Below, piece after piece: positions 1 to 64,000 of a DNA stretch of 64,000 nucleotides. Within the stretch, counting starts at the first letter, position 1. Each line of letters opens with the position of its first letter. This DNA comes from an uncultured Gammaproteobacteria bacterium (GTDB lineage Bacteria > Pseudomonadota > Gammaproteobacteria > Steroidobacterales > Woeseiaceae), in the NCBI GenBank assembly GCA_937899415.1, contig CALBPI010000055.1:1-64000 (forward strand), read 5' to 3'. A model generated the notes under the pieces. That model saw only the letters and a list, made by a program, of their open reading frames with translations, searched no databases and was not told the origin of the DNA. A program made the position numbers and the translations under genes.

Positions 1-169
1 CCCGCAACTTGTCGCCGCGAGTGTGTTGGGTCTCGTCGTACGCGACGTGTTTGAGGGCAAGGCCATCTTCGGCCTCGTCATAGGTGGCGTGCTCATGGTC
101 ATCGCGGGCGGTCTGGTCTTGCTCGTCGATCGTGATGCAGAACCGGTCGGCCTGGCGCAGCCCGCATGA
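1..169 (+). CDS. MFS sugar transporter, C-terminal end (partial)
   Basis: Only the last 55 codons are in the window, reading from base 2 to a TGA at 167-169. The peptide is hydrophobic, with a stretch containing KAIFGLVIGGVLMVIAGG and a short polar tail, which fits the last transmembrane helices of a major facilitator transporter. By recollection the PQLVAASVLG start resembles the SLC45-like bacterial sugar transporters that sit next to amylase and LacI genes. The stop overlaps the next start (ATGA), so it is probably translationally coupled to the amylase. The family call is inference from a short end. Confidence 0.6.
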   Translation, partial: PQLVAASVLGLVVRDVFEGKAIFGLVIGGVLMVIAGGLVLLVDRDAEPVGLAQPA

Positions 170-1824
170 TGCGACGCGCTACCTTTGTAGTCGCCGCGTG
201 CGCCGCCGCGCTCGCCGGCTGTCGAAACACCGAGCCTGCAACCGACCGTTTCGTTGGCACGGACCACCCGTTTGCCGCCGAGTCTGTTTACTTCGTCGTC
301 ACGGACCGCTTTGTCGATGGTGATTCGAGCAACAACTACCCGGAGCAGGGTGGCGAAAACCGGAGCTTTGATCGCCCGATCGTCAACCCGGACGGCCAGG
401 CTGCCAACCTCGGTTACCTGGGCGGCGACTTTGCCGGCATCGTGCAGAACGCCGACTACATCGCCGAGATGGGTTTCACGGCCTTATGGCTCACACCCAT
501 CGTCGATAACCCCGACGCTGCATTCACGGGCGGTGCCGAGGTCGGTCAGGAAGGTGCGTTCTTCACGGACAAAGGCAAGACGGGTTACCACGGCTACTGG
601 GGCGTCAATTTCTTTGCACTCGACGAGCATCTCGTATCACCCGGGCTCGATTTCCGCGCGCTGAGCACGCAGCTCGGCGACAAAGGCATCCGCGTCGTGC
701 TCGATGTCGTGTGCAACCACGGCGCGCCGTCGTTCGACTTGCCCGAGGACCTGCCCAAGTTCGGCGAGCTTTATGACCAGGACGGCACACTCGTGGCCGA
801 TCACATGAACACACATCCCGAAGCGCTTGATGACGCCGAGCCTTTGCATGCGTTTTTCAATCGTGAGACGGACATCGCGCAGCTCTCCGACTTCAATGAG
901 AACAATCCCGAGGTGCTCGACTACTTCGTGCGCGCGTATTCGTACTGGATCGATCAGGGCGCATCGGCGTTTCGGATCGACACGATCAAGCACATGCCCG
1001 ACGCCTACTGGGCCAAGTTCTCGGCCGAGATTCGTGAGCGCCACCCCGACTTCTTCATGTTCGCCGAGAGCTACAGCTTCGATGCCGCGGAGATTGCGCG
1101 CCACACCTGGCCCGAGAACGGCGCCATCAGCGTGCTCGATTTCCCCATGCAGTCGGCGATGTCTGACGTGTTCGGGCGCAAGCAGACAGGCTACGAACGA
1201 CTTGCCGGGGTCCTGCATCTCGACGACCAGCTCTATCAGAATCCCTACGAGCTCATGAGCTTCTACGACAACCACGACATGCGGCGGCTGGACGCCGATG
1301 CCAGTGGATTCATTGACGCGAACAACTGGCTGTTCACAGCGCGGGGGATCCCCGTGTTCTATTACGGTTCGGAAATTGGTTTCCGTGCCGGTCGGGGCGA
1401 GCATGGTGGCAACCGCGACTATTTCGGTGCGGATAACGTCGAACGTGCCAAGTCACATCCGATTCGCGAACAGCTCGTAAGGATTGCCAACGTGCGCCGC
1501 GAACACGTCGCGCTTCAGCGCGGTCTGCAACTCGGCCTCGAACTCGAGGGCGATCGCGCCGCGTTCCTGCGCGTGTACCAGGACGCGGGCACCTCGGAGA
1601 CGGCGCTCGTGTTACTCAACAAAGGTGATAGCGCGCAGGCGTTCGAGATCGACGCACGGGTCAGTGATCAGTCCTGGCGTGACGCGTTGGCAGAGGGTGG
1701 TTCGGTCACCGGCACCGTCACTGTGCCCGCACATGGCGTCCGTGTGCTGATCAGCGATGCGCCGATTCGGGATGCAGGTTTGCTGGAGGCGCTGCGCGCA
1801 TTGCAGTTGGCCGCGTCGCGCTAG
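166..1824 (+). CDS. GH13 alpha-amylase family lipoprotein
   Basis: Probable periplasmic or outer-membrane-anchored glycoside hydrolase of family 13 that cleaves alpha-glucans or maltooligosaccharides. Residues 1-19 form a lipoprotein signal ending in the lipobox LAGC (Cys19). The TIM-barrel motifs are all present: DVVCNH (region I), FRIDTIKH with nucleophile Asp272, FAES with acid/base Glu301, and YDNHD with the third carboxylate Asp371. A C-terminal beta domain follows from about residue 450. At 552 aa it is a normal length. It overlaps the transporter stop by 4 nt, and its 3' end overlaps the LacI gene by 4 nt. The context (transporter, LacI) supports a sugar-inducible starch/maltodextrin operon. 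Exact substrate is not decidable. Confidence 0.9.
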   Translation: MMRRATFVVAACAAALAGCRNTEPATDRFVGTDHPFAAESVYFVVTDRFVDGDSSNNYPEQGGENRSFDRPIVNPDGQAANLGYLGGDFAGIVQNADYIAEMGFTALWLTPIVDNPDAAFTGGAEVGQEGAFFTDKGKTGYHGYWGVNFFALDEHLVSPGLDFRALSTQLGDKGIRVVLDVVCNHGAPSFDLPEDLPKFGELYDQDGTLVADHMNTHPEALDDAEPLHAFFNRETDIAQLSDFNENNPEVLDYFVRAYSYWIDQGASAFRIDTIKHMPDAYWAKFSAEIRERHPDFFMFAESYSFDAAEIARHTWPENGAISVLDFPMQSAMSDVFGRKQTGYERLAGVLHLDDQLYQNPYELMSFYDNHDMRRLDADASGFIDANNWLFTARGIPVFYYGSEIGFRAGRGEHGGNRDYFGADNVERAKSHPIREQLVRIANVRREHVALQRGLQLGLELEGDRAAFLRVYQDAGTSETALVLLNKGDSAQAFEIDARVSDQSWRDALAEGGSVTGTVTVPAHGVRVLISDAPIRDAGLLEALRALQLAASR

Positions 1825-2906
1825 CGCGGGTGGCCGCCGCAGGAGCGGCGCACGACGAGTCGCGGTTCGATCAGCGCCGAGGCCACGGACCGCTCGTGGA
1901 TCAGGCCGATCAGGTTGTCCACAAGCATGGCGCCAGCGCGCAGTGTGTCCTGACGGATCGTTGTGAGCCCAGGGTTTACATAGGACGCCGCGGGAATATC
2001 GTCGAAGCCGACAAGACTGACATCCTCGGGCACATGCTTGCCCAGTTCCTGCAGCGCGCGTAATGCGCCAATCGCGATGAGGTCGGAACAGGTGACAATA
2101 GCGTCGAAATCGGCGCCGCCCAGCACCAGCGATTGCACGGCGATGTAGCCTGCGTTCTCGCTGTTCTCCGCATCGCGCTGCAACGAGGGGTCGGGCTCGA
2201 TGCCCGCCGTCTTGAGCGCGGCTTCGTAGCCAAAGTAACGCGCGCGGAATTCCGGGAAGCCCGGGCTGTTGTCGCCCAGAAAGGCGATGCGTTTGCGGCC
2301 CAGTGACAGCAGGTGTTCCGTTGACTGGCGCCCTCCCGACACGTTGTCGCAGCCCAGTGAGCGGCCATCATGCTGCTCGATCGTTGGGCCCCAGATCATG
2401 TAGTGGGCGCCGCCTTCGTCGAGGGCCCGCAGCTTCTCGCCGTAATTGAGGTAGTCGCCGTAGCCGAGCAGGATGATGCCGTCGGCACGATTACTGGCTT
2501 CGTAGCGGCCCTGCCAGTTGTTGCTGAGCTGCTGGAACGAGACGAGCAGGTCGTAGTCAGAGGCCGCGGCCGCTCGCGCGATACTGCCGAGCATGGAGAG
2601 AAAGAACGGGTTGATCTGCGACTCATCGGTGCTCGAGTCTTCGAACAGCAGCAGCGCAATGGTGTTGGAGTGCCGGCTGCGCAGACCCGCAGCATTTTTA
2701 TCGACGCGGTAGTTGAGCTCGCGAGCCACCTCCATTACACGCGCACGCGTCTCAGGCGTCACCTCGGGACTATTGCGAAGCGCACGGGAAACGGTCGCCT
2801 GCGAAACGCCGGCGGCGTGTGCAATATCTCGGGACGTTGGCTTGCCGCTCTTCAATGGACCCCCCCATGCGTTCGGCCCCGCAAATGTAGCGCCGGGGCG
2901 CAGCAT
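1821..2906 (-). CDS. LacI family transcriptional regulator
   Basis: DNA-binding repressor with an N-terminal LacI helix-turn-helix (TSRDIAHAAGVSQATVSRAL), followed by the hinge region and a periplasmic-binding-protein-like sensor domain (IALLLFEDSS..., VGFDDIPAASYVNPGLTTIRQD). The ATG at 2906 gives 361 aa; a TTG at about 2860, closer to the HTH, is an alternative. A longer upstream extension is Arg/Trp-rich and unlike the family, so I left it out. It converges on the amylase gene with a 4-nt overlap and probably represses the transporter/amylase unit in answer to a sugar. No clear CG-centred operator was found within the window, and the promoter of the sugar operon lies outside it. Confidence 0.88.
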   Translation of the reverse strand: MLRPGATFAGPNAWGGPLKSGKPTSRDIAHAAGVSQATVSRALRNSPEVTPETRARVMEVARELNYRVDKNAAGLRSRHSNTIALLLFEDSSTDESQINPFFLSMLGSIARAAAASDYDLLVSFQQLSNNWQGRYEASNRADGIILLGYGDYLNYGEKLRALDEGGAHYMIWGPTIEQHDGRSLGCDNVSGGRQSTEHLLSLGRKRIAFLGDNSPGFPEFRARYFGYEAALKTAGIEPDPSLQRDAENSENAGYIAVQSLVLGGADFDAIVTCSDLIAIGALRALQELGKHVPEDVSLVGFDDIPAASYVNPGLTTIRQDTLRAGAMLVDNLIGLIHERSVASALIEPRLVVRRSCGGHPR

Positions 2907-3082
2907 TTTGAACCATCGTCGTCCGGAAACCTTCACAAAACGTAAACAAATCCGGGGCAGCTGGCACCAAGAGCGCCACCACCTCGCGCTCAGGCTTGCA
3001 TTGCCAGAGTCGTCCGGCTCTAATTTTGGCTCCCGCGCGGCACTGCTGGTCGCCGGGCAACGCGCGGCAAGAGGGGACCAGC

Positions 3083-4186
3083 GTGATTCCATACAGAGAC
3101 CTGTTCGGGCCGGGCCCGTCGAACGTGCCCGACGCGGTGCTTATTGCGCTTGCGCAGCCCACGATTGGTCATCTTGACCCTGTATTTCTGGAGGTCATGG
3201 ACGATGTGGTTGCGGATTTGCGCACCTGCTTCATGACCGAGAATCCCGTGACTTTTGTGATGTCGGCGCCCGGGTCGATCGGCATGGAAGCGTCGTTCGT
3301 GAACACGGTTGAACCCGGTGACAAGGTCATCATTTGCATCAACGGTGTGTTTGGCGGCCGCATGCAGAGCATCTGCGAGCGCATCGGTGCCGAGGTCATC
3401 ACCGTTGAGGACGAGTGGGGCACCCCTGTTGACCCCGAAAAACTCTCAGATGCGCTGAAAGCGAACCCGGACACGGCCGTCGTCGCGTTCGTTCACGCCG
3501 AGACCAGCACAGGTGTGCGGTCCGACGCCAAGACGCTGGCGGCGCTCGCCAAAGATGCGGGTTGCCTCGTGATCGCCGACACCGTGACCTCGCTGAGCGG
3601 CGTCGAATTGCGTGTCGATGAGTGGCAACTCGATGTGGTGTATTCGGGCAGCCAGAAGTGCCTGAGCTGCGTGCCAGGCCTGGCCCCGATCACGTTTTCG
3701 CCTGCAGCCATCGAAAAGGCCTCGCAGCGCAAATCGCAGGTGCCGAGCTGGTTCTGCGACACCAATCTGCTTGCGCCTTACTACATGGATGGTGAGTCCA
3801 AGCGCGCCTACCACCACACGGCACCCGTCAACTCGCTGTTTGCGATGCGCGAAGCACTGCGCCTGGCTGTCGACGAAGGCTTGCCGGCGCGCTGGGCGCG
3901 GCACACCAACGCGGCGGAGCAGCTCTGGAAGCGTCTCGAAGCCGCGGATCTGTCGCTGCCCGTCGCACTCGAACATCGCCTGGCACCGCTCACCGTCGTG
4001 TCGATTCCTTCCAACGTCAACGACGCGGCCGTGCGCGAGCGGCTGCTGCAAACGCGCAGCATCGAGATCGGTGCGGGGCTTGGCAAATTCGCGGGCAACG
4101 CCTGGCGCATTGGCCTTATGGGTGCCAACGCCGCCATTGAACGCGCTGACTTCATCGCCGACGCCCTGATTGAATCGCTGGGCTAA
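3083..4186 (+). CDS. Class V PLP-dependent aminotransferase (alanine-glyoxylate type)
   Basis: Fold-type I PLP enzyme related to alanine-glyoxylate and serine-glyoxylate aminotransferases. Visible hallmarks are the N-terminal FGPGPSNVPDAVL, GHLDPVF, the Asp of IADTVTSLSG that contacts the pyridine nitrogen, and the Schiff-base Lys in YSGSQKCLSC. The GTG at 3083 follows a clear GAGGGGA ribosome site and begins exactly at the conserved N-terminus (367 aa); an upstream ATG at 2996 would add a non-homologous leader. Its stop is directly adjacent to the hexR stop (convergent, no gap). The likely role is glyoxylate/serine/alanine interconversion; the donor cannot be assigned by sequence alone. Confidence 0.85.
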   Translation: MIPYRDLFGPGPSNVPDAVLIALAQPTIGHLDPVFLEVMDDVVADLRTCFMTENPVTFVMSAPGSIGMEASFVNTVEPGDKVIICINGVFGGRMQSICERIGAEVITVEDEWGTPVDPEKLSDALKANPDTAVVAFVHAETSTGVRSDAKTLAALAKDAGCLVIADTVTSLSGVELRVDEWQLDVVYSGSQKCLSCVPGLAPITFSPAAIEKASQRKSQVPSWFCDTNLLAPYYMDGESKRAYHHTAPVNSLFAMREALRLAVDEGLPARWARHTNAAEQLWKRLEAADLSLPVALEHRLAPLTVVSIPSNVNDAAVRERLLQTRSIEIGAGLGKFAGNAWRIGLMGANAAIERADFIADALIESLG

Positions 4187-5017
4187 TCAGCCCTTAGCGC
4201 GCGTCAGCGCCGCCTTGCTCGCGTCGAGGTAGTCGAGCGCTGCGCTGCCCGCGCGGATGGCCGTACAAATCTGCAGCACGTCGAGCATGGCGAGTTGCGC
4301 GAGTCGGGAGCTCATCGGGGTGTACAGGGCCGTGTCTTCATCGACATCAATGAGCAGGGGCGTTTGCGCAGCCTGCGCGAGACGCGAACCCGGCGAGGTG
4401 AGCGCGATCGTTGCGGCGCCCGCGCGCACGGCATCCCCAACAGCGGAAACTACCGCCGACGACTCGCCCGTTTTAGAGATGGCGACGAACGCGGTGTCGG
4501 CCGCGCTGACGGCGGCCGCCTGGCGAATGCTCGGTTCGTCGCAAAATGCCGCGCAGGCGAGGCCCAGGCGAAAAAACTTGTTCTGTGCATCGAGCGCCAC
4601 GCTCGCAGAGGCACCGACGCCCACGAATGCGATGCGGCTGGCCTGGGCCAGCGCATCCGCAGCCTGGTCCAGTCGGTCGCCGTCAACGGCCTGCTGCACC
4701 CGGCGCAACTCGCGGATACTCGCACCGATCACTTTGTCGGCAACGGTCGTGGTGGCGTCCTCGGCGGCCACCTCGGCGTGCAGTACTTCGCCGCGCGTGG
4801 CCAGGTACCCGGCCAGGCGTAAACGCATGTCCCGAAATCCTGTCGCGCCGACGCTGCGGCAGAACCGAACAACCGTGGGTTCACTGACACCGGCATTCTC
4901 GGCGAGCGTTGCCAGCCGCAGGTCGCCGAGTCGATCGGGGTGTGCGAGCAACCAGTCAGCGACAGCCATTTCGGCCGGCGACAGTCGATCACGGAGCTGG
5001 TTGATTCGGTCGAGCAT
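4187..5017 (-). CDS. hexR: HexR, RpiR-family regulator of central sugar metabolism
   Basis: RpiR-type regulator: N-terminal HTH (ATLAENAGVSEPTVVRFCRS) and a C-terminal SIS sugar-phosphate domain (FVGVGASASVALDAQNKFFR, ISKTGESSAVV, DTALYTPMSSRLAQLAMLDVL). The alignment in memory with E. coli HexR is co-linear over the full 276 aa. The family senses KDPG and binds TGTA(R)...TACA palindromes. Such a palindrome overlaps its own start codon here (5017-5031), predicting autoregulation. A TAG lies in frame four codons before the ATG and no ribosome site is visible, so the ATG at 5017 is the first possible start and the mRNA may be leaderless. It is divergent from zwf-pgl-edd-eda, its expected regulon. 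Confidence 0.93.
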   Translation of the reverse strand: MLDRINQLRDRLSPAEMAVADWLLAHPDRLGDLRLATLAENAGVSEPTVVRFCRSVGATGFRDMRLRLAGYLATRGEVLHAEVAAEDATTTVADKVIGASIRELRRVQQAVDGDRLDQAADALAQASRIAFVGVGASASVALDAQNKFFRLGLACAAFCDEPSIRQAAAVSAADTAFVAISKTGESSAVVSAVGDAVRAGAATIALTSPGSRLAQAAQTPLLIDVDEDTALYTPMSSRLAQLAMLDVLQICTAIRAGSAALDYLDASKAALTRAKG

Positions 5018-5031
5018 GTAGAAATACTACA
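5017..5031. promoter_or_regulatory. HexR operator candidate 1 (perfect TGTAG-N5-CTACA dyad)
   Basis: The 15-mer TGTAGAAATACTACA is a perfect inverted repeat of five bases around a 5-nt centre and matches the enterobacterial/Shewanella HexR consensus form TGTARNNNNNYTACA. It covers the hexR start codon, so bound HexR would block its own transcription or initiation. Confidence 0.8.
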
Positions 5032-5079
5032 TGAATTCGATTGCAAATCCGGTCAAAAACCCTCGAATATCCTAATTTA

Positions 5080-5094
5080 TGTAGTAAAATTTCG
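5080..5094. promoter_or_regulatory. HexR operator candidate 2 (half-matched) over a zwf promoter -10
   Basis: TGTAGTAAAATTTCG matches the left half and AT-rich centre of a HexR site, but the right half is degraded (TTCG instead of TACA). It covers TAAAAT at 5085-5090, the best -10 candidate for zwf, about 45 nt before the ATG. Occupancy would repress the Entner-Doudoroff operon. Confidence 0.5.
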
Positions 5095-5133
5095 TAGTCA
5101 GACGGCAAGCCGTCACCTCAGGGACCCTTACGC

Positions 5134-6621
5134 ATGGCGCAGTTCATTCCCGTTGACCCGTTCGACCTCGTGATCTTTGGTGGCACGGGCGACCTATCGA
5201 AACGCAAGCTCCTGCCTGCGCTGTTCCACCGTGACAGCGACGGCCAGTTCCCGCCCGGAAGCCGGATCATCGGTGCATCGCGCAGTCAGCTCTCCAACGA
5301 GGCGTTTGTTGCGCTCGTGCGCGAGGCGCTCGAGACGCACCTGTCTAAAGGCGCGCTTGACGACGAGGTCTGGCAACGCTTTTCAGCGCGGCTGAGTTAC
5401 CACGCACTCGACATCACGACGCCCGACGGCTGGCCAGAACTCGTGGCGGCGCTCAACGACGCGCCTGGGGATGCCGAAGGCGAATCCCGGTGCCGTGTGT
5501 TTTACATGGCGACCGCACCGCGTTTGTTCGGTGAGACGGCGCATCGACTGTCAGAAATCGGCGCTATCGATTCCGGTGCGCGCATCGTGCTCGAGAAACC
5601 CGTCGGCAGCGATCGCGAGAGTGCGCGCGCCATCAATGACGCCGTCGGTCAGTGCTTCGAAGAGGGCAACATCTTTCGCATCGACCACTACCTGGGTAAG
5701 GAAACGGTGCAGAACCTGTTGGCGCTGCGTTTTGCCAACGCGCTGCTCGCGCCGCTCTGGAACCGAACCCACATCGATCACGTGCAGATCACGGTCTCCG
5801 AAAATCTTGGTGCCGGAAATCGCGCGCAGTACTACAACCACAGCGGTGCGCTGCGCGACATGGTGCAAAACCACCTGTTGCAGCTGTTGTGTCTCGTGGC
5901 GATGGAGCCACCGCAGAGCATGCACCACGACGACATCCGCAACGAAAAGATCAAAGTGCTCAAGGCGCTGCGGCCCAGTGACCCGGCAACGGTCGACCGC
6001 GTGACGGTACGCGGCCAGTACGCCGCGGGCGCGATCGACGGCGAAGCGGTTCCCGGTTACGCCGACGAGCTGGGTGAGACCAGCGATATCGAGACCTTCG
6101 TGGCCGTTCGCGCCGACATCGATAACTGGCGCTGGAACGACACGCCCTTCTACCTGCGCACGGGCAAGCGCCTGCCGCGCAAGGCGTCTGAAATCGTGAT
6201 CCAGTTCAGCGGTGTGGCGCACTCGATTTTCCCGCAGGACGCGGGTGGCCTCGAGGCGAATCGCCTCGTCATTCGCCTGCAGCCCAACGAAGGCATGAAG
6301 CTCACGATGGTGACCAAGGAGCCCGGCCCCGGCGGCTTCAAGCTGCGCTCGCTGCCGCTCAACCTGAGCTTCAACGAGACCTACCAGGTGCGTTACCCCG
6401 ACGCCTATGAACGCCTGCTCATGGAGGTGCTGCGGGGCAACCCGGCGCTGTTCATGCGTCGCGACGAAGTGGACGCGGCCTGGGCCTGGATTGACGGGAT
6501 CATTGCCTCCTGGCAAGAGGCGGGCACGAGTGCCCTGCCGTATCAGGCGGGCACCTGGGGTCCGACGGCCTCGGCGTTGCTGCTCGATCGTGACGGGCGT
6601 GAGTGGTACCAGGAACCATGA
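5134..6621 (+). CDS. zwf: Glucose-6-phosphate dehydrogenase
   Basis: Oxidises glucose 6-phosphate to 6-phosphogluconolactone and makes NAD(P)H, the first step of the oxidative route into the Entner-Doudoroff pathway. It shows the dinucleotide motif IFGGTGDLSKRKLLPAL at the N-terminus, the active-site signature RIDHYLGKE, and the conserved C-terminal FYLRTGKRLP. Its 495 aa is the family length. The ATG at 5134 follows CAGGGA at a workable distance. It is the first gene of a four-gene operon; its stop overlaps the pgl start as ATGA. HexR-type sites lie just upstream. Confidence 0.97.
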   Translation: MAQFIPVDPFDLVIFGGTGDLSKRKLLPALFHRDSDGQFPPGSRIIGASRSQLSNEAFVALVREALETHLSKGALDDEVWQRFSARLSYHALDITTPDGWPELVAALNDAPGDAEGESRCRVFYMATAPRLFGETAHRLSEIGAIDSGARIVLEKPVGSDRESARAINDAVGQCFEEGNIFRIDHYLGKETVQNLLALRFANALLAPLWNRTHIDHVQITVSENLGAGNRAQYYNHSGALRDMVQNHLLQLLCLVAMEPPQSMHHDDIRNEKIKVLKALRPSDPATVDRVTVRGQYAAGAIDGEAVPGYADELGETSDIETFVAVRADIDNWRWNDTPFYLRTGKRLPRKASEIVIQFSGVAHSIFPQDAGGLEANRLVIRLQPNEGMKLTMVTKEPGPGGFKLRSLPLNLSFNETYQVRYPDAYERLLMEVLRGNPALFMRRDEVDAAWAWIDGIIASWQEAGTSALPYQAGTWGPTASALLLDRDGREWYQEP

Positions 6622-7313
6622 GCCAGTTCATCCAGCAGTTCTTCGATTCGCGTGAGCGCGCGGCCATTGCACTGGCGGATGCGATCGCGGCTCAGTTGCG
6701 TGCGGCCATTACCGAGCGCGGTCACGCCACGCTCGTTGCCAGCGGCGGCAGCTCGCCGCTGGCCGCATTCCGCGCGTTGTCAGCGAGGGACATCGACTGG
6801 TCCAAAGTCACCGTGTTGCCGTCCGACGAACGTTGGGTGCCGGAGACCAACAGCGCCAGTAACGGCGGCATGCTCGACCGCGAGCTGCGGCGCAATGCTG
6901 CGGCAAAAGCGCAACGTGTCAGCCTGTTCGCCGAGGGGCTCGAGGGCGCCGAGGCGGTGGCCGCCATTGACGCCCGGCTCAAGGCGTTGCCACGACCGTT
7001 CGACGTTGTGTTGCTCGGCATGGGCGGCGACGGGCACACGGCGTCGCTGTTTCCCGATGACCCCGATATCGAAGCGCAGCTGGCGAGCCGCGACGATGTC
7101 GTTTTTGCGCGCCCACCAAGCCAGGATGTGGCGCGTCTGAGCCTGACCCCGCGTGCCTTGCTTGATGCGCATCATATCGCGCTGCTGTTCTTTGGCCAGG
7201 ACAAGGCCGAGGTCTTTGCGCAGGCATCGGCGGGCGGCGAGCTCGCGGAGTTGCCCGTGCGCGTCGTGCTGCGCCAGCAAATCGTGCCCGTCACCACCTA
7301 CCACGCCCTGTAG
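6618..7313 (+). CDS. pgl: 6-phosphogluconolactonase
   Basis: DevB-type lactonase that hydrolyses 6-phosphogluconolactone to 6-phosphogluconate. Visible family motifs are [12 protein letters not shown], the DERWVP segment and [16 protein letters not shown]. The ATG at 6618 overlaps the zwf stop (ATGA) and follows a CCAGGA ribosome site, so I prefer it to the GTG five codons upstream (231 aa). It sits between zwf and edd, as expected for the pathway. Confidence 0.95.
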
Positions 7314-7323
7314 AGGAAGGACG

Positions 7324-9187
<1,864 letters not shown>

Positions 9188-9195
<8 letters not shown>

Positions 9196-9823
9196 TATCC
9201 ACGCAATGATGGCGACGTCGCCCGTGATCCCGGTCGTGGCCGTGCCCGAGGGCGCCGATGCCGTGGCGCTGGGTCGCGCACTCGCCGATGGTGGCGTTGG
9301 CATCATCGAGGTCACGCTGCGCACGCCCGGCGCCGTTGATGCGATTGCGGCGCTGGCCCGCGACGGCGCGTTGGCCGTCGGCGCGGGAACAGTGTGGCGC
9401 GAAGACCAGGCGCGCGCCGTTGTCGCTGCGGGCGCTGAGTTCATTGTGACGCCAGGCCGTTCACTGCCGGTCTGGGAGGTCTGCAGGGATACGGGCGTGC
9501 CATTGCTGCCTGGCGCGCAGACCACGAGCGAGATCGCCGACTGGGTCGCGCACGGTCTCGAAGCCGTGAAGTTCTTCCCGGCGCAGTACGCGGGCGGTAT
9601 CGATGCGCTGAAGTCGTTCGCGGCCGTGTTCGCCGGCCTCAAGTTCTGCCCGACAGGCGGCGTCAGTGCGGGCAACCTTGCCGACTACCTGGCCGTGCCA
9701 GCCGTGGCGTGCGTCGGTGGCTCCTGGCTGACGCCGGCCGACGATATTGCTGCCGGCAACTGGTCTGCCATCACGGGACGTTGCCGAGAGGCTTTGGAGC
9801 TTGCCTCGGGAGCACGCGGCTGA
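9188..9823 (+). CDS. eda: KDPG aldolase (2-dehydro-3-deoxyphosphogluconate aldolase)
   Basis: Class I aldolase that splits KDPG into pyruvate and glyceraldehyde 3-phosphate. The catalytic Glu lies in [10 protein letters not shown], the Schiff-base Lys in [10 protein letters not shown], and [10 protein letters not shown] is the phosphate-binding region. The ATG at 9188 overlaps the end of edd by 8 nt and gives 211 aa, the normal size. This closes the zwf-pgl-edd-eda unit. A glucokinase gene, often found between edd and eda in other gammaproteobacteria, is missing here. Confidence 0.96.
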
Positions 9824-9877
9824 AATCTTTTTGGCCGCGCCCGGGTCAGCTCGCGGGACACTCATTGGAGCAAAACC

Positions 9878-10339
9878 ATGACCCGCACAATCATTGCACT
9901 GCGCAGTCTTGCAGCGATCTTCCTGTTAAGCCTTTCGGCGGTTGCCGCTGCCGACAAAGACCCTGTCTACACGGGCGTCTTCTCGAAGAACGCCCTCAAG
10001 GGCTACGACGCAGTGGCCTATTTCGAGGCTGGTGAGCCGCGCAAGGGCGACGCCGACTACGCATTCGACTGGCAGGGCGCGCGCTGGCTGTTCGAGAGCG
10101 CCGAGAACCGAGACACCTTTGCCGCAAACCCGGAGCGCTTCGCACCCCAGTACGGCGGCTACTGCGCCTGGGCGGTATCCCAGGGCTACACGGCGAGCGG
10201 CGACCCGACCGTCTGGGCCATCGTCGACGACAAGCTCTACATCAACTACAACAAAAAGATTGGCGAGCGCTGGTCCGTCGATCCCAAGGGCTTCATCGTC
10301 CTGGCCGACGGCAACTGGCCGAAGGTGCTCAGCGACTAA
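9878..10339 (+). CDS. YHS domain-containing exported protein
   Basis: A 153-aa protein with an N-terminal signal peptide (hydrophobic residues about 7-23, cleavage near AVAAADK) and a YHS domain containing GYDAVAYFEAG, ARWLFESAENRDTFAANPE and YGGYCAWAVSQGY. YHS domains are suspected metal-binding or redox modules, but the molecular function of this subgroup is unknown. It lies 54 nt after eda on the same strand with its own AUG context and might be co-transcribed. The 3' end overlaps the convergent histidine kinase gene by 4 nt. Confidence 0.82.
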   Translation: MTRTIIALRSLAAIFLLSLSAVAAADKDPVYTGVFSKNALKGYDAVAYFEAGEPRKGDADYAFDWQGARWLFESAENRDTFAANPERFAPQYGGYCAWAVSQGYTASGDPTVWAIVDDKLYINYNKKIGERWSVDPKGFIVLADGNWPKVLSD

Positions 10340-11454
10340 CGGCGTCGGATGCTCGCCAGCGTTTCGGCGAGCAGCGCCGTGAGGCTGTGGGCATCAAACG
10401 GTTTCGTGACGACGGCGGTGAAGGCCTGCGTTTCAGCAGGCGGTGACTCTGCGCCAAAGGCCGTCGCGATGACCGGCGCGGTTTGCTGCCGCTGCGCGAG
10501 CCAGTCGGCGATTGCTTCGGCACCACCGTCGTAAAGTACGGCTTCGGCCAACACGATGTCGGGGCGCACGCCCCGCGTCAGCTGGTCGAGCGCACGACTG
10601 TAGCCCCGCGCGAGCACCACGTCGTAGCCGGCACCGGCGACGATGCCATAGGCCTCCATGAGCGCCGCGGGTGCGTCGTCGACGATGAGCACTGTGCCCT
10701 GGCCCGGGACGAGCACGCGGGGCGTTCGCGGTGGCACGGGGCCGTCGGCGGGGACCAGTGGTGCCTGCAAGGTGACACGCGCACCGCGACCTTGTTTCGG
10801 CTCAATCACGACATCGCCGTCCAGCGCTGCCATGGCGAGCAACGCATGACTGAGCCCCAGACCCGCGCCCGGCATGCGCCGTGTCGTGGTGAGCGGATCA
10901 AATTCGCGACCCGACAATGCCGCGTCGAAGCCCGGCCCATTGTCGCTGACGGTGATGTGCCATTGACCGTTTTCGGTCCCCAGGTGGACTTCGATATCGC
11001 CACGCTCGTCGGTTGCGCGCACGGCGTTGGCGAGGATGTGCAGCAGCGCCTCGTAAACGAGTTTCGGGTCGGTGACGACGGCGAGTTCGTCGTGTTCGGA
11101 AATGAGTCGAACGCTGCCCTTGGCGGCCGTCCAGTGCGCAAAGCGGTCCATCACCTCTTTGATCTCCGCCACGAGATCGACGCCACGCGTCGCTGGCTCG
11201 CGGCGTACACTGAGGCGTTCCAGCGCCGCGACGAGTTTGGCGATGCGCTCGCCGGCCGTGCGGACATGACGCAGCGCATCGCGGCTTGCCGGATCTGCGC
11301 CGAGCAGGGCTAAGTCCACGTGTCCGAGTAGCACCGTAAGCTGATTGTTAAGTTCGTGGGAGACGCGGGCCAAGGTGTCGCCAATGGCGCGAACGCGGGT
11401 TTGGCGGTCGTCCCTGACCAGGGTGTGGGCCTGCGATTGCGACGCATCAACCAT
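10336..11454 (-). CDS. Soluble hybrid histidine kinase with altered receiver domain
   Basis: A 372-aa cytosolic sensor kinase lacking any membrane or PAS segment. DHp domain: phospho-accepting His33 in VSHELNNQL. The ATPase domain shows the N box (HILANAVRATDE), VSDNGPGF and GAGLGLSHALL. A receiver domain fills residues about 252-372 with the acidic pair Asp259/Asp260, Thr331 and Lys351, but the phospho-accepting Asp is replaced by Glu304 (PDIVLAEAVLYDG). Glu can mimic a phosphorylated or inactive state, so the receiver is probably not a phosphate acceptor. No partner response regulator is adjacent. The trigger is unknown. Confidence 0.85.
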   Translation of the reverse strand: MVDASQSQAHTLVRDDRQTRVRAIGDTLARVSHELNNQLTVLLGHVDLALLGADPASRDALRHVRTAGERIAKLVAALERLSVRREPATRGVDLVAEIKEVMDRFAHWTAAKGSVRLISEHDELAVVTDPKLVYEALLHILANAVRATDERGDIEVHLGTENGQWHITVSDNGPGFDAALSGREFDPLTTTRRMPGAGLGLSHALLAMAALDGDVVIEPKQGRGARVTLQAPLVPADGPVPPRTPRVLVPGQGTVLIVDDAPAALMEAYGIVAGAGYDVVLARGYSRALDQLTRGVRPDIVLAEAVLYDGGAEAIADWLAQRQQTAPVIATAFGAESPPAETQAFTAVVTKPFDAHSLTALLAETLASIRRR

Positions 11455-11526
11455 TTGCGAACGGTATCACCCGATTGTTGCGTGCGTCACGCGCGCGAAC
11501 CGGCTTGATGGGGTAGGCTCGGGGTC

Positions 11527-12291
11527 ATGCTCCACCGACCCACAGTGCAGGGCGTCGCAGGCGCGACGCGGCCGCGTCGTATTGTCGTGCTGAACCCCAA
11601 GGGTGGCAGTGGGAAGACGACGTTGGCGACCAATATTGCTGCGTATCTTGCGCGCATCGGTGGCAACCCCGCACTGATCGATTACGACCCTCAGGGTTCT
11701 GCCATGCACTGGCTGGCGGTGCGTCCGGAATCGGCTCCGCTCATCCACGGCGTCGCGGCCTATCAGCGACGAATGAACATAACGCGGAGCTTCCAGCTTC
11801 GTGTGCCGCCTGACTGCGGCTATGTCGTTGTCGACTCGCCGGCAGGCTATGACGCAGCGCAACTGCGCGAGCTGACGCGCGACGCCGACAAGGTCGTGAT
11901 GCCCGTGCTGCCATCGCGTTTCGACATTCACGCTGCGTCGCGCGCCATCGCGGACCTGTTACTGGTCGCGAAGCTCGATCGCACACGCGGTCAGCTGGGT
12001 GTTGTGGCCAATCGAACGCGCCGCAACACGAAGGTGTTTGACACGCTCATGCGGTTTTTGGGCAGCCTCGACATCCCCGTGGTGACCATCCTGCGCGACG
12101 CGCAGGTCTACGTGCGTGCGTCGGAGCAGGGGCTCGGTATCTACGACCTCAAGCCTTATGAGTTTGCCACCGAGTTGCCGGCCTGGCAGTCACTGACGGG
12201 CTTTGTCACGCGCGGCGCGGGCGCACTCGATACCTCAGCCGGTGGGGACGATGCTCGAGTCCGTGTCAATGCGTTCGAGTACGATCGATGA
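11527..12291 (+). CDS. Orphan ParA/MinD-type ATPase
   Basis: A 254-aa deviant Walker-type ATPase: NPKGGSGKTTLATNIAAYLA with the deviant Lys and Lys30, DYDPQGSAMHW (A'/switch region) and VVDSPAGYDAAQL (Walker B). No parB, minC/E or plasmid gene lies nearby, so it is probably a chromosomal orphan that positions a protein cargo rather than a segregation ATPase. The start at 11527 gives a short basic leader. The last 57 nt overlap the 3' end of the convergent Lrp-type gene, which is more than usual; the tail after about residue 235 is low-complexity and may be a late extension. Confidence 0.82.
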   Translation: MLHRPTVQGVAGATRPRRIVVLNPKGGSGKTTLATNIAAYLARIGGNPALIDYDPQGSAMHWLAVRPESAPLIHGVAAYQRRMNITRSFQLRVPPDCGYVVVDSPAGYDAAQLRELTRDADKVVMPVLPSRFDIHAASRAIADLLLVAKLDRTRGQLGVVANRTRRNTKVFDTLMRFLGSLDIPVVTILRDAQVYVRASEQGLGIYDLKPYEFATELPAWQSLTGFVTRGAGALDTSAGGDDARVRVNAFEYDR

Positions 12292-12711
12292 CGTCGCGTC
12301 CTTGACGCCGGGCAGGTTCAGAATTTCACGTTGAATGAAGCTGCCGAACGCACGCAGGTTGGGTGCCACGACGCGCAGCATGAAATCGACGGAGCCCGAC
12401 AGCATGTAGCAATCGCGGACCTCGGGCAGGCCGGCGATGGCGCGGCGAAACTCCGCCGCGTACTTCATGTTCTGACGCTCAATGCTGACGGCGACAAAGG
12501 CCTCGACGTCGTAGCCCATGGCCTGCAAATCCACATCGAGCGTAAAGCGCGAAATCACGCCGCGATCGTGCAGCAGGCGGGCACGTCGCTGGCAGGCGCT
12601 GGGCGACAAGCTAACGCGTTCGGCAAGCTCGACCCAGGACATCCGCGCGTCGTCCTGGAGCGCTCGCAGTATTGAGAAATCATATCGATCCAGCGTGAGC
12701 GAATCCGTCAT
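12235..12711 (-). CDS. Lrp/AsnC family transcriptional regulator
   Basis: A 158-aa feast/famine regulator. N-terminal HTH: LDRYDFSILRALQDDARMS and LAERVSLSPSACQRRARLL. The C-terminal RAM ligand-binding domain contains EAFVAVSIE, LPEVRDCYMLSGSVDFMLRVV and NLPGVKDATSSIVLERI. The ATG at 12711 is preferred to a TTG one codon earlier. It is divergent from hppD, with a strong dyad between them, so it probably senses an aromatic or branched amino acid and controls tyrosine catabolism. Its 3' end lies within the end of the ParA gene. Confidence 0.9.
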   Translation of the reverse strand: MTDSLTLDRYDFSILRALQDDARMSWVELAERVSLSPSACQRRARLLHDRGVISRFTLDVDLQAMGYDVEAFVAVSIERQNMKYAAEFRRAIAGLPEVRDCYMLSGSVDFMLRVVAPNLRAFGSFIQREILNLPGVKDATSSIVLERIDTDSSIVPTG

Positions 12712-12737
12712 CAAATGGCCATACTGTGAAGGAATCC

Positions 12738-12753
12738 TGCGTAAATATACGCA
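12738..12753. promoter_or_regulatory. Dyad operator candidate between the Lrp-type gene and hppD
   Basis: TGCGTAAATATACGCA has perfect 6-base arms (TGCGTA/TACGCA) around AATA. It is placed 27 nt from the regulator start and about 80 nt from the hppD start. A short AT-centred dyad in a divergent Lrp-type promoter region is the expected form of its binding site. Confidence 0.6.
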
Positions 12754-12832
12754 AACATGGCTGAGAACGCGAAGATCGAACCGGTGTGATTGGTATCATG
12801 GTCGTTTGCCCACCCCCACACGAGGACACGCC

Positions 12833-13936
12833 ATGGCGAGCCAGGCCGCGGAGACGCACGCGACACCCACCGGTTTCGAAAACCCCATGGGTACCGACGG
12901 ATTCGAGTTTGTTGAGTACGCCGCACCCGATCCCGAAGCACTGCGTACGCTGTTCGAGCAGATGGGCTTTCCCGTGGTCGCGCGCCACCGTTCCAAGGAC
13001 GTAACGCTCCACAAGCAGGGCGACATCAACTTCATCATCAACGCGGAGCCCGACAGCTTCGCGCAGCAGTTTGCGGAACAGCACGGACCTTGCGCCTGCG
13101 CTATGGCGTTTCGTGTCCGCGATGCGCAGTTCGCGCTCGAGCGCGCCGTCGAACTGGGCGCGACCGCCATCGATCCTGAACCGCGACCGATGGAGCTCAA
13201 CATTCCCGCGATCGAAGGTATCGGCGGCAGCCGGCTCTACCTCGTCGATCGCTATGGCGACCAGACCATCTACGACGTCGACTTCGTGTTCGAACCCGGT
13301 TGGGAAGACAAGATGGCGGCAGCCAGCACGAACCTGACCTACCTTGACCACCTCACGCACAACGTGAGTCGCGGCAATATGAAGACCTGGGCCGAGTTCT
13401 ACGAGCGCCTGTTCAACTTCCGCGAGATCCGCTTTTTCGATATCGAGGGCAAATCGACGGGCCTCGTGTCCAAGGCGATGACGAGCCCCTGCGGCAAGAT
13501 CCGGATCCCGCTCAACGAGAGCCAGGACGATCACAGCCAGATCGAAGAGTTTCTGCGTGATTACAACGGCGAAGGCATTCAACACATCGCGCTGGGCTCG
13601 CGCGACATCTACAACACGGTCGACGCGATTCGCGGCAACGGCGTGAACTTTCAGGACACGATCGAAACCTATTTTGATCTCATCGACGAGCGAATTCCCG
13701 ACCACGGCGAAGATGTGAACGAGTTGCGCAAGCGGCGCATCCTCATCGACGGTGCGCCCGGCGACGAGGGACTGCTACTGCAGATCTTCACGGAAAACGT
13801 CATTGGCCCGATCTTCTTCGAGATCATTCAGCGCAAGGGCAACGAGGGCTTCGGTGAGGGCAACTTCCAGGCCCTGTTCGAGTCACTTGAACTCGATCAG
13901 ATGCGCCGGGGCGTCATTCCGAATACGGAGGACTGA
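12833..13936 (+). CDS. hppD: 4-hydroxyphenylpyruvate dioxygenase
   Basis: Non-haem Fe(II) dioxygenase that turns 4-hydroxyphenylpyruvate into homogentisate in tyrosine catabolism. The C-terminal half has the facial triad: His in YLDHLTHNV, His in GIQHIALGS and Glu in PIFFEIIQRKG. The substrate-pocket segments GFGEGNFQALFES and the N-terminal vicinal-oxygen-chelate half (GFEFVEYAAPDPEAL) are also clear. The ATG at 12833 follows CGAGGA and gives 367 aa; the longer frame upstream runs through the regulator gene. Homogentisate dioxygenase is not in the window, so the rest of the pathway is elsewhere. Confidence 0.95.
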   Translation: MASQAAETHATPTGFENPMGTDGFEFVEYAAPDPEALRTLFEQMGFPVVARHRSKDVTLHKQGDINFIINAEPDSFAQQFAEQHGPCACAMAFRVRDAQFALERAVELGATAIDPEPRPMELNIPAIEGIGGSRLYLVDRYGDQTIYDVDFVFEPGWEDKMAAASTNLTYLDHLTHNVSRGNMKTWAEFYERLFNFREIRFFDIEGKSTGLVSKAMTSPCGKIRIPLNESQDDHSQIEEFLRDYNGEGIQHIALGSRDIYNTVDAIRGNGVNFQDTIETYFDLIDERIPDHGEDVNELRKRRILIDGAPGDEGLLLQIFTENVIGPIFFEIIQRKGNEGFGEGNFQALFESLELDQMRRGVIPNTED

Positions 13937-13964
13937 CGAGAGCCGGCCCACGGCCGCTCTCGTC
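13935..13964 (+). terminator. GC-rich hairpin at the hppD stop
   Basis: GACGAGAGCCGGCC pairs with GGCCGCTCTCGTC (one bulged C, CAC loop) starting on the stop codon. No T tract follows and its right arm runs into the repeat cluster, so it may be an mRNA 3' stabiliser rather than a true intrinsic terminator. Confidence 0.45.
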
Positions 13965-14308
13965 ATCGCGAGGCGGCGTAGCAGCCAACCGTCATCGCGA
14001 GGCGGCGTAGCGGGCGTGGCGATCTCTCAACGCTGTCGTGACGTTCAGCGGTGCGATGGCCCGACGAGATTGCCGCGGGCACTGCGTGCCCTCGCAATGA
14101 CGGCATGGGTCGTCATCGCGAGCCCGCGTAGCGGTAAATCGTCATCGCGAGCCCGCGCAGCGGTAAATCGTCATCGCGAGCCCGCGTAGCGGGCGTGGCG
14201 ATCTCTTGACGCTGTCGCAGCGTTCAACGGCACGATGGCCCAATGAGATTGCCGCGGGCACTGTGTGCCCTCGCAATGACGGGGTGGGGCGTGTGCCCTC
14301 GCAATGAC
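13961..14308. repeat. Cluster of REP-like palindromic repeats
   Basis: This 410-base gap between hppD and the E2 gene holds no credible gene. It is filled with repeats beginning GTCATCGCGAG(GCGGCGTAGC or CCCGCGTAGCG) at about 13961, 13990, 14110, 14140 and 14169, and inverse copies ending CCCTCGCAATGACG at about 14066-14102, 14248-14281 and 14290-14308. Direct and inverted copies flank GGCGATCTC...GAGATTGCC, so each full element (e.g. 13990-14102) is a roughly 110-nt imperfect palindrome. The same family recurs at 38818, 41866 and 50723. Confidence 0.85.
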
Positions 14309-14347
14309 AAGAAAAGCCCTGCTGGCATCGCCAGCACGGCCTTCTTG
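14309..14347 (-). terminator. Intrinsic terminator of the BCKDH operon
   Basis: On the minus strand, immediately after the E2 stop, AAGAAGGCCGTGCTGGC pairs with GCCAGCAGGGCTTTTCTT across a GAT loop, ending in a T-rich run. This is a classic rho-independent form for the leftward operon. Confidence 0.7.
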
Positions 14348-15577
14348 TCACATAAACATCGTGGCCGGGTGTTCGATGTAGCCCTTGAGCACGCGGACCA
14401 TGTCGGCGGCATCATAGCCGTCAACAAAGCGGTGATCGAACGACACTGACAGATTCATCATCGTGCGAATCGTGATCTGTCCGTCGATGACCACGGGGCG
14501 GTCAACTGCCTTGTTCACGCCGATGATGCCGACCTCGGGGGCGTTGATGACGGGCGTCGTCACGATGCCGCCCAGCGGTCCCAGACTTGTGATGGTGATG
14601 CTCGAGCCCGTGAGCTGTGCCTTCTTGGCCTTACCATTGCGTGCGAGCTCCGAGAGTTCCCGAACTTCGCCGGCGAGCTGCCAGACGTCCTTGGCCTGGG
14701 CCTGACGGATGACAGGTACTTTGAGACCGTCGTCGGTCTGTGTGGCAATCCCCACGTGCAACGCCTTGTGGCGCACGACGACCTCGCGGTCGGCGTCGTA
14801 GGTCGCATTGCACTGCGGGAAGTCCTCGAGCGTCTTGGCGAGTGCTGTGACGAGTAGTGGCAGGAAGGTGAGCTTGGGCTGAGCCTCGCGACGGTTCTCG
14901 TTGAGGTGGCGGCGCAGCGCTTCAAACTGCGTCACATCGATCTCGTCGACGTAGGTGAAGTGCGGGATGTTGCGCTTGCTCTCGCTCATCTTCTTGGCGA
15001 TGACACGGCGCACACCGATGACCTTGATCTCTTCGACCTCATCGGTCTCGCGCGTTGCCGGTGCCGGTGCGGCGCCACCGACGCGGCCACCACTGGCGAT
15101 GAACGCCTCTAGATCCCGCGCCAGCACGCGACCGCGTGCACCGCTGCCTGGCACGTCGGCCAGGTCGATACCGGCCTTCTTGGCGCGTGCACGAACTGCA
15201 GGCGAGGTCATGACGCGACCACCCTTCTTGGCGGGCGCTGCGGGCGCTGCCGCGGGCTTCTCCGGCATCGGCTTGGCGGCCGCTGCCTGGGCTTCAGGTT
15301 CTGCTGCGACAAGCGCCGCTGTGTCGGCGCCGTCACCCTCGACGTCGAAGACAATCAGGTTGGTGCCTACGGCCACGACGTCGCCCGGGTCGCCGTGCAG
15401 CGATGCGATGCGCCCGGTCACGGGCGCGGAGACTTCAACGGCGGCCTTGTCCGTCATCATGTCGACGATGACGTCGTCTTCGTTGACGCGGTCACCGACC
15501 TTGACGTGCCACTCGCCGATCTCTGCCTCGACGGTGCCTTCGCCCAGGTCAGGTAGCTTGAATACGTACTGGCTCAT
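14348..15577 (-). CDS. bkdB: Branched-chain ketoacid dehydrogenase E2 (lipoamide acyltransferase)
   Basis: A 409-aa dihydrolipoamide acyltransferase core of a 2-oxoacid dehydrogenase complex. Single lipoyl domain at residues 3-78 with lipoyl-Lys44 (MMTDKAAVEV), an Ala/Pro linker, a peripheral-subunit-binding domain (TSPAVRARAKKAGIDLADV, GARGRVLARDLEAF) and a catalytic domain ending in SVSFDHRFVDGYDAADM with the active His and Asp. ATG at 15577 is the conserved start; a longer upstream frame lies inside E1beta. It is the third gene of E1alpha-E1beta-E2, two nt after E1beta. The branched-chain assignment rests on the separate E1alpha/E1beta and overall likeness, and fits the amino acid dehydrogenase gene nearby. 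Confidence 0.92.
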   Translation of the reverse strand: MSQYVFKLPDLGEGTVEAEIGEWHVKVGDRVNEDDVIVDMMTDKAAVEVSAPVTGRIASLHGDPGDVVAVGTNLIVFDVEGDGADTAALVAAEPEAQAAAAKPMPEKPAAAPAAPAKKGGRVMTSPAVRARAKKAGIDLADVPGSGARGRVLARDLEAFIASGGRVGGAAPAPATRETDEVEEIKVIGVRRVIAKKMSESKRNIPHFTYVDEIDVTQFEALRRHLNENRREAQPKLTFLPLLVTALAKTLEDFPQCNATYDADREVVVRHKALHVGIATQTDDGLKVPVIRQAQAKDVWQLAGEVRELSELARNGKAKKAQLTGSSITITSLGPLGGIVTTPVINAPEVGIIGVNKAVDRPVVIDGQITIRTMMNLSVSFDHRFVDGYDAADMVRVLKGYIEHPATMFM

Positions 15578-15579
15578 CC

Positions 15580-16593
15580 TTAGTCCTCGAGCACGCGCTC
15601 GAGCGCGTTGATAAAGCGTTTCTGGCCCGGGAAGTAGTCCCACTCGAAGGCGTGCGGGTAGGGCGTGTCCCAACCAGTCACACGCATGATAGGCGCTTCC
15701 AGCGCGTAGAAGCAGTGCTCCTGGATGCTGGCCGACAGCTCGGCACCGTAGCCGCAGAAACGTGTCGCCTCGTGCGCGATCACGCAGCGCCCGGTCTTGT
15801 TGACGGACTCGGCGATGGTGTCGATGTCGAGCGGCAGCAGCGAGCGCACGTCGATGATCTCTGCGTCAACGTCGGCCGCTTTGGCCGCAGCCTGCGCGAC
15901 GTGGACCATTGTGCCGTAGGTGACGATGGTGACGTCCGAGCCCTGCTCGATGACGTTGGCCTTGCCGATGGGTACCGTGAAGTAGCCTTCGGGGACGTCG
16001 CCCTGCGGGTGCGACGACCAGCCCACGGCCGGCTTGTCGGGGTCGCCGTCGAATGGGCCGTTATAGATGCGCTTGGGCTCGAAGAACACGACGGGGTCGT
16101 CATTCTCGATCGAGGCCAGCAGCAGCCCCTTCGCGTCGTACGGATTGGACGGCATCACGACCTGTATGCCCGACACGTGCGCAAAAATGCCTTCAGGGCT
16201 TTGCGAGTGCGTCTGGCCGCCACGGATACCGCCGCCGCAGGGCGTGCGGATTGTCATGGGTGCTGCGAAGTCGCCGGCGCTGCGGTAGCGAATGCGCGCG
16301 AGCTCACTGACCACCTGGTCAAAGCCCGGGTAGATGTAGTCGGCGAACTGAATTTCTGCCACCGGGCGCAGGCCGTTGACGGCCATGCCGATGGCGGTGC
16401 CGATGATGCCGCCCTCTGCAATCGGTGTGTCGATGCAACGGTGTTCGCCGTACTTGCGTTGCAAGCCGTCGGTGCAGCGGAACACGCCGCCGAAGTAGCC
16501 GACGTCCTCGCCCATGACAATCACGTGCGGGTCGCGGTCCATTGCAATGTCCATCGCTGAGTTCAGCGCCTGGATCATGTTCATCTTGGCCAA
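15580..16593 (-). CDS. bkdA2: Branched-chain ketoacid dehydrogenase E1 beta subunit
   Basis: A 337-aa transketolase-like beta subunit of the E1 decarboxylase. Conserved segments: VIVMGEDVGYFGGVF, DTPIAEGGIIGTAIGMA, FADYIYPGFDQVVSELA, and TPCGGGIRGGQTHSQSPEG. A TTG at 16593 lies 9 nt after GGAG and gives MAKMNMIQAL; an ATG three codons later is the alternative. It pairs with E1alpha upstream and precedes E2 by 2 nt. Decarboxylates the keto acids of valine, leucine and isoleucine together with E1alpha and ThDP. Confidence 0.93.
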   Translation of the reverse strand: MAKMNMIQALNSAMDIAMDRDPHVIVMGEDVGYFGGVFRCTDGLQRKYGEHRCIDTPIAEGGIIGTAIGMAVNGLRPVAEIQFADYIYPGFDQVVSELARIRYRSAGDFAAPMTIRTPCGGGIRGGQTHSQSPEGIFAHVSGIQVVMPSNPYDAKGLLLASIENDDPVVFFEPKRIYNGPFDGDPDKPAVGWSSHPQGDVPEGYFTVPIGKANVIEQGSDVTIVTYGTMVHVAQAAAKAADVDAEIIDVRSLLPLDIDTIAESVNKTGRCVIAHEATRFCGYGAELSASIQEHCFYALEAPIMRVTGWDTPYPHAFEWDYFPGQKRFINALERVLED

Positions 16594-16626
16594 GACTAAA
16601 GTCTCCGTTTCTCTGGCATGCGGGCG

Positions 16627-17871
16627 TTAGCCCGACTCTTTTTCGCGACGCCACTCGTCGCGCTGGCGCTTCAGGTGCTCGGGCATGTCCTTGAAGATGT
16701 CTTCGAACATGAGCGAGGCGTCGAGGAACGGGCCTTCGTTGAGCATCCCGTAGCTCGTCGCTTCCTTCCAGCAGGTGGCGACGTGTTCGGTGAGCTCAGC
16801 CTCGAGCGACTCGTGGCGTGCGTCCGACCAGTCACCGTTGGCAATCAGGTACTGCTTGAGACGTTCGATGGGGTCACCGAGCGGGAACGCTTCCCACTCG
16901 TCCTTGGGCCGGTAGCGGGCGGGGTCATCACTCGTCGAGTGTGCGCTGGCGCGGTAGGTCACGAGCTCCATGAGCGTTGGGCCCGCGCCCGCGCGGGCGC
17001 GCTCGGCGGCCCACTGCGTGGCTGCGTGCACGGCGAGGAAGACGTTGCCGTCGACGCGCAGACCGGCGAAGACGTAACCCGGACCGCGTGCCGCGCAGGT
17101 CTGCGACTCGCCGCCTGCGAATGCCTGGAAGGTCGAGATCGCGTACTGGTTGTTGACGACATTGAGCAGTACGGGCGCCTGGTAAACGCTTGCGAAGGTG
17201 ACGGCGTGGTGGAAGTCGGCTTCGGCCGTCGTCCCGTCGCCGATCCAGGCGGCGGCCACGTGGCCTTCGCCCTTAATCGCCGAGGCCATGGCCCAGCCGA
17301 CCGCCTGCGGGTACTGCGTGCCCAGGTTGCCCGAAATCGAGAACAGCTTGTCCGTGGACGAGTGGTACATGACGGGCAGCTGACGGCCCTTGCACATGTC
17401 GCGTGTGTTCGAGAGACACTGCGACATGAGGTCCGTCAGGTTCAGGCCGCGCACAATGAACAGGCCCTGGTTGCGGTAAGAGGGGAACAGCATGTCGCCA
17501 GGCTGGAGGGCCATGGCCTGCGCGACGGAGACGGCTTCCTCGCCCGTCGATTTCACGTAGAACGAGATTTTGCCCTGGCGCTGCACGCGCTGCATGCGCT
17601 CGTCGAAGATGCGCGTGAGCAGCATGTGGCGCAGACCGACTTGCAGTTCCTTGGCGTCGAGATGCGGGTCCCAGGGGCCCTGGGCCTCGTGGTTGTCGTC
17701 GAGGACACGAACGAGGCCGCTAGCCAACGGCACCGTGTCCGCGACGCGCGCATTGGCATCGGGACGCGGCATGGCACCGGCCGGCGACAGCGGCAGATAG
17801 GAAAAATCGGGTGCGTCCCCGGGGCGCGCAGGCGCCTTGGGCACGTGCAGTCGGGACTGCTTGCTGGCCAT
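16627..17871 (-). CDS. bkdA1: Branched-chain ketoacid dehydrogenase E1 alpha subunit
   Basis: A 414-aa ThDP-binding alpha subunit. The ThDP motif is complete: GDGTTAEADFHHAVTFASVY ... NNQYAIST. The phosphorylation-loop region reads YRASAHSTSDDPARYRPKDE. The long N-terminal extension is typical of branched-chain rather than pyruvate E1. The ATG at 17871 follows GGGGAGA; upstream extension is not family-like. First gene of the operon. A short CGGGC-TAAC-GCCCG hairpin covers its stop codon, between it and E1beta. Confidence 0.93.
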   Translation of the reverse strand: MASKQSRLHVPKAPARPGDAPDFSYLPLSPAGAMPRPDANARVADTVPLASGLVRVLDDNHEAQGPWDPHLDAKELQVGLRHMLLTRIFDERMQRVQRQGKISFYVKSTGEEAVSVAQAMALQPGDMLFPSYRNQGLFIVRGLNLTDLMSQCLSNTRDMCKGRQLPVMYHSSTDKLFSISGNLGTQYPQAVGWAMASAIKGEGHVAAAWIGDGTTAEADFHHAVTFASVYQAPVLLNVVNNQYAISTFQAFAGGESQTCAARGPGYVFAGLRVDGNVFLAVHAATQWAAERARAGAGPTLMELVTYRASAHSTSDDPARYRPKDEWEAFPLGDPIERLKQYLIANGDWSDARHESLEAELTEHVATCWKEATSYGMLNEGPFLDASLMFEDIFKDMPEHLKRQRDEWRREKESG

Positions 17872-17986
17872 GTTCTGGAGTCTCCCCTGGAGCTCGGCGG
17901 GCGACTGCCGCCAATTAGTTTCTAACGAAACAGTATAGCCGATTGCGGCGACCCGCGCAGTGACAGGCCGCACGTGCCCGGCTTAG

Positions 17987-19348
17987 CTAATCCCCGTCAA
18001 TCGTCGCTCTGACTTCGACCGCGACGTCCACGAATTGTCCGACCCATTCCGTGTCCGCCCACTCGCCCGTACCGACGCCCAGTGCCAGCCGGTCGAGCTG
18101 CGAGGTGCCTGTCAGCGTGCGGTCAGCGCCGTCCGCCGCGACGTTGAAAGTGAACGTGACGGGATGCTCGACACCCTTCACGACGAGGACGCTGTCGGCT
18201 ACGAAACCGTCACCATCCGCCCGGATCGTGCCCGTTAGAAACCGGACCTCGGGGAAGCTGTCGGCATCGAAAAATTCGGCGTCCTGCAGCGTGCTGTCGC
18301 GGTCGCCATCGCGTGTGTCGACACCTGCGACGCGGATCGCGACATCGAAGCCACTCGTCTCGAGCGCGTCGGCTGCGAACCGCATGTCGGCCGACCATTC
18401 CGTCCAGCGGCCCGTGAACGGCGCGCCGGCCTGTTCGGCCGTGAAGGCGATGGAGCTGGCGCTGAGGTCGATGTCCCACTCGGGTGCTGGCGGGGCGGGC
18501 TCGGGTTCGACGACGGCCTCGGGAGCGTCTGCGACGGGCTCGGGTGCCGCGGTCGTTAGTTCGAGGGTCTCGGTGATCACCTCGGGTTCGGATGTGGGTT
18601 CCGGCAACGACACCACGGGGTCGCCGTCGGCCACTGCGGGTTCCTCAACGACGGGGTCGCGCGCGACCGATTCTGCAACGGCGGGCGGCGCCGAGTCCGC
18701 CGCCACTGCGGGCTTCGAGCCGCCGACGCGCGCCAGCGTGACCACGCCCGCTACGATGACTACGGCAAACAGGCCGTAGGATACGGCCGAGCTCATCCGG
18801 CGCAACACATCGTCGCGGTCCAGGAAGTGATGTTTGAAGGCAGCGACGATGTGCAGCAAGGCCACCGCGAACAGCAGCTTGCCAAGAATGTCGTGGGTCG
18901 AATGCATGGCGCTGCGCCAGGCCTTCGAGGGTTCGATGAGGTCGGGCCAGGTGAACACGCCAAACCAGCTCACGCTGTAGGCCGCGGCCGAGGAAAGCAG
19001 CCAGCCTGAAATCGGCATCGCGAAGATGAGCGCGTAGAGCGACCAGTGGCTGACGTGCGACGCCGTCTGCTGCCAGTTCGGCATGCCCACGGGCAACCGC
19101 GGCGGTGTCTTGATGAAACGCCAGCTGACCCGCAGTACGGCCAGCGCTAACACGGTCATGCCAATGGACTTGTGATTGGCGAGCAGCGCAAGCGCGCGCA
19201 GGCGCTCGCCATCGTCCCCAGCCACCTCGCCGAGTTTGGCGAGGACGTACTGCAGCACGATGAGGCCCGCAATGGACCAGTGAAAGAACCGGGCGACGCC
19301 GCCGTAATGCGTCTTGTGCGTGTCCGACGACGCGCCCGTATCCGTCAT
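17987..19348 (-). CDS. Cytochrome b561 - YceI fusion protein
   Basis: A 453-aa fusion. Residues about 15-200 are a four-helix cytochrome b561 (ARFFHWSIAGLIVLQYVLA with His23, ANHKSIGM with His59, SHWSLYALIFAMPISGW, HDILGKLLFAVALLHIVAAFKHHF), giving haem His ligands in the inner membrane. One further helix (SYGLFAVVIVAGVVTLA) leads to a Pro/Glu/Ala-rich linker of about 80 residues. A C-terminal YceI domain (about 289-453; SSIAFTAEQAGAPFTG..., TSGFDVAIRVAGVDTRD, FDADSFPEVRFLTG) follows, probably periplasmic. YceI proteins bind isoprenoid or quinone-like lipids. The start codon overlaps the stop of the separate yceI gene by one nt. In E. coli the two partners are separate genes (yceJ, yceI). Confidence 0.88.
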   Translation of the reverse strand: MTDTGASSDTHKTHYGGVARFFHWSIAGLIVLQYVLAKLGEVAGDDGERLRALALLANHKSIGMTVLALAVLRVSWRFIKTPPRLPVGMPNWQQTASHVSHWSLYALIFAMPISGWLLSSAAAYSVSWFGVFTWPDLIEPSKAWRSAMHSTHDILGKLLFAVALLHIVAAFKHHFLDRDDVLRRMSSAVSYGLFAVVIVAGVVTLARVGGSKPAVAADSAPPAVAESVARDPVVEEPAVADGDPVVSLPEPTSEPEVITETLELTTAAPEPVADAPEAVVEPEPAPPAPEWDIDLSASSIAFTAEQAGAPFTGRWTEWSADMRFAADALETSGFDVAIRVAGVDTRDGDRDSTLQDAEFFDADSFPEVRFLTGTIRADGDGFVADSVLVVKGVEHPVTFTFNVAADGADRTLTGTSQLDRLALGVGTGEWADTEWVGQFVDVAVEVRATIDGD

Positions 19349-19953
19349 TAGCCGGCTTCGGTGTTGAGCTCGACCTGGATGTTGAGCTCGACTTCATCGG
19401 TGACGGCCGGGGCGTACTTGCCCAGGTCCCAGTCGGAGCGACTCAGCGTGGCGTTGGCGCTGATACCGATGGTCGGCTTCTTGTTGAACGGGTGCGGGCC
19501 CGCCTTGTTGACCTTCGCGTCGAGCGTGACGGGCTTGGTGATGCCCTTGATCGTCAGGTCGCCCGTGACGGCCATCGTGTTGTCACCCGTCATTTCGATG
19601 CCCGTGGCAACGAAAGTGATGTCGGGATTGGCCGCGACGCCGAACCAGTCGTCGCTGGTCAAGTGGCCATTGAAGACCTCGACCTGGCTGTCGATGCTGG
19701 CTGCGTCGATGTCGACGGTCACGGTGCTGGCCGTGATGTCTTCCTGGTTGAGCTCCAGCGTGACGTCAAAGCTGTTGAAGCCCACGACGGGGCGCGAAAA
19801 GCCCAGATGCGTGTAGCTGAAGTTGATGTAGCCGTGTGTCTTTTCGAGCTTGTAGGTGCCGGCGGGTACGCCGTCCAGGGGGCCGGCATTGGCAATGCCG
19901 GCCAGGGCCAGCCCGGCAAGCGGGGCGACCAGCAGGGTCTTCACGGTATTCAT
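19348..19953 (-). CDS. yceI: YceI family periplasmic protein
   Basis: A 201-aa exported lipocalin-like protein. Signal peptide about residues 1-22 (TLLVAPLAGLALAGIANA), then YceI motifs: GTYKLEKTHGYINFSYTHLG, FDVTLELN, DSQVEVFNGHLTSDDWF, DLTIKGITKPVTLDAKV and SRSDWDLGKYAPAVTDEVEL. The ATG at 19953 has AAGGAAC before it; the longer frame is non-homologous. Cotranscribed with the b561-YceI fusion. It probably carries an isoprenoid or quinone-type ligand to or from the cytochrome. Confidence 0.92.
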   Translation of the reverse strand: MNTVKTLLVAPLAGLALAGIANAGPLDGVPAGTYKLEKTHGYINFSYTHLGFSRPVVGFNSFDVTLELNQEDITASTVTVDIDAASIDSQVEVFNGHLTSDDWFGVAANPDITFVATGIEMTGDNTMAVTGDLTIKGITKPVTLDAKVNKAGPHPFNKKPTIGISANATLSRSDWDLGKYAPAVTDEVELNIQVELNTEAG

Positions 19954-20073
19954 GGTGGGTTCCTTGGTTGTTCGGCGCGCCTGCGCCAGGGTCCAATAGC
20001 AGAAGAGCCAGGCAACGCTACAGGCGTCCCAGGCTCCGTTCGATTCACTTTTTCTGACCGTCCCCGAACGCGA

Positions 20074-20082
20074 ATTATAACA
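20074..20082 (-). promoter_or_regulatory. Extended -10 promoter candidate for yceI/b561
   Basis: The minus strand reads TGTTATAAT, a perfect -10 hexamer with the TGn extension, about 120 nt before the yceI ATG. No good -35 is visible, as expected for extended -10 promoters. Confidence 0.5.
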
Positions 20083-20100
20083 GAGCACGTCGGCGTCGCC

Positions 20101-20129
20101 TTGAAGTGCCCGGGCCATCTATAGATACT
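20101..20129 (+). promoter_or_regulatory. Sigma70-like promoter candidate for pntA
   Basis: TTGAAG (20101-20106) and GATACT (20124-20129) are separated by 17 nt and lie about 70 nt before the pntA start. It is divergent from the yceI promoter candidate. Confidence 0.45.
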
Positions 20130-20200
20130 CTGCAGCCGTCCGGGGCCGCCAATCCGCGCGCCCGACCCGTTCCAGAACGGCCTATCCGCAGGAGAATCCG

Positions 20201-21745
20201 ATGAAAATTGGCGTACCCGCCGAGGTGTACGACGGCGAAAAGCGCGTCGCTATGACCCCTGACGTTGTCGGGCTCGTGAACAAGCTCGGATTCGAACTCG
20301 CGATCGAAGCCGGCGCCGGCGCTGCGGCCACGTTCCCCGACGAGGCCTACCACCAGGCCGGTGCCGAGGTTGTCGAAGACGGCGATACACTGTTCGAGGC
20401 GTCCGACATCCTGCTCAAAGTGCGCGCACCCGAAGACAGCGAGATCGAAAAGCTCCGGGAAGGCCAGACGCTGATCGGCTTCATCTGGCCCGCCCAGAAC
20501 CCCGAGCTCATGGACACACTGGCGGCCAAAGGCATCAATGTGCTGGCCATGGACAGCGTGCCGCGCATTTCGCGTGCGCAGAAGATGGATGCGCTGAGCT
20601 CGATGGCCAACATCGGTGGCTACCGCGCCATGGTCGAGGCCGCACAGCACTTCGGCCGCTTCTTCACGGGCCAGATCACGGCCGCAGGCAAGATTCCGCC
20701 GGCCAAGGTGCTGGTCATCGGCGCCGGTGTTGCGGGCCTGTCGGCGATCGGCACGGCCAAGAGCATGGGCGCCATCGTGCGCGCCTTCGACACGCGGCCC
20801 GAGGTGGCCGAGCAGGTCGAGAGCATGGACGCCGAGTTCCTCTTCCTCGACTTCGAGGACGACGAAGACGGCGCGGGCGAGGGCGGCTACGCCAAGACGA
20901 TGAGCAAGGCGTTCATCGACGCCGAGATGGCACTGTTCGCCGAGCAGGCCAAGGAAGTCGACATCATCGTCACCACGGCGCTGATCCCGGGCAAGCCGGC
21001 ACCCAAGCTCATCACCGAGGAAATGGTCGCCTCGATGAAACAGGGCAGCGTGATTGTGGACCTGGCTGCCGAACAGGGCGGCAACTGTGAGCTCACAGAG
21101 CCGCACGAGGTCGTCAATCGCCATGGCGTTACGATCATCGGTTACACGGACCTGCCAAGCCGTCTCGCGGCTCAGTCGAGCCAGCTCTATGCGACTAACT
21201 TGCGTCACCTCCTGACCGACCTCACGCCTGAGAAGGACGGCAACATCGATATCAACATGGATGACGAGGTCATTCGTGGTGCGACGGTCATCAAGGCCGG
21301 CGAGATCACGTGGCCACCGCCGGCGCCTAAACTCTCAGCGGCGCCCAAGGCGCCCCCGAAAGCGGCGCCCGAGCCCGCGGCAGAACCCGTTCCCGAGAAA
21401 CCGAGCGTGTTCGGCCCCATCGCGGCCATGGGTATCGGTGCCGGGCTGCTGCTCGCGCTCGGTAATGTCGCGCCGCCGTCGTTCATGGCGCATTTCACAG
21501 TCTTCGTGCTGGCCTGTTTCGTGGGCTACATGGTGATTTGGAACGTGACGCCGGCGTTGCACACGCCACTCATGAGTGTGACGAACGCCATTTCGAGCAT
21601 CATTGTCATCGGCGCGCTGGTGCAGATATCCGGCGGCGGTTTCTGGGTGGTGACACTCTCATTCCTGGCGCTACTCATTACCAGCATTAACATCTTCGGC
21701 GGCTTTGCGGTCACGCAGCGCATGCTCAGCATGTTCCGCAAGTAG
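20201..21745 (+). CDS. pntA: NAD(P) transhydrogenase alpha subunit
   Basis: Proton-translocating transhydrogenase, alpha chain (514 aa, full-length E. coli type). Domain I (residues 1-370) binds NAD(H): [20 protein letters not shown] at the start, [20 protein letters not shown] as dinucleotide fold, and [11 protein letters not shown]. An Ala/Pro linker (about 375-400) precedes four C-terminal membrane helices ([58 protein letters not shown]). Ribosome site GCAGGAGA. With PntB it uses the proton gradient to make NADPH, which TrxB downstream can use. Confidence 0.96.
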
Positions 21746-21760
21746 GTCGGGGAGAACAGC

Positions 21761-23161
21761 ATGACTATCGGAATGGTCCAGGCGGCCTACATCATCGCCA
21801 CGATCCTGTTCATCCTCGCGCTGGGTGGTCTCAGTAATCAGGAAACAGCACGCCGCGGCAACCTCTACGGCATGGCTGGCATGGGCATCGCGCTCGCCGC
21901 CACCGTCTTCGGCATCGTTGATGGCAACTACATCTTGCTGATTCTTGGTTTGGGCGCCGGCGCGGCCATCGGCATCAAGCTCGCACGCACGGTACAGATG
22001 ACGCAGATGCCCGAGCTCGTCGCGATCCTGCACAGCCTTGTCGGTCTCGCGGCTGTGTTTGTCGGCTACGCCACGTTCCTTGACCCGTCGGCGAAGTTCT
22101 ACGGTGTCGAGAAGACGATCCACGACATCGAGATCTACGTCGGTGTGCTCATCGGCGCACTCACGTTCTCGGGTTCGGTCATCGCGTTTGGCAAGCTGTC
22201 GGGGCGTATCGGCGGCAACCCCGTGCTGCTGCCCGCACGTCACTGGCTCAACCTGGGCCTGGGTCTCATTGCGATCTGGCTCGGCACCTTGTTCGTCGAG
22301 GGCTCGGCTGCAGGCGGTGGCTTCTTCCCGCTCTTTTTGATGACTATCATTGCGCTCGCCTTCGGCGTGCACATGGTCGTTGCCATCGGCGGCGCCGATA
22401 TGCCCGTCGTCGTATCGATGCTCAACAGCTACTCAGGCTGGGCCGCGTCGGCCACGGGCTTCATGCTCTCGAACGACCTGCTCATCGTCACGGGCGCGCT
22501 CGTTGGCAGCTCGGGCGCGATCCTGTCCTACATCATGTGCCGCGCCATGAACCGCAAGTTCCTGAACGTGATTGCGGGCGGTTTTGGCACCACCACAGGC
22601 GGTGGCGGCGGCGGTGAGGCCGGCGAGCAGGGCGAGGTTGTCGCTGTGCAGGCCGAAGAGGTCTCCGAGATGCTCGCGGGCGCCAAGAACGTCGTCATCG
22701 TGCCGGGCTACGGTATGGCCGTGGCGCAAGCCCAGCACACCGTCAACGAGATCACCCGCACGCTGCGCGACAAGGGTGTCAATGTGCGCTTCGCCATCCA
22801 CCCCGTCGCGGGTCGAATGCCGGGCCACATGAACGTCCTGCTGGCCGAGGCGCGCGTGCCCTATGACATCGTGCTCGAAATGGACGAGATCAAAGACGAT
22901 TTCCCGGAAACGGACGTCAGCGTTGTGATCGGCGCGAACGACATCGTCAACCCGTCCGCGCAGGACGAGCCCGACAGCCCCATCGCAGGCATGCCGGTTC
23001 TTGAAGTCTGGAAAGGCAGCACCACTATCGTGTTGAAGCGGAGCATGGCGACCGGCTACGCCGGCGTGCAAAACCCGCTGTTCTTCAAGGACAATACGCG
23101 CATGCTGTTCGGTGACGCCAAGCAGACCCTCGACGCGGTCCTGCGCGCCCTGCAGCAGTAG
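21761..23161 (+). CDS. pntB: NAD(P) transhydrogenase beta subunit
   Basis: A 466-aa partner of PntA, 15 nt downstream with a GGGGAGA ribosome site. The N-terminal half has about eight to nine helices ([60 protein letters not shown]). The C-terminal NADP(H)-binding domain starts after a Gly-rich linker ([11 protein letters not shown]) and contains [33 protein letters not shown] and [13 protein letters not shown]. All family elements are intact. Confidence 0.96.
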
Positions 23162-24139
<978 letters not shown>

Positions 24140-24164
24140 GCAACCCACCACGGGGACTCCGACA

Positions 24165-25211
24165 ATGAGCGTGTTCGACAATGCTGCCTGGGCGCAGCAT
24201 GAACGGGTCCTGCATTGCAGCGATCCCGTATCGGGCCTGCGCGCGATCATCGCGATTCACTCCACGGTGCTGGGACCAGCGGCCGGTGGCTGCCGCTTCT
24301 GGCACTACGACGACGACACCGCGGCGCTGACCGATGTCCTGCGGCTCTCGCAGGGCATGAGTTACAAGAACGCGATGGCCGGGCTCTCTCTGGGCGGCGG
24401 CAAAGCGGTCATCCTCGCGCCTGAAGACCGCCAGCTCACAGACCCCTTGCTCGCGTCGTTCGGGCAGTTCGTTGAAACACTGCACGGGGACTACATCACG
24501 GCCGAAGATGTGGGCATGCGCGTCCCGGCGATGCAGGTCATCGCGACGCGGACGCGGCACGTGGCGGGGTTGCCCAGCACGGGCGGCAGCGCGGGCGGCG
24601 ACCCGTCACCAAAGACGGCCGAAGGTGTGTTCGCGGGCATTCGGGCGGCCGTTCGCCACCAGCGTGGCGATGCGTCGCTGGAAGGTCTGCACGTGGCCGT
24701 CCAGGGTGTGGGCAACGTCGGTATGAACCTCGCCCGATTCCTGGCCAAAGCCGGTGCGCGACTGACGGTCGCCGACATTAACGGTGCGCGCGTTGCGCAG
24801 GCCTGCGAGGAGCTGGGTGCAGAGGCTGCGTCGCTCGAGGACATCCTGTTTACGGATGCCGATATCGTGGCGCCTTGCGCCTTGGGTGCCGTGCTCGATG
24901 CCGAGAGCATCCCGCGACTCAAGGCGACCATCATCGCGGGTGCTGCAAACAATCAGCTGGCCACCGATGAGGACGGCCAGCGTCTGTTTGATGCGGGCAT
25001 TCTTTACGCGCCCGACTACGTGATCAATGCGGGCGGCATCGTCAACGTGGCCCTCGAATACGAAGGTGGGTTCACTGAAGCCGATGTAGACGCGCGCGTG
25101 GCGGCCATCGGTGATCGACTTGGCGACATCTTTGTGCAGTCCGACCGCGAGCAACGCCCCACCAACGTCATCGCGGACGCGATGGCGCGTGCCCTGATCG
25201 CTGGCGACTGA
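24165..25211 (+). CDS. Leucine/valine-type amino acid dehydrogenase
   Basis: A 348-aa NAD-dependent Glu/Leu/Phe/Val dehydrogenase family member that deaminates branched-chain amino acids to 2-oxoacids. Motifs: VLGPAAGGCRFW, SYKNAMAGLSLGGGKAVIL with the catalytic Lys, EDVGMRVPAM, ATRTRHVAGLP and the Rossmann segment VAVQGVGNVGMNLARFLAKAG. The start at 24165 follows CGGGGA; a longer frame overlaps trxB. The size and GGGKAV context favour leucine dehydrogenase; phenylalanine dehydrogenase is the main alternative. It would feed the BCKDH complex encoded at 14348-17871. Confidence 0.9.
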   Translation: MSVFDNAAWAQHERVLHCSDPVSGLRAIIAIHSTVLGPAAGGCRFWHYDDDTAALTDVLRLSQGMSYKNAMAGLSLGGGKAVILAPEDRQLTDPLLASFGQFVETLHGDYITAEDVGMRVPAMQVIATRTRHVAGLPSTGGSAGGDPSPKTAEGVFAGIRAAVRHQRGDASLEGLHVAVQGVGNVGMNLARFLAKAGARLTVADINGARVAQACEELGAEAASLEDILFTDADIVAPCALGAVLDAESIPRLKATIIAGAANNQLATDEDGQRLFDAGILYAPDYVINAGGIVNVALEYEGGFTEADVDARVAAIGDRLGDIFVQSDREQRPTNVIADAMARALIAGD

Positions 25212-25219
25212 GCGCCGCT

Positions 25220-25798
25220 TTAGCTGATCGCTTCAAACACCGACATGAACCGTTGCGGTTCGGGTCGGTCGGAAGGCTTCGACGAGCGGTAGCTGTAGCG
25301 GATGATGTTGTCGGAGTCGGTAACGATCACCGTCGGCAGAATGGTGCGCCGGCCAAACTCACCCCGGAAGCGCTCCGGGATGTCTTCGTCGTCGACAAGC
25401 TCGAGCCCGGTCGCAGCCTCGAGGTTTTCGTCGAGCCAGAACTCAAACTCCACCTTGAACTGATCGGCGACGCGGCGCGTCGTGTCCAGTGGCGTACGCG
25501 TGACGATGATCAGCTTGCCGCCGTCCTGCGTGATTTTTCGGTAGTGGTAGGTGAGCGCCTGAACCTGCGTCGAACAGAACGGGCACCAGCTGCCACGCAC
25601 GAACACGAGCACGCTGCGGCTGCCGGCGAGCTCGTCGCTCGACACGGTGCTGCCGTCTTCGCGCTTGCACACAAAGCTTGGCAGGCGTCGGCCCACGGTG
25701 ATGTGCGGATTCGTGTGGCTGCGGCTGCCCAGCAGCATGATCCAGCCCACGACAGCCAGCACGAGCAGTGCGGCAACGACGATTAGCAGTGCGTCCAT
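25220..25798 (-). CDS. Membrane-anchored thioredoxin-like redoxin (AhpC/TSA type)
   Basis: A 192-aa protein with one N-terminal anchor (residues 2-24, ALLIVVAALLVLAVVGWIML) and a peroxiredoxin/redoxin domain from residue 33. The active site FVRGSWCPFCSTQV carries Cys72 and Cys75, so it has the CxxC of a thiol oxidoreductase in the place of a peroxidatic Cys. The later LPTVIVTDSDNIIRYSY segment contains the cis-Pro. It faces either side of the membrane; the positive-inside rule (Arg/His just after the helix) leaves topology open. It converges on the dehydrogenase gene with an 8-nt gap. Confidence 0.82.
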   Translation of the reverse strand: MDALLIVVAALLVLAVVGWIMLLGSRSHTNPHITVGRRLPSFVCKREDGSTVSSDELAGSRSVLVFVRGSWCPFCSTQVQALTYHYRKITQDGGKLIIVTRTPLDTTRRVADQFKVEFEFWLDENLEAATGLELVDDEDIPERFRGEFGRRTILPTVIVTDSDNIIRYSYRSSKPSDRPEPQRFMSVFEAIS

Positions 25799-25811
25799 CC
25801 AGGTGCTCCGT

Positions 25812-26804
25812 TCAGTCGACGGTCAATACAATTTTGCCCATGTGCTCGCCGCGCTCCATGAGCGCGTGCGCCTCGGCAGCCTGTGCCAGCGGAAACTCAG
25901 CGTGGATCACGGGCGTCATGCTGCCCGCGCTGACGAGGGGCCACAGGTCGCGCTCGAGATTTGTCGCGATCTCAGCCTTCACGGCATCGGGCTGCGGGCG
26001 CAGCGTCGAGCCCGTAATGGTCAGTCGTTTGCGCAGGACGCTCGCCATGCTGACGCCGTCAGCGACGGCGCCGCCCACAAGCGCAATGAGGGCATAGCGA
26101 CCATCTGTGCGCAGGGCGTCGATGTTCTGCTGCGTGTAGGGTCCGGCCACCATGTCGAGGATCACGTCGACGCCGTCGGGGCGCGCCTCAGCCAGCGCGT
26201 CGCGCCAGTCGCCGTCGCGGTAGTTGATTGCGAGGTCGGCGCCGAGCTCTCGGCAGAAGCTGCACTTCTCCTCGCTGCCCGCCGTCACGATGACGTCGTG
26301 GCCCAGTGCCTTCGCGAACTGGATCGCGGTGGTGCCAATGCCGCTCGACCCGCCGTGGATCAGCAGGCTGTCGCCCGGTTTCAACCCGGCGCGCATCCAG
26401 ACATTGAAGTACACCGTGAACGTAGTTTCAGGCAGCGCTGCGGCTTGCGCCGGCGTCAGACGCTCGGGAACGGGCAGACAGCTGCCAGCATGGACGCGCA
26501 CATACTCCGCGTAGCCGCCACCGTGCGTCAGTGCGCAGACGATGTCGCCGGGCTGCCAGCGGGTGACGTTGCCGCCTGCTGCCGCCACTTCGCCAGCCAC
26601 TTCGAGACCGGGCAGATCGCTGGCACCCGGCGGGGCCGGGTACAGGCCCGCGCGTTGCAGGCAGTCGGGACGATTGACGCCCGCCGCGGCGACGCGGATC
26701 AGGACCTCGTCGGGCCCGGGCTCGGGCACGGGACGGGTGCCGGCGACCAGCACTTCGGGGCCGCCCGGCGTGGAAATCTCGGCAACGCGCATGGTCTCGG
26801 TCAT
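25812..26804 (-). CDS. NAD(P)H:quinone oxidoreductase, PIG3/QOR family
   Basis: A 330-aa zinc-free medium-chain dehydrogenase/reductase. N-terminal GroES-like part (VLIRVAAAGVNRPDCLQRAG), then the nucleotide fold LLIHGGSSGIGTTAIQFAKA and VTAGSEEKCSFCRELGADLAI. Zinc-binding cysteines are absent, as in quinone reductases. The segment VDVILDMVAGPYTQQNIDAL matches the TP53I3/PIG3 branch. It lies 14 nt upstream of the redoxin gene and is probably cotranscribed. Confidence 0.9.
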   Translation of the reverse strand: MTETMRVAEISTPGGPEVLVAGTRPVPEPGPDEVLIRVAAAGVNRPDCLQRAGLYPAPPGASDLPGLEVAGEVAAAGGNVTRWQPGDIVCALTHGGGYAEYVRVHAGSCLPVPERLTPAQAAALPETTFTVYFNVWMRAGLKPGDSLLIHGGSSGIGTTAIQFAKALGHDVIVTAGSEEKCSFCRELGADLAINYRDGDWRDALAEARPDGVDVILDMVAGPYTQQNIDALRTDGRYALIALVGGAVADGVSMASVLRKRLTITGSTLRPQPDAVKAEIATNLERDLWPLVSAGSMTPVIHAEFPLAQAAEAHALMERGEHMGKIVLTVD

Positions 26805-26881
26805 TGCCCTAGTGTAGCCGACGGCAACGTCCGTGGTGCGACTTCAGCTATAGTCGGCGCGACCTGTTTTGGAGGCGCCGG

Positions 26882-27355
26882 ATGCCAACGCGAAACCCCA
26901 CGCGCGCTACGCTCGAAAAACTGCGCGACAAACCCTTCGGCTTGTGGTTGTTCTCGCGTGCGGTGAGCCTCAAAGCGCCTTATTTCGGCAGCATCGGCGC
27001 GCGCTTCACGACACTCGAGCCGGGGTTTGGTGAGGCGCATTTGCGCAAGCGTCGTAAGGTCACCAACCACCTTGGCACTGTGCACGCGATCGCCATGGCC
27101 AATCTCTGCGAGCTTGTCGCGGGCACGCTCATGGAGGTCAGCATCCCCGCCGACATGCGCTGGATTCCAAAGGGCATGAACATCCGCTACCTGGGCAAGG
27201 CGGAAACTGACGTCACGGCCAGCTGCCGTATCGACGACTACGATTGGCGCGAGACGCAGGACGTGCCGCTCGAACTCGTGGTGAAGGACACGAACGGGCA
27301 GGTCGTGGCTGAGGCGACGGTGCCCATGTACGTATCGCCGAAAAAGAAGCGCTGA
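26882..27355 (+). CDS. DUF4442-type hotdog-fold protein
   Basis: A 157-aa single-domain protein. The segment VTNHLGTVHAIAMANLCELV followed by MRWIPKGMNIRYLGKA resembles DUF4442/PaaI-like hotdog thioesterases, in which an N/D/E-containing helix forms the active site. A GGAGG ribosome site lies just before the ATG. Substrate is unknown; such proteins usually hydrolyse acyl-CoAs. It ends 4 nt before the convergent hydrolase gene. Confidence 0.75.
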   Translation: MPTRNPTRATLEKLRDKPFGLWLFSRAVSLKAPYFGSIGARFTTLEPGFGEAHLRKRRKVTNHLGTVHAIAMANLCELVAGTLMEVSIPADMRWIPKGMNIRYLGKAETDVTASCRIDDYDWRETQDVPLELVVKDTNGQVVAEATVPMYVSPKKKR

Positions 27356-27359
27356 GCTG

Positions 27360-28310
27360 TCAGTCGCCGAGTGATTCCAGAAACGCGCGCGCATCGGCGG
27401 CTGTGCGGGCCGGCGCCTCTTCCATGGGTATGTGTCCCAGGTCGGGGTAGATGATGACGCGGGAGTCTGCGATGCCCGCATCAAACCGTGCCGCATCCTC
27501 GACGGGGATCCAAACGTCTTCTGCACCCCAGAGAATCAGCGTTGGCGCGACGATGTCTTCGAGTCGGCGTGGATCGCTCGTCTCGTATTGCAAGGTGCGG
27601 TCCACGAACGCCTGCCGATTACCCTCCCGCAGCGACAGCTCGCGGTAGCGACGGATCAGCTCGGGCGTCACCTTGCTGTCATCGGCGTAGACCTCGAGCA
27701 GGCTGTCCTCATAGAGCGCATTGGGTGCAAACAGCGTGAGTATGTTGCGCAGCACGGGCGTGCTCGCCAGACGGAATACCAGTGAGGGCTCGCGCGCCGA
27801 TTCGGGCGGCAGACCGCTGGGGTCGAGCAGAATCAGTGACGACACGCGTTCGGGGCGCGTGGCCGCAAACTGCCAGGAAATATTGCCGCCCAGCGAATTG
27901 CCCGCGAGTGCAAACGTCTCGAGGCCCAGCGCGTCCACGACGTCCTCGACAAAGTCGGCGTAGCTCGCAATCCGGTAGTCGGCGCGGACATGCGGCCCCG
28001 TGAGCCCGAATCCGGGCAAGTCCATTCGGACCACGTCGAAGTCGGTCGAAAGCGCCTCGACCCAGCCGTCCCAGGTGTGCAGCGATGCCGCCGTCCCATG
28101 CAGCAACACGAGCGTGGGCGCATCGGCAGGGCCTTCACGGCGATAGTGGACGCGCATGCCGTCGACGTCGACAAACCGCGAGGCGGGCGTCTGCCAGTGG
28201 GCCAGTTCCGCGACGCTGCGGTCGGGCACGTAGGCGATCACGACAACAGCCGTCGCGGCCAGGAAGAGCGCGACGAACAGGTAGCGGATTCGAAAGCGGC
28301 GTGAGGGCAT
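27360..28310 (-). CDS. Membrane-anchored alpha/beta hydrolase
   Basis: A 316-aa hydrolase with a basic N-terminus and one membrane anchor (IRYLFVALFLAATAVVVIAYV), then an alpha/beta fold. Oxyanion region LLHGTAASLHTWDGW, nucleophile Ser in ALAGNSLGGNISW, acid Asp in LWGAEDVWIP and His in YPDLGHIPMEEAP. The ATG at 28310 gives a standard anchor; a GTG 13 codons upstream is possible. Probably acts in the periplasm on a lipid or ester; the substrate cannot be assigned. Confidence 0.85.
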   Translation of the reverse strand: MPSRRFRIRYLFVALFLAATAVVVIAYVPDRSVAELAHWQTPASRFVDVDGMRVHYRREGPADAPTLVLLHGTAASLHTWDGWVEALSTDFDVVRMDLPGFGLTGPHVRADYRIASYADFVEDVVDALGLETFALAGNSLGGNISWQFAATRPERVSSLILLDPSGLPPESAREPSLVFRLASTPVLRNILTLFAPNALYEDSLLEVYADDSKVTPELIRRYRELSLREGNRQAFVDRTLQYETSDPRRLEDIVAPTLILWGAEDVWIPVEDAARFDAGIADSRVIIYPDLGHIPMEEAPARTAADARAFLESLGD

Positions 28311-28384
28311 GAAGGCTCGCGTGGCTTGAGATCGGCGAGTGAGTATCACACACTCATGCGCGGCTTGGCGCAGGTGGAGGGGGC

Positions 28385-28918
28385 ATGTCGGATCGCAAGC
28401 TGACGCTCGACGCGTGCACGGCGCCCGTCGTGTACGAGGGCACCGTGTTGCCCGAGTGGATCGACGTCAACAATCACATGAACGTCGCCTACTACATGCT
28501 GGCGTTCGACTACGGTATCGACGCGCTGTGGCACGGCTTCGGCCTGAGCGATGAATATCGCGACGACACGGGCAGCTCGACCTTCGCGGTCGAGGCGCAC
28601 ATCCGCTATCTCAAGGAACTCGTGGCCGACGAGGGCTACGTCGTGTGCGCCCGAATCCTCGCCTGGGACGACAAGCGGTTGCACCAGTTCCAGTACCTCT
28701 TCGACGCCGCTACGGGCGCGCTCAGCGCGACTTGCGAGTGGCTGCACCTGCATGTCGATCTCGGCACACGGCGCGTGGCGCCCTGGCCCGAACGACTCAT
28801 CCAGGGCATCGCGGCGCACCCGGCCTCGGCTGTCACTGGCGATTGGCCCGAGGCGACGGGCCAGCAGATCAAAGTCGCTCGGCCGCTTGGCCCCGCATCC
28901 AAAGGAGACTCATCGTGA
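28385..28918 (+). CDS. Hotdog-fold acyl-CoA thioesterase
   Basis: A 177-aa protein with the 4-hydroxybenzoyl-CoA thioesterase-like motif [18 protein letters not shown], where the Asp/Asn-His-Met stretch forms the active site. It resembles the thioesterases linked to carnitine or betaine metabolism (betainyl-CoA type), but this is recollection only. Ribosome site GGAGGGGG. Its stop overlaps the glpK start as GTGA, so the two are translationally coupled. Its function in glycerol use is unclear. Confidence 0.78.
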
Positions 28919-30396
28919 GCGCATCTTTCCTTCTGGCCATTGATCAGGGGACCACGAGTTCTCGCGCGGTGGTTTACGACGCGGCACTGGCACCCGTGGC
29001 CAGCGCGCAACGCGAGTTCAACCAGCACTTTCCGCAGTCGGGCTGGGTCGAGCATGACGCGGATGAGATCTGGGACGGCGTTGTTGCCGTGTGCCGCGAT
29101 GCGATGGCGGAGGCGGGCATCGAGGCCAGCCAGATCGCGGGCATCGGAATTACGAACCAGCGCGAAACGACGGTGATCTGGGACCGCGCGACGGGCAAGC
29201 CCATCGCCAAGGCGATCGTCTGGCAGGACCGGCGCACTGCCGAACACTGCAGAACGCTCGAGGCCGCCGGGCATGGTGCGACCGTGAGCGAGCGTACAGG
29301 CTTGCGACTGGACCCCTATTTCTCGGCGACGAAGATCGGCTGGCTACTCGATCACGTCGAGGGTGCCCGCGCGCGGGCCGAGGCTGGCGAGCTCGCCTTT
29401 GGGACCATCGACACCTTTTTGCTTTGGCGGCTGACGGGCGGCGACGTGCACGCCACCGATGCCACGAACGCGTCGCGTACCGCCTTGTTCGATATCTCGG
29501 CGCAGCGCTGGGACGACGACCTGCTCCAGATCTTTGGCGTGCCGCGTTCGCTGCTCCCGGACGTGCGTGACTGCGCGGCGGAATTTGGCGCCACGGCGCC
29601 CAGCCTGTTCGGCGCGCCAATCCCCGTGCGCGGCATCGCTGGCGATCAGCAGGCGGCGCTCATCGGTCAGGCCTGTTTTGCGCCCGGGATGACCAAGAGC
29701 ACCTACGGCACGGGCTGCTTTGTCATCAGCAACACGGGCGACACGTTGCTGCGTTCAAAGAATCAGTTGTTGTCCACGGTCGGTTATCGACTCGACGGCG
29801 TCGTCACCTACGCGCTCGAGGGCAGCATCTTTGTCGCGGGCTCGGCGATACAGTGGCTGCGGGATGCGCTCCAGGTCATCGACAGTGCGCCCGACAGCGC
29901 GGCGATCGCCGAAGCACATGGCATCGAACGCGACGTCATCGTCGTGCCGGCCTTTACAGGTCTCGGCGCACCCTACTGGGACCCGGACGCGCGCGGCGCC
30001 GTGCTGGGCCTCACACGTGGCAGCGGCCGCGAGGCGCTGGTGACGGCCACGTTGCAGTCGGTCGCGTTGCAGACCTGGGACCTCGTCGGTGCTATTCGCG
30101 AAGACGGCGTCACACCGGCAGAGATTCGCGTCGACGGCGGCATGGTCGCCAATGACTGGTTCCTGCAGTTCCTGGCCGACGTGACGCGCAGCCACATCGA
30201 ACGGCCACAGCAGACCGAGTCGACGGTGCTGGGCGCCGCGGCGTTGGCTGGGCTGCAGGCGGGGGTGTTTGATTCGCTCGATGCGTTGTCTGGTGCTTGG
30301 CAACGCGATGCGGCATTTGCGCCGAAACTTGGCGAGGCAGACGCCACAACGCTGACGGACGCCTGGCGCGACGCCGTGGCGCGCGTCCGCGGCTAG
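28915..30396 (+). CDS. glpK: Glycerol kinase
   Basis: A 493-aa FGGY-family kinase that makes sn-glycerol 3-phosphate. N-terminal [35 protein letters not shown], substrate site [15 protein letters not shown], and [18 protein letters not shown] all match GlpK. The GTG at 28915 follows AAAGGAGA and begins exactly at the conserved N-terminus; a longer frame is within the thioesterase. No glpF, glpD or glpR lies nearby. Confidence 0.95.
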
Positions 30397-30428
30397 GTGA
30401 CAGGCTACCGCAATGGCCTGCGCGCGCC

Positions 30429-30626
30429 TCAAGCCGACTTGCGCATGACGCGATCGAGCCATGTCGGCAGGCGATCGCTGGCGTCTTCGGTGGCGCGAAC
30501 GGTGCCGACGCTTTCGATGACCTGACCGCGCCAGACGAGTGCGGTGTCGCGCGCTGCGCCCGAGTCGTTATTCGCCGCAATCAGTTCGCGTGAATAGCGT
30601 TGCAAGACGTTTGATTTGGAATCCAT
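30429..30626 (-). CDS. Small protein, VLQxYSRELIAANNDS family, copy 1
   Basis: A 65-aa protein that I do not recognise. It begins MDSKSNVLQRYSRELIAANN and ends LPTWLDRVMRKSA. Both ends match the next small gene (30878-31060), while the middle differs in sequence, so this is a real paralogous pair rather than chance frames. It has no signal peptide or membrane segment. It is soluble and carries mixed charges. A weak GTGAAG lies upstream. It is 33 nt from the convergent glpK stop. A regulator, RiPP-like precursor or small adaptor are all conceivable. Confidence 0.65.
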   Translation of the reverse strand: MDSKSNVLQRYSRELIAANNDSGAARDTALVWRGQVIESVGTVRATEDASDRLPTWLDRVMRKSA

Positions 30627-30824
30627 GTCACTTCACTCAGTCTTCGGTGCCGCCACTGACAAGCTGTCGCCGGGCCCTGCGATATCCCGCATGCAGCGGT
30701 ACATACCCGTGCCACCTTTCTGATCTCGCACCGGTTTTGGCATGGCGGAAGCCTGAACACCGCGTGTGACGTGCCGATGACGGTTTCGATACGGTCCGGT
30801 GACGTCGCAGCGTTTGCGTGCGGA

Positions 30825-30854
30825 CAAAAAAAGGGCGCCCGAAAGGCGCCCTTA
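30825..30854 (-). terminator. Intrinsic terminator after small gene copy 2
   Basis: The minus strand reads AAGGGCGCC, a short TTCG-containing loop, GGCGCCCTT and then a run of seven Ts. A strong textbook rho-independent terminator, 24 nt after the stop of the small gene at 30878. It supports that gene being transcribed on its own. Confidence 0.85.
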
Positions 30855-30877
30855 GTGTGTCTCGCGATTGGCGTGTT

Positions 30878-31060
30878 TCATGCCGTGTGCATCACACGGT
30901 CCAGCCAGTCCGAAAGCTGGTCTGTCTGGTTGGCTTCCTGGCGCGCCATATTGCGGTTCTTCGACGCCGTTCTGCGCGGCGCAGGCGCGGTGCCAGGTTC
31001 TTCACTGGAGTCATTGTTGGCCGCGATCAATTCGCGTGAGTAGCTTTGCAGGACGTTCAT
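30878..31060 (-). CDS. Small protein, VLQxYSRELIAANNDS family, copy 2
   Basis: A 60-aa protein of unknown function, starting MNVLQSYSRELIAANNDSSE and ending LSDWLDRVMHTA. The ATG at 31060 follows AAGGA by 8 nt; an upstream ATG three codons earlier would bury that site. Shares both termini with the 65-aa protein at 30429 (YSRELIAANNDS identical; WLDRVM identical). The middle is Pro/Arg/Asn-rich and probably disordered. Followed by a strong terminator. The real start, ribosome site, terminator and paralogue make this a credible expressed gene. Confidence 0.75.
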   Translation of the reverse strand: MNVLQSYSRELIAANNDSSEEPGTAPAPRRTASKNRNMARQEANQTDQLSDWLDRVMHTA

Positions 31061-31455
31061 GGGGGGCATCCTTAGGTTGCGCAGCATGCGCTGCTGTCAT
31101 TGCGGGGTCTGGGGGTCTCTTTTCGATTCCGTTCTGTAGTTAGATGTGCCGCCGGCGCAATTGGTTGCAACGGACGGCCTAGTAGCCTGTTGCGACTGAA
31201 ACAGTACCATCTGGTTGTGCTTAGTGAGCGACTGGAGCGACGTCTTTCTTGAGCCCATCGCTCCGCATTTCCGAGCTCAGCCGCCGGTGCGTTGGCGAGC
31301 ATTAGTCCGTTGTGCTGGTCGTAACCCTTTGCTGTTTGTCGAGTTCGTAGTCTGATCGTCAGGTGTGACGCACCGATAACGGATTGCATACGTTTTGATC
31401 ACGCCGCGCGGTGCTACACTCTCGCCGGAACAGGGACGGTCTGGGGGAGACCACG
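31061..31455. other. 395-base non-coding gap
   Basis: This gap separates the leftward small gene from the rightward acyl-CoA ligase and must contain both promoters. Short frames here lack ribosome sites and homology. I see no tRNA fold or repeat of the REP-like family. A possible promoter for the ligase is listed separately. Confidence 0.6.
31393..31420 (+). promoter_or_regulatory. Weak promoter candidate for the acyl-CoA ligase
   Basis: TTTTGA (31393) and TACACT (31415) with a 16-nt spacer lie about 36 nt before the ATG. The -35 match is poor, so this is tentative. Confidence 0.3.
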
Positions 31456-33132
31456 ATGGGGGCAACTGAGAATCCGATTCGCGCATTTTGCGAGGCGGCC
31501 ATCGCCACGGCGCCGGAATTCAAACTGGGTGAAGTCGAACTCGAAGGTGTGACCTATCCGGTCTTCGAGAACGCGCCACCCACACTGGGCGCGCTGTACG
31601 CGCACGCCGCAGCAACCTACGGCGACGATACGCTCATCGTCTACCACGATCGGCGCATGAGTTTCGCAGAGGCCGACGCCGCCTCGCGTCAGGCGGCCGA
31701 TGCCCTTCAGCGCACGGGCGTGGAGCCCGGCGATCCTGTGGCGATCGCCATGCGCAATCTGCCCGAGTGGATGCTCGCCTACATGGCGATCACGCGACTG
31801 GGCGCCGTCGCGGTACCGATGAACGCCTGGTGGCAAACCGCGGAGCTCGACTATGCGTTTGGCGATTGCGGTGCGCGCGTCGTCTTCGCGGACGTGCAAC
31901 GCGCCGAGCGGCTGGTTCCCATTGCTGGACCGCGCGGCCTAACCGTCATCACGGCCGACGGCGAAGCCGCGGGCGCGATGACCTGGGATGCTTTTGTCGC
32001 CACGGGTGATGCCGGGGCCGAGGTGCCCGGCGCGGCGCCCGATGATCTCGGCACCATTTTCTACACGTCAGGTTCAACGGGTGCGCCCAAGGGCGTCATG
32101 ACGACACACCGCGCCACAATCCAGGCACTCATGGAGTGGGCGCTGTTGACTACGGCTGATCGCACCGTGCGCGGCGTGGGTCCTGCTGAAGGACGACAGC
32201 TTGGTTTGCTCATGACCGTGCCGCTGTTCCACGTCACGGGTTGCAACGCGATGTTCCTGCTCTCGGTGCTCGGTGGTCAGAAAATGGTGGTCATGCACCG
32301 TTGGAACGTCGACAAGGCACTCGAGCTCATCGAGACGGAGCACCTGACGGCATTCAACGGTGTGCCCAGCATGTCCTTCGAGCTGGCCCGTGCCGCGAAA
32401 GAGAGCGGGCGTGACCTGAGCTCACTCTACGCCGTCTCGGGCGGCGGCGCGGCGCGGCCTTCGGCGCACGTACCCGTGATCGACGAGGCGTTCGAACACG
32501 TTAAGCCCTCAATCGGCTACGGCATGACCGAGACCAGCGCCATGGGCACGGCCAACGCCGGGCAGCTCTACGAAGCCAAGCCCGACAGTGTGGGCCAGGC
32601 CTGCTTCCCGCTCGTCGAGATTCGCATCGTTGAAGAAGATGGCACTGAATGTGCGGCGGGCGAAGCCGGCGAGATCTGGATCAAGAGCATCACGAACATG
32701 CGCGGCTACCTGAATCAGGACCAGGCGACAGCGGAAACCCTCGAAGCGGGCTACGTGAAGTCGGGTGACGTCGGCTACGTCGATGATGAAGGCTTCGTGT
32801 ACATCGTCGATCGCATTAAGGACATCGTCATCCGCGGCGGCGAGAACATCAGCTGCCAGGAAGTTGAGAACGCGCTCTACGAACACCCGGAGGTGGCCGA
32901 AGCTGCCGTGTTCGGACTGCCCGATGAAGCGCTTGGTGAAAAGGTCGTGGCGGTGGTCAGCGCAGGCGCTGATGTGTCCGGCGATGCATTGCGGGGTTTT
33001 CTCGGCGAGCGGCTTGCGCACTTCAAGATACCGGCGCACATCGAGGTGCGTGGCGAGCCACTGCCCAAGACCGCTAGTGCCAAGATCTTCAAGCGCGCGC
33101 TGCGCGAGGCGGCCCTCGAAGCGACCGCCTGA
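31456..33132 (+). CDS. Class I adenylate-forming acyl-CoA synthetase
   Basis: A 558-aa AMP-binding enzyme that activates a carboxylic acid to its CoA ester. P-loop IFYTSGSTGAPKGVMTTH, A5 motif GYGMTETSA, A7 motif YVKSGDVGYVDDEGFVYIVD with A8 RIKDIVIRGGENI, and A10 Lys in PKTASAKIFKRALR. ATG at 31456 after TGGGGGAGA. The medium-chain/steroid-type ligase branch is likely from GGENI and the downstream genes (MaoC, SDR, thiolase after a divergent esterase), but chain length is not decidable. It converges on the esterase with a 6-nt gap. Confidence 0.9.
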   Translation: MGATENPIRAFCEAAIATAPEFKLGEVELEGVTYPVFENAPPTLGALYAHAAATYGDDTLIVYHDRRMSFAEADAASRQAADALQRTGVEPGDPVAIAMRNLPEWMLAYMAITRLGAVAVPMNAWWQTAELDYAFGDCGARVVFADVQRAERLVPIAGPRGLTVITADGEAAGAMTWDAFVATGDAGAEVPGAAPDDLGTIFYTSGSTGAPKGVMTTHRATIQALMEWALLTTADRTVRGVGPAEGRQLGLLMTVPLFHVTGCNAMFLLSVLGGQKMVVMHRWNVDKALELIETEHLTAFNGVPSMSFELARAAKESGRDLSSLYAVSGGGAARPSAHVPVIDEAFEHVKPSIGYGMTETSAMGTANAGQLYEAKPDSVGQACFPLVEIRIVEEDGTECAAGEAGEIWIKSITNMRGYLNQDQATAETLEAGYVKSGDVGYVDDEGFVYIVDRIKDIVIRGGENISCQEVENALYEHPEVAEAAVFGLPDEALGEKVVAVVSAGADVSGDALRGFLGERLAHFKIPAHIEVRGEPLPKTASAKIFKRALREAALEATA

Positions 33133-33138
33133 GCCGCG

Positions 33139-34659
33139 CTACATAGCCTGAACGCGGGCGTCGTCGATGTCGCGCCAGAAGGCCTCGCGCGAACCCTCGC
33201 GCTCTGACTCGTAGGCGTGCGGCAGGTCCCAGCGGTAGTAGCCGGGTGTGCCATCCAGCGGCGGCCAGGTATCGATATCGGGCGCGCCGTCGCGCGCGAA
33301 CGCCGACCAGGTCCAGGCCATCGTGCGCGACAGTCGTCGCGACGCGGGTGTGTCGTTAAATAGCACGCCAGTCCCGGGCGCATCGAGCGTGCCGAACACA
33401 TGCGGAATCTCAGAGACGTGGGGTGCGCCCAGTCGGCCACCTAGTCCCGGGGCCTCGTAGTCGAAGCGGTAACGGTACACGCGCTGGTGCTGCGCCAGAG
33501 CCAATGCCGCCTTGCGGCTTGATGCACCGAACACAGCGTCGCCTGTGATGTCGCACAGCGTCAGCGCGGGGTCGCTCTCGCCCTTACGGTAGCTATACAC
33601 GGAGATGAGCTCTGCGATCTCATCAGTGTTGAACTGGAAGGCGAGCCGGCGCATGAATCCGGCGTGGTCGAGTTTGGCCAGGCCGCGGTCGACGAGTAGC
33701 CAGTAGCGCCACTCGTCCCGCGTGCAGCCGATCATGACGGGGATCGAGGGCACGCTGCCTGTGCGGAATGCCGACATGGGCAATTCGGGAATCAGCGTGC
33801 CGTCCACCACGGGTCGTGTCGGCATGACGCTCAAACCCTCGTCGAACATCATGCGCCCATGCAACATCAGGGAGGCGTTGCTGAGCGCGACGCGATCGGC
33901 CTCGGCCGGGTTGTCGCGCACGGCGCGCGGTAGCTGTTTCAGGAACAGCTCGGCGACGCGATTGGCGCGGTCAAGGCTGTGCGCACCATGCGCGCTGCCG
34001 CTCTGGATGATGGCGCGCTGAAACTTGCCCGCGGCCCTGGGCAGGGTCATGAGCGCGGCGACAGACATGCCACCTGCGGATTCGCCAAACACAGTGATGT
34101 TGTCGGGGTCGCCACCAAAGGTTGCCGCATTGGCGATGATCCACTCGATGGCTGCGAGCTGGTCGAGCAGGCCCTCATTGCCCGTGGCGGGGATGCGCCC
34201 GTTCGTGACGTCGGCCAGTCGGAGAAAACCCAGAACACCCAACCGGTAGTTGACGGTTACGACCACGCAGGGACCCGCAGTCGAGAGTCTCTCGCCCGAG
34301 TACATGGCCTGACTGCCACTCCCTACCGAGAAGCCGCCGCCGTGGACCCAGACCATGACGGGCAAGGGTGTGTCGACCGTGGCCAGGGGTGCGTAGACAT
34401 TGAGCGTCAGGCAGTCCTCGCTGCAGCCCGCGAGACCACCCGGCAGCTCGTCGGCGAGCTGTGAGGTGTGTTGCAGGGCAGCTGGGCCGAATTCGCGCGA
34501 ATCGCGCACGCCTGACCAACCCTCGTGGGGCTGCGGCGGCTGCCATCGCAGCGCGCCTATGGGTGGCGCGGCGTAAGGGATGCCAAGCCAGCATCGGGCG
34601 CGGTCGGTACTGTAGCCGCGGACGCGTCCCAGCGTTGTTGCGACAGTCGTTGCAGGCAT
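33139..34659 (-). CDS. Type B carboxylesterase
   Basis: A 506-aa carboxylesterase/cholinesterase family protein. Typical start TTLGRVRGYSTDRARCWLGI with PYAAPPIGALRW, the disulfide-type segment SEDCLTLNVYAP, the oxyanion hole VMVWVHGGGFSVGSG and the nucleophile elbow VFGESAGGMSVAALM. The acid lies in IGCTRDEWRYWL and the His in GAPHVSEIPHVFGT. No signal peptide is seen, so it is probably cytosolic. It may release acyl or aromatic acids that feed the adjacent acyl-CoA ligase. Confidence 0.9.
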   Translation of the reverse strand: MPATTVATTLGRVRGYSTDRARCWLGIPYAAPPIGALRWQPPQPHEGWSGVRDSREFGPAALQHTSQLADELPGGLAGCSEDCLTLNVYAPLATVDTPLPVMVWVHGGGFSVGSGSQAMYSGERLSTAGPCVVVTVNYRLGVLGFLRLADVTNGRIPATGNEGLLDQLAAIEWIIANAATFGGDPDNITVFGESAGGMSVAALMTLPRAAGKFQRAIIQSGSAHGAHSLDRANRVAELFLKQLPRAVRDNPAEADRVALSNASLMLHGRMMFDEGLSVMPTRPVVDGTLIPELPMSAFRTGSVPSIPVMIGCTRDEWRYWLLVDRGLAKLDHAGFMRRLAFQFNTDEIAELISVYSYRKGESDPALTLCDITGDAVFGASSRKAALALAQHQRVYRYRFDYEAPGLGGRLGAPHVSEIPHVFGTLDAPGTGVLFNDTPASRRLSRTMAWTWSAFARDGAPDIDTWPPLDGTPGYYRWDLPHAYESEREGSREAFWRDIDDARVQAM

Positions 34660-34798
34660 GATTCTTGTAGTCTATGGGGCCGCTTGCAGTGCGCGCCCAG
34701 GCTGCGTTCGATAGACTTAGGAGTTTACCATCGGCGGGTCACAAAGTTCGACACGCCTTTGTCAAAAAATCCCACGCGCAGACCATCCAGGGGGCACC

Positions 34799-35269
34799 AT
34801 GGCTGACATCGTTCCGGCATCTGAACTGGCTTCTTACATCGGCAAGGAGCGTCCGCCTTCAGACTGGCTGACCATCGAGCAGGAGCGCATCAATGCGTTT
34901 GCCGATGCCACGCTCGACCACCAGTTCATTCACCTCGACGCCGAGAAGGCCAAGCAGACCCCGTTTGGCACGACCATTGCGCATGGCTACCTGACCTTGT
35001 CCCTGTTGCCGTACTTGAGCGCGCAGTGCGGCATCTCACCCGAGAATCTCGTCATGGCCATCAACTACGGCAGTGACAAGTTGCGATTCCTGCAGCCCGT
35101 GCCTGTCGGCAGCCGCGTGCGTTGCCATATGGTTCTGGCTGAGGTTACGGAAAAGGGCCCGGGGCAGCTGCTGTGCAAGAGCAACGTCACGGTCGAGATC
35201 GAGGGCAGTGATAAGCCAGCGCTTATCGCCGAGGTGCTCTCCCTGTTCATCGTCGGCTCAGGCAGCTGA
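34799..35269 (+). CDS. MaoC-type (R)-enoyl-CoA hydratase
   Basis: A 156-aa hotdog hydratase with the complete active-site motif FADATLDHQFIHLD (Asp40, His45) followed by PFGTTIAHGYLTLSLLP. Typical of the short MaoC/NodN dehydratases that hydrate trans-2-enoyl-CoA to (R)-3-hydroxyacyl-CoA. It is the first gene of a hydratase-SDR-thiolase unit; the 139 nt upstream carry the probable promoter. GGGGGC precedes the ATG. Confidence 0.9.
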   Translation: MADIVPASELASYIGKERPPSDWLTIEQERINAFADATLDHQFIHLDAEKAKQTPFGTTIAHGYLTLSLLPYLSAQCGISPENLVMAINYGSDKLRFLQPVPVGSRVRCHMVLAEVTEKGPGQLLCKSNVTVEIEGSDKPALIAEVLSLFIVGSGS

Positions 35270-35305
35270 GCGACACCACCGCATTCACACAACTAGGAAT
35301 TACTC

Positions 35306-36229
35306 ATGACGATTCGTTTCGACGGGCAGGTCATCATTGTCACGGGCGCCGGTGGCGGCCTGGGTCGCGCGCACGCGCTGGAGTTCGCAAAGCGCGGCGG
35401 TAAGGTCGTGGTCAACGATTTGGGCGGCGCGCGCGATGGCACGGGCGGCTCGGTTTCAGCCGCACAGGCCGTCGTCGAAGAGATCGAGGCTGCAGGCGGT
35501 GAGGCGATCGCCGACGGCGCCAACGTGACCAACTACGAGCAGGTCGAGGCCATGGTTGCTGCGGCCATGGACAAGTGGGGCCGCGTCGACGTGCTCGTCA
35601 ACAACGCGGGCATTTTGCGCGACAAGACCTTTATCAAGATGCCCGTTTCCGACTTTCAGGCTGTGGTCGACGTGCACCTTATGGGCAGCGTCAATTGCAC
35701 CAAGGCGGTTTGGGAGATCATGCGCGAGCAGAAGTACGGCCGCATCATGATGACCTCGAGCTCGTCGGGGCTGTACGGCAACTTCGGTCAGTCGAACTAC
35801 GGTGCCGCAAAGCTCGGGCTTGCGGGCCTCATGAACACGCTGCACCTCGAGGGCATGAAGTACAACATTCACGTCAACACGCTAGCGCCTGTGGCGGCCA
35901 CGCGCATGACCGAAGATTTGATGGCCGAAGACGTGCTCGCGGCGCTCGAGCCCGCGCTCGTGACGCCTGCGGTCATCTTCATGTGTTCGGAACAGGCGCC
36001 CAGCCGGCAGATCATTGCGGCGGGTGCGGGTGGCTTCGCGCGCGCTGCCATCGTCGAGACGCAGGGCATCCTGCTCGACGGCGACGAAGTAACCGCCGAG
36101 AACGTCGCGGCAGGCTGGGAAGAGGCCAGTGACCTGTCGACGGCACGTGAGCTCATGCAGGGCAGCGAGCAGAGCGTGAAATTCCTGACGGCGCTGGCCA
36201 AGCGTCGCGGCATCAAGCTCGAGCGCTGA
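35306..36229 (+). CDS. SDR, (R)-3-hydroxyacyl-CoA dehydrogenase-like (MFE-2 N-terminal type)
   Basis: A 307-aa short-chain dehydrogenase. Cofactor motif [20 protein letters not shown], Asp in [15 protein letters not shown] (NAD preference), [11 protein letters not shown], catalytic Ser/Tyr/Lys in [19 protein letters not shown]. The DLGG-type loop and C-terminal extension match the dehydrogenase part of peroxisomal multifunctional enzyme 2. It oxidises (R)-3-hydroxyacyl-CoA from the hydratase upstream and passes the product to the thiolase 10 nt downstream. Ribosome site TAGGAA. Confidence 0.9.
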
Positions 36230-36239
36230 GGAGACTGAC

Positions 36240-37421
36240 ATGAAAGAAGCCGTCATCGTTTCAACGGCACGTACGCCGATTGGCCGCGCTTACCGCGGCG
36301 CCTTCAACAACACCCAGGGCCAGTCCCTGGCCGCGCACGCGATCGAGAACGCCGTGGTGCGTTCAGGCATCGACCCGGCCGAAGTCGACGACGTCGTCAT
36401 GGGCTGCGCGCTGCAGCAGGGCTCGACCGGTCAGAATGTGGCACGCCAGGCGCTCGTTGGTGCCGGTTTGCCCGTCACGGTTCCTGGCATGTCCGTCGAC
36501 CGTCAGTGCGCCTCGGGCATGATGGCGATCGCGACGGCCGCAAAGCAGATCATGGCCGACAACATGTCTGTCGTTGTGGGCGGTGGTGTCGACACGATCA
36601 GCCTCGTGCAGAACGAGCACATGAACACCTACCGCGCCAAGGATGATGCGGTTGTCGCCAAGGCGCCGCACATCTACATGTCGATGCTCGAGACGGCCGA
36701 AGTCGTTTCCAAACGTTACGGCATCACGCGCGAGCAGCAGGACGAGTACGGCCTGCAGAGCCAGCAGCGTACGGCCGCCGGCCAGGCTGCGGGTCACTTT
36801 TCGGACGAGATCGTGCCGATGGCCTCGACGATGGGTGTGCAGGACCGCGAAACGAAAGAGATTTCGTTCCACGACGTCACGCTCGATAAAGATGAAGGCA
36901 ACCGCCCGGACACGACGGCCGAAGGCCTGGCCGGACTGCGCACCGTGTTCGACGGCGGCGTCATCACAGCCGGTAATGCCAGCCAGCTTTCAGACGGCGC
37001 GTCGGCTTCGGTCATCATGGACGCGAAGCTCGCCGAGCAGCGCAATATCGAGCCGCTGGGTATCTACCGCGGCATGGCCGTGGCGGGTACGGAGCCCGAC
37101 GAGATGGGCATTGGCCCCGTCTTCGCGGTGCCGAAGCTGCTCGAGCGCAACGGCCTCAAGATGGACGACATCGGCCTCTGGGAGCTTAACGAGGCGTTTG
37201 CTGTGCAGGTGATCTACTGCCGCGACCGGCTTGGTATTCCCAACGAGTTGCTCAACGTAAACGGTGGCGCGATCTCGATTGGTCACCCCTACGGCATGTC
37301 GGGCGCCCGCATGGTCGGTCACGCGCTCATCGAAGGTAAGCGTCGTGGGGCCAAGTACGTCGTCTGCACCATGTGCGTGGGTGGCGGTATGGGTGCCGCG
37401 GGTCTGTTCGAGGTCGTCTAG
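36240..37421 (+). CDS. Acetyl-CoA C-acyltransferase (thiolase)
   Basis: A 393-aa type I thiolase. Nucleophile Cys90 in [14 protein letters not shown], His in [20 protein letters not shown] and second Cys in [16 protein letters not shown]-terminal [20 protein letters not shown]. It completes the hydratase-dehydrogenase-thiolase set of one beta-oxidation round. The 3-ketoacyl-CoA thiolase role is inferred from context; biosynthetic acetoacetyl-CoA thiolase is the alternative. Confidence 0.93.
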
Positions 37422-37439
37422 AACCCGGGTCGCGCAGAC

Positions 37440-38195
37440 ATGCACTTTTGGGTCGTCGTCCTCGGTGTGCAACTCGCGCTGCTGGTGCACGCGATGCGCA
37501 CCCAGCGCGATACGATCTGGGTCTGGATCCTGCTGTTGGCGCCTGTGGTCGGCGCCATCGCCTACTTCTTTGTCGAGCTCCTGCCCGATGTGATGGACGG
37601 TCAGCGCGCCGCTCGCCGTCGCGCATTGCGCACGGTGGGTCAGGGCGGTTCGTCGGCGCAGCCGTTCCAGGTCGATAACACGGTTCGAGACGCGCTCGCC
37701 GAGGCGCAGCAGCATTACGATGCAGGCGAGTTTCAAAAGGGGCTTGCCAGATTGCGACAGTCGCTGACCGGCGCGCACAGCGAGGCGCCCGACCTCATGC
37801 TGGGCGTCGCGCGGATGCAGTTCGCGCTCGATGACGTACAGGCGGCGATCGATACCCTCGATGCGTTGCGCGCAAAGAACCCCGACTACCAGTCCCCGCA
37901 AGGTCATGTGCTTTACGCGCGCGCCACAGCGGCCGCCGGCGCCCTCACGAGCGCGCTCCCCGAGTCCGCCGCCCTGTGCCGCTACTTCGCAGGGCCTGAG
38001 CCTTACGTGCGTTTCGGCGACCTGCTGCGCGCCGAAGGCGATGATGCCCGCGCACGCATGCTGTACTTCTCGGTGCTCGAGGAGAGCGAGCAGGCCGGCA
38101 AGCTCTACTCGGAGCGCCACAAGCAGTGGGTCGATGCAGCGCGCGAAGGCTACGCCGCGACATCGGGCGCCGCGACGCCTACCGGGGACGCGTAG
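37440..38195 (+). CDS. Membrane protein with phospholipase-D-N-like anchor and TPR tail
   Basis: A 251-aa protein. Two N-terminal helices (HFWVVVLGVQLALLVHAM and TIWVWILLLAPVVGAIAYFFVELL) resemble the two-helix anchors seen in PLDc_N proteins. From about residue 77 it has tetratricopeptide-like helices (DALAEAQQHYDAGEFQKGLARL, VARMQFALDDVQAAIDTLDALR, FGDLLRAEGDDARARMLYF). Probably a scaffold facing the cytoplasm. Its stop overlaps the next GTG start. No enzyme motif is seen. Confidence 0.72.
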   Translation: MHFWVVVLGVQLALLVHAMRTQRDTIWVWILLLAPVVGAIAYFFVELLPDVMDGQRAARRRALRTVGQGGSSAQPFQVDNTVRDALAEAQQHYDAGEFQKGLARLRQSLTGAHSEAPDLMLGVARMQFALDDVQAAIDTLDALRAKNPDYQSPQGHVLYARATAAAGALTSALPESAALCRYFAGPEPYVRFGDLLRAEGDDARARMLYFSVLEESEQAGKLYSERHKQWVDAAREGYAATSGAATPTGDA

Positions 38196-38512
38196 TGGTC
38201 ATTCGTATGTGGCACGGGCGCGTGAAACGTGACGATGCTGCTGCGTACCGGGCATTTCTCGAACAGCGCGCTATCCCCGACTACCAAAGCGTGCCTGGCA
38301 ACCTGAGCGTGAGGATTCTCGAGCGCCACGACGGCGATGTGACGCACTTCATCACGATGACGGCCTGGGAGAACCTTGAGGTCATCAAGGCGTTTGCCGG
38401 CGATGACATCGCTGTGGCCAAGTACTACCCGGAAGACGCGAGTGTTCTGCTCGAATTCGAACCGGAAGTCGTGCACTACGAGGTGGTTGCCGAAGCCACC
38501 GCCGGGTACTGA
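38195..38512 (+). CDS. Small dimeric alpha-beta barrel protein (antibiotic biosynthesis monooxygenase-like)
   Basis: A 105-aa ferredoxin-like-fold protein: IRMWHGRVKRDDAAAYRAFL at the start, then NLSVRILERHDGDVTHFITMTAWENL and DDIAVAKYYPEDASVLLEFE. This pattern is typical of ABM-domain proteins, although substrates vary. The GTG at 38195 overlaps the upstream TAG by one nt and follows GGGGA by 7 nt. A longer frame is not supported. Confidence 0.7.
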   Translation: MVIRMWHGRVKRDDAAAYRAFLEQRAIPDYQSVPGNLSVRILERHDGDVTHFITMTAWENLEVIKAFAGDDIAVAKYYPEDASVLLEFEPEVVHYEVVAEATAGY

Positions 38513-38515
38513 TCG

Positions 38516-38806
38516 TTGCCGGATCCGATCGCGAATGCTGTCCGCGGGCTGCTTGACCGACAGGATCCAAATGCGCCGCACAGTCTGCTGACGCGGTTTC
38601 TGGTCAGCGCGATCATCGTGTTTGCTCAGCTCGTGTTGTACGGGGTCTACGGGGTGATGGGCGCGGTCGTGATGTACCTGCTCGGGGTCGAGCTCGGTGG
38701 CTTGTCGCTACGCTGGATGTATTTGCCGATCGGGGTAGCGTTGGCCTTTGCGCTTTGGGGTGCGGGGAAGATGCTGGGGGACTACTGGCGGAATTACGGG
38801 CACTGA
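38516..38806 (+). CDS. Small membrane protein, two helices
   Basis: A 96-aa hydrophobic protein with helices LVSAIIVFAQLVLYGVYGVMGAVVM and LRWMYLPIGVALAFALWGAGKML. The only available start is TTG at 38516, 3 nt after the upstream stop, so start choice is uncertain. Part of the thiolase-proximal unit. No recognisable domain; function unknown. A REP-like repeat follows its stop. Confidence 0.5.
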   Translation: MPDPIANAVRGLLDRQDPNAPHSLLTRFLVSAIIVFAQLVLYGVYGVMGAVVMYLLGVELGGLSLRWMYLPIGVALAFALWGAGKMLGDYWRNYGH

Positions 38807-38817
38807 GCCGTCATGGC

Positions 38818-38929
38818 CGTCGTTGCGAGCCGGCGGAGCCGGCGCGGCAACCTCCCAACACCATCGCACTGTTTGTCATTACGACATCGTCAAGAGATCG
38901 CCGCGTCGCTTCGCCCCTCGCGATGACGG
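38818..38929. repeat. REP-like palindrome, degenerate copy
   Basis: Begins CGTCGTTGCGAGCCGGCGG and ends CCCTCGCGATGACG, with CGGCAACCTCC and AGAGATCGCCGCG in between. Same family as 13961-14308 but more diverged. It fills the gap between two convergent genes. Confidence 0.75.
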
Positions 38930-38949
38930 GCGTGTTCCGCACGGCCGCG

Positions 38950-39369
38950 TCAGAGCGCGCTCACACCCCAGAGCTTGGTGTACTTCTCGCAATGAAGTAC
39001 GAGCGTCTGGTAGGCATCAATGTCGATGTCAGCGGGAATCTCGTAGCGCTGCGCGCCCTTGGCCTTTTGCAACTTGGCGATCAACACGCTGCCTGACGTG
39101 GCGTTCTTGGCGTTAACGCTGCCCGCTTCGAGCGGTGAGAGAAACAGCTTCAGGTCCGGTGCGCGACGCGTCTTGAAGCTGTCGTCGAGTTCGAGGAAAC
39201 GACCTTCGGCGGTCTCAACGATTTTCCACGCGCCTGCGATCTTCTGTGATTTCTTCGTCCACGTACCGCCGTGATTGTCGGCGTATGCGGTGTTGCTCGT
39301 CATCAATGCGGCGCCCAGTGTGGCGACGACAATGAGAACGCCTCGTACTATCAGGTTTGCACTCGTCAT
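38950..39369 (-). CDS. DM13 domain exported protein
   Basis: A 139-aa exported protein: signal segment LIVRGVLIVVATLGAALMTS, cleavage near AYADNHGG, then a DM13 domain (WKIVETAEGRFLELDDSFKT, APDLKLFLSPLE, GAQRYEIPADIDIDAYQTLV) ending with the conserved LHCEKYTKLWGVSAL, whose Cys is the proposed redox residue. The DM13 domain is thought to take part in electron transfer. ATG at 39369 after GGAGC. Probably periplasmic. Confidence 0.82.
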   Translation of the reverse strand: MTSANLIVRGVLIVVATLGAALMTSNTAYADNHGGTWTKKSQKIAGAWKIVETAEGRFLELDDSFKTRRAPDLKLFLSPLEAGSVNAKNATSGSVLIAKLQKAKGAQRYEIPADIDIDAYQTLVLHCEKYTKLWGVSAL

Positions 39370-39460
39370 GTTCTTGCTCCGTTGGTATTCGGTTTGTGTG
39401 TCGCCCACAGCGACCTTGCCGAAAGAGACCTCGGCCCACGCAAAAACATTTCAGTGGCCG

Positions 39461-40450
39461 CTATTCGCGTGCGACCAGCTCGACTCTGCGGTTCTTGGCG
39501 CGGCCGCCATCGGTGGCATTCGTGAACACGGGTACAAGTGGGCCAACGCCTGCCGCCTCAAGGCGATCGGGTGCGATGCCATAGTCCTGAACAAGGGCCG
39601 CGCGCACGGAAAGCGCGCGGTCGGCACTGAGCTTCATGTTGTAGGCGTGCGTGCCCTTCGCATCCGTGTGACCGACAACGTAGAAACGGGTGTCAGGCCT
39701 CGCCGCGAGGAAACCGGCGATTTCATCGAGTGCGGGCTTGGACTCGGGCAGCAACGCGGCATCGTCGTAAGCGAACTGTAAGCCGTAGAGCACGGTGCGC
39801 CCGAGTTCCTCGATGTCGTGTCCCATGGCTTCGGCGTTGGCGACGACCAGCCCGGTTTCTGCAGGTTTGGTTTCGACCATCGTGATCAGTGCCGCGACTT
39901 CATCCGATGAGTGCTGCTCAAGCGTCACCAGCGCATAGATCGTATCGTCGGCACGTTCTTTCCTGCCGAACACGGCACCCGTGCCACCGCTTGAGGACGT
40001 GCCCGAAACGAGCTTGCCGACGGCCCCAGAGCCCCGCCAGGGGTTGGTGCTGTAGTACACGCCGAGCCAACCGGCGCCGCCGATGCCGCCCTTGACGTTG
40101 CGCTCGGGGAACAGTCCCTCGGCGATGATCTCAAAGCCCGCTTCATCCAACGCATCGCTGAAGTTCTTCCAAACCTCGGCGTGGGTGCGCTCGCCGCCCT
40201 TGAGCGAATAGAAGTTACGCGTGACGCGGCCTTCGATGTCGATCCACTCGCCGATGGCGCGGTAACCTGTCACGGGCCCTACAGGCACCCGATAGGGCAA
40301 GTAGTTATCGGTCTGGCACCACTCGAGCACGGTGTTCGGATAGCGGGTAAGCGCGCCGTGGTCGCTGCAGCCTTCGGCGTCTTGCGTTTGTGCGGGTGTT
40401 GCCGCGACGGCCAGCAGAATGGCCGTGAGCAATGAGACTCGGTATCGCAT
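39461..40450 (-). CDS. DUF4892-like and OmpA-like outer membrane protein
   Basis: A 329-aa exported protein. Signal peptide MRYRVSLLTAILLAVAATPA; residues about 25-190 resemble DUF4892 (TRYPNTVLEWCQTDNYLPYR..., GEWIDIEGRVTRNFYSLKGG); residues about 210-329 are an OmpA peptidoglycan-binding domain (FYVVGHTDAKGTHAYNMKLS ... GGRAKNRRVELVARE). It probably links the outer membrane or periplasmic lipids to the cell wall. ATG at 40450 is used since the leader upstream has no signal-peptide character. It is 91 nt from the DM13 gene and may be cotranscribed. Confidence 0.82.
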   Translation of the reverse strand: MRYRVSLLTAILLAVAATPAQTQDAEGCSDHGALTRYPNTVLEWCQTDNYLPYRVPVGPVTGYRAIGEWIDIEGRVTRNFYSLKGGERTHAEVWKNFSDALDEAGFEIIAEGLFPERNVKGGIGGAGWLGVYYSTNPWRGSGAVGKLVSGTSSSGGTGAVFGRKERADDTIYALVTLEQHSSDEVAALITMVETKPAETGLVVANAEAMGHDIEELGRTVLYGLQFAYDDAALLPESKPALDEIAGFLAARPDTRFYVVGHTDAKGTHAYNMKLSADRALSVRAALVQDYGIAPDRLEAAGVGPLVPVFTNATDGGRAKNRRVELVARE

Positions 40451-40564
40451 CTTCGCCCCCCAGAGAATGACCTGCCATAAACGACAGTATAGGCTCGCCG
40501 GCAAAGACTGGGGTTTGTGACGTCACGACGTGCCCGGCAACCGCGGATTCGCTATATTCGACCC

Positions 40565-40951
40565 ATGTACCGCTTGGTCTCCATCGTTGCGCTTGCGCTG
40601 TGTCTGGCCGGCTGTGGCTCGGGCACGCTGATCCTCAATAAGGACGGTATCGATTGGGAGCCGCGCCGCGATGACGACCGGTCGCGACCGGATTCGAATC
40701 AGCGTTTTGCGTGCCAAATGGACTACAAGTGCACGCAACCGCTGACGAACTTCCAGGAAGTGACGCAGCGTCGTCGCGAGCGCGACCGCGCGGCCAAAGC
40801 ATCCGCAGCGGCACGCGAGCCGGCGCGGTTACCTGCTTTTCGCCTCGACCGTGACGTGAGCTGCGAGTCTGACTGCACCCCTCCCCAGACGCGCAGCCTC
40901 TTGCTGCCCGCCGAACAGCTGCCTGCATTGCCGGACCCGCTGGAGCGCTAG
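40565..40951 (+). CDS. Small lipoprotein, unknown
   Basis: A 128-aa lipoprotein: MYRLVSIVALALCLAGC gives a clear lipobox (LAGC, Cys17). The mature part is polar, with four further Cys (about ACQMDYKC and SCESDC) that could form two disulfides, and a Pro/Arg-rich middle. No domain recognised. Its stop overlaps the convergent GST gene by 4 nt (CTAG). Confidence 0.7.
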   Translation: MYRLVSIVALALCLAGCGSGTLILNKDGIDWEPRRDDDRSRPDSNQRFACQMDYKCTQPLTNFQEVTQRRRERDRAAKASAAAREPARLPAFRLDRDVSCESDCTPPQTRSLLLPAEQLPALPDPLER

Positions 40952-41787
40952 TCGAAGTCAGTAGCGTTGTGGCGTTCTTTAAGCTGTGAGCTCTCGTCAC
41001 CCCAGGTGCGATTGACGCGTCGGCCGCGTATCACGCCGGGGCGTTCGGCGATCTGCTCGGCCCAGCGCACGACGTTCTTGTAAGACGCCACGTCGAGAAA
41101 CTCACCCGCGTCGTAAAGCTTGCCCATGGCCATCCCGCCGTACCACGGGAATGTGGCGATGTCGGCGATGGTGTATTCGTTGCCCGCCAGAAATTCGCGG
41201 TCCGCGAGGTTCCTGTCGAGCACGTCCATCTGGCGCTTCACTTCCATTGAGAAGCGGTTGATCGGGTATTCCCACTTCTCGGGCGCGTAGGCATAGAAGT
41301 GGCCAAAGCCACCACCGAGGTAGGGCGCGGCGCCCATCTGCCAGAAGAGCCAGTTGAAGGTCTCGGTGCGTGCGGCGGCGTCCGTCGGCAGAAACTCGCC
41401 AAATTTCTCGGCCAGGTAGACGAGAATCGAGCCGGATTCAAAAACGCGCGAGTGCGGGTCCGTGCTGCGGTCGAGCAGGGCGGGGATCTTGGAGTTCGGA
41501 TTGATGTCGACGAAACCGCTGCCGAACTGGTCGCCTTCACCGATATTGATGAGCCACGCGTCGTACTCCGCGCTCTCGTGGCCGGCCGCCAGTAACTCCT
41601 CGAACATCACCGTGGCCTTGACGCCATTGGGCGTGGCCAGCGAGTAGAGCTGGTGCGGGTGTTCGCCGACGGGGAGCTCTTTATCGTGCGTGGGGCCCGA
41701 GATGGGGCGGTTGATGTTAGCGAACTTGCCGCCGCTCTCGGCGTCCCAGGTCCAGACTTTCGGGGGGGTGTAGGTGTTGTCGGACAT
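40948..41787 (-). CDS. yghU: YghU-type glutathione S-transferase/disulfide oxidoreductase
   Basis: A 279-aa nu-class GST-like protein. Characteristic N-terminus KVWTWDAESGGKFANINRPI, SGPTHDKELPVGEHPHQLYS, then thioredoxin-fold SLATPNGVKATVMFEELL, GSGFVDINPNSKIPALLDRS, and the helical domain (NWLFWQMGAAPYLGGGFGHF). Proteins of this type bind two glutathiones and reduce disulfides or organic peroxides. ATG at 41787 chosen at the family start. The 5' region lies next to a REP-like element. Confidence 0.88.
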   Translation of the reverse strand: MSDNTYTPPKVWTWDAESGGKFANINRPISGPTHDKELPVGEHPHQLYSLATPNGVKATVMFEELLAAGHESAEYDAWLINIGEGDQFGSGFVDINPNSKIPALLDRSTDPHSRVFESGSILVYLAEKFGEFLPTDAAARTETFNWLFWQMGAAPYLGGGFGHFYAYAPEKWEYPINRFSMEVKRQMDVLDRNLADREFLAGNEYTIADIATFPWYGGMAMGKLYDAGEFLDVASYKNVVRWAEQIAERPGVIRGRRVNRTWGDESSQLKERHNATDFD

Positions 41788-41865
41788 GACAGGCTCCCTT
41801 CGGGGTCTTGTTTGAGGTAGCGCGATGAGACCGGCGCCGGGCGGAGTATATGACAGAGACGAGTT

Positions 41866-41978
41866 CGTCATCGCGAGGCGCGAAGCGCCGCGGCGATCTC
41901 TGCCAGGTTATCGTGCGGTTGCCGGTAGCGCCGGCGTTACGAGATTGCCGCGCCCGCTTCGCGGGCTCGCAATGACGG
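41866..41978. repeat. REP-like palindrome
   Basis: CGTCATCGCGAGGCGCGAAG ... GGCGATCTC on the left, GAGATTGCCGCG ... GGCTCGCAATGACG on the right: a near-complete 113-nt inverted element of the family at 13961. It fills most of the gap before the arsC stop. Confidence 0.85.
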
Positions 41979-41985
41979 TGAATGG

Positions 41986-42408
41986 CTACGCGCTCACCCG
42001 CTTCCCATCAGCATCAATGATAAGCACCCCCTGCTCGGTCTCGAACGGGCCTTTTGGCCAGGTATCGAGCAACTCGAGCACCGTGTCGGAGGGTCGACAC
42101 AGTGCCACGCCCTTGGACGTGCACACGAAGGGGCGATTCACGAGCACGGGGTGCTCCAGCATGGCGTCGATAATCGCGTCGTCGCTGATACCGTCTTCGA
42201 GCAACCCGAGCTCCTCAGCCGGCGAGCGCTTCTCCCGCAGTGCCTGGCGAGGCGTCACATCGGCTGCGGCGAACAGGCCAAGCAACTGCGGCCGGGTCCA
42301 GCCCGCTTCCAGGTATTCGATGACCACAGGCTCAATGCCGGCGCCACGGATAATCTGGAGCACGTTGCGTGAGGTGCCGCAGTCGGGGTTGTGGTGGATG
42401 ACGATCAT
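41986..42408 (-). CDS. arsC: Arsenate reductase (glutaredoxin-dependent)
   Basis: A 140-aa ArsC co-linear with the E. coli enzyme: HHNPDCGTSRNVLQII with the nucleophile Cys10, ALREKRSPAEELGL with the Arg of the anion site, HPVLVNRPFVCTSKGVALCR and RPSDTVLELL. Reduces arsenate using glutathione/glutaredoxin. It stands alone with no arsR, arsB or acr3 in the window, so a housekeeping or Spx-like thiol role is possible. An AGGTAACC stretch precedes the start. Confidence 0.9.
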   Translation of the reverse strand: MIVIHHNPDCGTSRNVLQIIRGAGIEPVVIEYLEAGWTRPQLLGLFAAADVTPRQALREKRSPAEELGLLEDGISDDAIIDAMLEHPVLVNRPFVCTSKGVALCRPSDTVLELLDTWPKGPFETEQGVLIIDADGKRVSA

Positions 42409-42471
42409 GCGGTTACCTCTCTTGTAGGTGAGCCAACGACGGCATCGAGCAGTCCTCCATGTGCAGGGCCG

Positions 42472-44598
42472 CTAGGCGCGTTCGAATTGCGCTAGTAGCG
42501 GTACCCCTTGGGGGTGGGGCGCCAATATCGACCAAGCGGAATCCCACACCTCGTGAGCTTCGTCATCGCGCCCAGAGCGCTTCAGCGCGATGGCTGCGTA
42601 GGCATTAATTTCCGCGATCAGCGCGTGAATAAACGGATTGCCCGCGAATTGCTCACAGGCCTCCAGCGCCTGGGCATAGTACGCGAGTGCCTTCCCGAGC
42701 TCGGCCCGATCTGCGGCAAGGAGACCTCTTGCATAGTCATAGCCCAAACGCGGCAGCTCAGCCAGGTTCTCGGCGTCCAACCTGGCAAGCAGTCGGGCCG
42801 CTTCCGATTTGTTGCTGCTGTGTCGCGCGATACTCAAAGCCAGGTCCAGCAACTGCACCGACTGGTCCGGCGATGCTTTGGCGGACTCGCGTTGCGCTGC
42901 GATCATCTGATCCCAGTCGCCCGTGGCATCGTGGACCTGGCCCAGCGCCGCGTAGTAGCCGCTTTCGCCCAGTTCAGCGCGATGGCTGTCGAGCAACACC
43001 ATGGCATCGTCAGCTCGGCCGTCCATCGCCAGCAGTCGGGTCTGCTCGCCAAGCAGCTCCTGCGGTGTCGCACCACCCAGCACGTTCAGTGTTCGGACGA
43101 CACGCAGAGCCAACAAACCGATTTTGGGTTTGTGATAGAGCTTGGCTGCCTGAACGCGATCAAAAGCGATCACGGGGCCAACGATCACGGTCACCGCGAA
43201 AATGGACAGCGCGAACAAACCGAAAACGACGTAATCACCCCAAGTGAATGGCGCGCCGTCCAGCAGGGATTTGATCAACAAAGCGGTGGTCGGTATCCAC
43301 AGCAGCCAGTTGGCCGTAAACGCGCGCAACGCGGTTCGCCAGCCGCTTTGCTTGAGTGTCTGAGCCAGCGCGGCCATGTCGCTCGGGTTCAGGTCGCCGG
43401 GCAGCTCATCCGCGAGACCTTCCGAGGGCGCCAGCAGGAGTCTTGGAGACCCGACGCCGATGGCCTTCAGGTGACGCAGGGCGTGCTTGGTGGTCAGTCC
43501 GACAACGATGCCCTCGACACTCTGGTCCTCGTGGCCGGTGCCGCTGTAAAGAAATCGCTGCAGCGCACCGGAGTCTTTGGGCGGCGACTCCGGCAACGCA
43601 TAGATACTGATTGGGAACGGCTGTTGGAGTGTCGCGATCACGGTTCGTCGTGTCTCGGCTGGAAGCTCACGTTGCATGGCCGCAAACAAGTCCGAGCCAC
43701 TCAGGTCTTCCGCCTGCAGTTGCTCATACACCGCCTCGACTTTCTCATCGCCGTCGATGAGCATGTACTCCAGTGCGTCGTCGGACAGGTTGTCGTGCAC
43801 AACATCAATGTTGCCTTCAATGCGCTCCCAACGGACGGCATCGACTCTTGATTGCCGGCGGTAGCGGTCGAGAGCGGTCTCGCGGATCTGGTCGCACCAA
43901 TGATCGAATGCGATCTCCAGCGCGCCTTCGATGTCCCTGTCACTTGGCGACAGCTCAAGTGTTCGAGCGCGCGAGACAATATCCGCCCGTGACGGCGGCA
44001 CACGCAGACGCCAGTCCATGGCAATGGCATAGACCTGTTCCAGAACCGATTGAACGAGCCGTTCCGTGACGGGCAGGGGTGATTCGGACCCATGGCGGCG
44101 AACCCGTTCGAGCGCGTCGGCAGGCGTCGACGCATCATCCACAAGCCACTCCAGTCGCCGCAGCCGCACTTCATCAATCGGTCCGTTGCCGAATCCGTAG
44201 ACCGTCTTGTCCCGATAGGCCGAGAACACCATGAAGCGTGGCTCTGGGTCGCTACCCGCGAGGGCCGAGGGCATAACCACAGCGGCAATCGGCAACTCTC
44301 GGTGACGAAAGGCAGAGATCACCTGGCCGGACGTGAGATCGTCAAAATCGACGAGCGGCTGGAACTTGAGCGGATTCAGCGACTGGATCAGCGACGTAGT
44401 TGCCTCATCGTGCTCCATGGCGGCGCTCCGTTCGAGCCGGAGCCGGGCCGGTGCCAGTAACGTCGGGTCAACGAGCTCGACTGAGGCCGAGTAGCCCGTA
44501 ATGAACTGCGTGGCTTTCCGCTTGAGCCAGAAGTATGCGGCGACAATGAGGATCACAAGCGTCAGGACGACGCCCCCGACGATCTTGAGTATGAGCAT
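42472..44598 (-). CDS. Large membrane protein with TPR-like tail, unknown
   Basis: A 708-aa protein I do not recognise. One N-terminal helix (ILKIVGGVVLTLVILIVAAYFW), then a soluble region of about 400 residues, two central helices (about 430-490: NWLLWIPTTALLIKSLLDG and VVFGLFALSIFAVTVIVGPV), and a helical tail with TPR-like repeats (LDSHRAELGESGYYAALGQV, LAYYAQALEACEQF, AAIALKRSGRDDEAHEVW). No enzymatic motif. Divergent from the two-gene unit 44805-45992. Could be a scaffold or a sensor. Confidence 0.6.
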   Translation of the reverse strand: MLILKIVGGVVLTLVILIVAAYFWLKRKATQFITGYSASVELVDPTLLAPARLRLERSAAMEHDEATTSLIQSLNPLKFQPLVDFDDLTSGQVISAFRHRELPIAAVVMPSALAGSDPEPRFMVFSAYRDKTVYGFGNGPIDEVRLRRLEWLVDDASTPADALERVRRHGSESPLPVTERLVQSVLEQVYAIAMDWRLRVPPSRADIVSRARTLELSPSDRDIEGALEIAFDHWCDQIRETALDRYRRQSRVDAVRWERIEGNIDVVHDNLSDDALEYMLIDGDEKVEAVYEQLQAEDLSGSDLFAAMQRELPAETRRTVIATLQQPFPISIYALPESPPKDSGALQRFLYSGTGHEDQSVEGIVVGLTTKHALRHLKAIGVGSPRLLLAPSEGLADELPGDLNPSDMAALAQTLKQSGWRTALRAFTANWLLWIPTTALLIKSLLDGAPFTWGDYVVFGLFALSIFAVTVIVGPVIAFDRVQAAKLYHKPKIGLLALRVVRTLNVLGGATPQELLGEQTRLLAMDGRADDAMVLLDSHRAELGESGYYAALGQVHDATGDWDQMIAAQRESAKASPDQSVQLLDLALSIARHSSNKSEAARLLARLDAENLAELPRLGYDYARGLLAADRAELGKALAYYAQALEACEQFAGNPFIHALIAEINAYAAIALKRSGRDDEAHEVWDSAWSILAPHPQGVPLLAQFERA

Positions 44599-44804
44599 GA
44601 GTGGTTGTCCCTGCGCCTCTTCCGCGCTTATTTTTCGATCATGCTAAATCGCAGCGGGCAAGGTCACAACTGACCGGACTGACTGCAATCGATGTTGGAA
44701 TTTTGTCACATACTTGTCACAGTCCTGCGTGTAGATGTGCAGGAGCGTTTTGTTGAATTCAGTGTGGCCATTGAGCGCCCCGGGCAAGTGGACATCGTCG
44801 AAAC

Positions 44805-45431
44805 ATGAAGCGCATTGAGAAATCGATTGAGGACACTGTCTATTGCGCCACGTTCGACGATGACGGCGTCCTGGTCAGCGAGAGCTACTCGTGCGGGGAT
44901 ATCACCTTGGTCAGAATCGCTAAAACGGAAGGTATCGAGGAGACCTACATCTGCGCGGGCAAAGTGCTAACCGCTGCCGCGTACGACCGTCTGCGGGTAG
45001 ACCGCTGCGGAATGCCTGCCGCAGATCCGGACCTTGACGGCTACAGCCAGGTATTGTGTGCCCTTGAGGGCGCCGAACAGGAAACGACGAGCTCTGAGAC
45101 CGATGACGATGCCAAGGCCATCTATGACGCTGCGAGCAGTATTGATGCCTTCCTGGACAAGGGCGGCTGTCTGTTTGGGGAAGCACCCGAGGGGACCGCT
45201 GCGCTCTGCCAGGCGTTGATCGATTCAGGAGCAAGACTGGCCGTGGATAACCCGCAGCGGAATCAGGAGTCATTCTCCCCCTGGTTTGCGGATGGGTTGG
45301 CGGTTCAGCTGCCCGACAATGCCGACGGCTGCGAGCGGCTCCTGAATACGCTGGCGCCGTACGCCGAGCAGAGCGGCTATCCGCTCAGTGTCGACGACGA
45401 TCATCGCTACGTGTATGTGCTGGATAGTTGA
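44805..45431 (+). CDS. Cysteine-containing acidic protein, unknown
   Basis: A 208-aa acidic soluble protein with no recognised domain, signal peptide or membrane segment. It has about eight Cys spread through the chain (e.g. TVYCATF, SYSCGDI, YICAGK, LCALEG, GGCLFGE). It directly abuts the next gene, stop to start with no gap, so the pair is coupled. The 206-nt divergent gap upstream carries TTGTCACATACTTGTCAC, a repeated TTGTCAC that may be a regulatory site. Confidence 0.55.
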   Translation: MKRIEKSIEDTVYCATFDDDGVLVSESYSCGDITLVRIAKTEGIEETYICAGKVLTAAAYDRLRVDRCGMPAADPDLDGYSQVLCALEGAEQETTSSETDDDAKAIYDAASSIDAFLDKGGCLFGEAPEGTAALCQALIDSGARLAVDNPQRNQESFSPWFADGLAVQLPDNADGCERLLNTLAPYAEQSGYPLSVDDDHRYVYVLDS

Positions 45432-45992
45432 ATGAGTCTGGAGTATCAGAAATACACCGAACTGCGGAAAGTGCAGAAGAAGCTTGGCCTGGGGTATCAG
45501 GACATTGGGGACGAGCAAATCTCTGAGCTGGATCGTGATTCGCAACTATTTGAGTATCTCGGCCGAGCCAGGCTCCCAGTGGAGTTGGAGAGTGTCATCT
45601 ATTTGGCAAACGGCACCCAGCTAGATCCAGCGTCCGATGAGGCTGCCTTTTGGTCTTTCATAGATGCCGACGATCTGATCGAGACACTGGAGGCCGTTAG
45701 AGAATCTCCGTTTCCTTGGTCAGGTATCGCGAACTCTGAGTCTGAATGCTGGGCGCCGCAGTCGGGTCGGTGGCCGGAGGAGTGGGTCCCATTCATTAAT
45801 TGGAATGGATCGATACTGGGTGTCTATGCAGGTGATCGCGAGAATGCTGGCGCAATACTAGGGGTGGCAATCGACGGAGCTATTTCTCTGGCGCGATGGG
45901 CTAATTCTCTTGATGCCTTCTTCGATCAGCTCATTCTGGACTACGAGACGAAAGGTAGCCCGGGGCTGGATGCCCTGTTGGACCAATGCTGA
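45432..45992 (+). CDS. SMI1/KNR4 (SUKH)-like protein, tentative
   Basis: A 186-aa acidic protein. The central segment WPEEWVPFINWNGSILGVYAGD resembles the core of SMI1/KNR4 (SUKH) proteins, many of which are toxin immunity proteins; the match is visual and tentative. Codon use is visibly more AT-rich than the neighbours (CTA, AGA, ATA and TTT are frequent), suggesting recent arrival. Adjacent to the 208-aa protein; no obvious toxin gene with it. Confidence 0.5.
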   Translation: MSLEYQKYTELRKVQKKLGLGYQDIGDEQISELDRDSQLFEYLGRARLPVELESVIYLANGTQLDPASDEAAFWSFIDADDLIETLEAVRESPFPWSGIANSESECWAPQSGRWPEEWVPFINWNGSILGVYAGDRENAGAILGVAIDGAISLARWANSLDAFFDQLILDYETKGSPGLDALLDQC

Positions 45993-45997
45993 GTGTT

Positions 45998-46047
45998 ATG
46001 GGGCAGAGTTCTTAACGTACGAACAGCGTTGAGTGTTCGAGCCCCAT
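45998..46047. terminator. Nested inverted repeat between convergent genes
   Basis: ATGGGGC at 45998-46004 pairs with GCCCCAT at 46041-46047; inside it GTTC and GAAC form a second short stem. It exactly fills the gap from the SUKH-like stop to the glcB stop, so it may end transcripts from both sides, though no T run is present. Confidence 0.4.
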
Positions 46048-48219
46048 TCAGGATTGCGATTTTGCCTTGCGCCGCCACGCATGCAGCAGCGGTTCCGTGT
46101 AGCCGTTCGGCTGCGTCGTACCTTCAAACACAAGCTCGCGCGCACATCGGTAGGCGTAGCTCGTGTCCCAGTTGCCCGCCATCGGTCGGTACCCGTTGTC
46201 GTACTGATTCTGCTCGTCGACCACGGCCGCCATGCGTTGCAGTGTCTCGTCGATCTGTTCAGCGGTGCAGATGCCGTGCTGCAGCCAGTTGGCCAAGTGC
46301 TGACTCGAGATACGCAGCGTCGCGCGGTCTTCCATCAGGCCGATGTCGCTGATGTCGGGCACCTTCGAGCAACCGACGCCTTGTTCCACCCAGCGAACGA
46401 CGTAACCGAGCAAGCCCTGGATGTTGTTGTCGAGTTCGACCTGGATGTCATCGGCCGACCAGTGGCCGGGATTCGGTTCCACCGGAATCGTTAGAATGTC
46501 ATCGAGTGAGGCCATCTCGCGCGTTGCGATCTCGCGCTGCCGCGCGAGCACGTCGATTTGGTGATAGTGCGTCGCGTGCAGCGTTGCGGCCGTAGGCGAG
46601 GGCACCCAGGCGCAGTTCGCGCCCGCGAGTGGATGGTTGGTCTTCGCCGCCACCATCTTGGCCATCTCGTCGGGCATGGCCCACATGCCTTTGCCGATCT
46701 GCGCCTTGCCAGCCATTCCACAGGCAAGCCCAACATCGACGTTCCAGTCTTCGTAGGCGGAGATCCAGGGCGTGTCCTTCATAGGGCCTTTTCGCACCAT
46801 GGGGCCCATGAGCATGCTCGTGTGGATTTCATCGCCCGTGCGGTCGAGGAAGCCCGTGTTGATGAACACCACGCGGCCCGAGATGCGGCCGATGCACTCG
46901 GCGAGGTTCACGGTCGTGCGCCGCTCCTCGTCCATGATGCCGATCTTGACGGTGTTCCTTTCGAGGCCCAGTGCGTCTTCGACGCGGTCGAAGAGTTCGC
47001 CCGTGAAACTGACTTCGTCGGGCCCATGCATCTTGGGCTTCACGACGTAGACGCTGCCCGCGCGTGAATTCAAACGCGCACCCTTCAAATCGTGGATCGC
47101 AATCGCGACCGTCGTCAGCGCATCAAGAATGCCCTCTGGAATTTCGTGGCCTTCGCCGTCGAGCACGGCGTCGGTTGTCATCAGATGACCAACATTGCGC
47201 ACGAGCAGCAGGCTGCGACCCGGCAGCGTGAAGCCGCTGCCGTCGGGTGCTGCGTACTCGCGGTCACTAACGAGTTCACGCGTGACCGTCTTGCCGCCCT
47301 TGGCGAAACTCTCGATGAGGTCGCCCTTCATGAGGCCCAGCCAGTTGCCGTAGACGACTATCTTGTCGGCGGCATCAACCGCCGCGACGGAGTCTTCACA
47401 ATCCTGAATCGTGGTGATGGCCGACTCGAGCACGACATCGGCGACCCCCGCCTCGTCGTCCTTGCCCACAGGATGGTCGCGATCAATCACGATCTCGATG
47501 TGCAGACCGTTGTGCCGCAACAGTACGGCGCTCGGTGCGCCTGCGTCGCCGCGGTAACCGACAAACTCGGCGGGTTCGGCGAGCCCCGTATCGAGATCGC
47601 CGTCGACGGTCACGATGAGCTGGCCATCACGAATGGCGTAAGTGGTGGCATCGACGTGCGAGCCGTTGGCGAGCGGCACGGCACGGTCGAGGAAGTTACG
47701 CGCCCAGGCGATCACCTTGTTGCCGCGAACAGGGTTGTAGCCGCCCGCGCGCGTCGCGCCGTTGTCTTCGCTGATGACGTCCGTGCCGTAGAGCGCGTCG
47801 TACAGGCTGCCCCAACGTGCGTTGGCGGCGTTGAGCGCGAAGCGTGCGTTCATGACGGGCACCACGAGCTGTGGGCCCGGCTGCGCGGTGATCTCAGTAT
47901 CGACGTTTTCGGTCGTGATCTGCGGTGCCGGGTCAGGCTGCGGTAGCAGGTAACCGATCTCCTCGAGAAACGCTTTGTAGGCCGCCGCGTCGTGAGGCTG
48001 CCCGGCATGTTCGCGGTGCCACTGGTCGATCTGCGCCTGCAACGAATCGCGGAAGGCAAGGAGTTCGCGGTTTCGCGGCGCCAGGTCGTTGACGAGACCC
48101 GCGAGCGCGGCGAAGAAGGTGTCCGCATCGATACCCGTGCCGGGCAGGGCGCGGTCAGCGATGAAGGCGTCGAAGGCAGAATCGACGCTGAGTCCGTGGC
48201 GGTCTACGCGGTCAGTCAT
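46048..48219 (-). CDS. glcB: Malate synthase G
   Basis: A 723-aa monomeric malate synthase G (the same length as E. coli GlcB) that condenses glyoxylate with acetyl-CoA. Motifs: [40 protein letters not shown] (Mg-binding Asp/Glu region), [29 protein letters not shown], and [23 protein letters not shown] at 48219 follows AGGGG and starts at the conserved N-terminus. With aceA it forms the glyoxylate shunt. No glcD/E/F glycolate genes are nearby. Confidence 0.96.
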
Positions 48220-48312
48220 GGCAAGCCCCTGAAAACAGTGCCCGAATTCTCGGCGAGGGGCCGCCATTAGTCTAGCGAATGGCGGTTATCCCCGGCATAG
48301 CGTGCGTGAATG

Positions 48313-49254
48313 TCAGGCAGGCGCGGCGTCGGCGATCTCACGGAAGCACTGGCGCAGCCAGCGGTGGCCCGGATTGTTGTGCAGCAGGGGGCTCCAGGCC
48401 ATGGTCAGGTCGATGTCGTCGATCGCGAATGGGGGCGCGACCGTGGTCACGTCCTTGTTCCAGGACATCAGCCGTGCGGCGCGCGCCGGTACGGTCGCAA
48501 TCAAGTCCTGATCGGCGGCGTGCTGCAGCGCTACGAGGTAGTGACGCGTGAAGATCGCGATATTGCGCTTGTGGCCAATCGCGTCGAGCGCCTCATCGAC
48601 CCAGCCCAGCCGCTGCACGTCTTCGGGATCAACGCCGACACCCACGCCCATGCCTGTCTTGCTCACCCAGACATGGCGCGAAGCGAGATAAGTCTCCAGA
48701 TCGAGCGTGCGACCCGCGAGCGTTCCCTTGGCGACCACGCAGGAAAAGCTGTCGCGCCAGAGCACAGTCTGGTGAAACGAGCTGGGCAGCTCATCGAAAC
48801 GGTTGATGACGAGATCGACCTTGCCTTGTTCAACATCGTGGAAGTTCACATCGCTGGGCGTCATCACATCGAGCGTGATGTGTGGTGCCTCGCGGCGCAG
48901 GCGACCTAGCAGGCCGGGCAGCAGCGTCACCTCGGCGTAGTCACTGCACATGATGCGGAACACCTGCTCGCTCGTGGTCGCCTCGAAGTCCGTCATGGGC
49001 TGCACGAAGTGCTCGACGCGCGAGAGCACCTCGCGCACTTCGGGCTTGAGCTCGAGCGCGCGCTCCGTGGGCGTCATGCCGTCGCTCGTGCGCACGAGCA
49101 GCGGGTCGCCGAAAGCGTCGCGTAGCCGCTTCAGCCCATTGCTCATGGCAGGCTGGCTGATCCCAAGCTGTTGCGCCGCGCGGGTTACGTTGCCCTCTCG
49201 CAGCAGTACGTCGAGGTACACGAGCAGATTCAGGTCCAGGCGGGCGAGCGTCAT
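48313..49254 (-). CDS. LysR family transcriptional regulator
   Basis: A 313-aa LTTR. HTH at residues about 4-60: LDLNLLVYLDVLLREGNVTR, AAQQLGISQPAMSNGLKRLR; then the substrate-binding domain (VFRIMCSDYAEVTLLPGLLG, VDLVINRFDELPSS). ATG at 49254 after AAGGGAG. It lies between glcB (downstream, same strand) and aceA (divergent), so it is a candidate glyoxylate-shunt regulator. An ATTCA-N5-TGAAT dyad directly upstream of its ribosome site is a probable binding site. Its HTH is of the NodD/SyrM-like branch in appearance. Confidence 0.9.
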   Translation of the reverse strand: MTLARLDLNLLVYLDVLLREGNVTRAAQQLGISQPAMSNGLKRLRDAFGDPLLVRTSDGMTPTERALELKPEVREVLSRVEHFVQPMTDFEATTSEQVFRIMCSDYAEVTLLPGLLGRLRREAPHITLDVMTPSDVNFHDVEQGKVDLVINRFDELPSSFHQTVLWRDSFSCVVAKGTLAGRTLDLETYLASRHVWVSKTGMGVGVGVDPEDVQRLGWVDEALDAIGHKRNIAIFTRHYLVALQHAADQDLIATVPARAARLMSWNKDVTTVAPPFAIDDIDLTMAWSPLLHNNPGHRWLRQCFREIADAAPA

Positions 49255-49266
49255 CGCCGCTCCCTT

Positions 49267-49281
49267 ATTCACAGAATGAAT
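49267..49281. promoter_or_regulatory. LysR-type operator candidate (ATTCA-N5-TGAAT)
   Basis: ATTCACAGAATGAAT has perfect 5-base arms and obeys the T-N11-A rule of LysR boxes. It lies 13-27 nt upstream of the regulator ATG and about 90 nt from the aceA start, fitting autoregulation and control of aceA. Confidence 0.6.
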
Positions 49282-49370
49282 GCCGAGTATACGCTTAATA
49301 GTCTGGAGTTATAGCTGGACAGCTGGCTAGACTGCGCCCATTCCCCACACCGAATGCCGAGGATCCCGCC

Positions 49371-50699
49371 ATGAGCACAGGCAACTACGACCGTCACGCC
49401 GAAATCTCCCGTCTTGAGAAAGACTGGGCCGAAAACCCCCGCTGGAACGGCGTGGAACGTACCTACTCGGCCGGCGATGTCGTGCGCTTGCGTGGCTCGA
49501 TCAAGAAAGAGAACACGATCGCCCGGCGCGGCGCAGAGAAGCTCTGGGAGCTGGTCAACGGCGGCGCCGAGGCCAAATTCGGCAAAGACTACGTGAACTG
49601 CCTGGGCGCGCTCACGGGTGGTCAGGCCGTGCAGCAGGTCAAAGCGGGCGTTCAGGCCATTTACCTGTCGGGCTGGCAGGTGGCCGCCGACAACAACAGC
49701 TACATGTCGATGTTCCCCGACCAGTCGCTGTACCCCGTCGACTCGGTGCCGAAAGTCATCGAGCGCATCAACAACTCGTTCTCGCGCGCCGATCAGATTC
49801 AGTGGCAGAAGGGTGTTAACCCCGGCGACGAGGGCTACATCGATTACTTCGCGCCCATCGTTGCTGACGCCGAAGCCGGTTTTGGTGGTGTGCTCAACGC
49901 CTACGAACTCATGCGCGCCATGATCGAAGCTGGTGCCGCCGGCGCTCACTTCGAGGATCAGCTCGCTTCGGTCAAGAAGTGCGGCCACATGGGCGGCAAG
50001 GTGCTCGTACCGACGCGCGAGGCCGTGCAGAAGCTCGTCGCCGCGCGTCTCGCAGCGGACGTTGCCGACACGCCGACGATTGTTCTGGCGCGCACCGATG
50101 CCAATGCGGCCGACCTGCTCACGAGCGACATCGACGAGTACGACGCGCCGTTCATCACGGGCGAACGTTCTTCGGAAGGCTTCTTCCGCACCAAGGCCGG
50201 CATCGACCAGGCGATCTCTCGCGGTCTCGCCTACGCGCCTTACGCGGACATGGTCTGGTGTGAAACTGCAACGCCCGACCTCGACGAGGCGCGCGTGTTT
50301 GCCGAGGCGCTCAAGAAGCGCTACCCCGACCAGCTTCTGGCCTACAACTGCTCGCCGTCGTTCAACTGGAAGAAGAACCTCGACGACGCCACAATCGCCA
50401 AGTTCCAGCGCGAGCTTTCAGCGATGGGCTACAAGTACCAGTTCATTACACTGGCCGGTGTCCACAACATGTGGCACGGCATGTTCAACCTGGCCTATGA
50501 ATACGCCCGCGAAGACATGTCGGCTTACGTGAAGCTGCAGGAGCAGGAATTTGCCGATGCCGACAAGGGCTACACCTTCGTTGCGCACCAGCAGGAAGTC
50601 GGCACGGGTTACTTCGACGACGTCACCACGGTCATCCAGGGCGGCAAGTCTTCAGTGACCGCGCTGACGGGTTCGACCGAGGAAGCTCAGTTCGGGTGA
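49371..50699 (+). CDS. aceA: Isocitrate lyase
   Basis: A 442-aa isocitrate lyase that splits isocitrate into glyoxylate and succinate. Catalytic loop [10 protein letters not shown] with Cys204; [39 protein letters not shown]; and [13 protein letters not shown] are all present. ATG follows GAGGATC. First step of the shunt, paired with GlcB encoded on the other strand beyond the LysR gene. A GGGCGGGGC-GTA-GCCCC hairpin and then a REP-like cluster follow its stop. Confidence 0.96.
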
Positions 50700-50722
50700 A
50701 GGGCGGGGCGTAGCCCCGGCCC

Positions 50723-50967
50723 CGTCATTACGAGGAGCGCTTCGCTCCCCGTCATTGCGAGGTGCGCTTTGCTCCCAGTCATTGCGAGGAGCGAAGCGAC
50801 GAAGCAATCTCCCAATGCCGTCGTGCTGTCTGGCAGCACGATGGGGTTACGAGTTTGCCGCGCCCACTGTGTGGGCTCGCAATGACGATCGTGTGAGCGC
50901 GTGCGCGGGTTGGCAGCACGTTGGCGTTACGAGATTGCCGCGCCCACTGCGTGGGCTCGCAATGACG
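50723..50967. repeat. REP-like repeat cluster
   Basis: Three short direct copies (GTCATTACGAGGAGCGCTTC at 50724, GTCATTGCGAGGTGCGCTTT at 50750, GTCATTGCGAGGAGCGAAGC at 50778), then two inverse copies ending GGGCTCGCAATGACG near 50887 and 50967. Individual copies contain small palindromes such as GAGCGCTTCGCTC. The cluster occupies the whole gap between aceA and rraA and stops exactly at the rraA stop codon. Confidence 0.85.
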
Positions 50968-51447
50968 TTAAATGAGCGCCTGCGCCGACACAACGATCCC
51001 GTTGTTGTCGGCGTAGAGGTATTCGCCGGGTGAAATCGTCACGCCCGCAAAACTCACGGGCACATCCAGGTCTCCGAGGCCGCGTTTGTCTGTCTTGACG
51101 GGAATCGAACCCATGGCCTGAATGCCCAGGCCCGTGGCCGCAAGCGCGTCAACGTCGCGCACGTAGCCAAAGATGATGATGCCGGCCCAGCCGTTGCCGG
51201 CCAGCGCCGCAGCGATTTGGTCGCCGAGCAGCGCGCGTCTTGATGAGGCGCCGCCGTCGACCACAAGGACGCGGCCTTCGCCCGCTACCTGCCCCTGCGC
51301 CTTAACCAGCGAGTTGTCCTCGAAGCACTTGATGGTGACGACGGGGCCGCCGAAGTTGGTGATGCCACCGTAGTTGCGAAACAGCGGTGCGAGAACACGG
51401 ACGTCGTCGGGATGGTCGTCGCAGAGGTCAGGTACGGAAATCGTCAT
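50968..51447 (-). CDS. rraA: RraA, ribonuclease E activity regulator
   Basis: A 159-aa protein co-linear with E. coli Rra[79 protein letters not shown] and [13 protein letters not shown]. RraA binds RNase E and lowers mRNA turnover. The Arg-Asp pair (VRDVD) needed for 4-hydroxy-4-methyl-2-oxoglutarate/oxaloacetate aldolase activity in relatives is kept here, so enzymatic activity cannot be excluded. ATG at 51447 is the conserved start. Confidence 0.9.
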
Positions 51448-51519
51448 GATGGCCTGTGCCGGAAACAGCGCGTCGCGCCGACCCGGCACAGGCTATCAGG
51501 TTTTGATGTGAGCGCGGCC

Positions 51520-52269
51520 TCAGCTGCGCGCGTTGTCGTCGATGCGATTAACACGCAGCGTCGCTTTGACGTCGTCGCCCTTGCGTGCCTCGACCTTCAC
51601 TGCGACCCACTCGGCCTGCGGGGCCACAAAGACGCGCGTGCCGGCATCTTCGACTTCGTTGATGAGATCGACCGGGATCGCGTCAAAGCCACCGAGCGGC
51701 GTCTTCACCTGGTCTTCGTCGCCGATCGTCACCGTGTACTGGCGCAGGCCGACGTGGTCGAGCACGTTGTAGAAGTCCGGCGCCGTGCCTTCGGCCAGGT
51801 CCTGCATGAGCGCGACCTGCATAAGCAACGGGTTGTAGGTGTCACGCGGTATCTCGACAGTCTCGGTTTCGCCGTAGAACACGATGTCGGCTTCGCCCAG
51901 TTCGGGGCGGTAGAAGACCTCGACGTCGCGCTTCTGGCCGCTCAAGGTGTCCTCGCGAGCGAGGTACTCTGTCAGAATCTCACCGTCGGCGACGCGAAAG
52001 ATCGTGCGCTCGTAAACGCGGCCGCGTTTGAAGATGCCGACAAGCCCCGTGGCTTCGGTCAAAGAGACGAGCTCGTAACGGTTGGGCTCGAGCTCGATGA
52101 GCTCCAGCGACGAACGCGCGTTGGCGATACCCACTTTGACTTTGTAGTTCGCCGAAAACGGCTCAAACGCGAATGCCTCTGCGGTGTCCTGAGCGTGGGC
52201 CGCGCTGGCCGTCAGCAACACTGCCAACGTGCTTGCGAGCCGTCCTGCGATGTTCTTTCGTGTCAGCAT
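51520..52269 (-). CDS. DUF3108 periplasmic protein
   Basis: A 249-aa exported protein. Signal peptide about residues 1-26 (STLAVLLTASAAHAQD); then a DUF3108-type beta-rich domain: FSANYKVKVGIANARSSLEL, SLTEATGLVGIFKRGRVYER, DTYNPLLMQVALMQDLAEG and TVTIGDEDQVKTPLGGFDAI. The family is widespread in proteobacteria and its function is unknown; an envelope lipoprotein or lipid role has been proposed for relatives. AGGAG before the ATG. Divergent from the kinase gene. Confidence 0.82.
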   Translation of the reverse strand: MLTRKNIAGRLASTLAVLLTASAAHAQDTAEAFAFEPFSANYKVKVGIANARSSLELIELEPNRYELVSLTEATGLVGIFKRGRVYERTIFRVADGEILTEYLAREDTLSGQKRDVEVFYRPELGEADIVFYGETETVEIPRDTYNPLLMQVALMQDLAEGTAPDFYNVLDHVGLRQYTVTIGDEDQVKTPLGGFDAIPVDLINEVEDAGTRVFVAPQAEWVAVKVEARKGDDVKATLRVNRIDDNARS

Positions 52270-52440
52270 GTCCGCTGCTCCTGTCTGGGTGTTGTCTGGA
52301 AATTCGGCGGCTACTTCGCAATGGATGCGCAGCCGTCACGAACCGGGTGACGTGGGGTATGCTTGCCCGATGCGAAACGCGCTGCACCACAACTCAAATC
52401 GCCATGCGCAGCGCGTACGCAAACGCGGCGGATGCCGCGC

Positions 52441-53268
52441 ATGAGCAAGCGTTACCGGGCGAGGCAGCGACTCGGCAAGTACCGCATCGTCCGACGCCTG
52501 AACCTGGGGCCGCTCGCAGACGTCTACGCGGCGCAAGACACGGTGCAGCAGATGCCTGTCGCGCTGAAGGTTCCGCACGTGGCGACGGGCAGGCTCGACG
52601 ACGTTGCCGACTTCGTCAGCGAGGCGCGCATCGCGAGCAAGCTCCAACACCCCAATGTGCTTCCGGTTTACAACGCCGCATTCATCGGGGAGCAGTTCGT
52701 GATCGCGATGCCACTGGGCGTGAGCTCGTTGGCCGAACGTCTCGAGCGCCGCATGGCCAACGCGCTGGCCATGGACTTTGCGCTGCAGGCGTTAAATGCG
52801 TTGGCCTACGCGCACGAACACAAGGTCATCCACTGCGACATCAAGCCCGAGAACTTCATCCTGTTCCCCGACAAACAGATTCGGCTTGCCGACTTCGGCT
52901 TTGCGAAAGTCAGCGCGCGCACGATCAAGGGCTCTGGCTCCGGGACCATCGACTACATCGCGCCCGAGCAGGCGCTCGGCAAACCTCGGCTGGCGTCCGA
53001 TGTCTTCTCGCTGGGACTTGTGTTGTATCGCCTGTTCGCAGGCGTGCTGCCCGAGTATCCGTTCGACTGGCCGCCACCGGCGCACGATCGACTCGTTGCC
53101 CGCACCAACCCGGAATTCGCCAAGGTGGTGCGTAAGGCCCTGGCCGTCAGCCCGAAGAAGCGGTTCCCGAATGCGGGCGCCATGCTCGCGGCAGCCCAGC
53201 GAGCCACGAATCCGCCCCGCCGAACGCCGGCGCGGCGACGCAGGACCAAGCGGAGCACCCGGCGCTGA
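52441..53268 (+). CDS. Soluble Ser/Thr protein kinase
   Basis: A 275-aa Hanks-type kinase without membrane helix. Gly loop is degenerate (LNLGPLADVYA), Lys43 in PVALKVPH, Glu in FVSEARIASKLQHPNV, catalytic loop VIHCDIKPENFIL with Asp133 (Cys for the Arg of HRD, so activation-loop phosphorylation is probably not required), DFG Asp151 (LADFGFAKV), and YIAPEQALG. The C-terminus is a very basic tail (RRTPARRRRTKRSTRR) that might bind nucleic acid or membrane. ATG at 52441; an upstream in-frame ATG would add an odd Arg-rich leader. It precedes a PP2C gene by 130 nt. Confidence 0.86.
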   Translation: MSKRYRARQRLGKYRIVRRLNLGPLADVYAAQDTVQQMPVALKVPHVATGRLDDVADFVSEARIASKLQHPNVLPVYNAAFIGEQFVIAMPLGVSSLAERLERRMANALAMDFALQALNALAYAHEHKVIHCDIKPENFILFPDKQIRLADFGFAKVSARTIKGSGSGTIDYIAPEQALGKPRLASDVFSLGLVLYRLFAGVLPEYPFDWPPPAHDRLVARTNPEFAKVVRKALAVSPKKRFPNAGAMLAAAQRATNPPRRTPARRRRTKRSTRR

Positions 53269-53398
53269 CGCCGCTTGCGGGGCGCCCGACCACCATGCGC
53301 AAATCAGAGCTGTCTCACGCCGCAGGCCGCAGACTTAAGGTACTGTCCGGGGTGTCGCGGCCGCGTTTGGGGCAGTGACGGCAGAGAAAGGGAGCCAG

Positions 53399-54241
53399 GT
53401 GAGTCTCGAAGAACAATCCGGACCGCCCCTGACAGGCGGGCGCCTGCTGCCCGAAGCCGACGGGCCAGAACGTATCGGCATCGCCGTGGGCGGCGGTCAC
53501 GCCGAGCTCTTCTGTGCCATCTCGCCGGATAAGCCTGAAGACAATCAGGACAGCACGATGTTGCTCGAGCTCGACGCGCAGACGGCTGTCCTGGCCGTGG
53601 CCGACGGTGCTGGCGGCATTCAGGGTGGCCGACGTGCCTCACGACTCGCCTTGGCCACCGTGCGCGAGGCGCTTCTCACAGCAGACCGTGAAAACCAGCA
53701 GCTGCGGACCATCGTGCTCAACGCTATGGAGCAGGCCAACGAGGCCGTCATCCGAAACACGCGTGGTGCCGCCACGACGCTCACCATTGTCACGGTTGAG
53801 GGCCGAGAGGCACGTGCGTTCCATGTTGGCGATTCGCTGGCGCTGATCACCGGCCAGCGCAGCACCATCAAGCTCCAGACCGTGGCCCACTCACCCGTTG
53901 GCTTTGCGATCGCGGCCGGGTTTCTGACCGAGGAACAGGCGATCTACCACCCCGAGCGTCACATCGTCTCCAACTTTGTCGGTACGGTGGACATGATCAT
54001 CGAGGTGGGCCCGACCGTGAAGCTCGCCAAGTTTGACACCATCCTCGTGGCTTCGGACGGTCTCACTGACAATTTGCATCTGGCCGAGATCATCGAGCGC
54101 ATGCGACGGGGCCCGCTGGACCGTTCACTTGAACAGCTGATCGAGCTCGCGACACAACGGATGTTGCGGCCGAAGCCCATGGAACCGGGCAAGGCGGACG
54201 ACATCGCGGTAATTGTGTACCGCAAAACCGCCGCCTCGTGA
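53399..54241 (+). CDS. PP2C-type protein phosphatase
   Basis: A 280-aa metal-dependent Ser/Thr phosphatase. Motifs: CAISPDKPEDNQDS near the start, VADGAGGIQGGRRAS with Asp69, AFHVGDSLAL, LVASDGLTDNL and KADDIAVIVY at the end, so all metal-binding Asp residues are present. The GTG at 53399 follows AAAGGGAG and fits better than the ATG/GTG eight codons earlier. Forms a kinase-phosphatase pair with the gene upstream and is followed by the envelope genes; likely reverses phosphorylation by one or both kinases of this cluster. Confidence 0.87.
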   Translation: MSLEEQSGPPLTGGRLLPEADGPERIGIAVGGGHAELFCAISPDKPEDNQDSTMLLELDAQTAVLAVADGAGGIQGGRRASRLALATVREALLTADRENQQLRTIVLNAMEQANEAVIRNTRGAATTLTIVTVEGREARAFHVGDSLALITGQRSTIKLQTVAHSPVGFAIAAGFLTEEQAIYHPERHIVSNFVGTVDMIIEVGPTVKLAKFDTILVASDGLTDNLHLAEIIERMRRGPLDRSLEQLIELATQRMLRPKPMEPGKADDIAVIVYRKTAAS

Positions 54242-54407
54242 TGGAAGCGTTACACTGTTCTGGTACGCTAGATCAATCGGTTAGCGTCGCATCAGTCGCT
54301 CAAAACGGGTGCCGCGACGGAAACTCCTCGCGCTGGTAATGCTCTAACAGCTTTGCCGGTCATAGATGCTGGACGGTCGGTTACGGCCGTCGCAAAGGAC
54401 ACCTCCG

Positions 54408-55901
54408 ATGCCAGACAACGCCTTCACAAAACGCTTTTCCGCTGCGCTGCGCCCCGCCAGGCTCGCCGCGCTCGTGGCCAGCCTCGTTATTGCCGCGGGT
54501 TGCGCCTCCATGTCATCTGGGCAGCAGGGCTCCCAGCAGGGCTCTTCTGGTGGCTCGAGCGGCAGCTCGGGCAGTTCCGGATCCTCGGGCGGCAGCTCAG
54601 GCAGTCAGAGCGGCGGTTCGGGCTCATCTGGTGGCCAGAGTGGCAGCCAGGGCGGCAGCTCGGGCAGTCAGAGTGGCGGTGGCAGCCAAAGTGGCGGTGG
54701 CAGCTCAGGCAGTCAGGGTGGTCAAAGTGGCAGCCAGGGCGGCAGTCAGGGCGGCCAAAGCGGCAGCCAGGGCGGTGCGTCCGGCAGCCAGGGTGGTGCT
54801 TCCGGCAGCCAGGGCGGCGCGTCCGGCGGTCAGAGCGGCACACTGGAGTTGCCCGGCGGACTTGGCATGCCGGAAGGCGCGGGCATGCCCGGCGGTATGG
54901 ATGACGGCGGCAGCGGTGGCGACGGTGCTGACGGCGAAGGCGGCGCTGATGGCGACGGCGAGGGTCAGGGCGGTGCCGGCGAAGGCGCCGGTGGTCAGGA
55001 CGGCTCAGGTTCGCAATCGGGCGCGGGCGGCAGTCAAGGCAATGGCGGCGCCGGCACGCAAGGCGGTGGTGACGGCCAGGGCGGCGCGGGTTCCGCGGGC
55101 GGAGCTGGTGGCAGCGGCACACAGGCCGGCGGCGGCGCACCCGGCTCAGGTGCAGGTGGCTTTCCAGGGCAGGGTACCGGTGGCGCTGGTGGCTCGGGCG
55201 GCGACGGACAGGGTCCGGGCGGTCAGGGCCGAGGTGGTAATGGCACCGGTACAGGCGCTGGCACAGGTACGGGAACCGGCACGGGAGCCGGTGGCTTCCC
55301 AGGCGGCACCGGCACGGGTGCAGGCGGTCAAGGGGGCCAAGGGGGTCCAGGCGGCAACGGCGCTGAAGGCCCGGGCGGCTACGGCGGTGGCACGGGCGAT
55401 GGCACAGGCGGCGACGGCACCGAAGGCCCGGGCGGCTATGGTGGCGGCGACGGCCAGGGCGGACAGCCCGGCGAAGGCCCAGGCGGCACGGGCTCGCTTG
55501 AAGATGAGTTCGAACGCTCTCTGGGCGACTTCGACGGCATGATCGCCGGCGAACAGGAAGATGTGACCCAGGTACAGCGCGACACGGGCGGCTTCGGTGG
55601 CGAAGACGACGGTCGTGTTGTGGGCCTCGGCAAGCAGGGGCAGGGCACGCGCACGAGTGGCGGCATCGTCGTCGCAAACGACGGTGGCGGTGGTGGCAAT
55701 GGTGACGGCGCGGGCGAAGTGTCGTCTGTCGAAGCCATCCCCGACGAGATCCTGGCCGAGCGCACCCCCGAAGACATTCCGGACCCGGTTTACGACGACA
55801 TCGTGTCGCGCCAGCTCAGGGAAGCCGCGCTGGCCGAGGAAGACCCGGTAATCCGAGAGAAACTCTGGGACGAATACCGCAAGTACACGGGAATCGACTA
55901 A
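54408..55901 (+). CDS. Gly/Ser/Gln-rich low-complexity lipoprotein
   Basis: A 497-aa lipoprotein: basic leader and SLVIAAGC lipobox (Cys32). Residues about 40-360 are extremely low-complexity. First come tandem G-S-Q units such as GGQSGSQGGSQGGQSGSQ, then GGAGG/GTGTG-type repeats with sparse Asp/Glu. The last 75 residues are ordinary sequence, acidic, with TPEDIPDPVYDDIV and EKLWDEYRKYTGID, and are probably the functional head. Extended, flexible tether is the simplest reading. It starts the run 54408-64000 of short-spaced genes; the 166-nt gap before it holds the probable promoter. Confidence 0.75.
   Translation: MPDNAFTKRFSAALRPARLAALVASLVIAAGCASMSSGQQGSQQGSSGGSSGSSGSSGSSGGSSGSQSGGSGSSGGQSGSQGGSSGSQSGGGSQSGGGSSGSQGGQSGSQGGSQGGQSGSQGGASGSQGGASGSQGGASGGQSGTLELPGGLGMPEGAGMPGGMDDGGSGGDGADGEGGADGDGEGQGGAGEGAGGQDGSGSQSGAGGSQGNGGAGTQGGGDGQGGAGSAGGAGGSGTQAGGGAPGSGAGGFPGQGTGGAGGSGGDGQGPGGQGRGGNGTGTGAGTGTGTGTGAGGFPGGTGTGAGGQGGQGGPGGNGAEGPGGYGGGTGDGTGGDGTEGPGGYGGGDGQGGQPGEGPGGTGSLEDEFERSLGDFDGMIAGEQEDVTQVQRDTGGFGGEDDGRVVGLGKQGQGTRTSGGIVVANDGGGGGNGDGAGEVSSVEAIPDEILAERTPEDIPDPVYDDIVSRQLREAALAEEDPVIREKLWDEYRKYTGID
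54560..54850 (+). repeat. Tandem coding repeats (GGYAGCCAGRGYGGY-type units)
   Basis: Imperfect tandem units of 9-15 nt built on GGCAGCCAGGGCGGC encode the Gly-Ser-Gln tract of the lipoprotein. Such repeats are prone to length change by slippage. Confidence 0.75.
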
Positions 55902-55907
55902 TTCAGC

Positions 55908-57179
55908 ATGGTTACACGGATACGCAGTAAGAGCGCCGCACTGGCACGGACCGCACTGCTGGCAGCCCTCGCGCTGCTCGGTGCCTGCACGACCCGCGAA
56001 TACGTCGCGCCCGACATCGATCTCGCATCGGCACCCGAGGAAGTGCCCGAAGTGCGCCTGCTCGACATCGGCATCATCGAATTCGAATCGGGATTGCCTG
56101 AGAACGAGGACGATATTCCCGACGAGGTGTACCCGGACATTCGGCGCGCCGAGGCGCGGTACTTCCCCTATCACTTGCGTACGACCTTGCAGTCAACCGG
56201 CCATTTCGGCGCCGTAAGGGTCATCCCCAACGTCAGCGTCGTCACGGATCTCTACGTGGGCGGCGAGGTCCGCCATTCCGACGGCAACAAGGTGCAGCTC
56301 GAAATGTGGGCGTCGGATGCCTCGGGCAAGCGCTGGTTCACGGGCAAGTACAACGCTCGCACGGACCGCAACGACTACTCGCGTTCGCGCGACCGTTCGC
56401 TGGACCCGTATCAGAACGTGTTCAATGAATTCGCGAACGACCTGTTCGACGCGATGCAGGATTTCACCGACAGCGAGATCACCGAGATGCGTACGGTGTC
56501 TCGTATGCGCTTCTACGCCGAGATGGCGCCCAGCGTGTTTGGTGATTACATCGAGACGACGCGCCGGGGCAATGTCGAAGTGGTTCGCCTGCCCAACGAC
56601 ACGGACCCGATGGTCGACCGGCTCGATCGCATTCGCGAGCGCGACGCGCTGTTCCTCGACACGCTTAACGAGCACTACGCAAACTTCTACTACGGGATTG
56701 CGCTGCCTTACGCCGACTGGCGGGAGGCCTCGCGTGAGGCCGAGCTCGAGTACCAGCGCTTGCGTCGCAGCGCGATCCTGCGTGGCCTCGCGGGGGTGGC
56801 CATGGTGGCTGCGGCCACTGAGATGAGCCGCGGTGATGCGGGCGACAGTGGCACTGAACGCCGCACGCGGTCGACGCTGAAGAACTACGCCATCATGGGC
56901 GGTCTCGAGGTGTTTGCCTCGGGTTTCGGGCGCCTGGCAGAGGCACGTCTGCAGCGCCAGTCGATCGCCGAGCTCTCGGAGTCGTTCGGACAGGAAGCGG
57001 CACCCATGATCGTGGACGTGCAAGGCCAGACGCGCCGGCTCACGGGCACGGCGGCGGCGCAGTACGACCAGTGGCGCGAGCTGCTGCGCGAGATCAACGA
57101 GCGTGAGACGGGTTTTCCGACGGCGGCTGACATCTCGATCAACGGTCGCACCTCGGAACAGGCTGCTGATGGCGGCTAA
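55908..57179 (+). CDS. Large lipoprotein of the kinase cluster, unknown
   Basis: A 423-aa lipoprotein (LLAALALLGAC, Cys27). The mature part contains no recognised domain: IEFESGLPENEDDIPDEVYP, HLRTTLQSTGHFGAVRVIPN, DLYVGGEVRHSDGNKVQLEM and DASGKRWFTGKYNARTD form a beta-rich N-terminal half reminiscent of lipoproteins that assemble with secretion or envelope machines, followed by helical regions (about 240-400) with a hydrophobic patch (ILRGLAGVAMVAAATEM). It is 6 nt after the Gly-rich gene and overlaps the next start by one nt (TAATG), so it belongs to the same operon. Confidence 0.72.
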   Translation: MVTRIRSKSAALARTALLAALALLGACTTREYVAPDIDLASAPEEVPEVRLLDIGIIEFESGLPENEDDIPDEVYPDIRRAEARYFPYHLRTTLQSTGHFGAVRVIPNVSVVTDLYVGGEVRHSDGNKVQLEMWASDASGKRWFTGKYNARTDRNDYSRSRDRSLDPYQNVFNEFANDLFDAMQDFTDSEITEMRTVSRMRFYAEMAPSVFGDYIETTRRGNVEVVRLPNDTDPMVDRLDRIRERDALFLDTLNEHYANFYYGIALPYADWREASREAELEYQRLRRSAILRGLAGVAMVAAATEMSRGDAGDSGTERRTRSTLKNYAIMGGLEVFASGFGRLAEARLQRQSIAELSESFGQEAAPMIVDVQGQTRRLTGTAAAQYDQWRELLREINERETGFPTAADISINGRTSEQAADGG

Positions 57180-59548
57180 TGCAACCATCCGAGGTTTCCA
57201 CCACAACGCGATTCGCTGATCGCTATACGCTTGTAGACCGGCTGCACCTGGGCGCTGCCAGCGAAGTCTGGCTTGCCGAGGACGCGCGCGCCGGAATCGC
57301 TGTTGCACTAAAAATCCTCGCGCGTGGTGCTGGCGAGCGTGACCCCATACGCGACGGCTTCGAGCGCGAGTTTCAACTCGCGCGTGGTCTCAATCATCCG
57401 CACACCGTTCGTGTGCTCAGCTGGCACGACAGTGACCGACCCGCCTACGCGATGCAGTACATCGACGGGACCGATTTTGCCGATCTGGTAAGCCGTTCCT
57501 TTGAGGTCTGGGCGCCTGTCCTTCTCGTCATGACTGACACGCTCGTCTACTGGCACCGCAAAGGCGTTGTGCACGGCGACGTAAAACCCAGCAACCTGTT
57601 GCTCGACCGCCGCGGCGTCGCCTACCTCGCGGACTTCGGGTCTGCCGCGACTGTGCACGGCGACAGCGACGCGGGCCGCGGTGGCAGTGCGGCTTATGCG
57701 AGCCCCGAGCAGCAGGCCGGGCAATCGCCGGACCCTGCTGACGACGTCTTTGCCATGGCGCGGGTCATCGCTGAGCTGGCCACGGGTGACCCCGCCACGG
57801 CGCTTATTGAGAATCTGCCGCTGCCGGTTCTGCGCTGGGTCGGAAACGCACGCGGCGCGCGCGGTGAGCGGCCGTCAATGGCTGATCTTTGCGAGGCGCT
57901 CAAGGCTTCGGGTGTCACGCGCGGCCAGGTGGATCTCAAGGCCCTCGACGTCACACTGCGCAGGCCGGCGGCGTCCGTCGCAGGCAGCGTAGGTTCCGAA
58001 GCCGCCGAGACCGGTGGCGCGCTGCCGCACGGTGCCTTCGAACGTCCTGCATCGGTGCAGGAGCCCACAGGCGGGATCCGTCCGCGTACGGTCGCCCTCG
58101 GGCTTGCCGCAATCGTCTTGTTTGGTGTGCTGTTCACGCAAGGCTTGCGTTGGCTGGGGCCCGATACATCGGCGCCTGACACGGACACTGAGACCGTGGC
58201 TGACACCGCAGACGCGCCGGCGGCCGGCGAGACAGAAGGCGACGCACCCGCGGTCGACGGGGAGCGCGAAGCCGATGCTGAGGCCGCCGAAGAGGAAGCG
58301 CCGGTCGACGAAGAAGATCGCGTCGCGCAGCGCAGACAAGCGGATGAATCCGTGGCGCGCCTGTTGTCGCTTGTCGATGTCCTTGAGCGTCGCGGCGTCG
58401 AAATCTGGGGCGGTGCCGAATACGTCCGAGGTCGTGAACGTTACGCAGAAGGTGACCGCGCCTACCTGGCCGGCGATTACACGCTCGCCAACGAACGCTA
58501 CGACGACGCCATCGCCGCGCTCGAACCGCTAACCGAGCAGATCGAGGTTGAGTTCGAGGCCGCGATGCGTGACGGTGACGCGGCGCTGTTGGCCGAAGAC
58601 AGCGCGGCGGCGCGCCGTGCGTTTGAACGTGCGCTGGCCATCACGCCGGGTAACTCGCTTGCGGAGCGCGGTCTGGAACGCGCCAACAACCTGGACGCCG
58701 TTCTGGCAGAAGTGGCGGCGGGACGCGTTGCCGAGCGCGCTGGCGACCCGCGCGCGGCGCTGGCGCGCTACGAAGCCGCGCTCGACCTTGATGCTGACTG
58801 GGAGCCGGCGCAGGAAGGCCGTACGCGCATGCAGGCCGCCATCAGCGCCTCGGAATTCCAGCAGCGCATGTCGCAGGGGTTCGCAGCCCTCGACGAGGCA
58901 CGATTCTCGGCGGCGCGCGAGGCGTTCAACGCGGCGGCGCGCATCGATCCCAGCGACCCGGCGCCCGGCGATGCGCTGCTGCAAGTGCGCCTCGCGGAGC
59001 GGCTGGAGAGAATCGACGGTCTGTCGCGCACCGCGGAGCAACAGGAGGGCGATGAGGACTGGGCAACGGCACTCGACACCTGGAACGATGTGCTCGAGAT
59101 CGACGAGAGCCTCGACGTCGCCCGCCAGGGTGTCGCGCGCGTGCGCAACCGCATGTCGCTCAATCGTGCGGCAGACGCTGTCATCGACGATCCAGACCGA
59201 CTCTCGGAATTGCCGGCGCTGCGCAGCGCGTCCAATTTGCTGGGCCGTTTGCAGACACTCGAGCCGCGCGGGCCTGAACTGAACGAGCGTATCGATACGC
59301 TCCAGAACATCCTGCGCGAGGCGGCCGTGCCCGTCGCCGTGACGCTGCGGTCTGACGGCGCCACGACGGTAACGCTGTTGCGGGTGGCACAGCTTGGCGC
59401 GTTTGAGCAGACCGAAGTCCGACTGCGTCCGGGCAAGTACGTGCTGGTCGGTTCGCGGCGGGGTTACGTCGACGCGCGGCGCGAGTTTCGTATCGCAGCT
59501 GGTGAGCCGCCGCCGTCGGTCTACATCGCCTGCGAGCAACAGATATGA
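57179..59548 (+). CDS. Transmembrane Ser/Thr kinase with long helical-repeat tail
   Basis: A 789-aa protein. Kinase domain residues about 14-250: degenerate Gly loop (LHLGAASEVW), Lys45 in AVALKIL, catalytic loop VVHGDVKPSNLLL (HGD, Asp134), DFG Asp152 (LADFGSAATV), ASPEQQAGQSPDPADDV. One helix at about 302-325 (VALGLAAIVLFGVLFTQGL). Acidic linker, then repeated helical TPR-like units (ERYAEGDRAYLAGDYTLANE, GDAALLAEDSAAARRAFERA, VAERAGDPRAALARYEAALD), and a C-terminal PEGA-like beta domain (VPVAVTLRSDGATTVTLLRV ... RPGKYVLVGSRRGYVDARRE). The kinase faces the cytoplasm and the tail the periplasm. Overlaps neighbours by 1 and 4 nt. Confidence 0.85.
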   Translation: MQPSEVSTTTRFADRYTLVDRLHLGAASEVWLAEDARAGIAVALKILARGAGERDPIRDGFEREFQLARGLNHPHTVRVLSWHDSDRPAYAMQYIDGTDFADLVSRSFEVWAPVLLVMTDTLVYWHRKGVVHGDVKPSNLLLDRRGVAYLADFGSAATVHGDSDAGRGGSAAYASPEQQAGQSPDPADDVFAMARVIAELATGDPATALIENLPLPVLRWVGNARGARGERPSMADLCEALKASGVTRGQVDLKALDVTLRRPAASVAGSVGSEAAETGGALPHGAFERPASVQEPTGGIRPRTVALGLAAIVLFGVLFTQGLRWLGPDTSAPDTDTETVADTADAPAAGETEGDAPAVDGEREADAEAAEEEAPVDEEDRVAQRRQADESVARLLSLVDVLERRGVEIWGGAEYVRGRERYAEGDRAYLAGDYTLANERYDDAIAALEPLTEQIEVEFEAAMRDGDAALLAEDSAAARRAFERALAITPGNSLAERGLERANNLDAVLAEVAAGRVAERAGDPRAALARYEAALDLDADWEPAQEGRTRMQAAISASEFQQRMSQGFAALDEARFSAAREAFNAAARIDPSDPAPGDALLQVRLAERLERIDGLSRTAEQQEGDEDWATALDTWNDVLEIDESLDVARQGVARVRNRMSLNRAADAVIDDPDRLSELPALRSASNLLGRLQTLEPRGPELNERIDTLQNILREAAVPVAVTLRSDGATTVTLLRVAQLGAFEQTEVRLRPGKYVLVGSRRGYVDARREFRIAAGEPPPSVYIACEQQI

Positions 59549-61989
59549 GTACGTCCATCACAGCCATCGTGTGGCGCCACGGGGGCACACAGGCGGAGTT
59601 CGGGCTCGACGCGTTGCCGCTGGTCATCGGCACCGTCAGCGCAGCGAACATTCGTATCGCGGGTCCGGGTGGGCAGACGCTCGCGCAAATCGACGTGATT
59701 GACGGGAAGCCCTTTGTGCAGCCCATCATGCGACCGTCGCCATTGGCGCTCGACGGCGATGCGCTGGATGGCTCCCGCATGCTTTCGGACGGGCAGACAC
59801 TGTCGGCGCACGGTGTCGACATCGATGTGCGTATCGAAGACGCGTCGCTGCAGCTCGTTCAGCACAGTCGGGCGAGCTTGTTCGAAACCCTGCCGCCCGT
59901 TGTTGAGCGCGAGGACGACGACAGCCCGATCGTTGCCGAGGAATGGCGGCCCAGTGCAGGTGCGCAGCCTGTAAAACGCGGCCGGCGTTGGGTTGTGCCT
60001 GTCATTGGCAGCGTGCTCGCTGTCATGGCCTTTGTCGTCTTCTGGCTTACAACCTCGGTGGCACTGCGCCTCGAAACAACGCCCGTCACACCCGGTGCCG
60101 TATTCATCGAGGGCGGTGGCCCGGCGTTGCGTATCGGCGACCGCTGGCTGCTGCGGCGCGGCGTGCACCGCTTCGTTCTGCAAAGCCCAGGCTACGTCGA
60201 TCTCGACCAGCGCATCGATATCGACGGCAGCACCACGACACTCGTGCTCGAACAGCAACCGTTGCCCGGTCAGCTCGAAGTGCGCACCGATGCGACTCGC
60301 GAGGGAACGGGCACCGTCACGCTTGTCGACGGCGAGGGCAACCAGTATGAGACCGAGGCGCCGGCGCGCTTTGAAGGCCTGTTGCCGGGCACCTATGAGG
60401 TCACCGTCGCGCAACCGGGCTATCTCGAGTGGACGGACCTGGTCGCCGTGACAGGACTGACCGAGACGCACCAGCTCGACATCGATCTGGTGCCCGACTA
60501 CGCCCGCGTGGCCATCGAGACGATCCCGGCCGGTGCGAGCGTGTCCTCGCTCGACACCAACACCACGCTGGCCGAGGCCACGCCCGCAACCGTCGAACTC
60601 GCCGATGGCCGGCAGAAGGTGCTCATTGCGCTCGATGGCTACAAACCCGTCGAACGCACCTACCGTGTGTTCGCGAACAGCGCGGTTGAGGCCGAGCCCA
60701 TTACGCTCGAGCCCGCCGACGCGCAGCTGACGGTCACGAGCCAGCCTGCAGGCGCGAGCGTTACGCTCGACGGTCGCTACCAGGGGCGGACACCCATCAC
60801 ACTGGCGCTGGAACCCGATCAGCAGTATGACCTGCGGCTCACGCGACAGGGTTTTGCGCCGCAGTCACGGCGCGTGGCGCTGCCTTCCGCCACGCAAAGA
60901 CGCATGAGTTTTGCGCTCAACGCGCGCAATGGTGATGTCACCGTGCGTGCGGTTCCCGCGGACGCAGAGATTCTCGTTAACGGTCGTGTCGTCGGCGCCG
61001 GTACGGCACAGGTGTCGCTGCCCGCGATCCCGCAGCGCATCACGGTGCGCAAGCCCGGTTATATCGAGCAGCAGCGTACGGTAACTCCCCGACCGGGTTT
61101 CACACAGACCGTCGACGTCCGCCTGCAGACGGCTGAAGCCGCGCGCCTGGCGAGCATTCCGCAGCGCATCGAAGTCGCCAACGACCATGCCTTGCGCTAT
61201 TTCCGGGGTGGGACATTCCAGCGCGGGACCTCGCGACGCGAAGCCGATCGCCGCGCCAATGAAACGCTGGTCGACGTCCGCATCACAAAACCGTTCTATA
61301 TGGGCGTCACGGAGGTCACCAACGCCCAGTTCGCGGCCTTCCGCTCGGCGCATGATCGTCGCGGCGACGTCTACGCGGCCATGGCCGGCGACAACAACCC
61401 CGTTGTGAATGTGAGTTGGCAGGATGCCGCCGCCTACTGCAACTGGCTCAGCGCGCAGGATGGTCTCGACGATGCCTACGTCGGTGAGTTTGGTTCGCTG
61501 GTTCCTGTGGTGCCGGCGACCAACGGTTACCGGCTTCCCACTGAGGCCGAGTGGGTATGGGCCGCGCGTTACGCCGGGCGCCCGGGCAATCCGCGGCGCT
61601 TTGGCTGGGGGCCCAACATGCCGCCCGCAAACAAAAGCGCGAACCTCGCCGACGAAACAGCGTCTGATCTAGTGAGGAACGTGTTGATCGACTACCGCGA
61701 CGGCTTCCCGGCAACGGCACCCGTGGGCAGCTTTGCCCCCAATGCGGCCGGTGTCCATGACCTTGACGGTAATGTCGCGGAGTGGATTCAAGACTACTAT
61801 GCATCAAGTCCCGACACGGACGGTCCGCAGATCGATCCGTTCGGGCCTGAGAAAGGCACAGACCACGTGATTCGCGGCGCGGGCTGGCGCGATGCCAATG
61901 TGCAGCGCGTTCGACTGGCGTACCGAGGCTTCGGCAAAGACCCCGAGGTCGATATCGGTTTCCGTATTGTGCGGTTTGCCGACCGCTGA
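59545..61989 (+). CDS. FHA-like, PEGA and FGE/SUMF1-domain membrane protein
   Basis: An 814-aa protein. Residues about 1-110: beta-rich FHA-like fold (FGLDALPLVIGTVSAANIRI ... LDGSRMLSDGQTLSAHGVDI), without the usual phospho-binding Arg/Ser. One membrane helix at about 149-172 (VVPVIGSVLAVMAFVVFWL). Residues about 180-530: four or five PEGA-type repeats (e.g. AQLTVTSQPAGASVTLDGRY, GDVTVRAVPADAEILVNGRV). From about 544: FGE-sulfatase/SUMF1 fold (ITKPFYMGVTEVTNAQFAAF, NVSWQDAAAYCNWLS, YRLPTEAEWVWAARYAG, GNVAEWIQDYY, GFRIVRFADR). The two catalytic Cys of formylglycine-generating enzymes are absent (RGAGWRDANVQRVRLAYRG), so it is probably a binding module. ATGA overlap with the kinase. Confidence 0.85.
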   Translation: MSTSITAIVWRHGGTQAEFGLDALPLVIGTVSAANIRIAGPGGQTLAQIDVIDGKPFVQPIMRPSPLALDGDALDGSRMLSDGQTLSAHGVDIDVRIEDASLQLVQHSRASLFETLPPVVEREDDDSPIVAEEWRPSAGAQPVKRGRRWVVPVIGSVLAVMAFVVFWLTTSVALRLETTPVTPGAVFIEGGGPALRIGDRWLLRRGVHRFVLQSPGYVDLDQRIDIDGSTTTLVLEQQPLPGQLEVRTDATREGTGTVTLVDGEGNQYETEAPARFEGLLPGTYEVTVAQPGYLEWTDLVAVTGLTETHQLDIDLVPDYARVAIETIPAGASVSSLDTNTTLAEATPATVELADGRQKVLIALDGYKPVERTYRVFANSAVEAEPITLEPADAQLTVTSQPAGASVTLDGRYQGRTPITLALEPDQQYDLRLTRQGFAPQSRRVALPSATQRRMSFALNARNGDVTVRAVPADAEILVNGRVVGAGTAQVSLPAIPQRITVRKPGYIEQQRTVTPRPGFTQTVDVRLQTAEAARLASIPQRIEVANDHALRYFRGGTFQRGTSRREADRRANETLVDVRITKPFYMGVTEVTNAQFAAFRSAHDRRGDVYAAMAGDNNPVVNVSWQDAAAYCNWLSAQDGLDDAYVGEFGSLVPVVPATNGYRLPTEAEWVWAARYAGRPGNPRRFGWGPNMPPANKSANLADETASDLVRNVLIDYRDGFPATAPVGSFAPNAAGVHDLDGNVAEWIQDYYASSPDTDGPQIDPFGPEKGTDHVIRGAGWRDANVQRVRLAYRGFGKDPEVDIGFRIVRFADR

Positions 61990-62000
61990 GGAGAACACAC

Positions 62001-62300
62001 ATGACCCTGAAACGAGGCATGTTTCTGGCGCTGATTCTGGGCGTCTCATTGGCCGCTGCGGGCATTGCCCAGCAATCCGACGACTCGGATACCCCGGAAA
62101 CCACCACCGAGGGCGAGCAAGCCGCTGAAGGCACCGATGGGCCCACGGAGCAAGAGGTGCTTGACGCCGAAGACGCCGCCGTCGACGAGATCCTCGAAGA
62201 CGCCGAACTCATCTACAAGGAAGATGAGGACTCCGAAGACTTCATCCCGTCGCAGCAAGTCTCGGCGGATCAGTCGCTCGACTATCCCATCGATATCTGA
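62001..62300 (+). CDS. Small acidic exported protein
   Basis: A 99-aa protein with a signal peptide (FLALILGVSLAAAGIAQQ) and an extremely acidic, probably disordered mature part (EQEVLDAEDAAVDEILEDAE and EDEDSEDFIPSQQ). GAGGAGA ribosome site; 11 nt after the PEGA/SUMF1 gene and 17 nt before the channel gene, so clearly part of the operon. No known domain. It could bind a basic partner domain or metal in the periplasm. Confidence 0.7.
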   Translation: MTLKRGMFLALILGVSLAAAGIAQQSDDSDTPETTTEGEQAAEGTDGPTEQEVLDAEDAAVDEILEDAELIYKEDEDSEDFIPSQQVSADQSLDYPIDI

Positions 62301-62317
62301 CGCCCCTAAGGCTCCGC

Positions 62318-63124
62318 ATGAAAAAGAAAAACCTCCCCACCGAATTCGTCTTCAATCTGTTTGCGCTGGCCATTGTGATCGTAATCGTTGAAGGTTTTTA
62401 CGTGTCGGTCGTTCGGCCAACAGCCGCCGAGGTGATCGCCGAACAGAACCTGGAAGCGAAAAACAATCCGGATTACGTCCGTGAGCGCTCGCCCTGGGTG
62501 CTCATCAAGGACTACGAGCAGGAGGCCTGTTTTGTCCTCATGTTCTGGGCGCTCGCCATCATGGGCTTCAAAGCCCGGACGCTTATCCAGGAGCGCGAAC
62601 TGCTTGACGAGGAGCTCGTTTCCGTTCCAGATGGCATGCGCGTGTTGCCCGAGGACACGCGCGAGTTTTCGCGCCAGATCCAGGCGCTCGAAACCAACAA
62701 ACGGCGCATGTTGCTGCCGCGGGCGTTGCTCAACGCGCTGCAGCGCTTCGCGTCGACGCGGAACGTCCAGGACGTCTCATCATCGACGCACACGATCATG
62801 GAGTCCGAGGCCGATCGACTCGAGGCAGAGCTCTCGATGATCCGTTACATCTCCTGGGCCATTCCGAGCGTCGGCTTTATCGGAACCGTGCGCGGTATCG
62901 GTGAGGCGCTCGCCCAGGCCGATCGCGCGGTGCAGGGCGACATCGCGGGCGTGACGCAGAGCCTGGGTGTTGCGTTTAACTCCACATTCATCGCGCTCAT
63001 GATCTCGATCTTCCTCATGTTCCTCGTGCACCAGCTCACGTTGATGCAGGAACGTCTCGTGTTTGACACCGAGGCCTACTGCGACGATCGGCTCGTGCGC
63101 CACATGTACGCGGAGCAACACTGA
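62318..63124 (+). CDS. MotA/TolQ/ExbB proton channel family protein
   Basis: A 268-aa inner-membrane protein. Helices: about 10-32 (FNLFALAIVIVIVEGFYVSV), 68-86 (ACFVLMFWALAIMGFK), and the diagnostic pair IPSVGFIGTVRGIGEALAQA and SLGVAFNSTFIALMISIFLM. The IPSxGFIGTVRGIG and GVAFNSTFIAL segments match the channel signature of the family. A loop of about 35 residues between helices 1 and 2 and a large cytoplasmic loop follow MotA/TolQ topology. No TolR/ExbD or MotB gene is visible within the window; a partner may lie beyond the right edge. Confidence 0.88.
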   Translation: MKKKNLPTEFVFNLFALAIVIVIVEGFYVSVVRPTAAEVIAEQNLEAKNNPDYVRERSPWVLIKDYEQEACFVLMFWALAIMGFKARTLIQERELLDEELVSVPDGMRVLPEDTREFSRQIQALETNKRRMLLPRALLNALQRFASTRNVQDVSSSTHTIMESEADRLEAELSMIRYISWAIPSVGFIGTVRGIGEALAQADRAVQGDIAGVTQSLGVAFNSTFIALMISIFLMFLVHQLTLMQERLVFDTEAYCDDRLVRHMYAEQH

Positions 63125-63134
63125 GTAACGCACC

Positions 63135-64000
63135 GTGAGCAGCCTTGTCCTCGACATCAACGACACCGCACTGCGCGTCATCGACGGCGGCAGCAGCGTT
63201 GCGGTTGAACCCGGCTTCGCGCTCGCTGAGTCGGGCAACGTGACGTTGTCGGGCACGGCAGCGGCCGAGCTGTCACGGCGCCGGCCGCGCTCGGTGACGA
63301 ATGACTACTGGTATCGCCTCGATGCGACGCCGCTGGAGGCGCACGCGGGTCTGAGCCGCGCCGATATCGCCAGCGCACAGGTCGCGGCGCTCCTGCCGGC
63401 TGCAACGTTCGCCAATCGTGACGTGGTCGTGGTGCTACCCAGCGACATGCGACGGGAATCGCTCGGTCTGCTGTTGGGTGTGTTGCAGGCCAATCAGCTC
63501 AAGCCTGTCGCGCTCGTAGACGCGACGGTTGCGGCCACGCGCACGCACTATGTTGATCGTGTCGCGCTCAACGTCGAGCTGGGCTTGCATGCTGCGGCCG
63601 TGTCCCGGCTTTACCAGACGGCGGGTACCGCGGCACTCGAGGACGTTCGCTCCATTGAGGGCAGCGGCCTGCTCGCGCTCCGCGATGCCTGGGCCAAGTA
63701 CTTTGCGGCCGAGTTCGTGCGTCAGCGCCGATTCGACCCCTTGCACAGCGCTGAGAGTGAACAGCACCTGTACGACCAGCTCGCCGGGTGGCTCGCGCGC
63801 ATCGACAGTGCCGGAACGGCGACTCTGGCGCTGGAATCGGCGGGGCGCAGCCACGAGATCGAAGTCGAGCGCGTTGACGTCATCAACGTCGTCGCGGATC
63901 ACTACCAGCGTTTGGCGGATACGGCCCGCGCGCTGCTGTCGGCGGGTGAGACGCCCGCGATGCAGATGCGCATGGCCGTCAGCGGTTTGCCGGGACTGGC
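63135..64000 (+). CDS. Possible actin/Hsp70-fold protein (partial, runs off the edge)
   Basis: A GTG-started frame, 10 nt after the channel gene, open for 288 codons to the end of the window. Start VSSLVLDINDTALRVIDGGS resembles the phosphate-1 strand pair of the Hsp70/actin/FtsA fold, followed by NRDVVVVLPSDMRRESLGLL and VLQANQLKPVALVDATVAAT, typical of the region between subdomains, and RVALNVELGLHAAAVSRLYQ where a phosphate-2-like GxxxT is expected. Similarity is structural in feel, not a confirmed match. It fits the operon as a cytoplasmic ATPase or scaffold. Confidence 0.55.
   Translation, partial: MSSLVLDINDTALRVIDGGSSVAVEPGFALAESGNVTLSGTAAAELSRRRPRSVTNDYWYRLDATPLEAHAGLSRADIASAQVAALLPAATFANRDVVVVLPSDMRRESLGLLLGVLQANQLKPVALVDATVAATRTHYVDRVALNVELGLHAAAVSRLYQTAGTAALEDVRSIEGSGLLALRDAWAKYFAAEFVRQRRFDPLHSAESEQHLYDQLAGWLARIDSAGTATLALESAGRSHEIEVERVDVINVVADHYQRLADTARALLSAGETPAMQMRMAVSGLPGL

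Follow-up and report, generated by a model that had tools for sequence, protein, structure and literature searches.

A probable lineage-specific pair of small-protein genes with a shared upstream element

The window, i.e. the whole stretch of 64,000 nucleotides analysed here, holds two paralogous ORFs for proteins of 65 and 60 aa, and it is very likely that both are real genes and true kin. The two ends of the proteins are kept constant while the codons behind them have changed, and one 30-bp element lies upstream of each ORF. Because the genes look real, their control sequences match and nothing similar turned up in the collections searched, they probably make up a lineage-specific small-protein family.

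A preliminary description of this DNA had listed the two ORFs, their shared N-terminal and WLDRVM motifs around a variable middle, and the lack of a recognised family. All of this holds, with the ends constrained and the centre freer in both the alignment and the codon differences. The shared upstream element is new here. It is this shared private element that makes the family worth testing.

The gene pair and its surroundings

The source genome comprises 3.94 Mb in 102 contigs and is 98% complete, and the window has a GC content of 64%. Copy 1 sits 251 bp downstream of copy 2 on the same strand (Table 1). The pair is flanked by a glpK-like FGGY kinase gene ending at 30396 and by an acyl-CoA-synthetase-like ORF, both on the plus strand; the latter is identified by eye and its ATG is taken at 31456. 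No likely partner gene stands beside the pair. For copy 2, we take the ATG at 31060 behind TAAGGAT as the start, while the mechanical ORF is 69 aa long via an upstream ATG.

The acyl-CoA-synthetase-like gene (31456-33132, plus strand) has a second copy at 43% identity within the same genome. In the 24 other genomes searched it gives 0 matches at E 1e-100, so synteny is uninformative.

Table 1. Positions of the paired genes, their conserved blocks and the accompanying signals in the window
Feature	Position	Strand	Remarks
Small protein gene, copy 1	30429..30626	minus	ORF, 65 aa, ATG start; 48% identical to copy 2; synonymous-biased differences
Small protein gene, copy 2	30878..31060	minus	ORF, 60 aa; ribosome site; paralogue of copy 1
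N-terminal block NVLQRYSRELIAANNDS, copy 1	30561..30611	minus	17 codons, of which 9 differ from copy 2 (8 synonymously, 1 non-synonymously)
N-terminal block NVLQSYSRELIAANNDS, copy 2	31007..31057	minus	17 codons, of which 9 differ from copy 1 (8 synonymously, 1 non-synonymously)
C-terminal block WLDRVM, copy 1	30444..30461	minus	inside a segment amphipathic if helical
C-terminal block WLDRVM, copy 2	30890..30907	minus	inside a segment amphipathic if helical
Upstream element, copy 1	30764..30793	minus	137 bp ahead of the start codon; 24/30 identical to the copy 2 element
Upstream element, copy 2	31363..31392	minus	302 bp ahead of the start codon; 24/30 identical to the copy 1 element
Intrinsic-terminator-like hairpin behind copy 2	30831..30853	minus	10-pair stem and T-run

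One of the genes had been credited earlier with a good ribosome site and a strong terminator. Both signals are present at copy 2, but both are modest. The anti-SD duplex of TAAGGAT (-5.8) beats the median of random window positions (-3.1) but falls short of their best-10% limit (-6.2), and the terminator scan finds 2 sites against 1.4 in shuffles. At copy 1 the ribosome site is poor (-3.0, close to the median of random positions) and the same scan shows no terminator-like site, and the promoter scan found no sigma-70-like promoter. Since the terminator-like hairpin (30853-30831) stands between the copies, they look like separate units. From the DNA we infer that both genes are expressed.

Selection on the encoded proteins

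The two proteins are 48% identical, and NVLQ-YSRELIAANNDS and WLDRVM are invariant in their alignment, so that the block common to both is NVLQ(R/S)YSRELIAANNDS at the N-terminus and WLDRVM at the C-terminus. In the reciprocal genome search each copy retrieves the other, with E of 1.5e-9 and 5.2e-9. No third copy is seen in the own genome, where the remaining rows have E of 0.12 and 0.17. There, with up to 3 mismatches allowed, the N-terminal motif pattern gives a single extra match (with 3 mismatches), equal to the backward control.

Within the end blocks, 16 of the 26 aligned codons differ between the copies and 13 of these 16 differences are synonymous. The synonymous excess has a p of about 2e-6 at a random synonymous rate of 0.24, and 12 of the 18 nucleotide changes fall at third positions (p 0.004), although both p-values are optimistic because the blocks were selected by protein similarity. 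Among 36 pairings of reading frames between the copies, the in-frame sense pairing comes out best with a score of 119, ahead of a runner-up at 59.

The predominance of synonymous changes therefore argues that selection has acted at the protein level since the genes were duplicated, and between the end blocks of the two paralogues compared it has the form of purifying selection. The silent changes point to a duplication that is old, with the ends held by selection and the middle left to drift.

A duplicated non-coding stretch that is open by chance would also agree with the failure to find homologues elsewhere. The GC3 values of 0.70 and 0.72, slightly under the 0.76-0.85 of seven genes of the window, lean the same way. 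This explanation is nevertheless scarcely credible, as the differences are biased to synonymous ones, even with the p-values taken as optimistic, and the in-frame pair is by far the best of the 36.

Distribution among genomes

None of the family libraries searched names these proteins. Pfam returns nothing significant (best E 0.045, DUF7112, which scores 14.6 bits where the cut-off is 27), and neither do PHROGs (best E 0.29 and 0.19) or the sequence search of the PDB (a designed TIM barrel comes first, at E 0.1), while NCBIfam and PADLOC have no match. The string SRELIAANN has no match in the literature search.

Among the family genomes, 107 with the own one, no convincing homologue is found in the 106 others, which include no other genome of the genus. 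Single-protein searches at E <=1 give weak rows in 16 of the 40 relatives (best foreign E 0.034) and in 47 of the 107 family genomes (best foreign E 0.0023), with the own genome included in both counts. At wider range, profile A1 was run on overlapping samples of the order, the class and the phylum, with up to 15-16 candidates scored per genome. It reaches E <=0.1 in 38 of 396 order genomes (best foreign 0.0041) and E <=0.01 in 4 of 369 class genomes (best foreign 0.0018), the own genome included and no match convincing in either sample. In the phylum sample, 1 of 398 genomes reaches E <=0.001 and it is the own genome.

When 2 mismatches are tolerated, the N-terminal motif pattern occurs in 17 of the 107 family genomes, own included, and its 19 foreign rows compare with 12 for the backward control. 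Loci were available for 18 of the 19, and none of these 18 open frames has WL..V. Similarly, when both proteins are run by tblastn against 102 foreign loci, among them viral ones, 171 rows result, with a best E of about 1e-4 in that small set. We read 40 of the 61 rows of copy 1 and 25 of the 110 of copy 2, and a script check covered all 171. Five rows span both end blocks; two of them contain stops (L003 and L066) and none has both motifs. Weak rows that had become loci likewise include none with both end motifs. The locus L031 has WLDR in common with the pair, but its frame resembles ParA by eye.

Viral contigs contain 6 matches to RELIAANN-type DNA, all in unrelated frames, and a scan of them proposed 42 candidate stretches, none confirmed. 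Contig scans of GTDB 220 genomes, among which the entries closest to the own genome may be missing, proposed 597 and 70 candidate stretches and again none is confirmed. With copy 2 as the only query, phages and plasmids give nothing significant (best E 2 and 0.4).

A relative as similar to the copies as they are mutually should have shown in the searched genomes, since that similarity corresponds to an E of about 1e-9. As judged from these searches, no convincing homologue appears outside the lineage, as would be seen with a lineage-restricted family. Lineage-restricted orphan small-protein families are a common kind. A lack of homologues with the conserved motifs had been named beforehand as a result that would speak against the pair. 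None is found beyond the two copies, but the codon conservation between the copies argues for genes.

Orphan small genes with a patchy distribution are often parts of toxin-antitoxin systems or mobile passengers, and this counts for reading the pair as toxin-antitoxin genes or as passengers of a phage or mobile element. Such an origin is very unlikely here. Nothing significant comes from the phages, plasmids (copy 2 only), viral contigs, PHROGs or PADLOC, and each gene apparently stands alone with its own control region.

The FESNov catalogue is said to gather families that have no recognised domain, are limited to a lineage and are under selection on the protein. The pair resembles these novel families of uncultivated taxa (PMC10849945) in lacking a recognised domain, in being seen only in one lineage and in its signs of protein-level selection. 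It differs from them in being seen in one genome and as two paralogues.

An upstream element common to both genes

Comparison of both flanks yields a pair of 30-mers that are 80% identical. Their 24 identities are reached by 0 of 200 paired dinucleotide shuffles, the best of which has 22. At up to 3 mismatches the element occurs at two places in the whole 3.94 Mb genome, each upstream of one copy, and a looser core pattern with 2 mismatches adds 1 site on contig C92 against 2 for the backward control. The leaders between element and start are not alignable, their best 30-mer matching at only 17/30, so that the element was apparently retained as the sequence around it diverged.

The copy 1 element reads CGTATCGAAAC-CGTCATCGGCA-CGTCACACGCG and the copy 2 element CGTATGCAATC-CGTTATCGGTG-CGTCACACCTG. 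Both are readable as three 11-bp direct repeats, with each step opening CGT. Their self-match at lag 11 is 14/33 and 13/33, the highest fraction among lags 3-19, which is a weak periodicity in two elements that are not independent.

The copy 2 element is, in addition, 63 bp upstream of the divergent acyl-CoA-synthetase-like ORF and might act on that gene too. Two other readings of the element were discarded by eye: a short upstream ORF across it, which has no start there in copy 1, and an ECF-sigma promoter, for which the spacing is wrong.

Candidate type of regulator

Regulators of the OmpR/PhoB family recognise direct repeats; the sites of PhoP from M. tuberculosis are built of 7-bp motifs set 4 bp apart, and its binding is tighter where three or four motifs follow one another (PMC4832192). 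The elements would be like such operators, the Pho box and the PhoP repeats, in that they can be read as 11-bp direct repeats, three in a row. By this analogy, the layout is weak evidence for a regulator of the OmpR/PhoB type. The genome has 10 near-full-length PhoB-like matches, 1 of them above the family cut-off.

The likeness does not extend to PhoB itself. The E. coli Pho box repeat is TGTCA, and the repeat unit CGTNAY of the elements differs from it. When set against an E. coli Pho box, the elements score 11/14 and 10/14, and 11 sites in the window alone, element 1 included, score at least 11. The genome's own pstS-like gene, which is named by eye, shows no TGTCA direct repeat (at least 8/10 matches) within 148 bp upstream of its proposed start. 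Hence a PhoB site or a Pho regulon membership is not supported.

Predicted structure and possible mode of action

Two AlphaFold models, built from the two-row alignment, are poor, with mean pLDDT of 59.7 and 61.8 and pTM of 0.27 and 0.29. They have an N-terminal and a C-terminal helix, whose borders are placed differently, and a middle of the least confidence. The C-terminal segment is strongly amphipathic, its helical moment being reached by 0.5% and 0.2% of shuffles, whereas the N-terminal moment is unremarkable (8% and 10%). The charges are near neutral (10+/9- and 7+/8-) and the proteins are without cysteine.

The preliminary description had offered either two binding motifs joined by a linker or a leader/core precursor. 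The former fits the amphipathic C-terminal segment and the low-confidence models. The latter is not favoured, and RiPP-like leader/core precursors or a bacteriocin pair are highly improbable. The genes are small and duplicated with a conserved N-terminus, as such precursors could be, but the C-terminus is conserved as well and the variability lies in the middle, in place of the conserved leader and variable C-terminal core of RiPPs. The absence of cysteine and of any family match speaks against them too.

Starting from the two ORFs, the constraint on their proteins and an element at only two places in the genome at up to 3 mismatches, all read directly from the DNA, we tentatively take the pair to be small proteins under common control that make contacts through both ends and act as adaptors or modulators, with clearly less than even confidence. 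A lineage-restricted gene would have been duplicated long ago, and each of the two paralogues would encode a soluble protein some 60 aa long. The conserved helices at its two ends, of which the C-terminal one is amphipathic, may serve as contact surfaces, with a linker under weak constraint between them, and the small protein would be an adaptor or a modulator of a host protein. One regulator would bind the shared upstream element and switch both genes, and the likeliest type would be an OmpR/PhoB-type response regulator on the 11-bp direct repeats.

The main rival is a helical hairpin, in which the ends fold back on each other and dimerise into one small bundle, e.g. an anti-sigma-like or protease-adaptor regulator. 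Two helices are predicted, the C-terminal one strongly amphipathic and the N-terminal one less so, and both ends are conserved together. However, no confident packing is seen in the models and the linker content is unlike between the copies. We regard the hairpin as rather unlikely.

The pair could also be amphipathic peptides lying on a membrane or granule surface, as the C-terminal segment would allow. The near-neutral charge and an N-terminal moment that is ordinary against shuffles stand against this, and we think it quite unlikely.

Returning to the two-ended adaptors, we consider one elaboration of them unlikely. It is that they form a new family whose two genes are a private regulon under one operator of their own and whose members combine the same terminal contact helices with different linkers. 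The lineage could thereby exchange one linker variant for another while the partners stay the same.

In working style, the pair is like small bacterial regulators and adaptors in its size of about 60 aa, its probably soluble and helix-rich character and its single-gene units, but no sequence similarity to them was found. It adds a well-supported small-gene pair left unnamed by the family libraries searched. Unlike many orphans, it comes with an internal control in the form of two diverged copies and with a shared cis element, and its translation and regulation are therefore directly testable.

Other features of the window

Dispersed repeats around CGTCATYGCGAG, which we take to be REP-like, occur at 13960-14310, 38818-38997, 40769-41977 and 50720-50967. 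At up to 1 mismatch, CGTCATYGCGAG has 20 matches against 2.4 expected. For five of the matches an inverted copy follows at a distance of 99-101 bp, and there are local tandem units of 27-29 bp. By eye, the upstream element and these repeats have a 12-base stretch in common, while the whole element is not repeated.

A plus-strand cluster at 52456-63121 encodes two Ser/Thr kinases, a PP2C phosphatase, a protein with PEGA and FGE-sulfatase domains and a MotA/ExbB protein, together with two further ORFs that have no Pfam match at E 0.001. Its make-up suggests a phospho-signalling and envelope system. At 54414-55898 lies a Gly/Ser-rich low-complexity ORF of 495 aa with degenerate tandem repeats of 12-45 bp periods.
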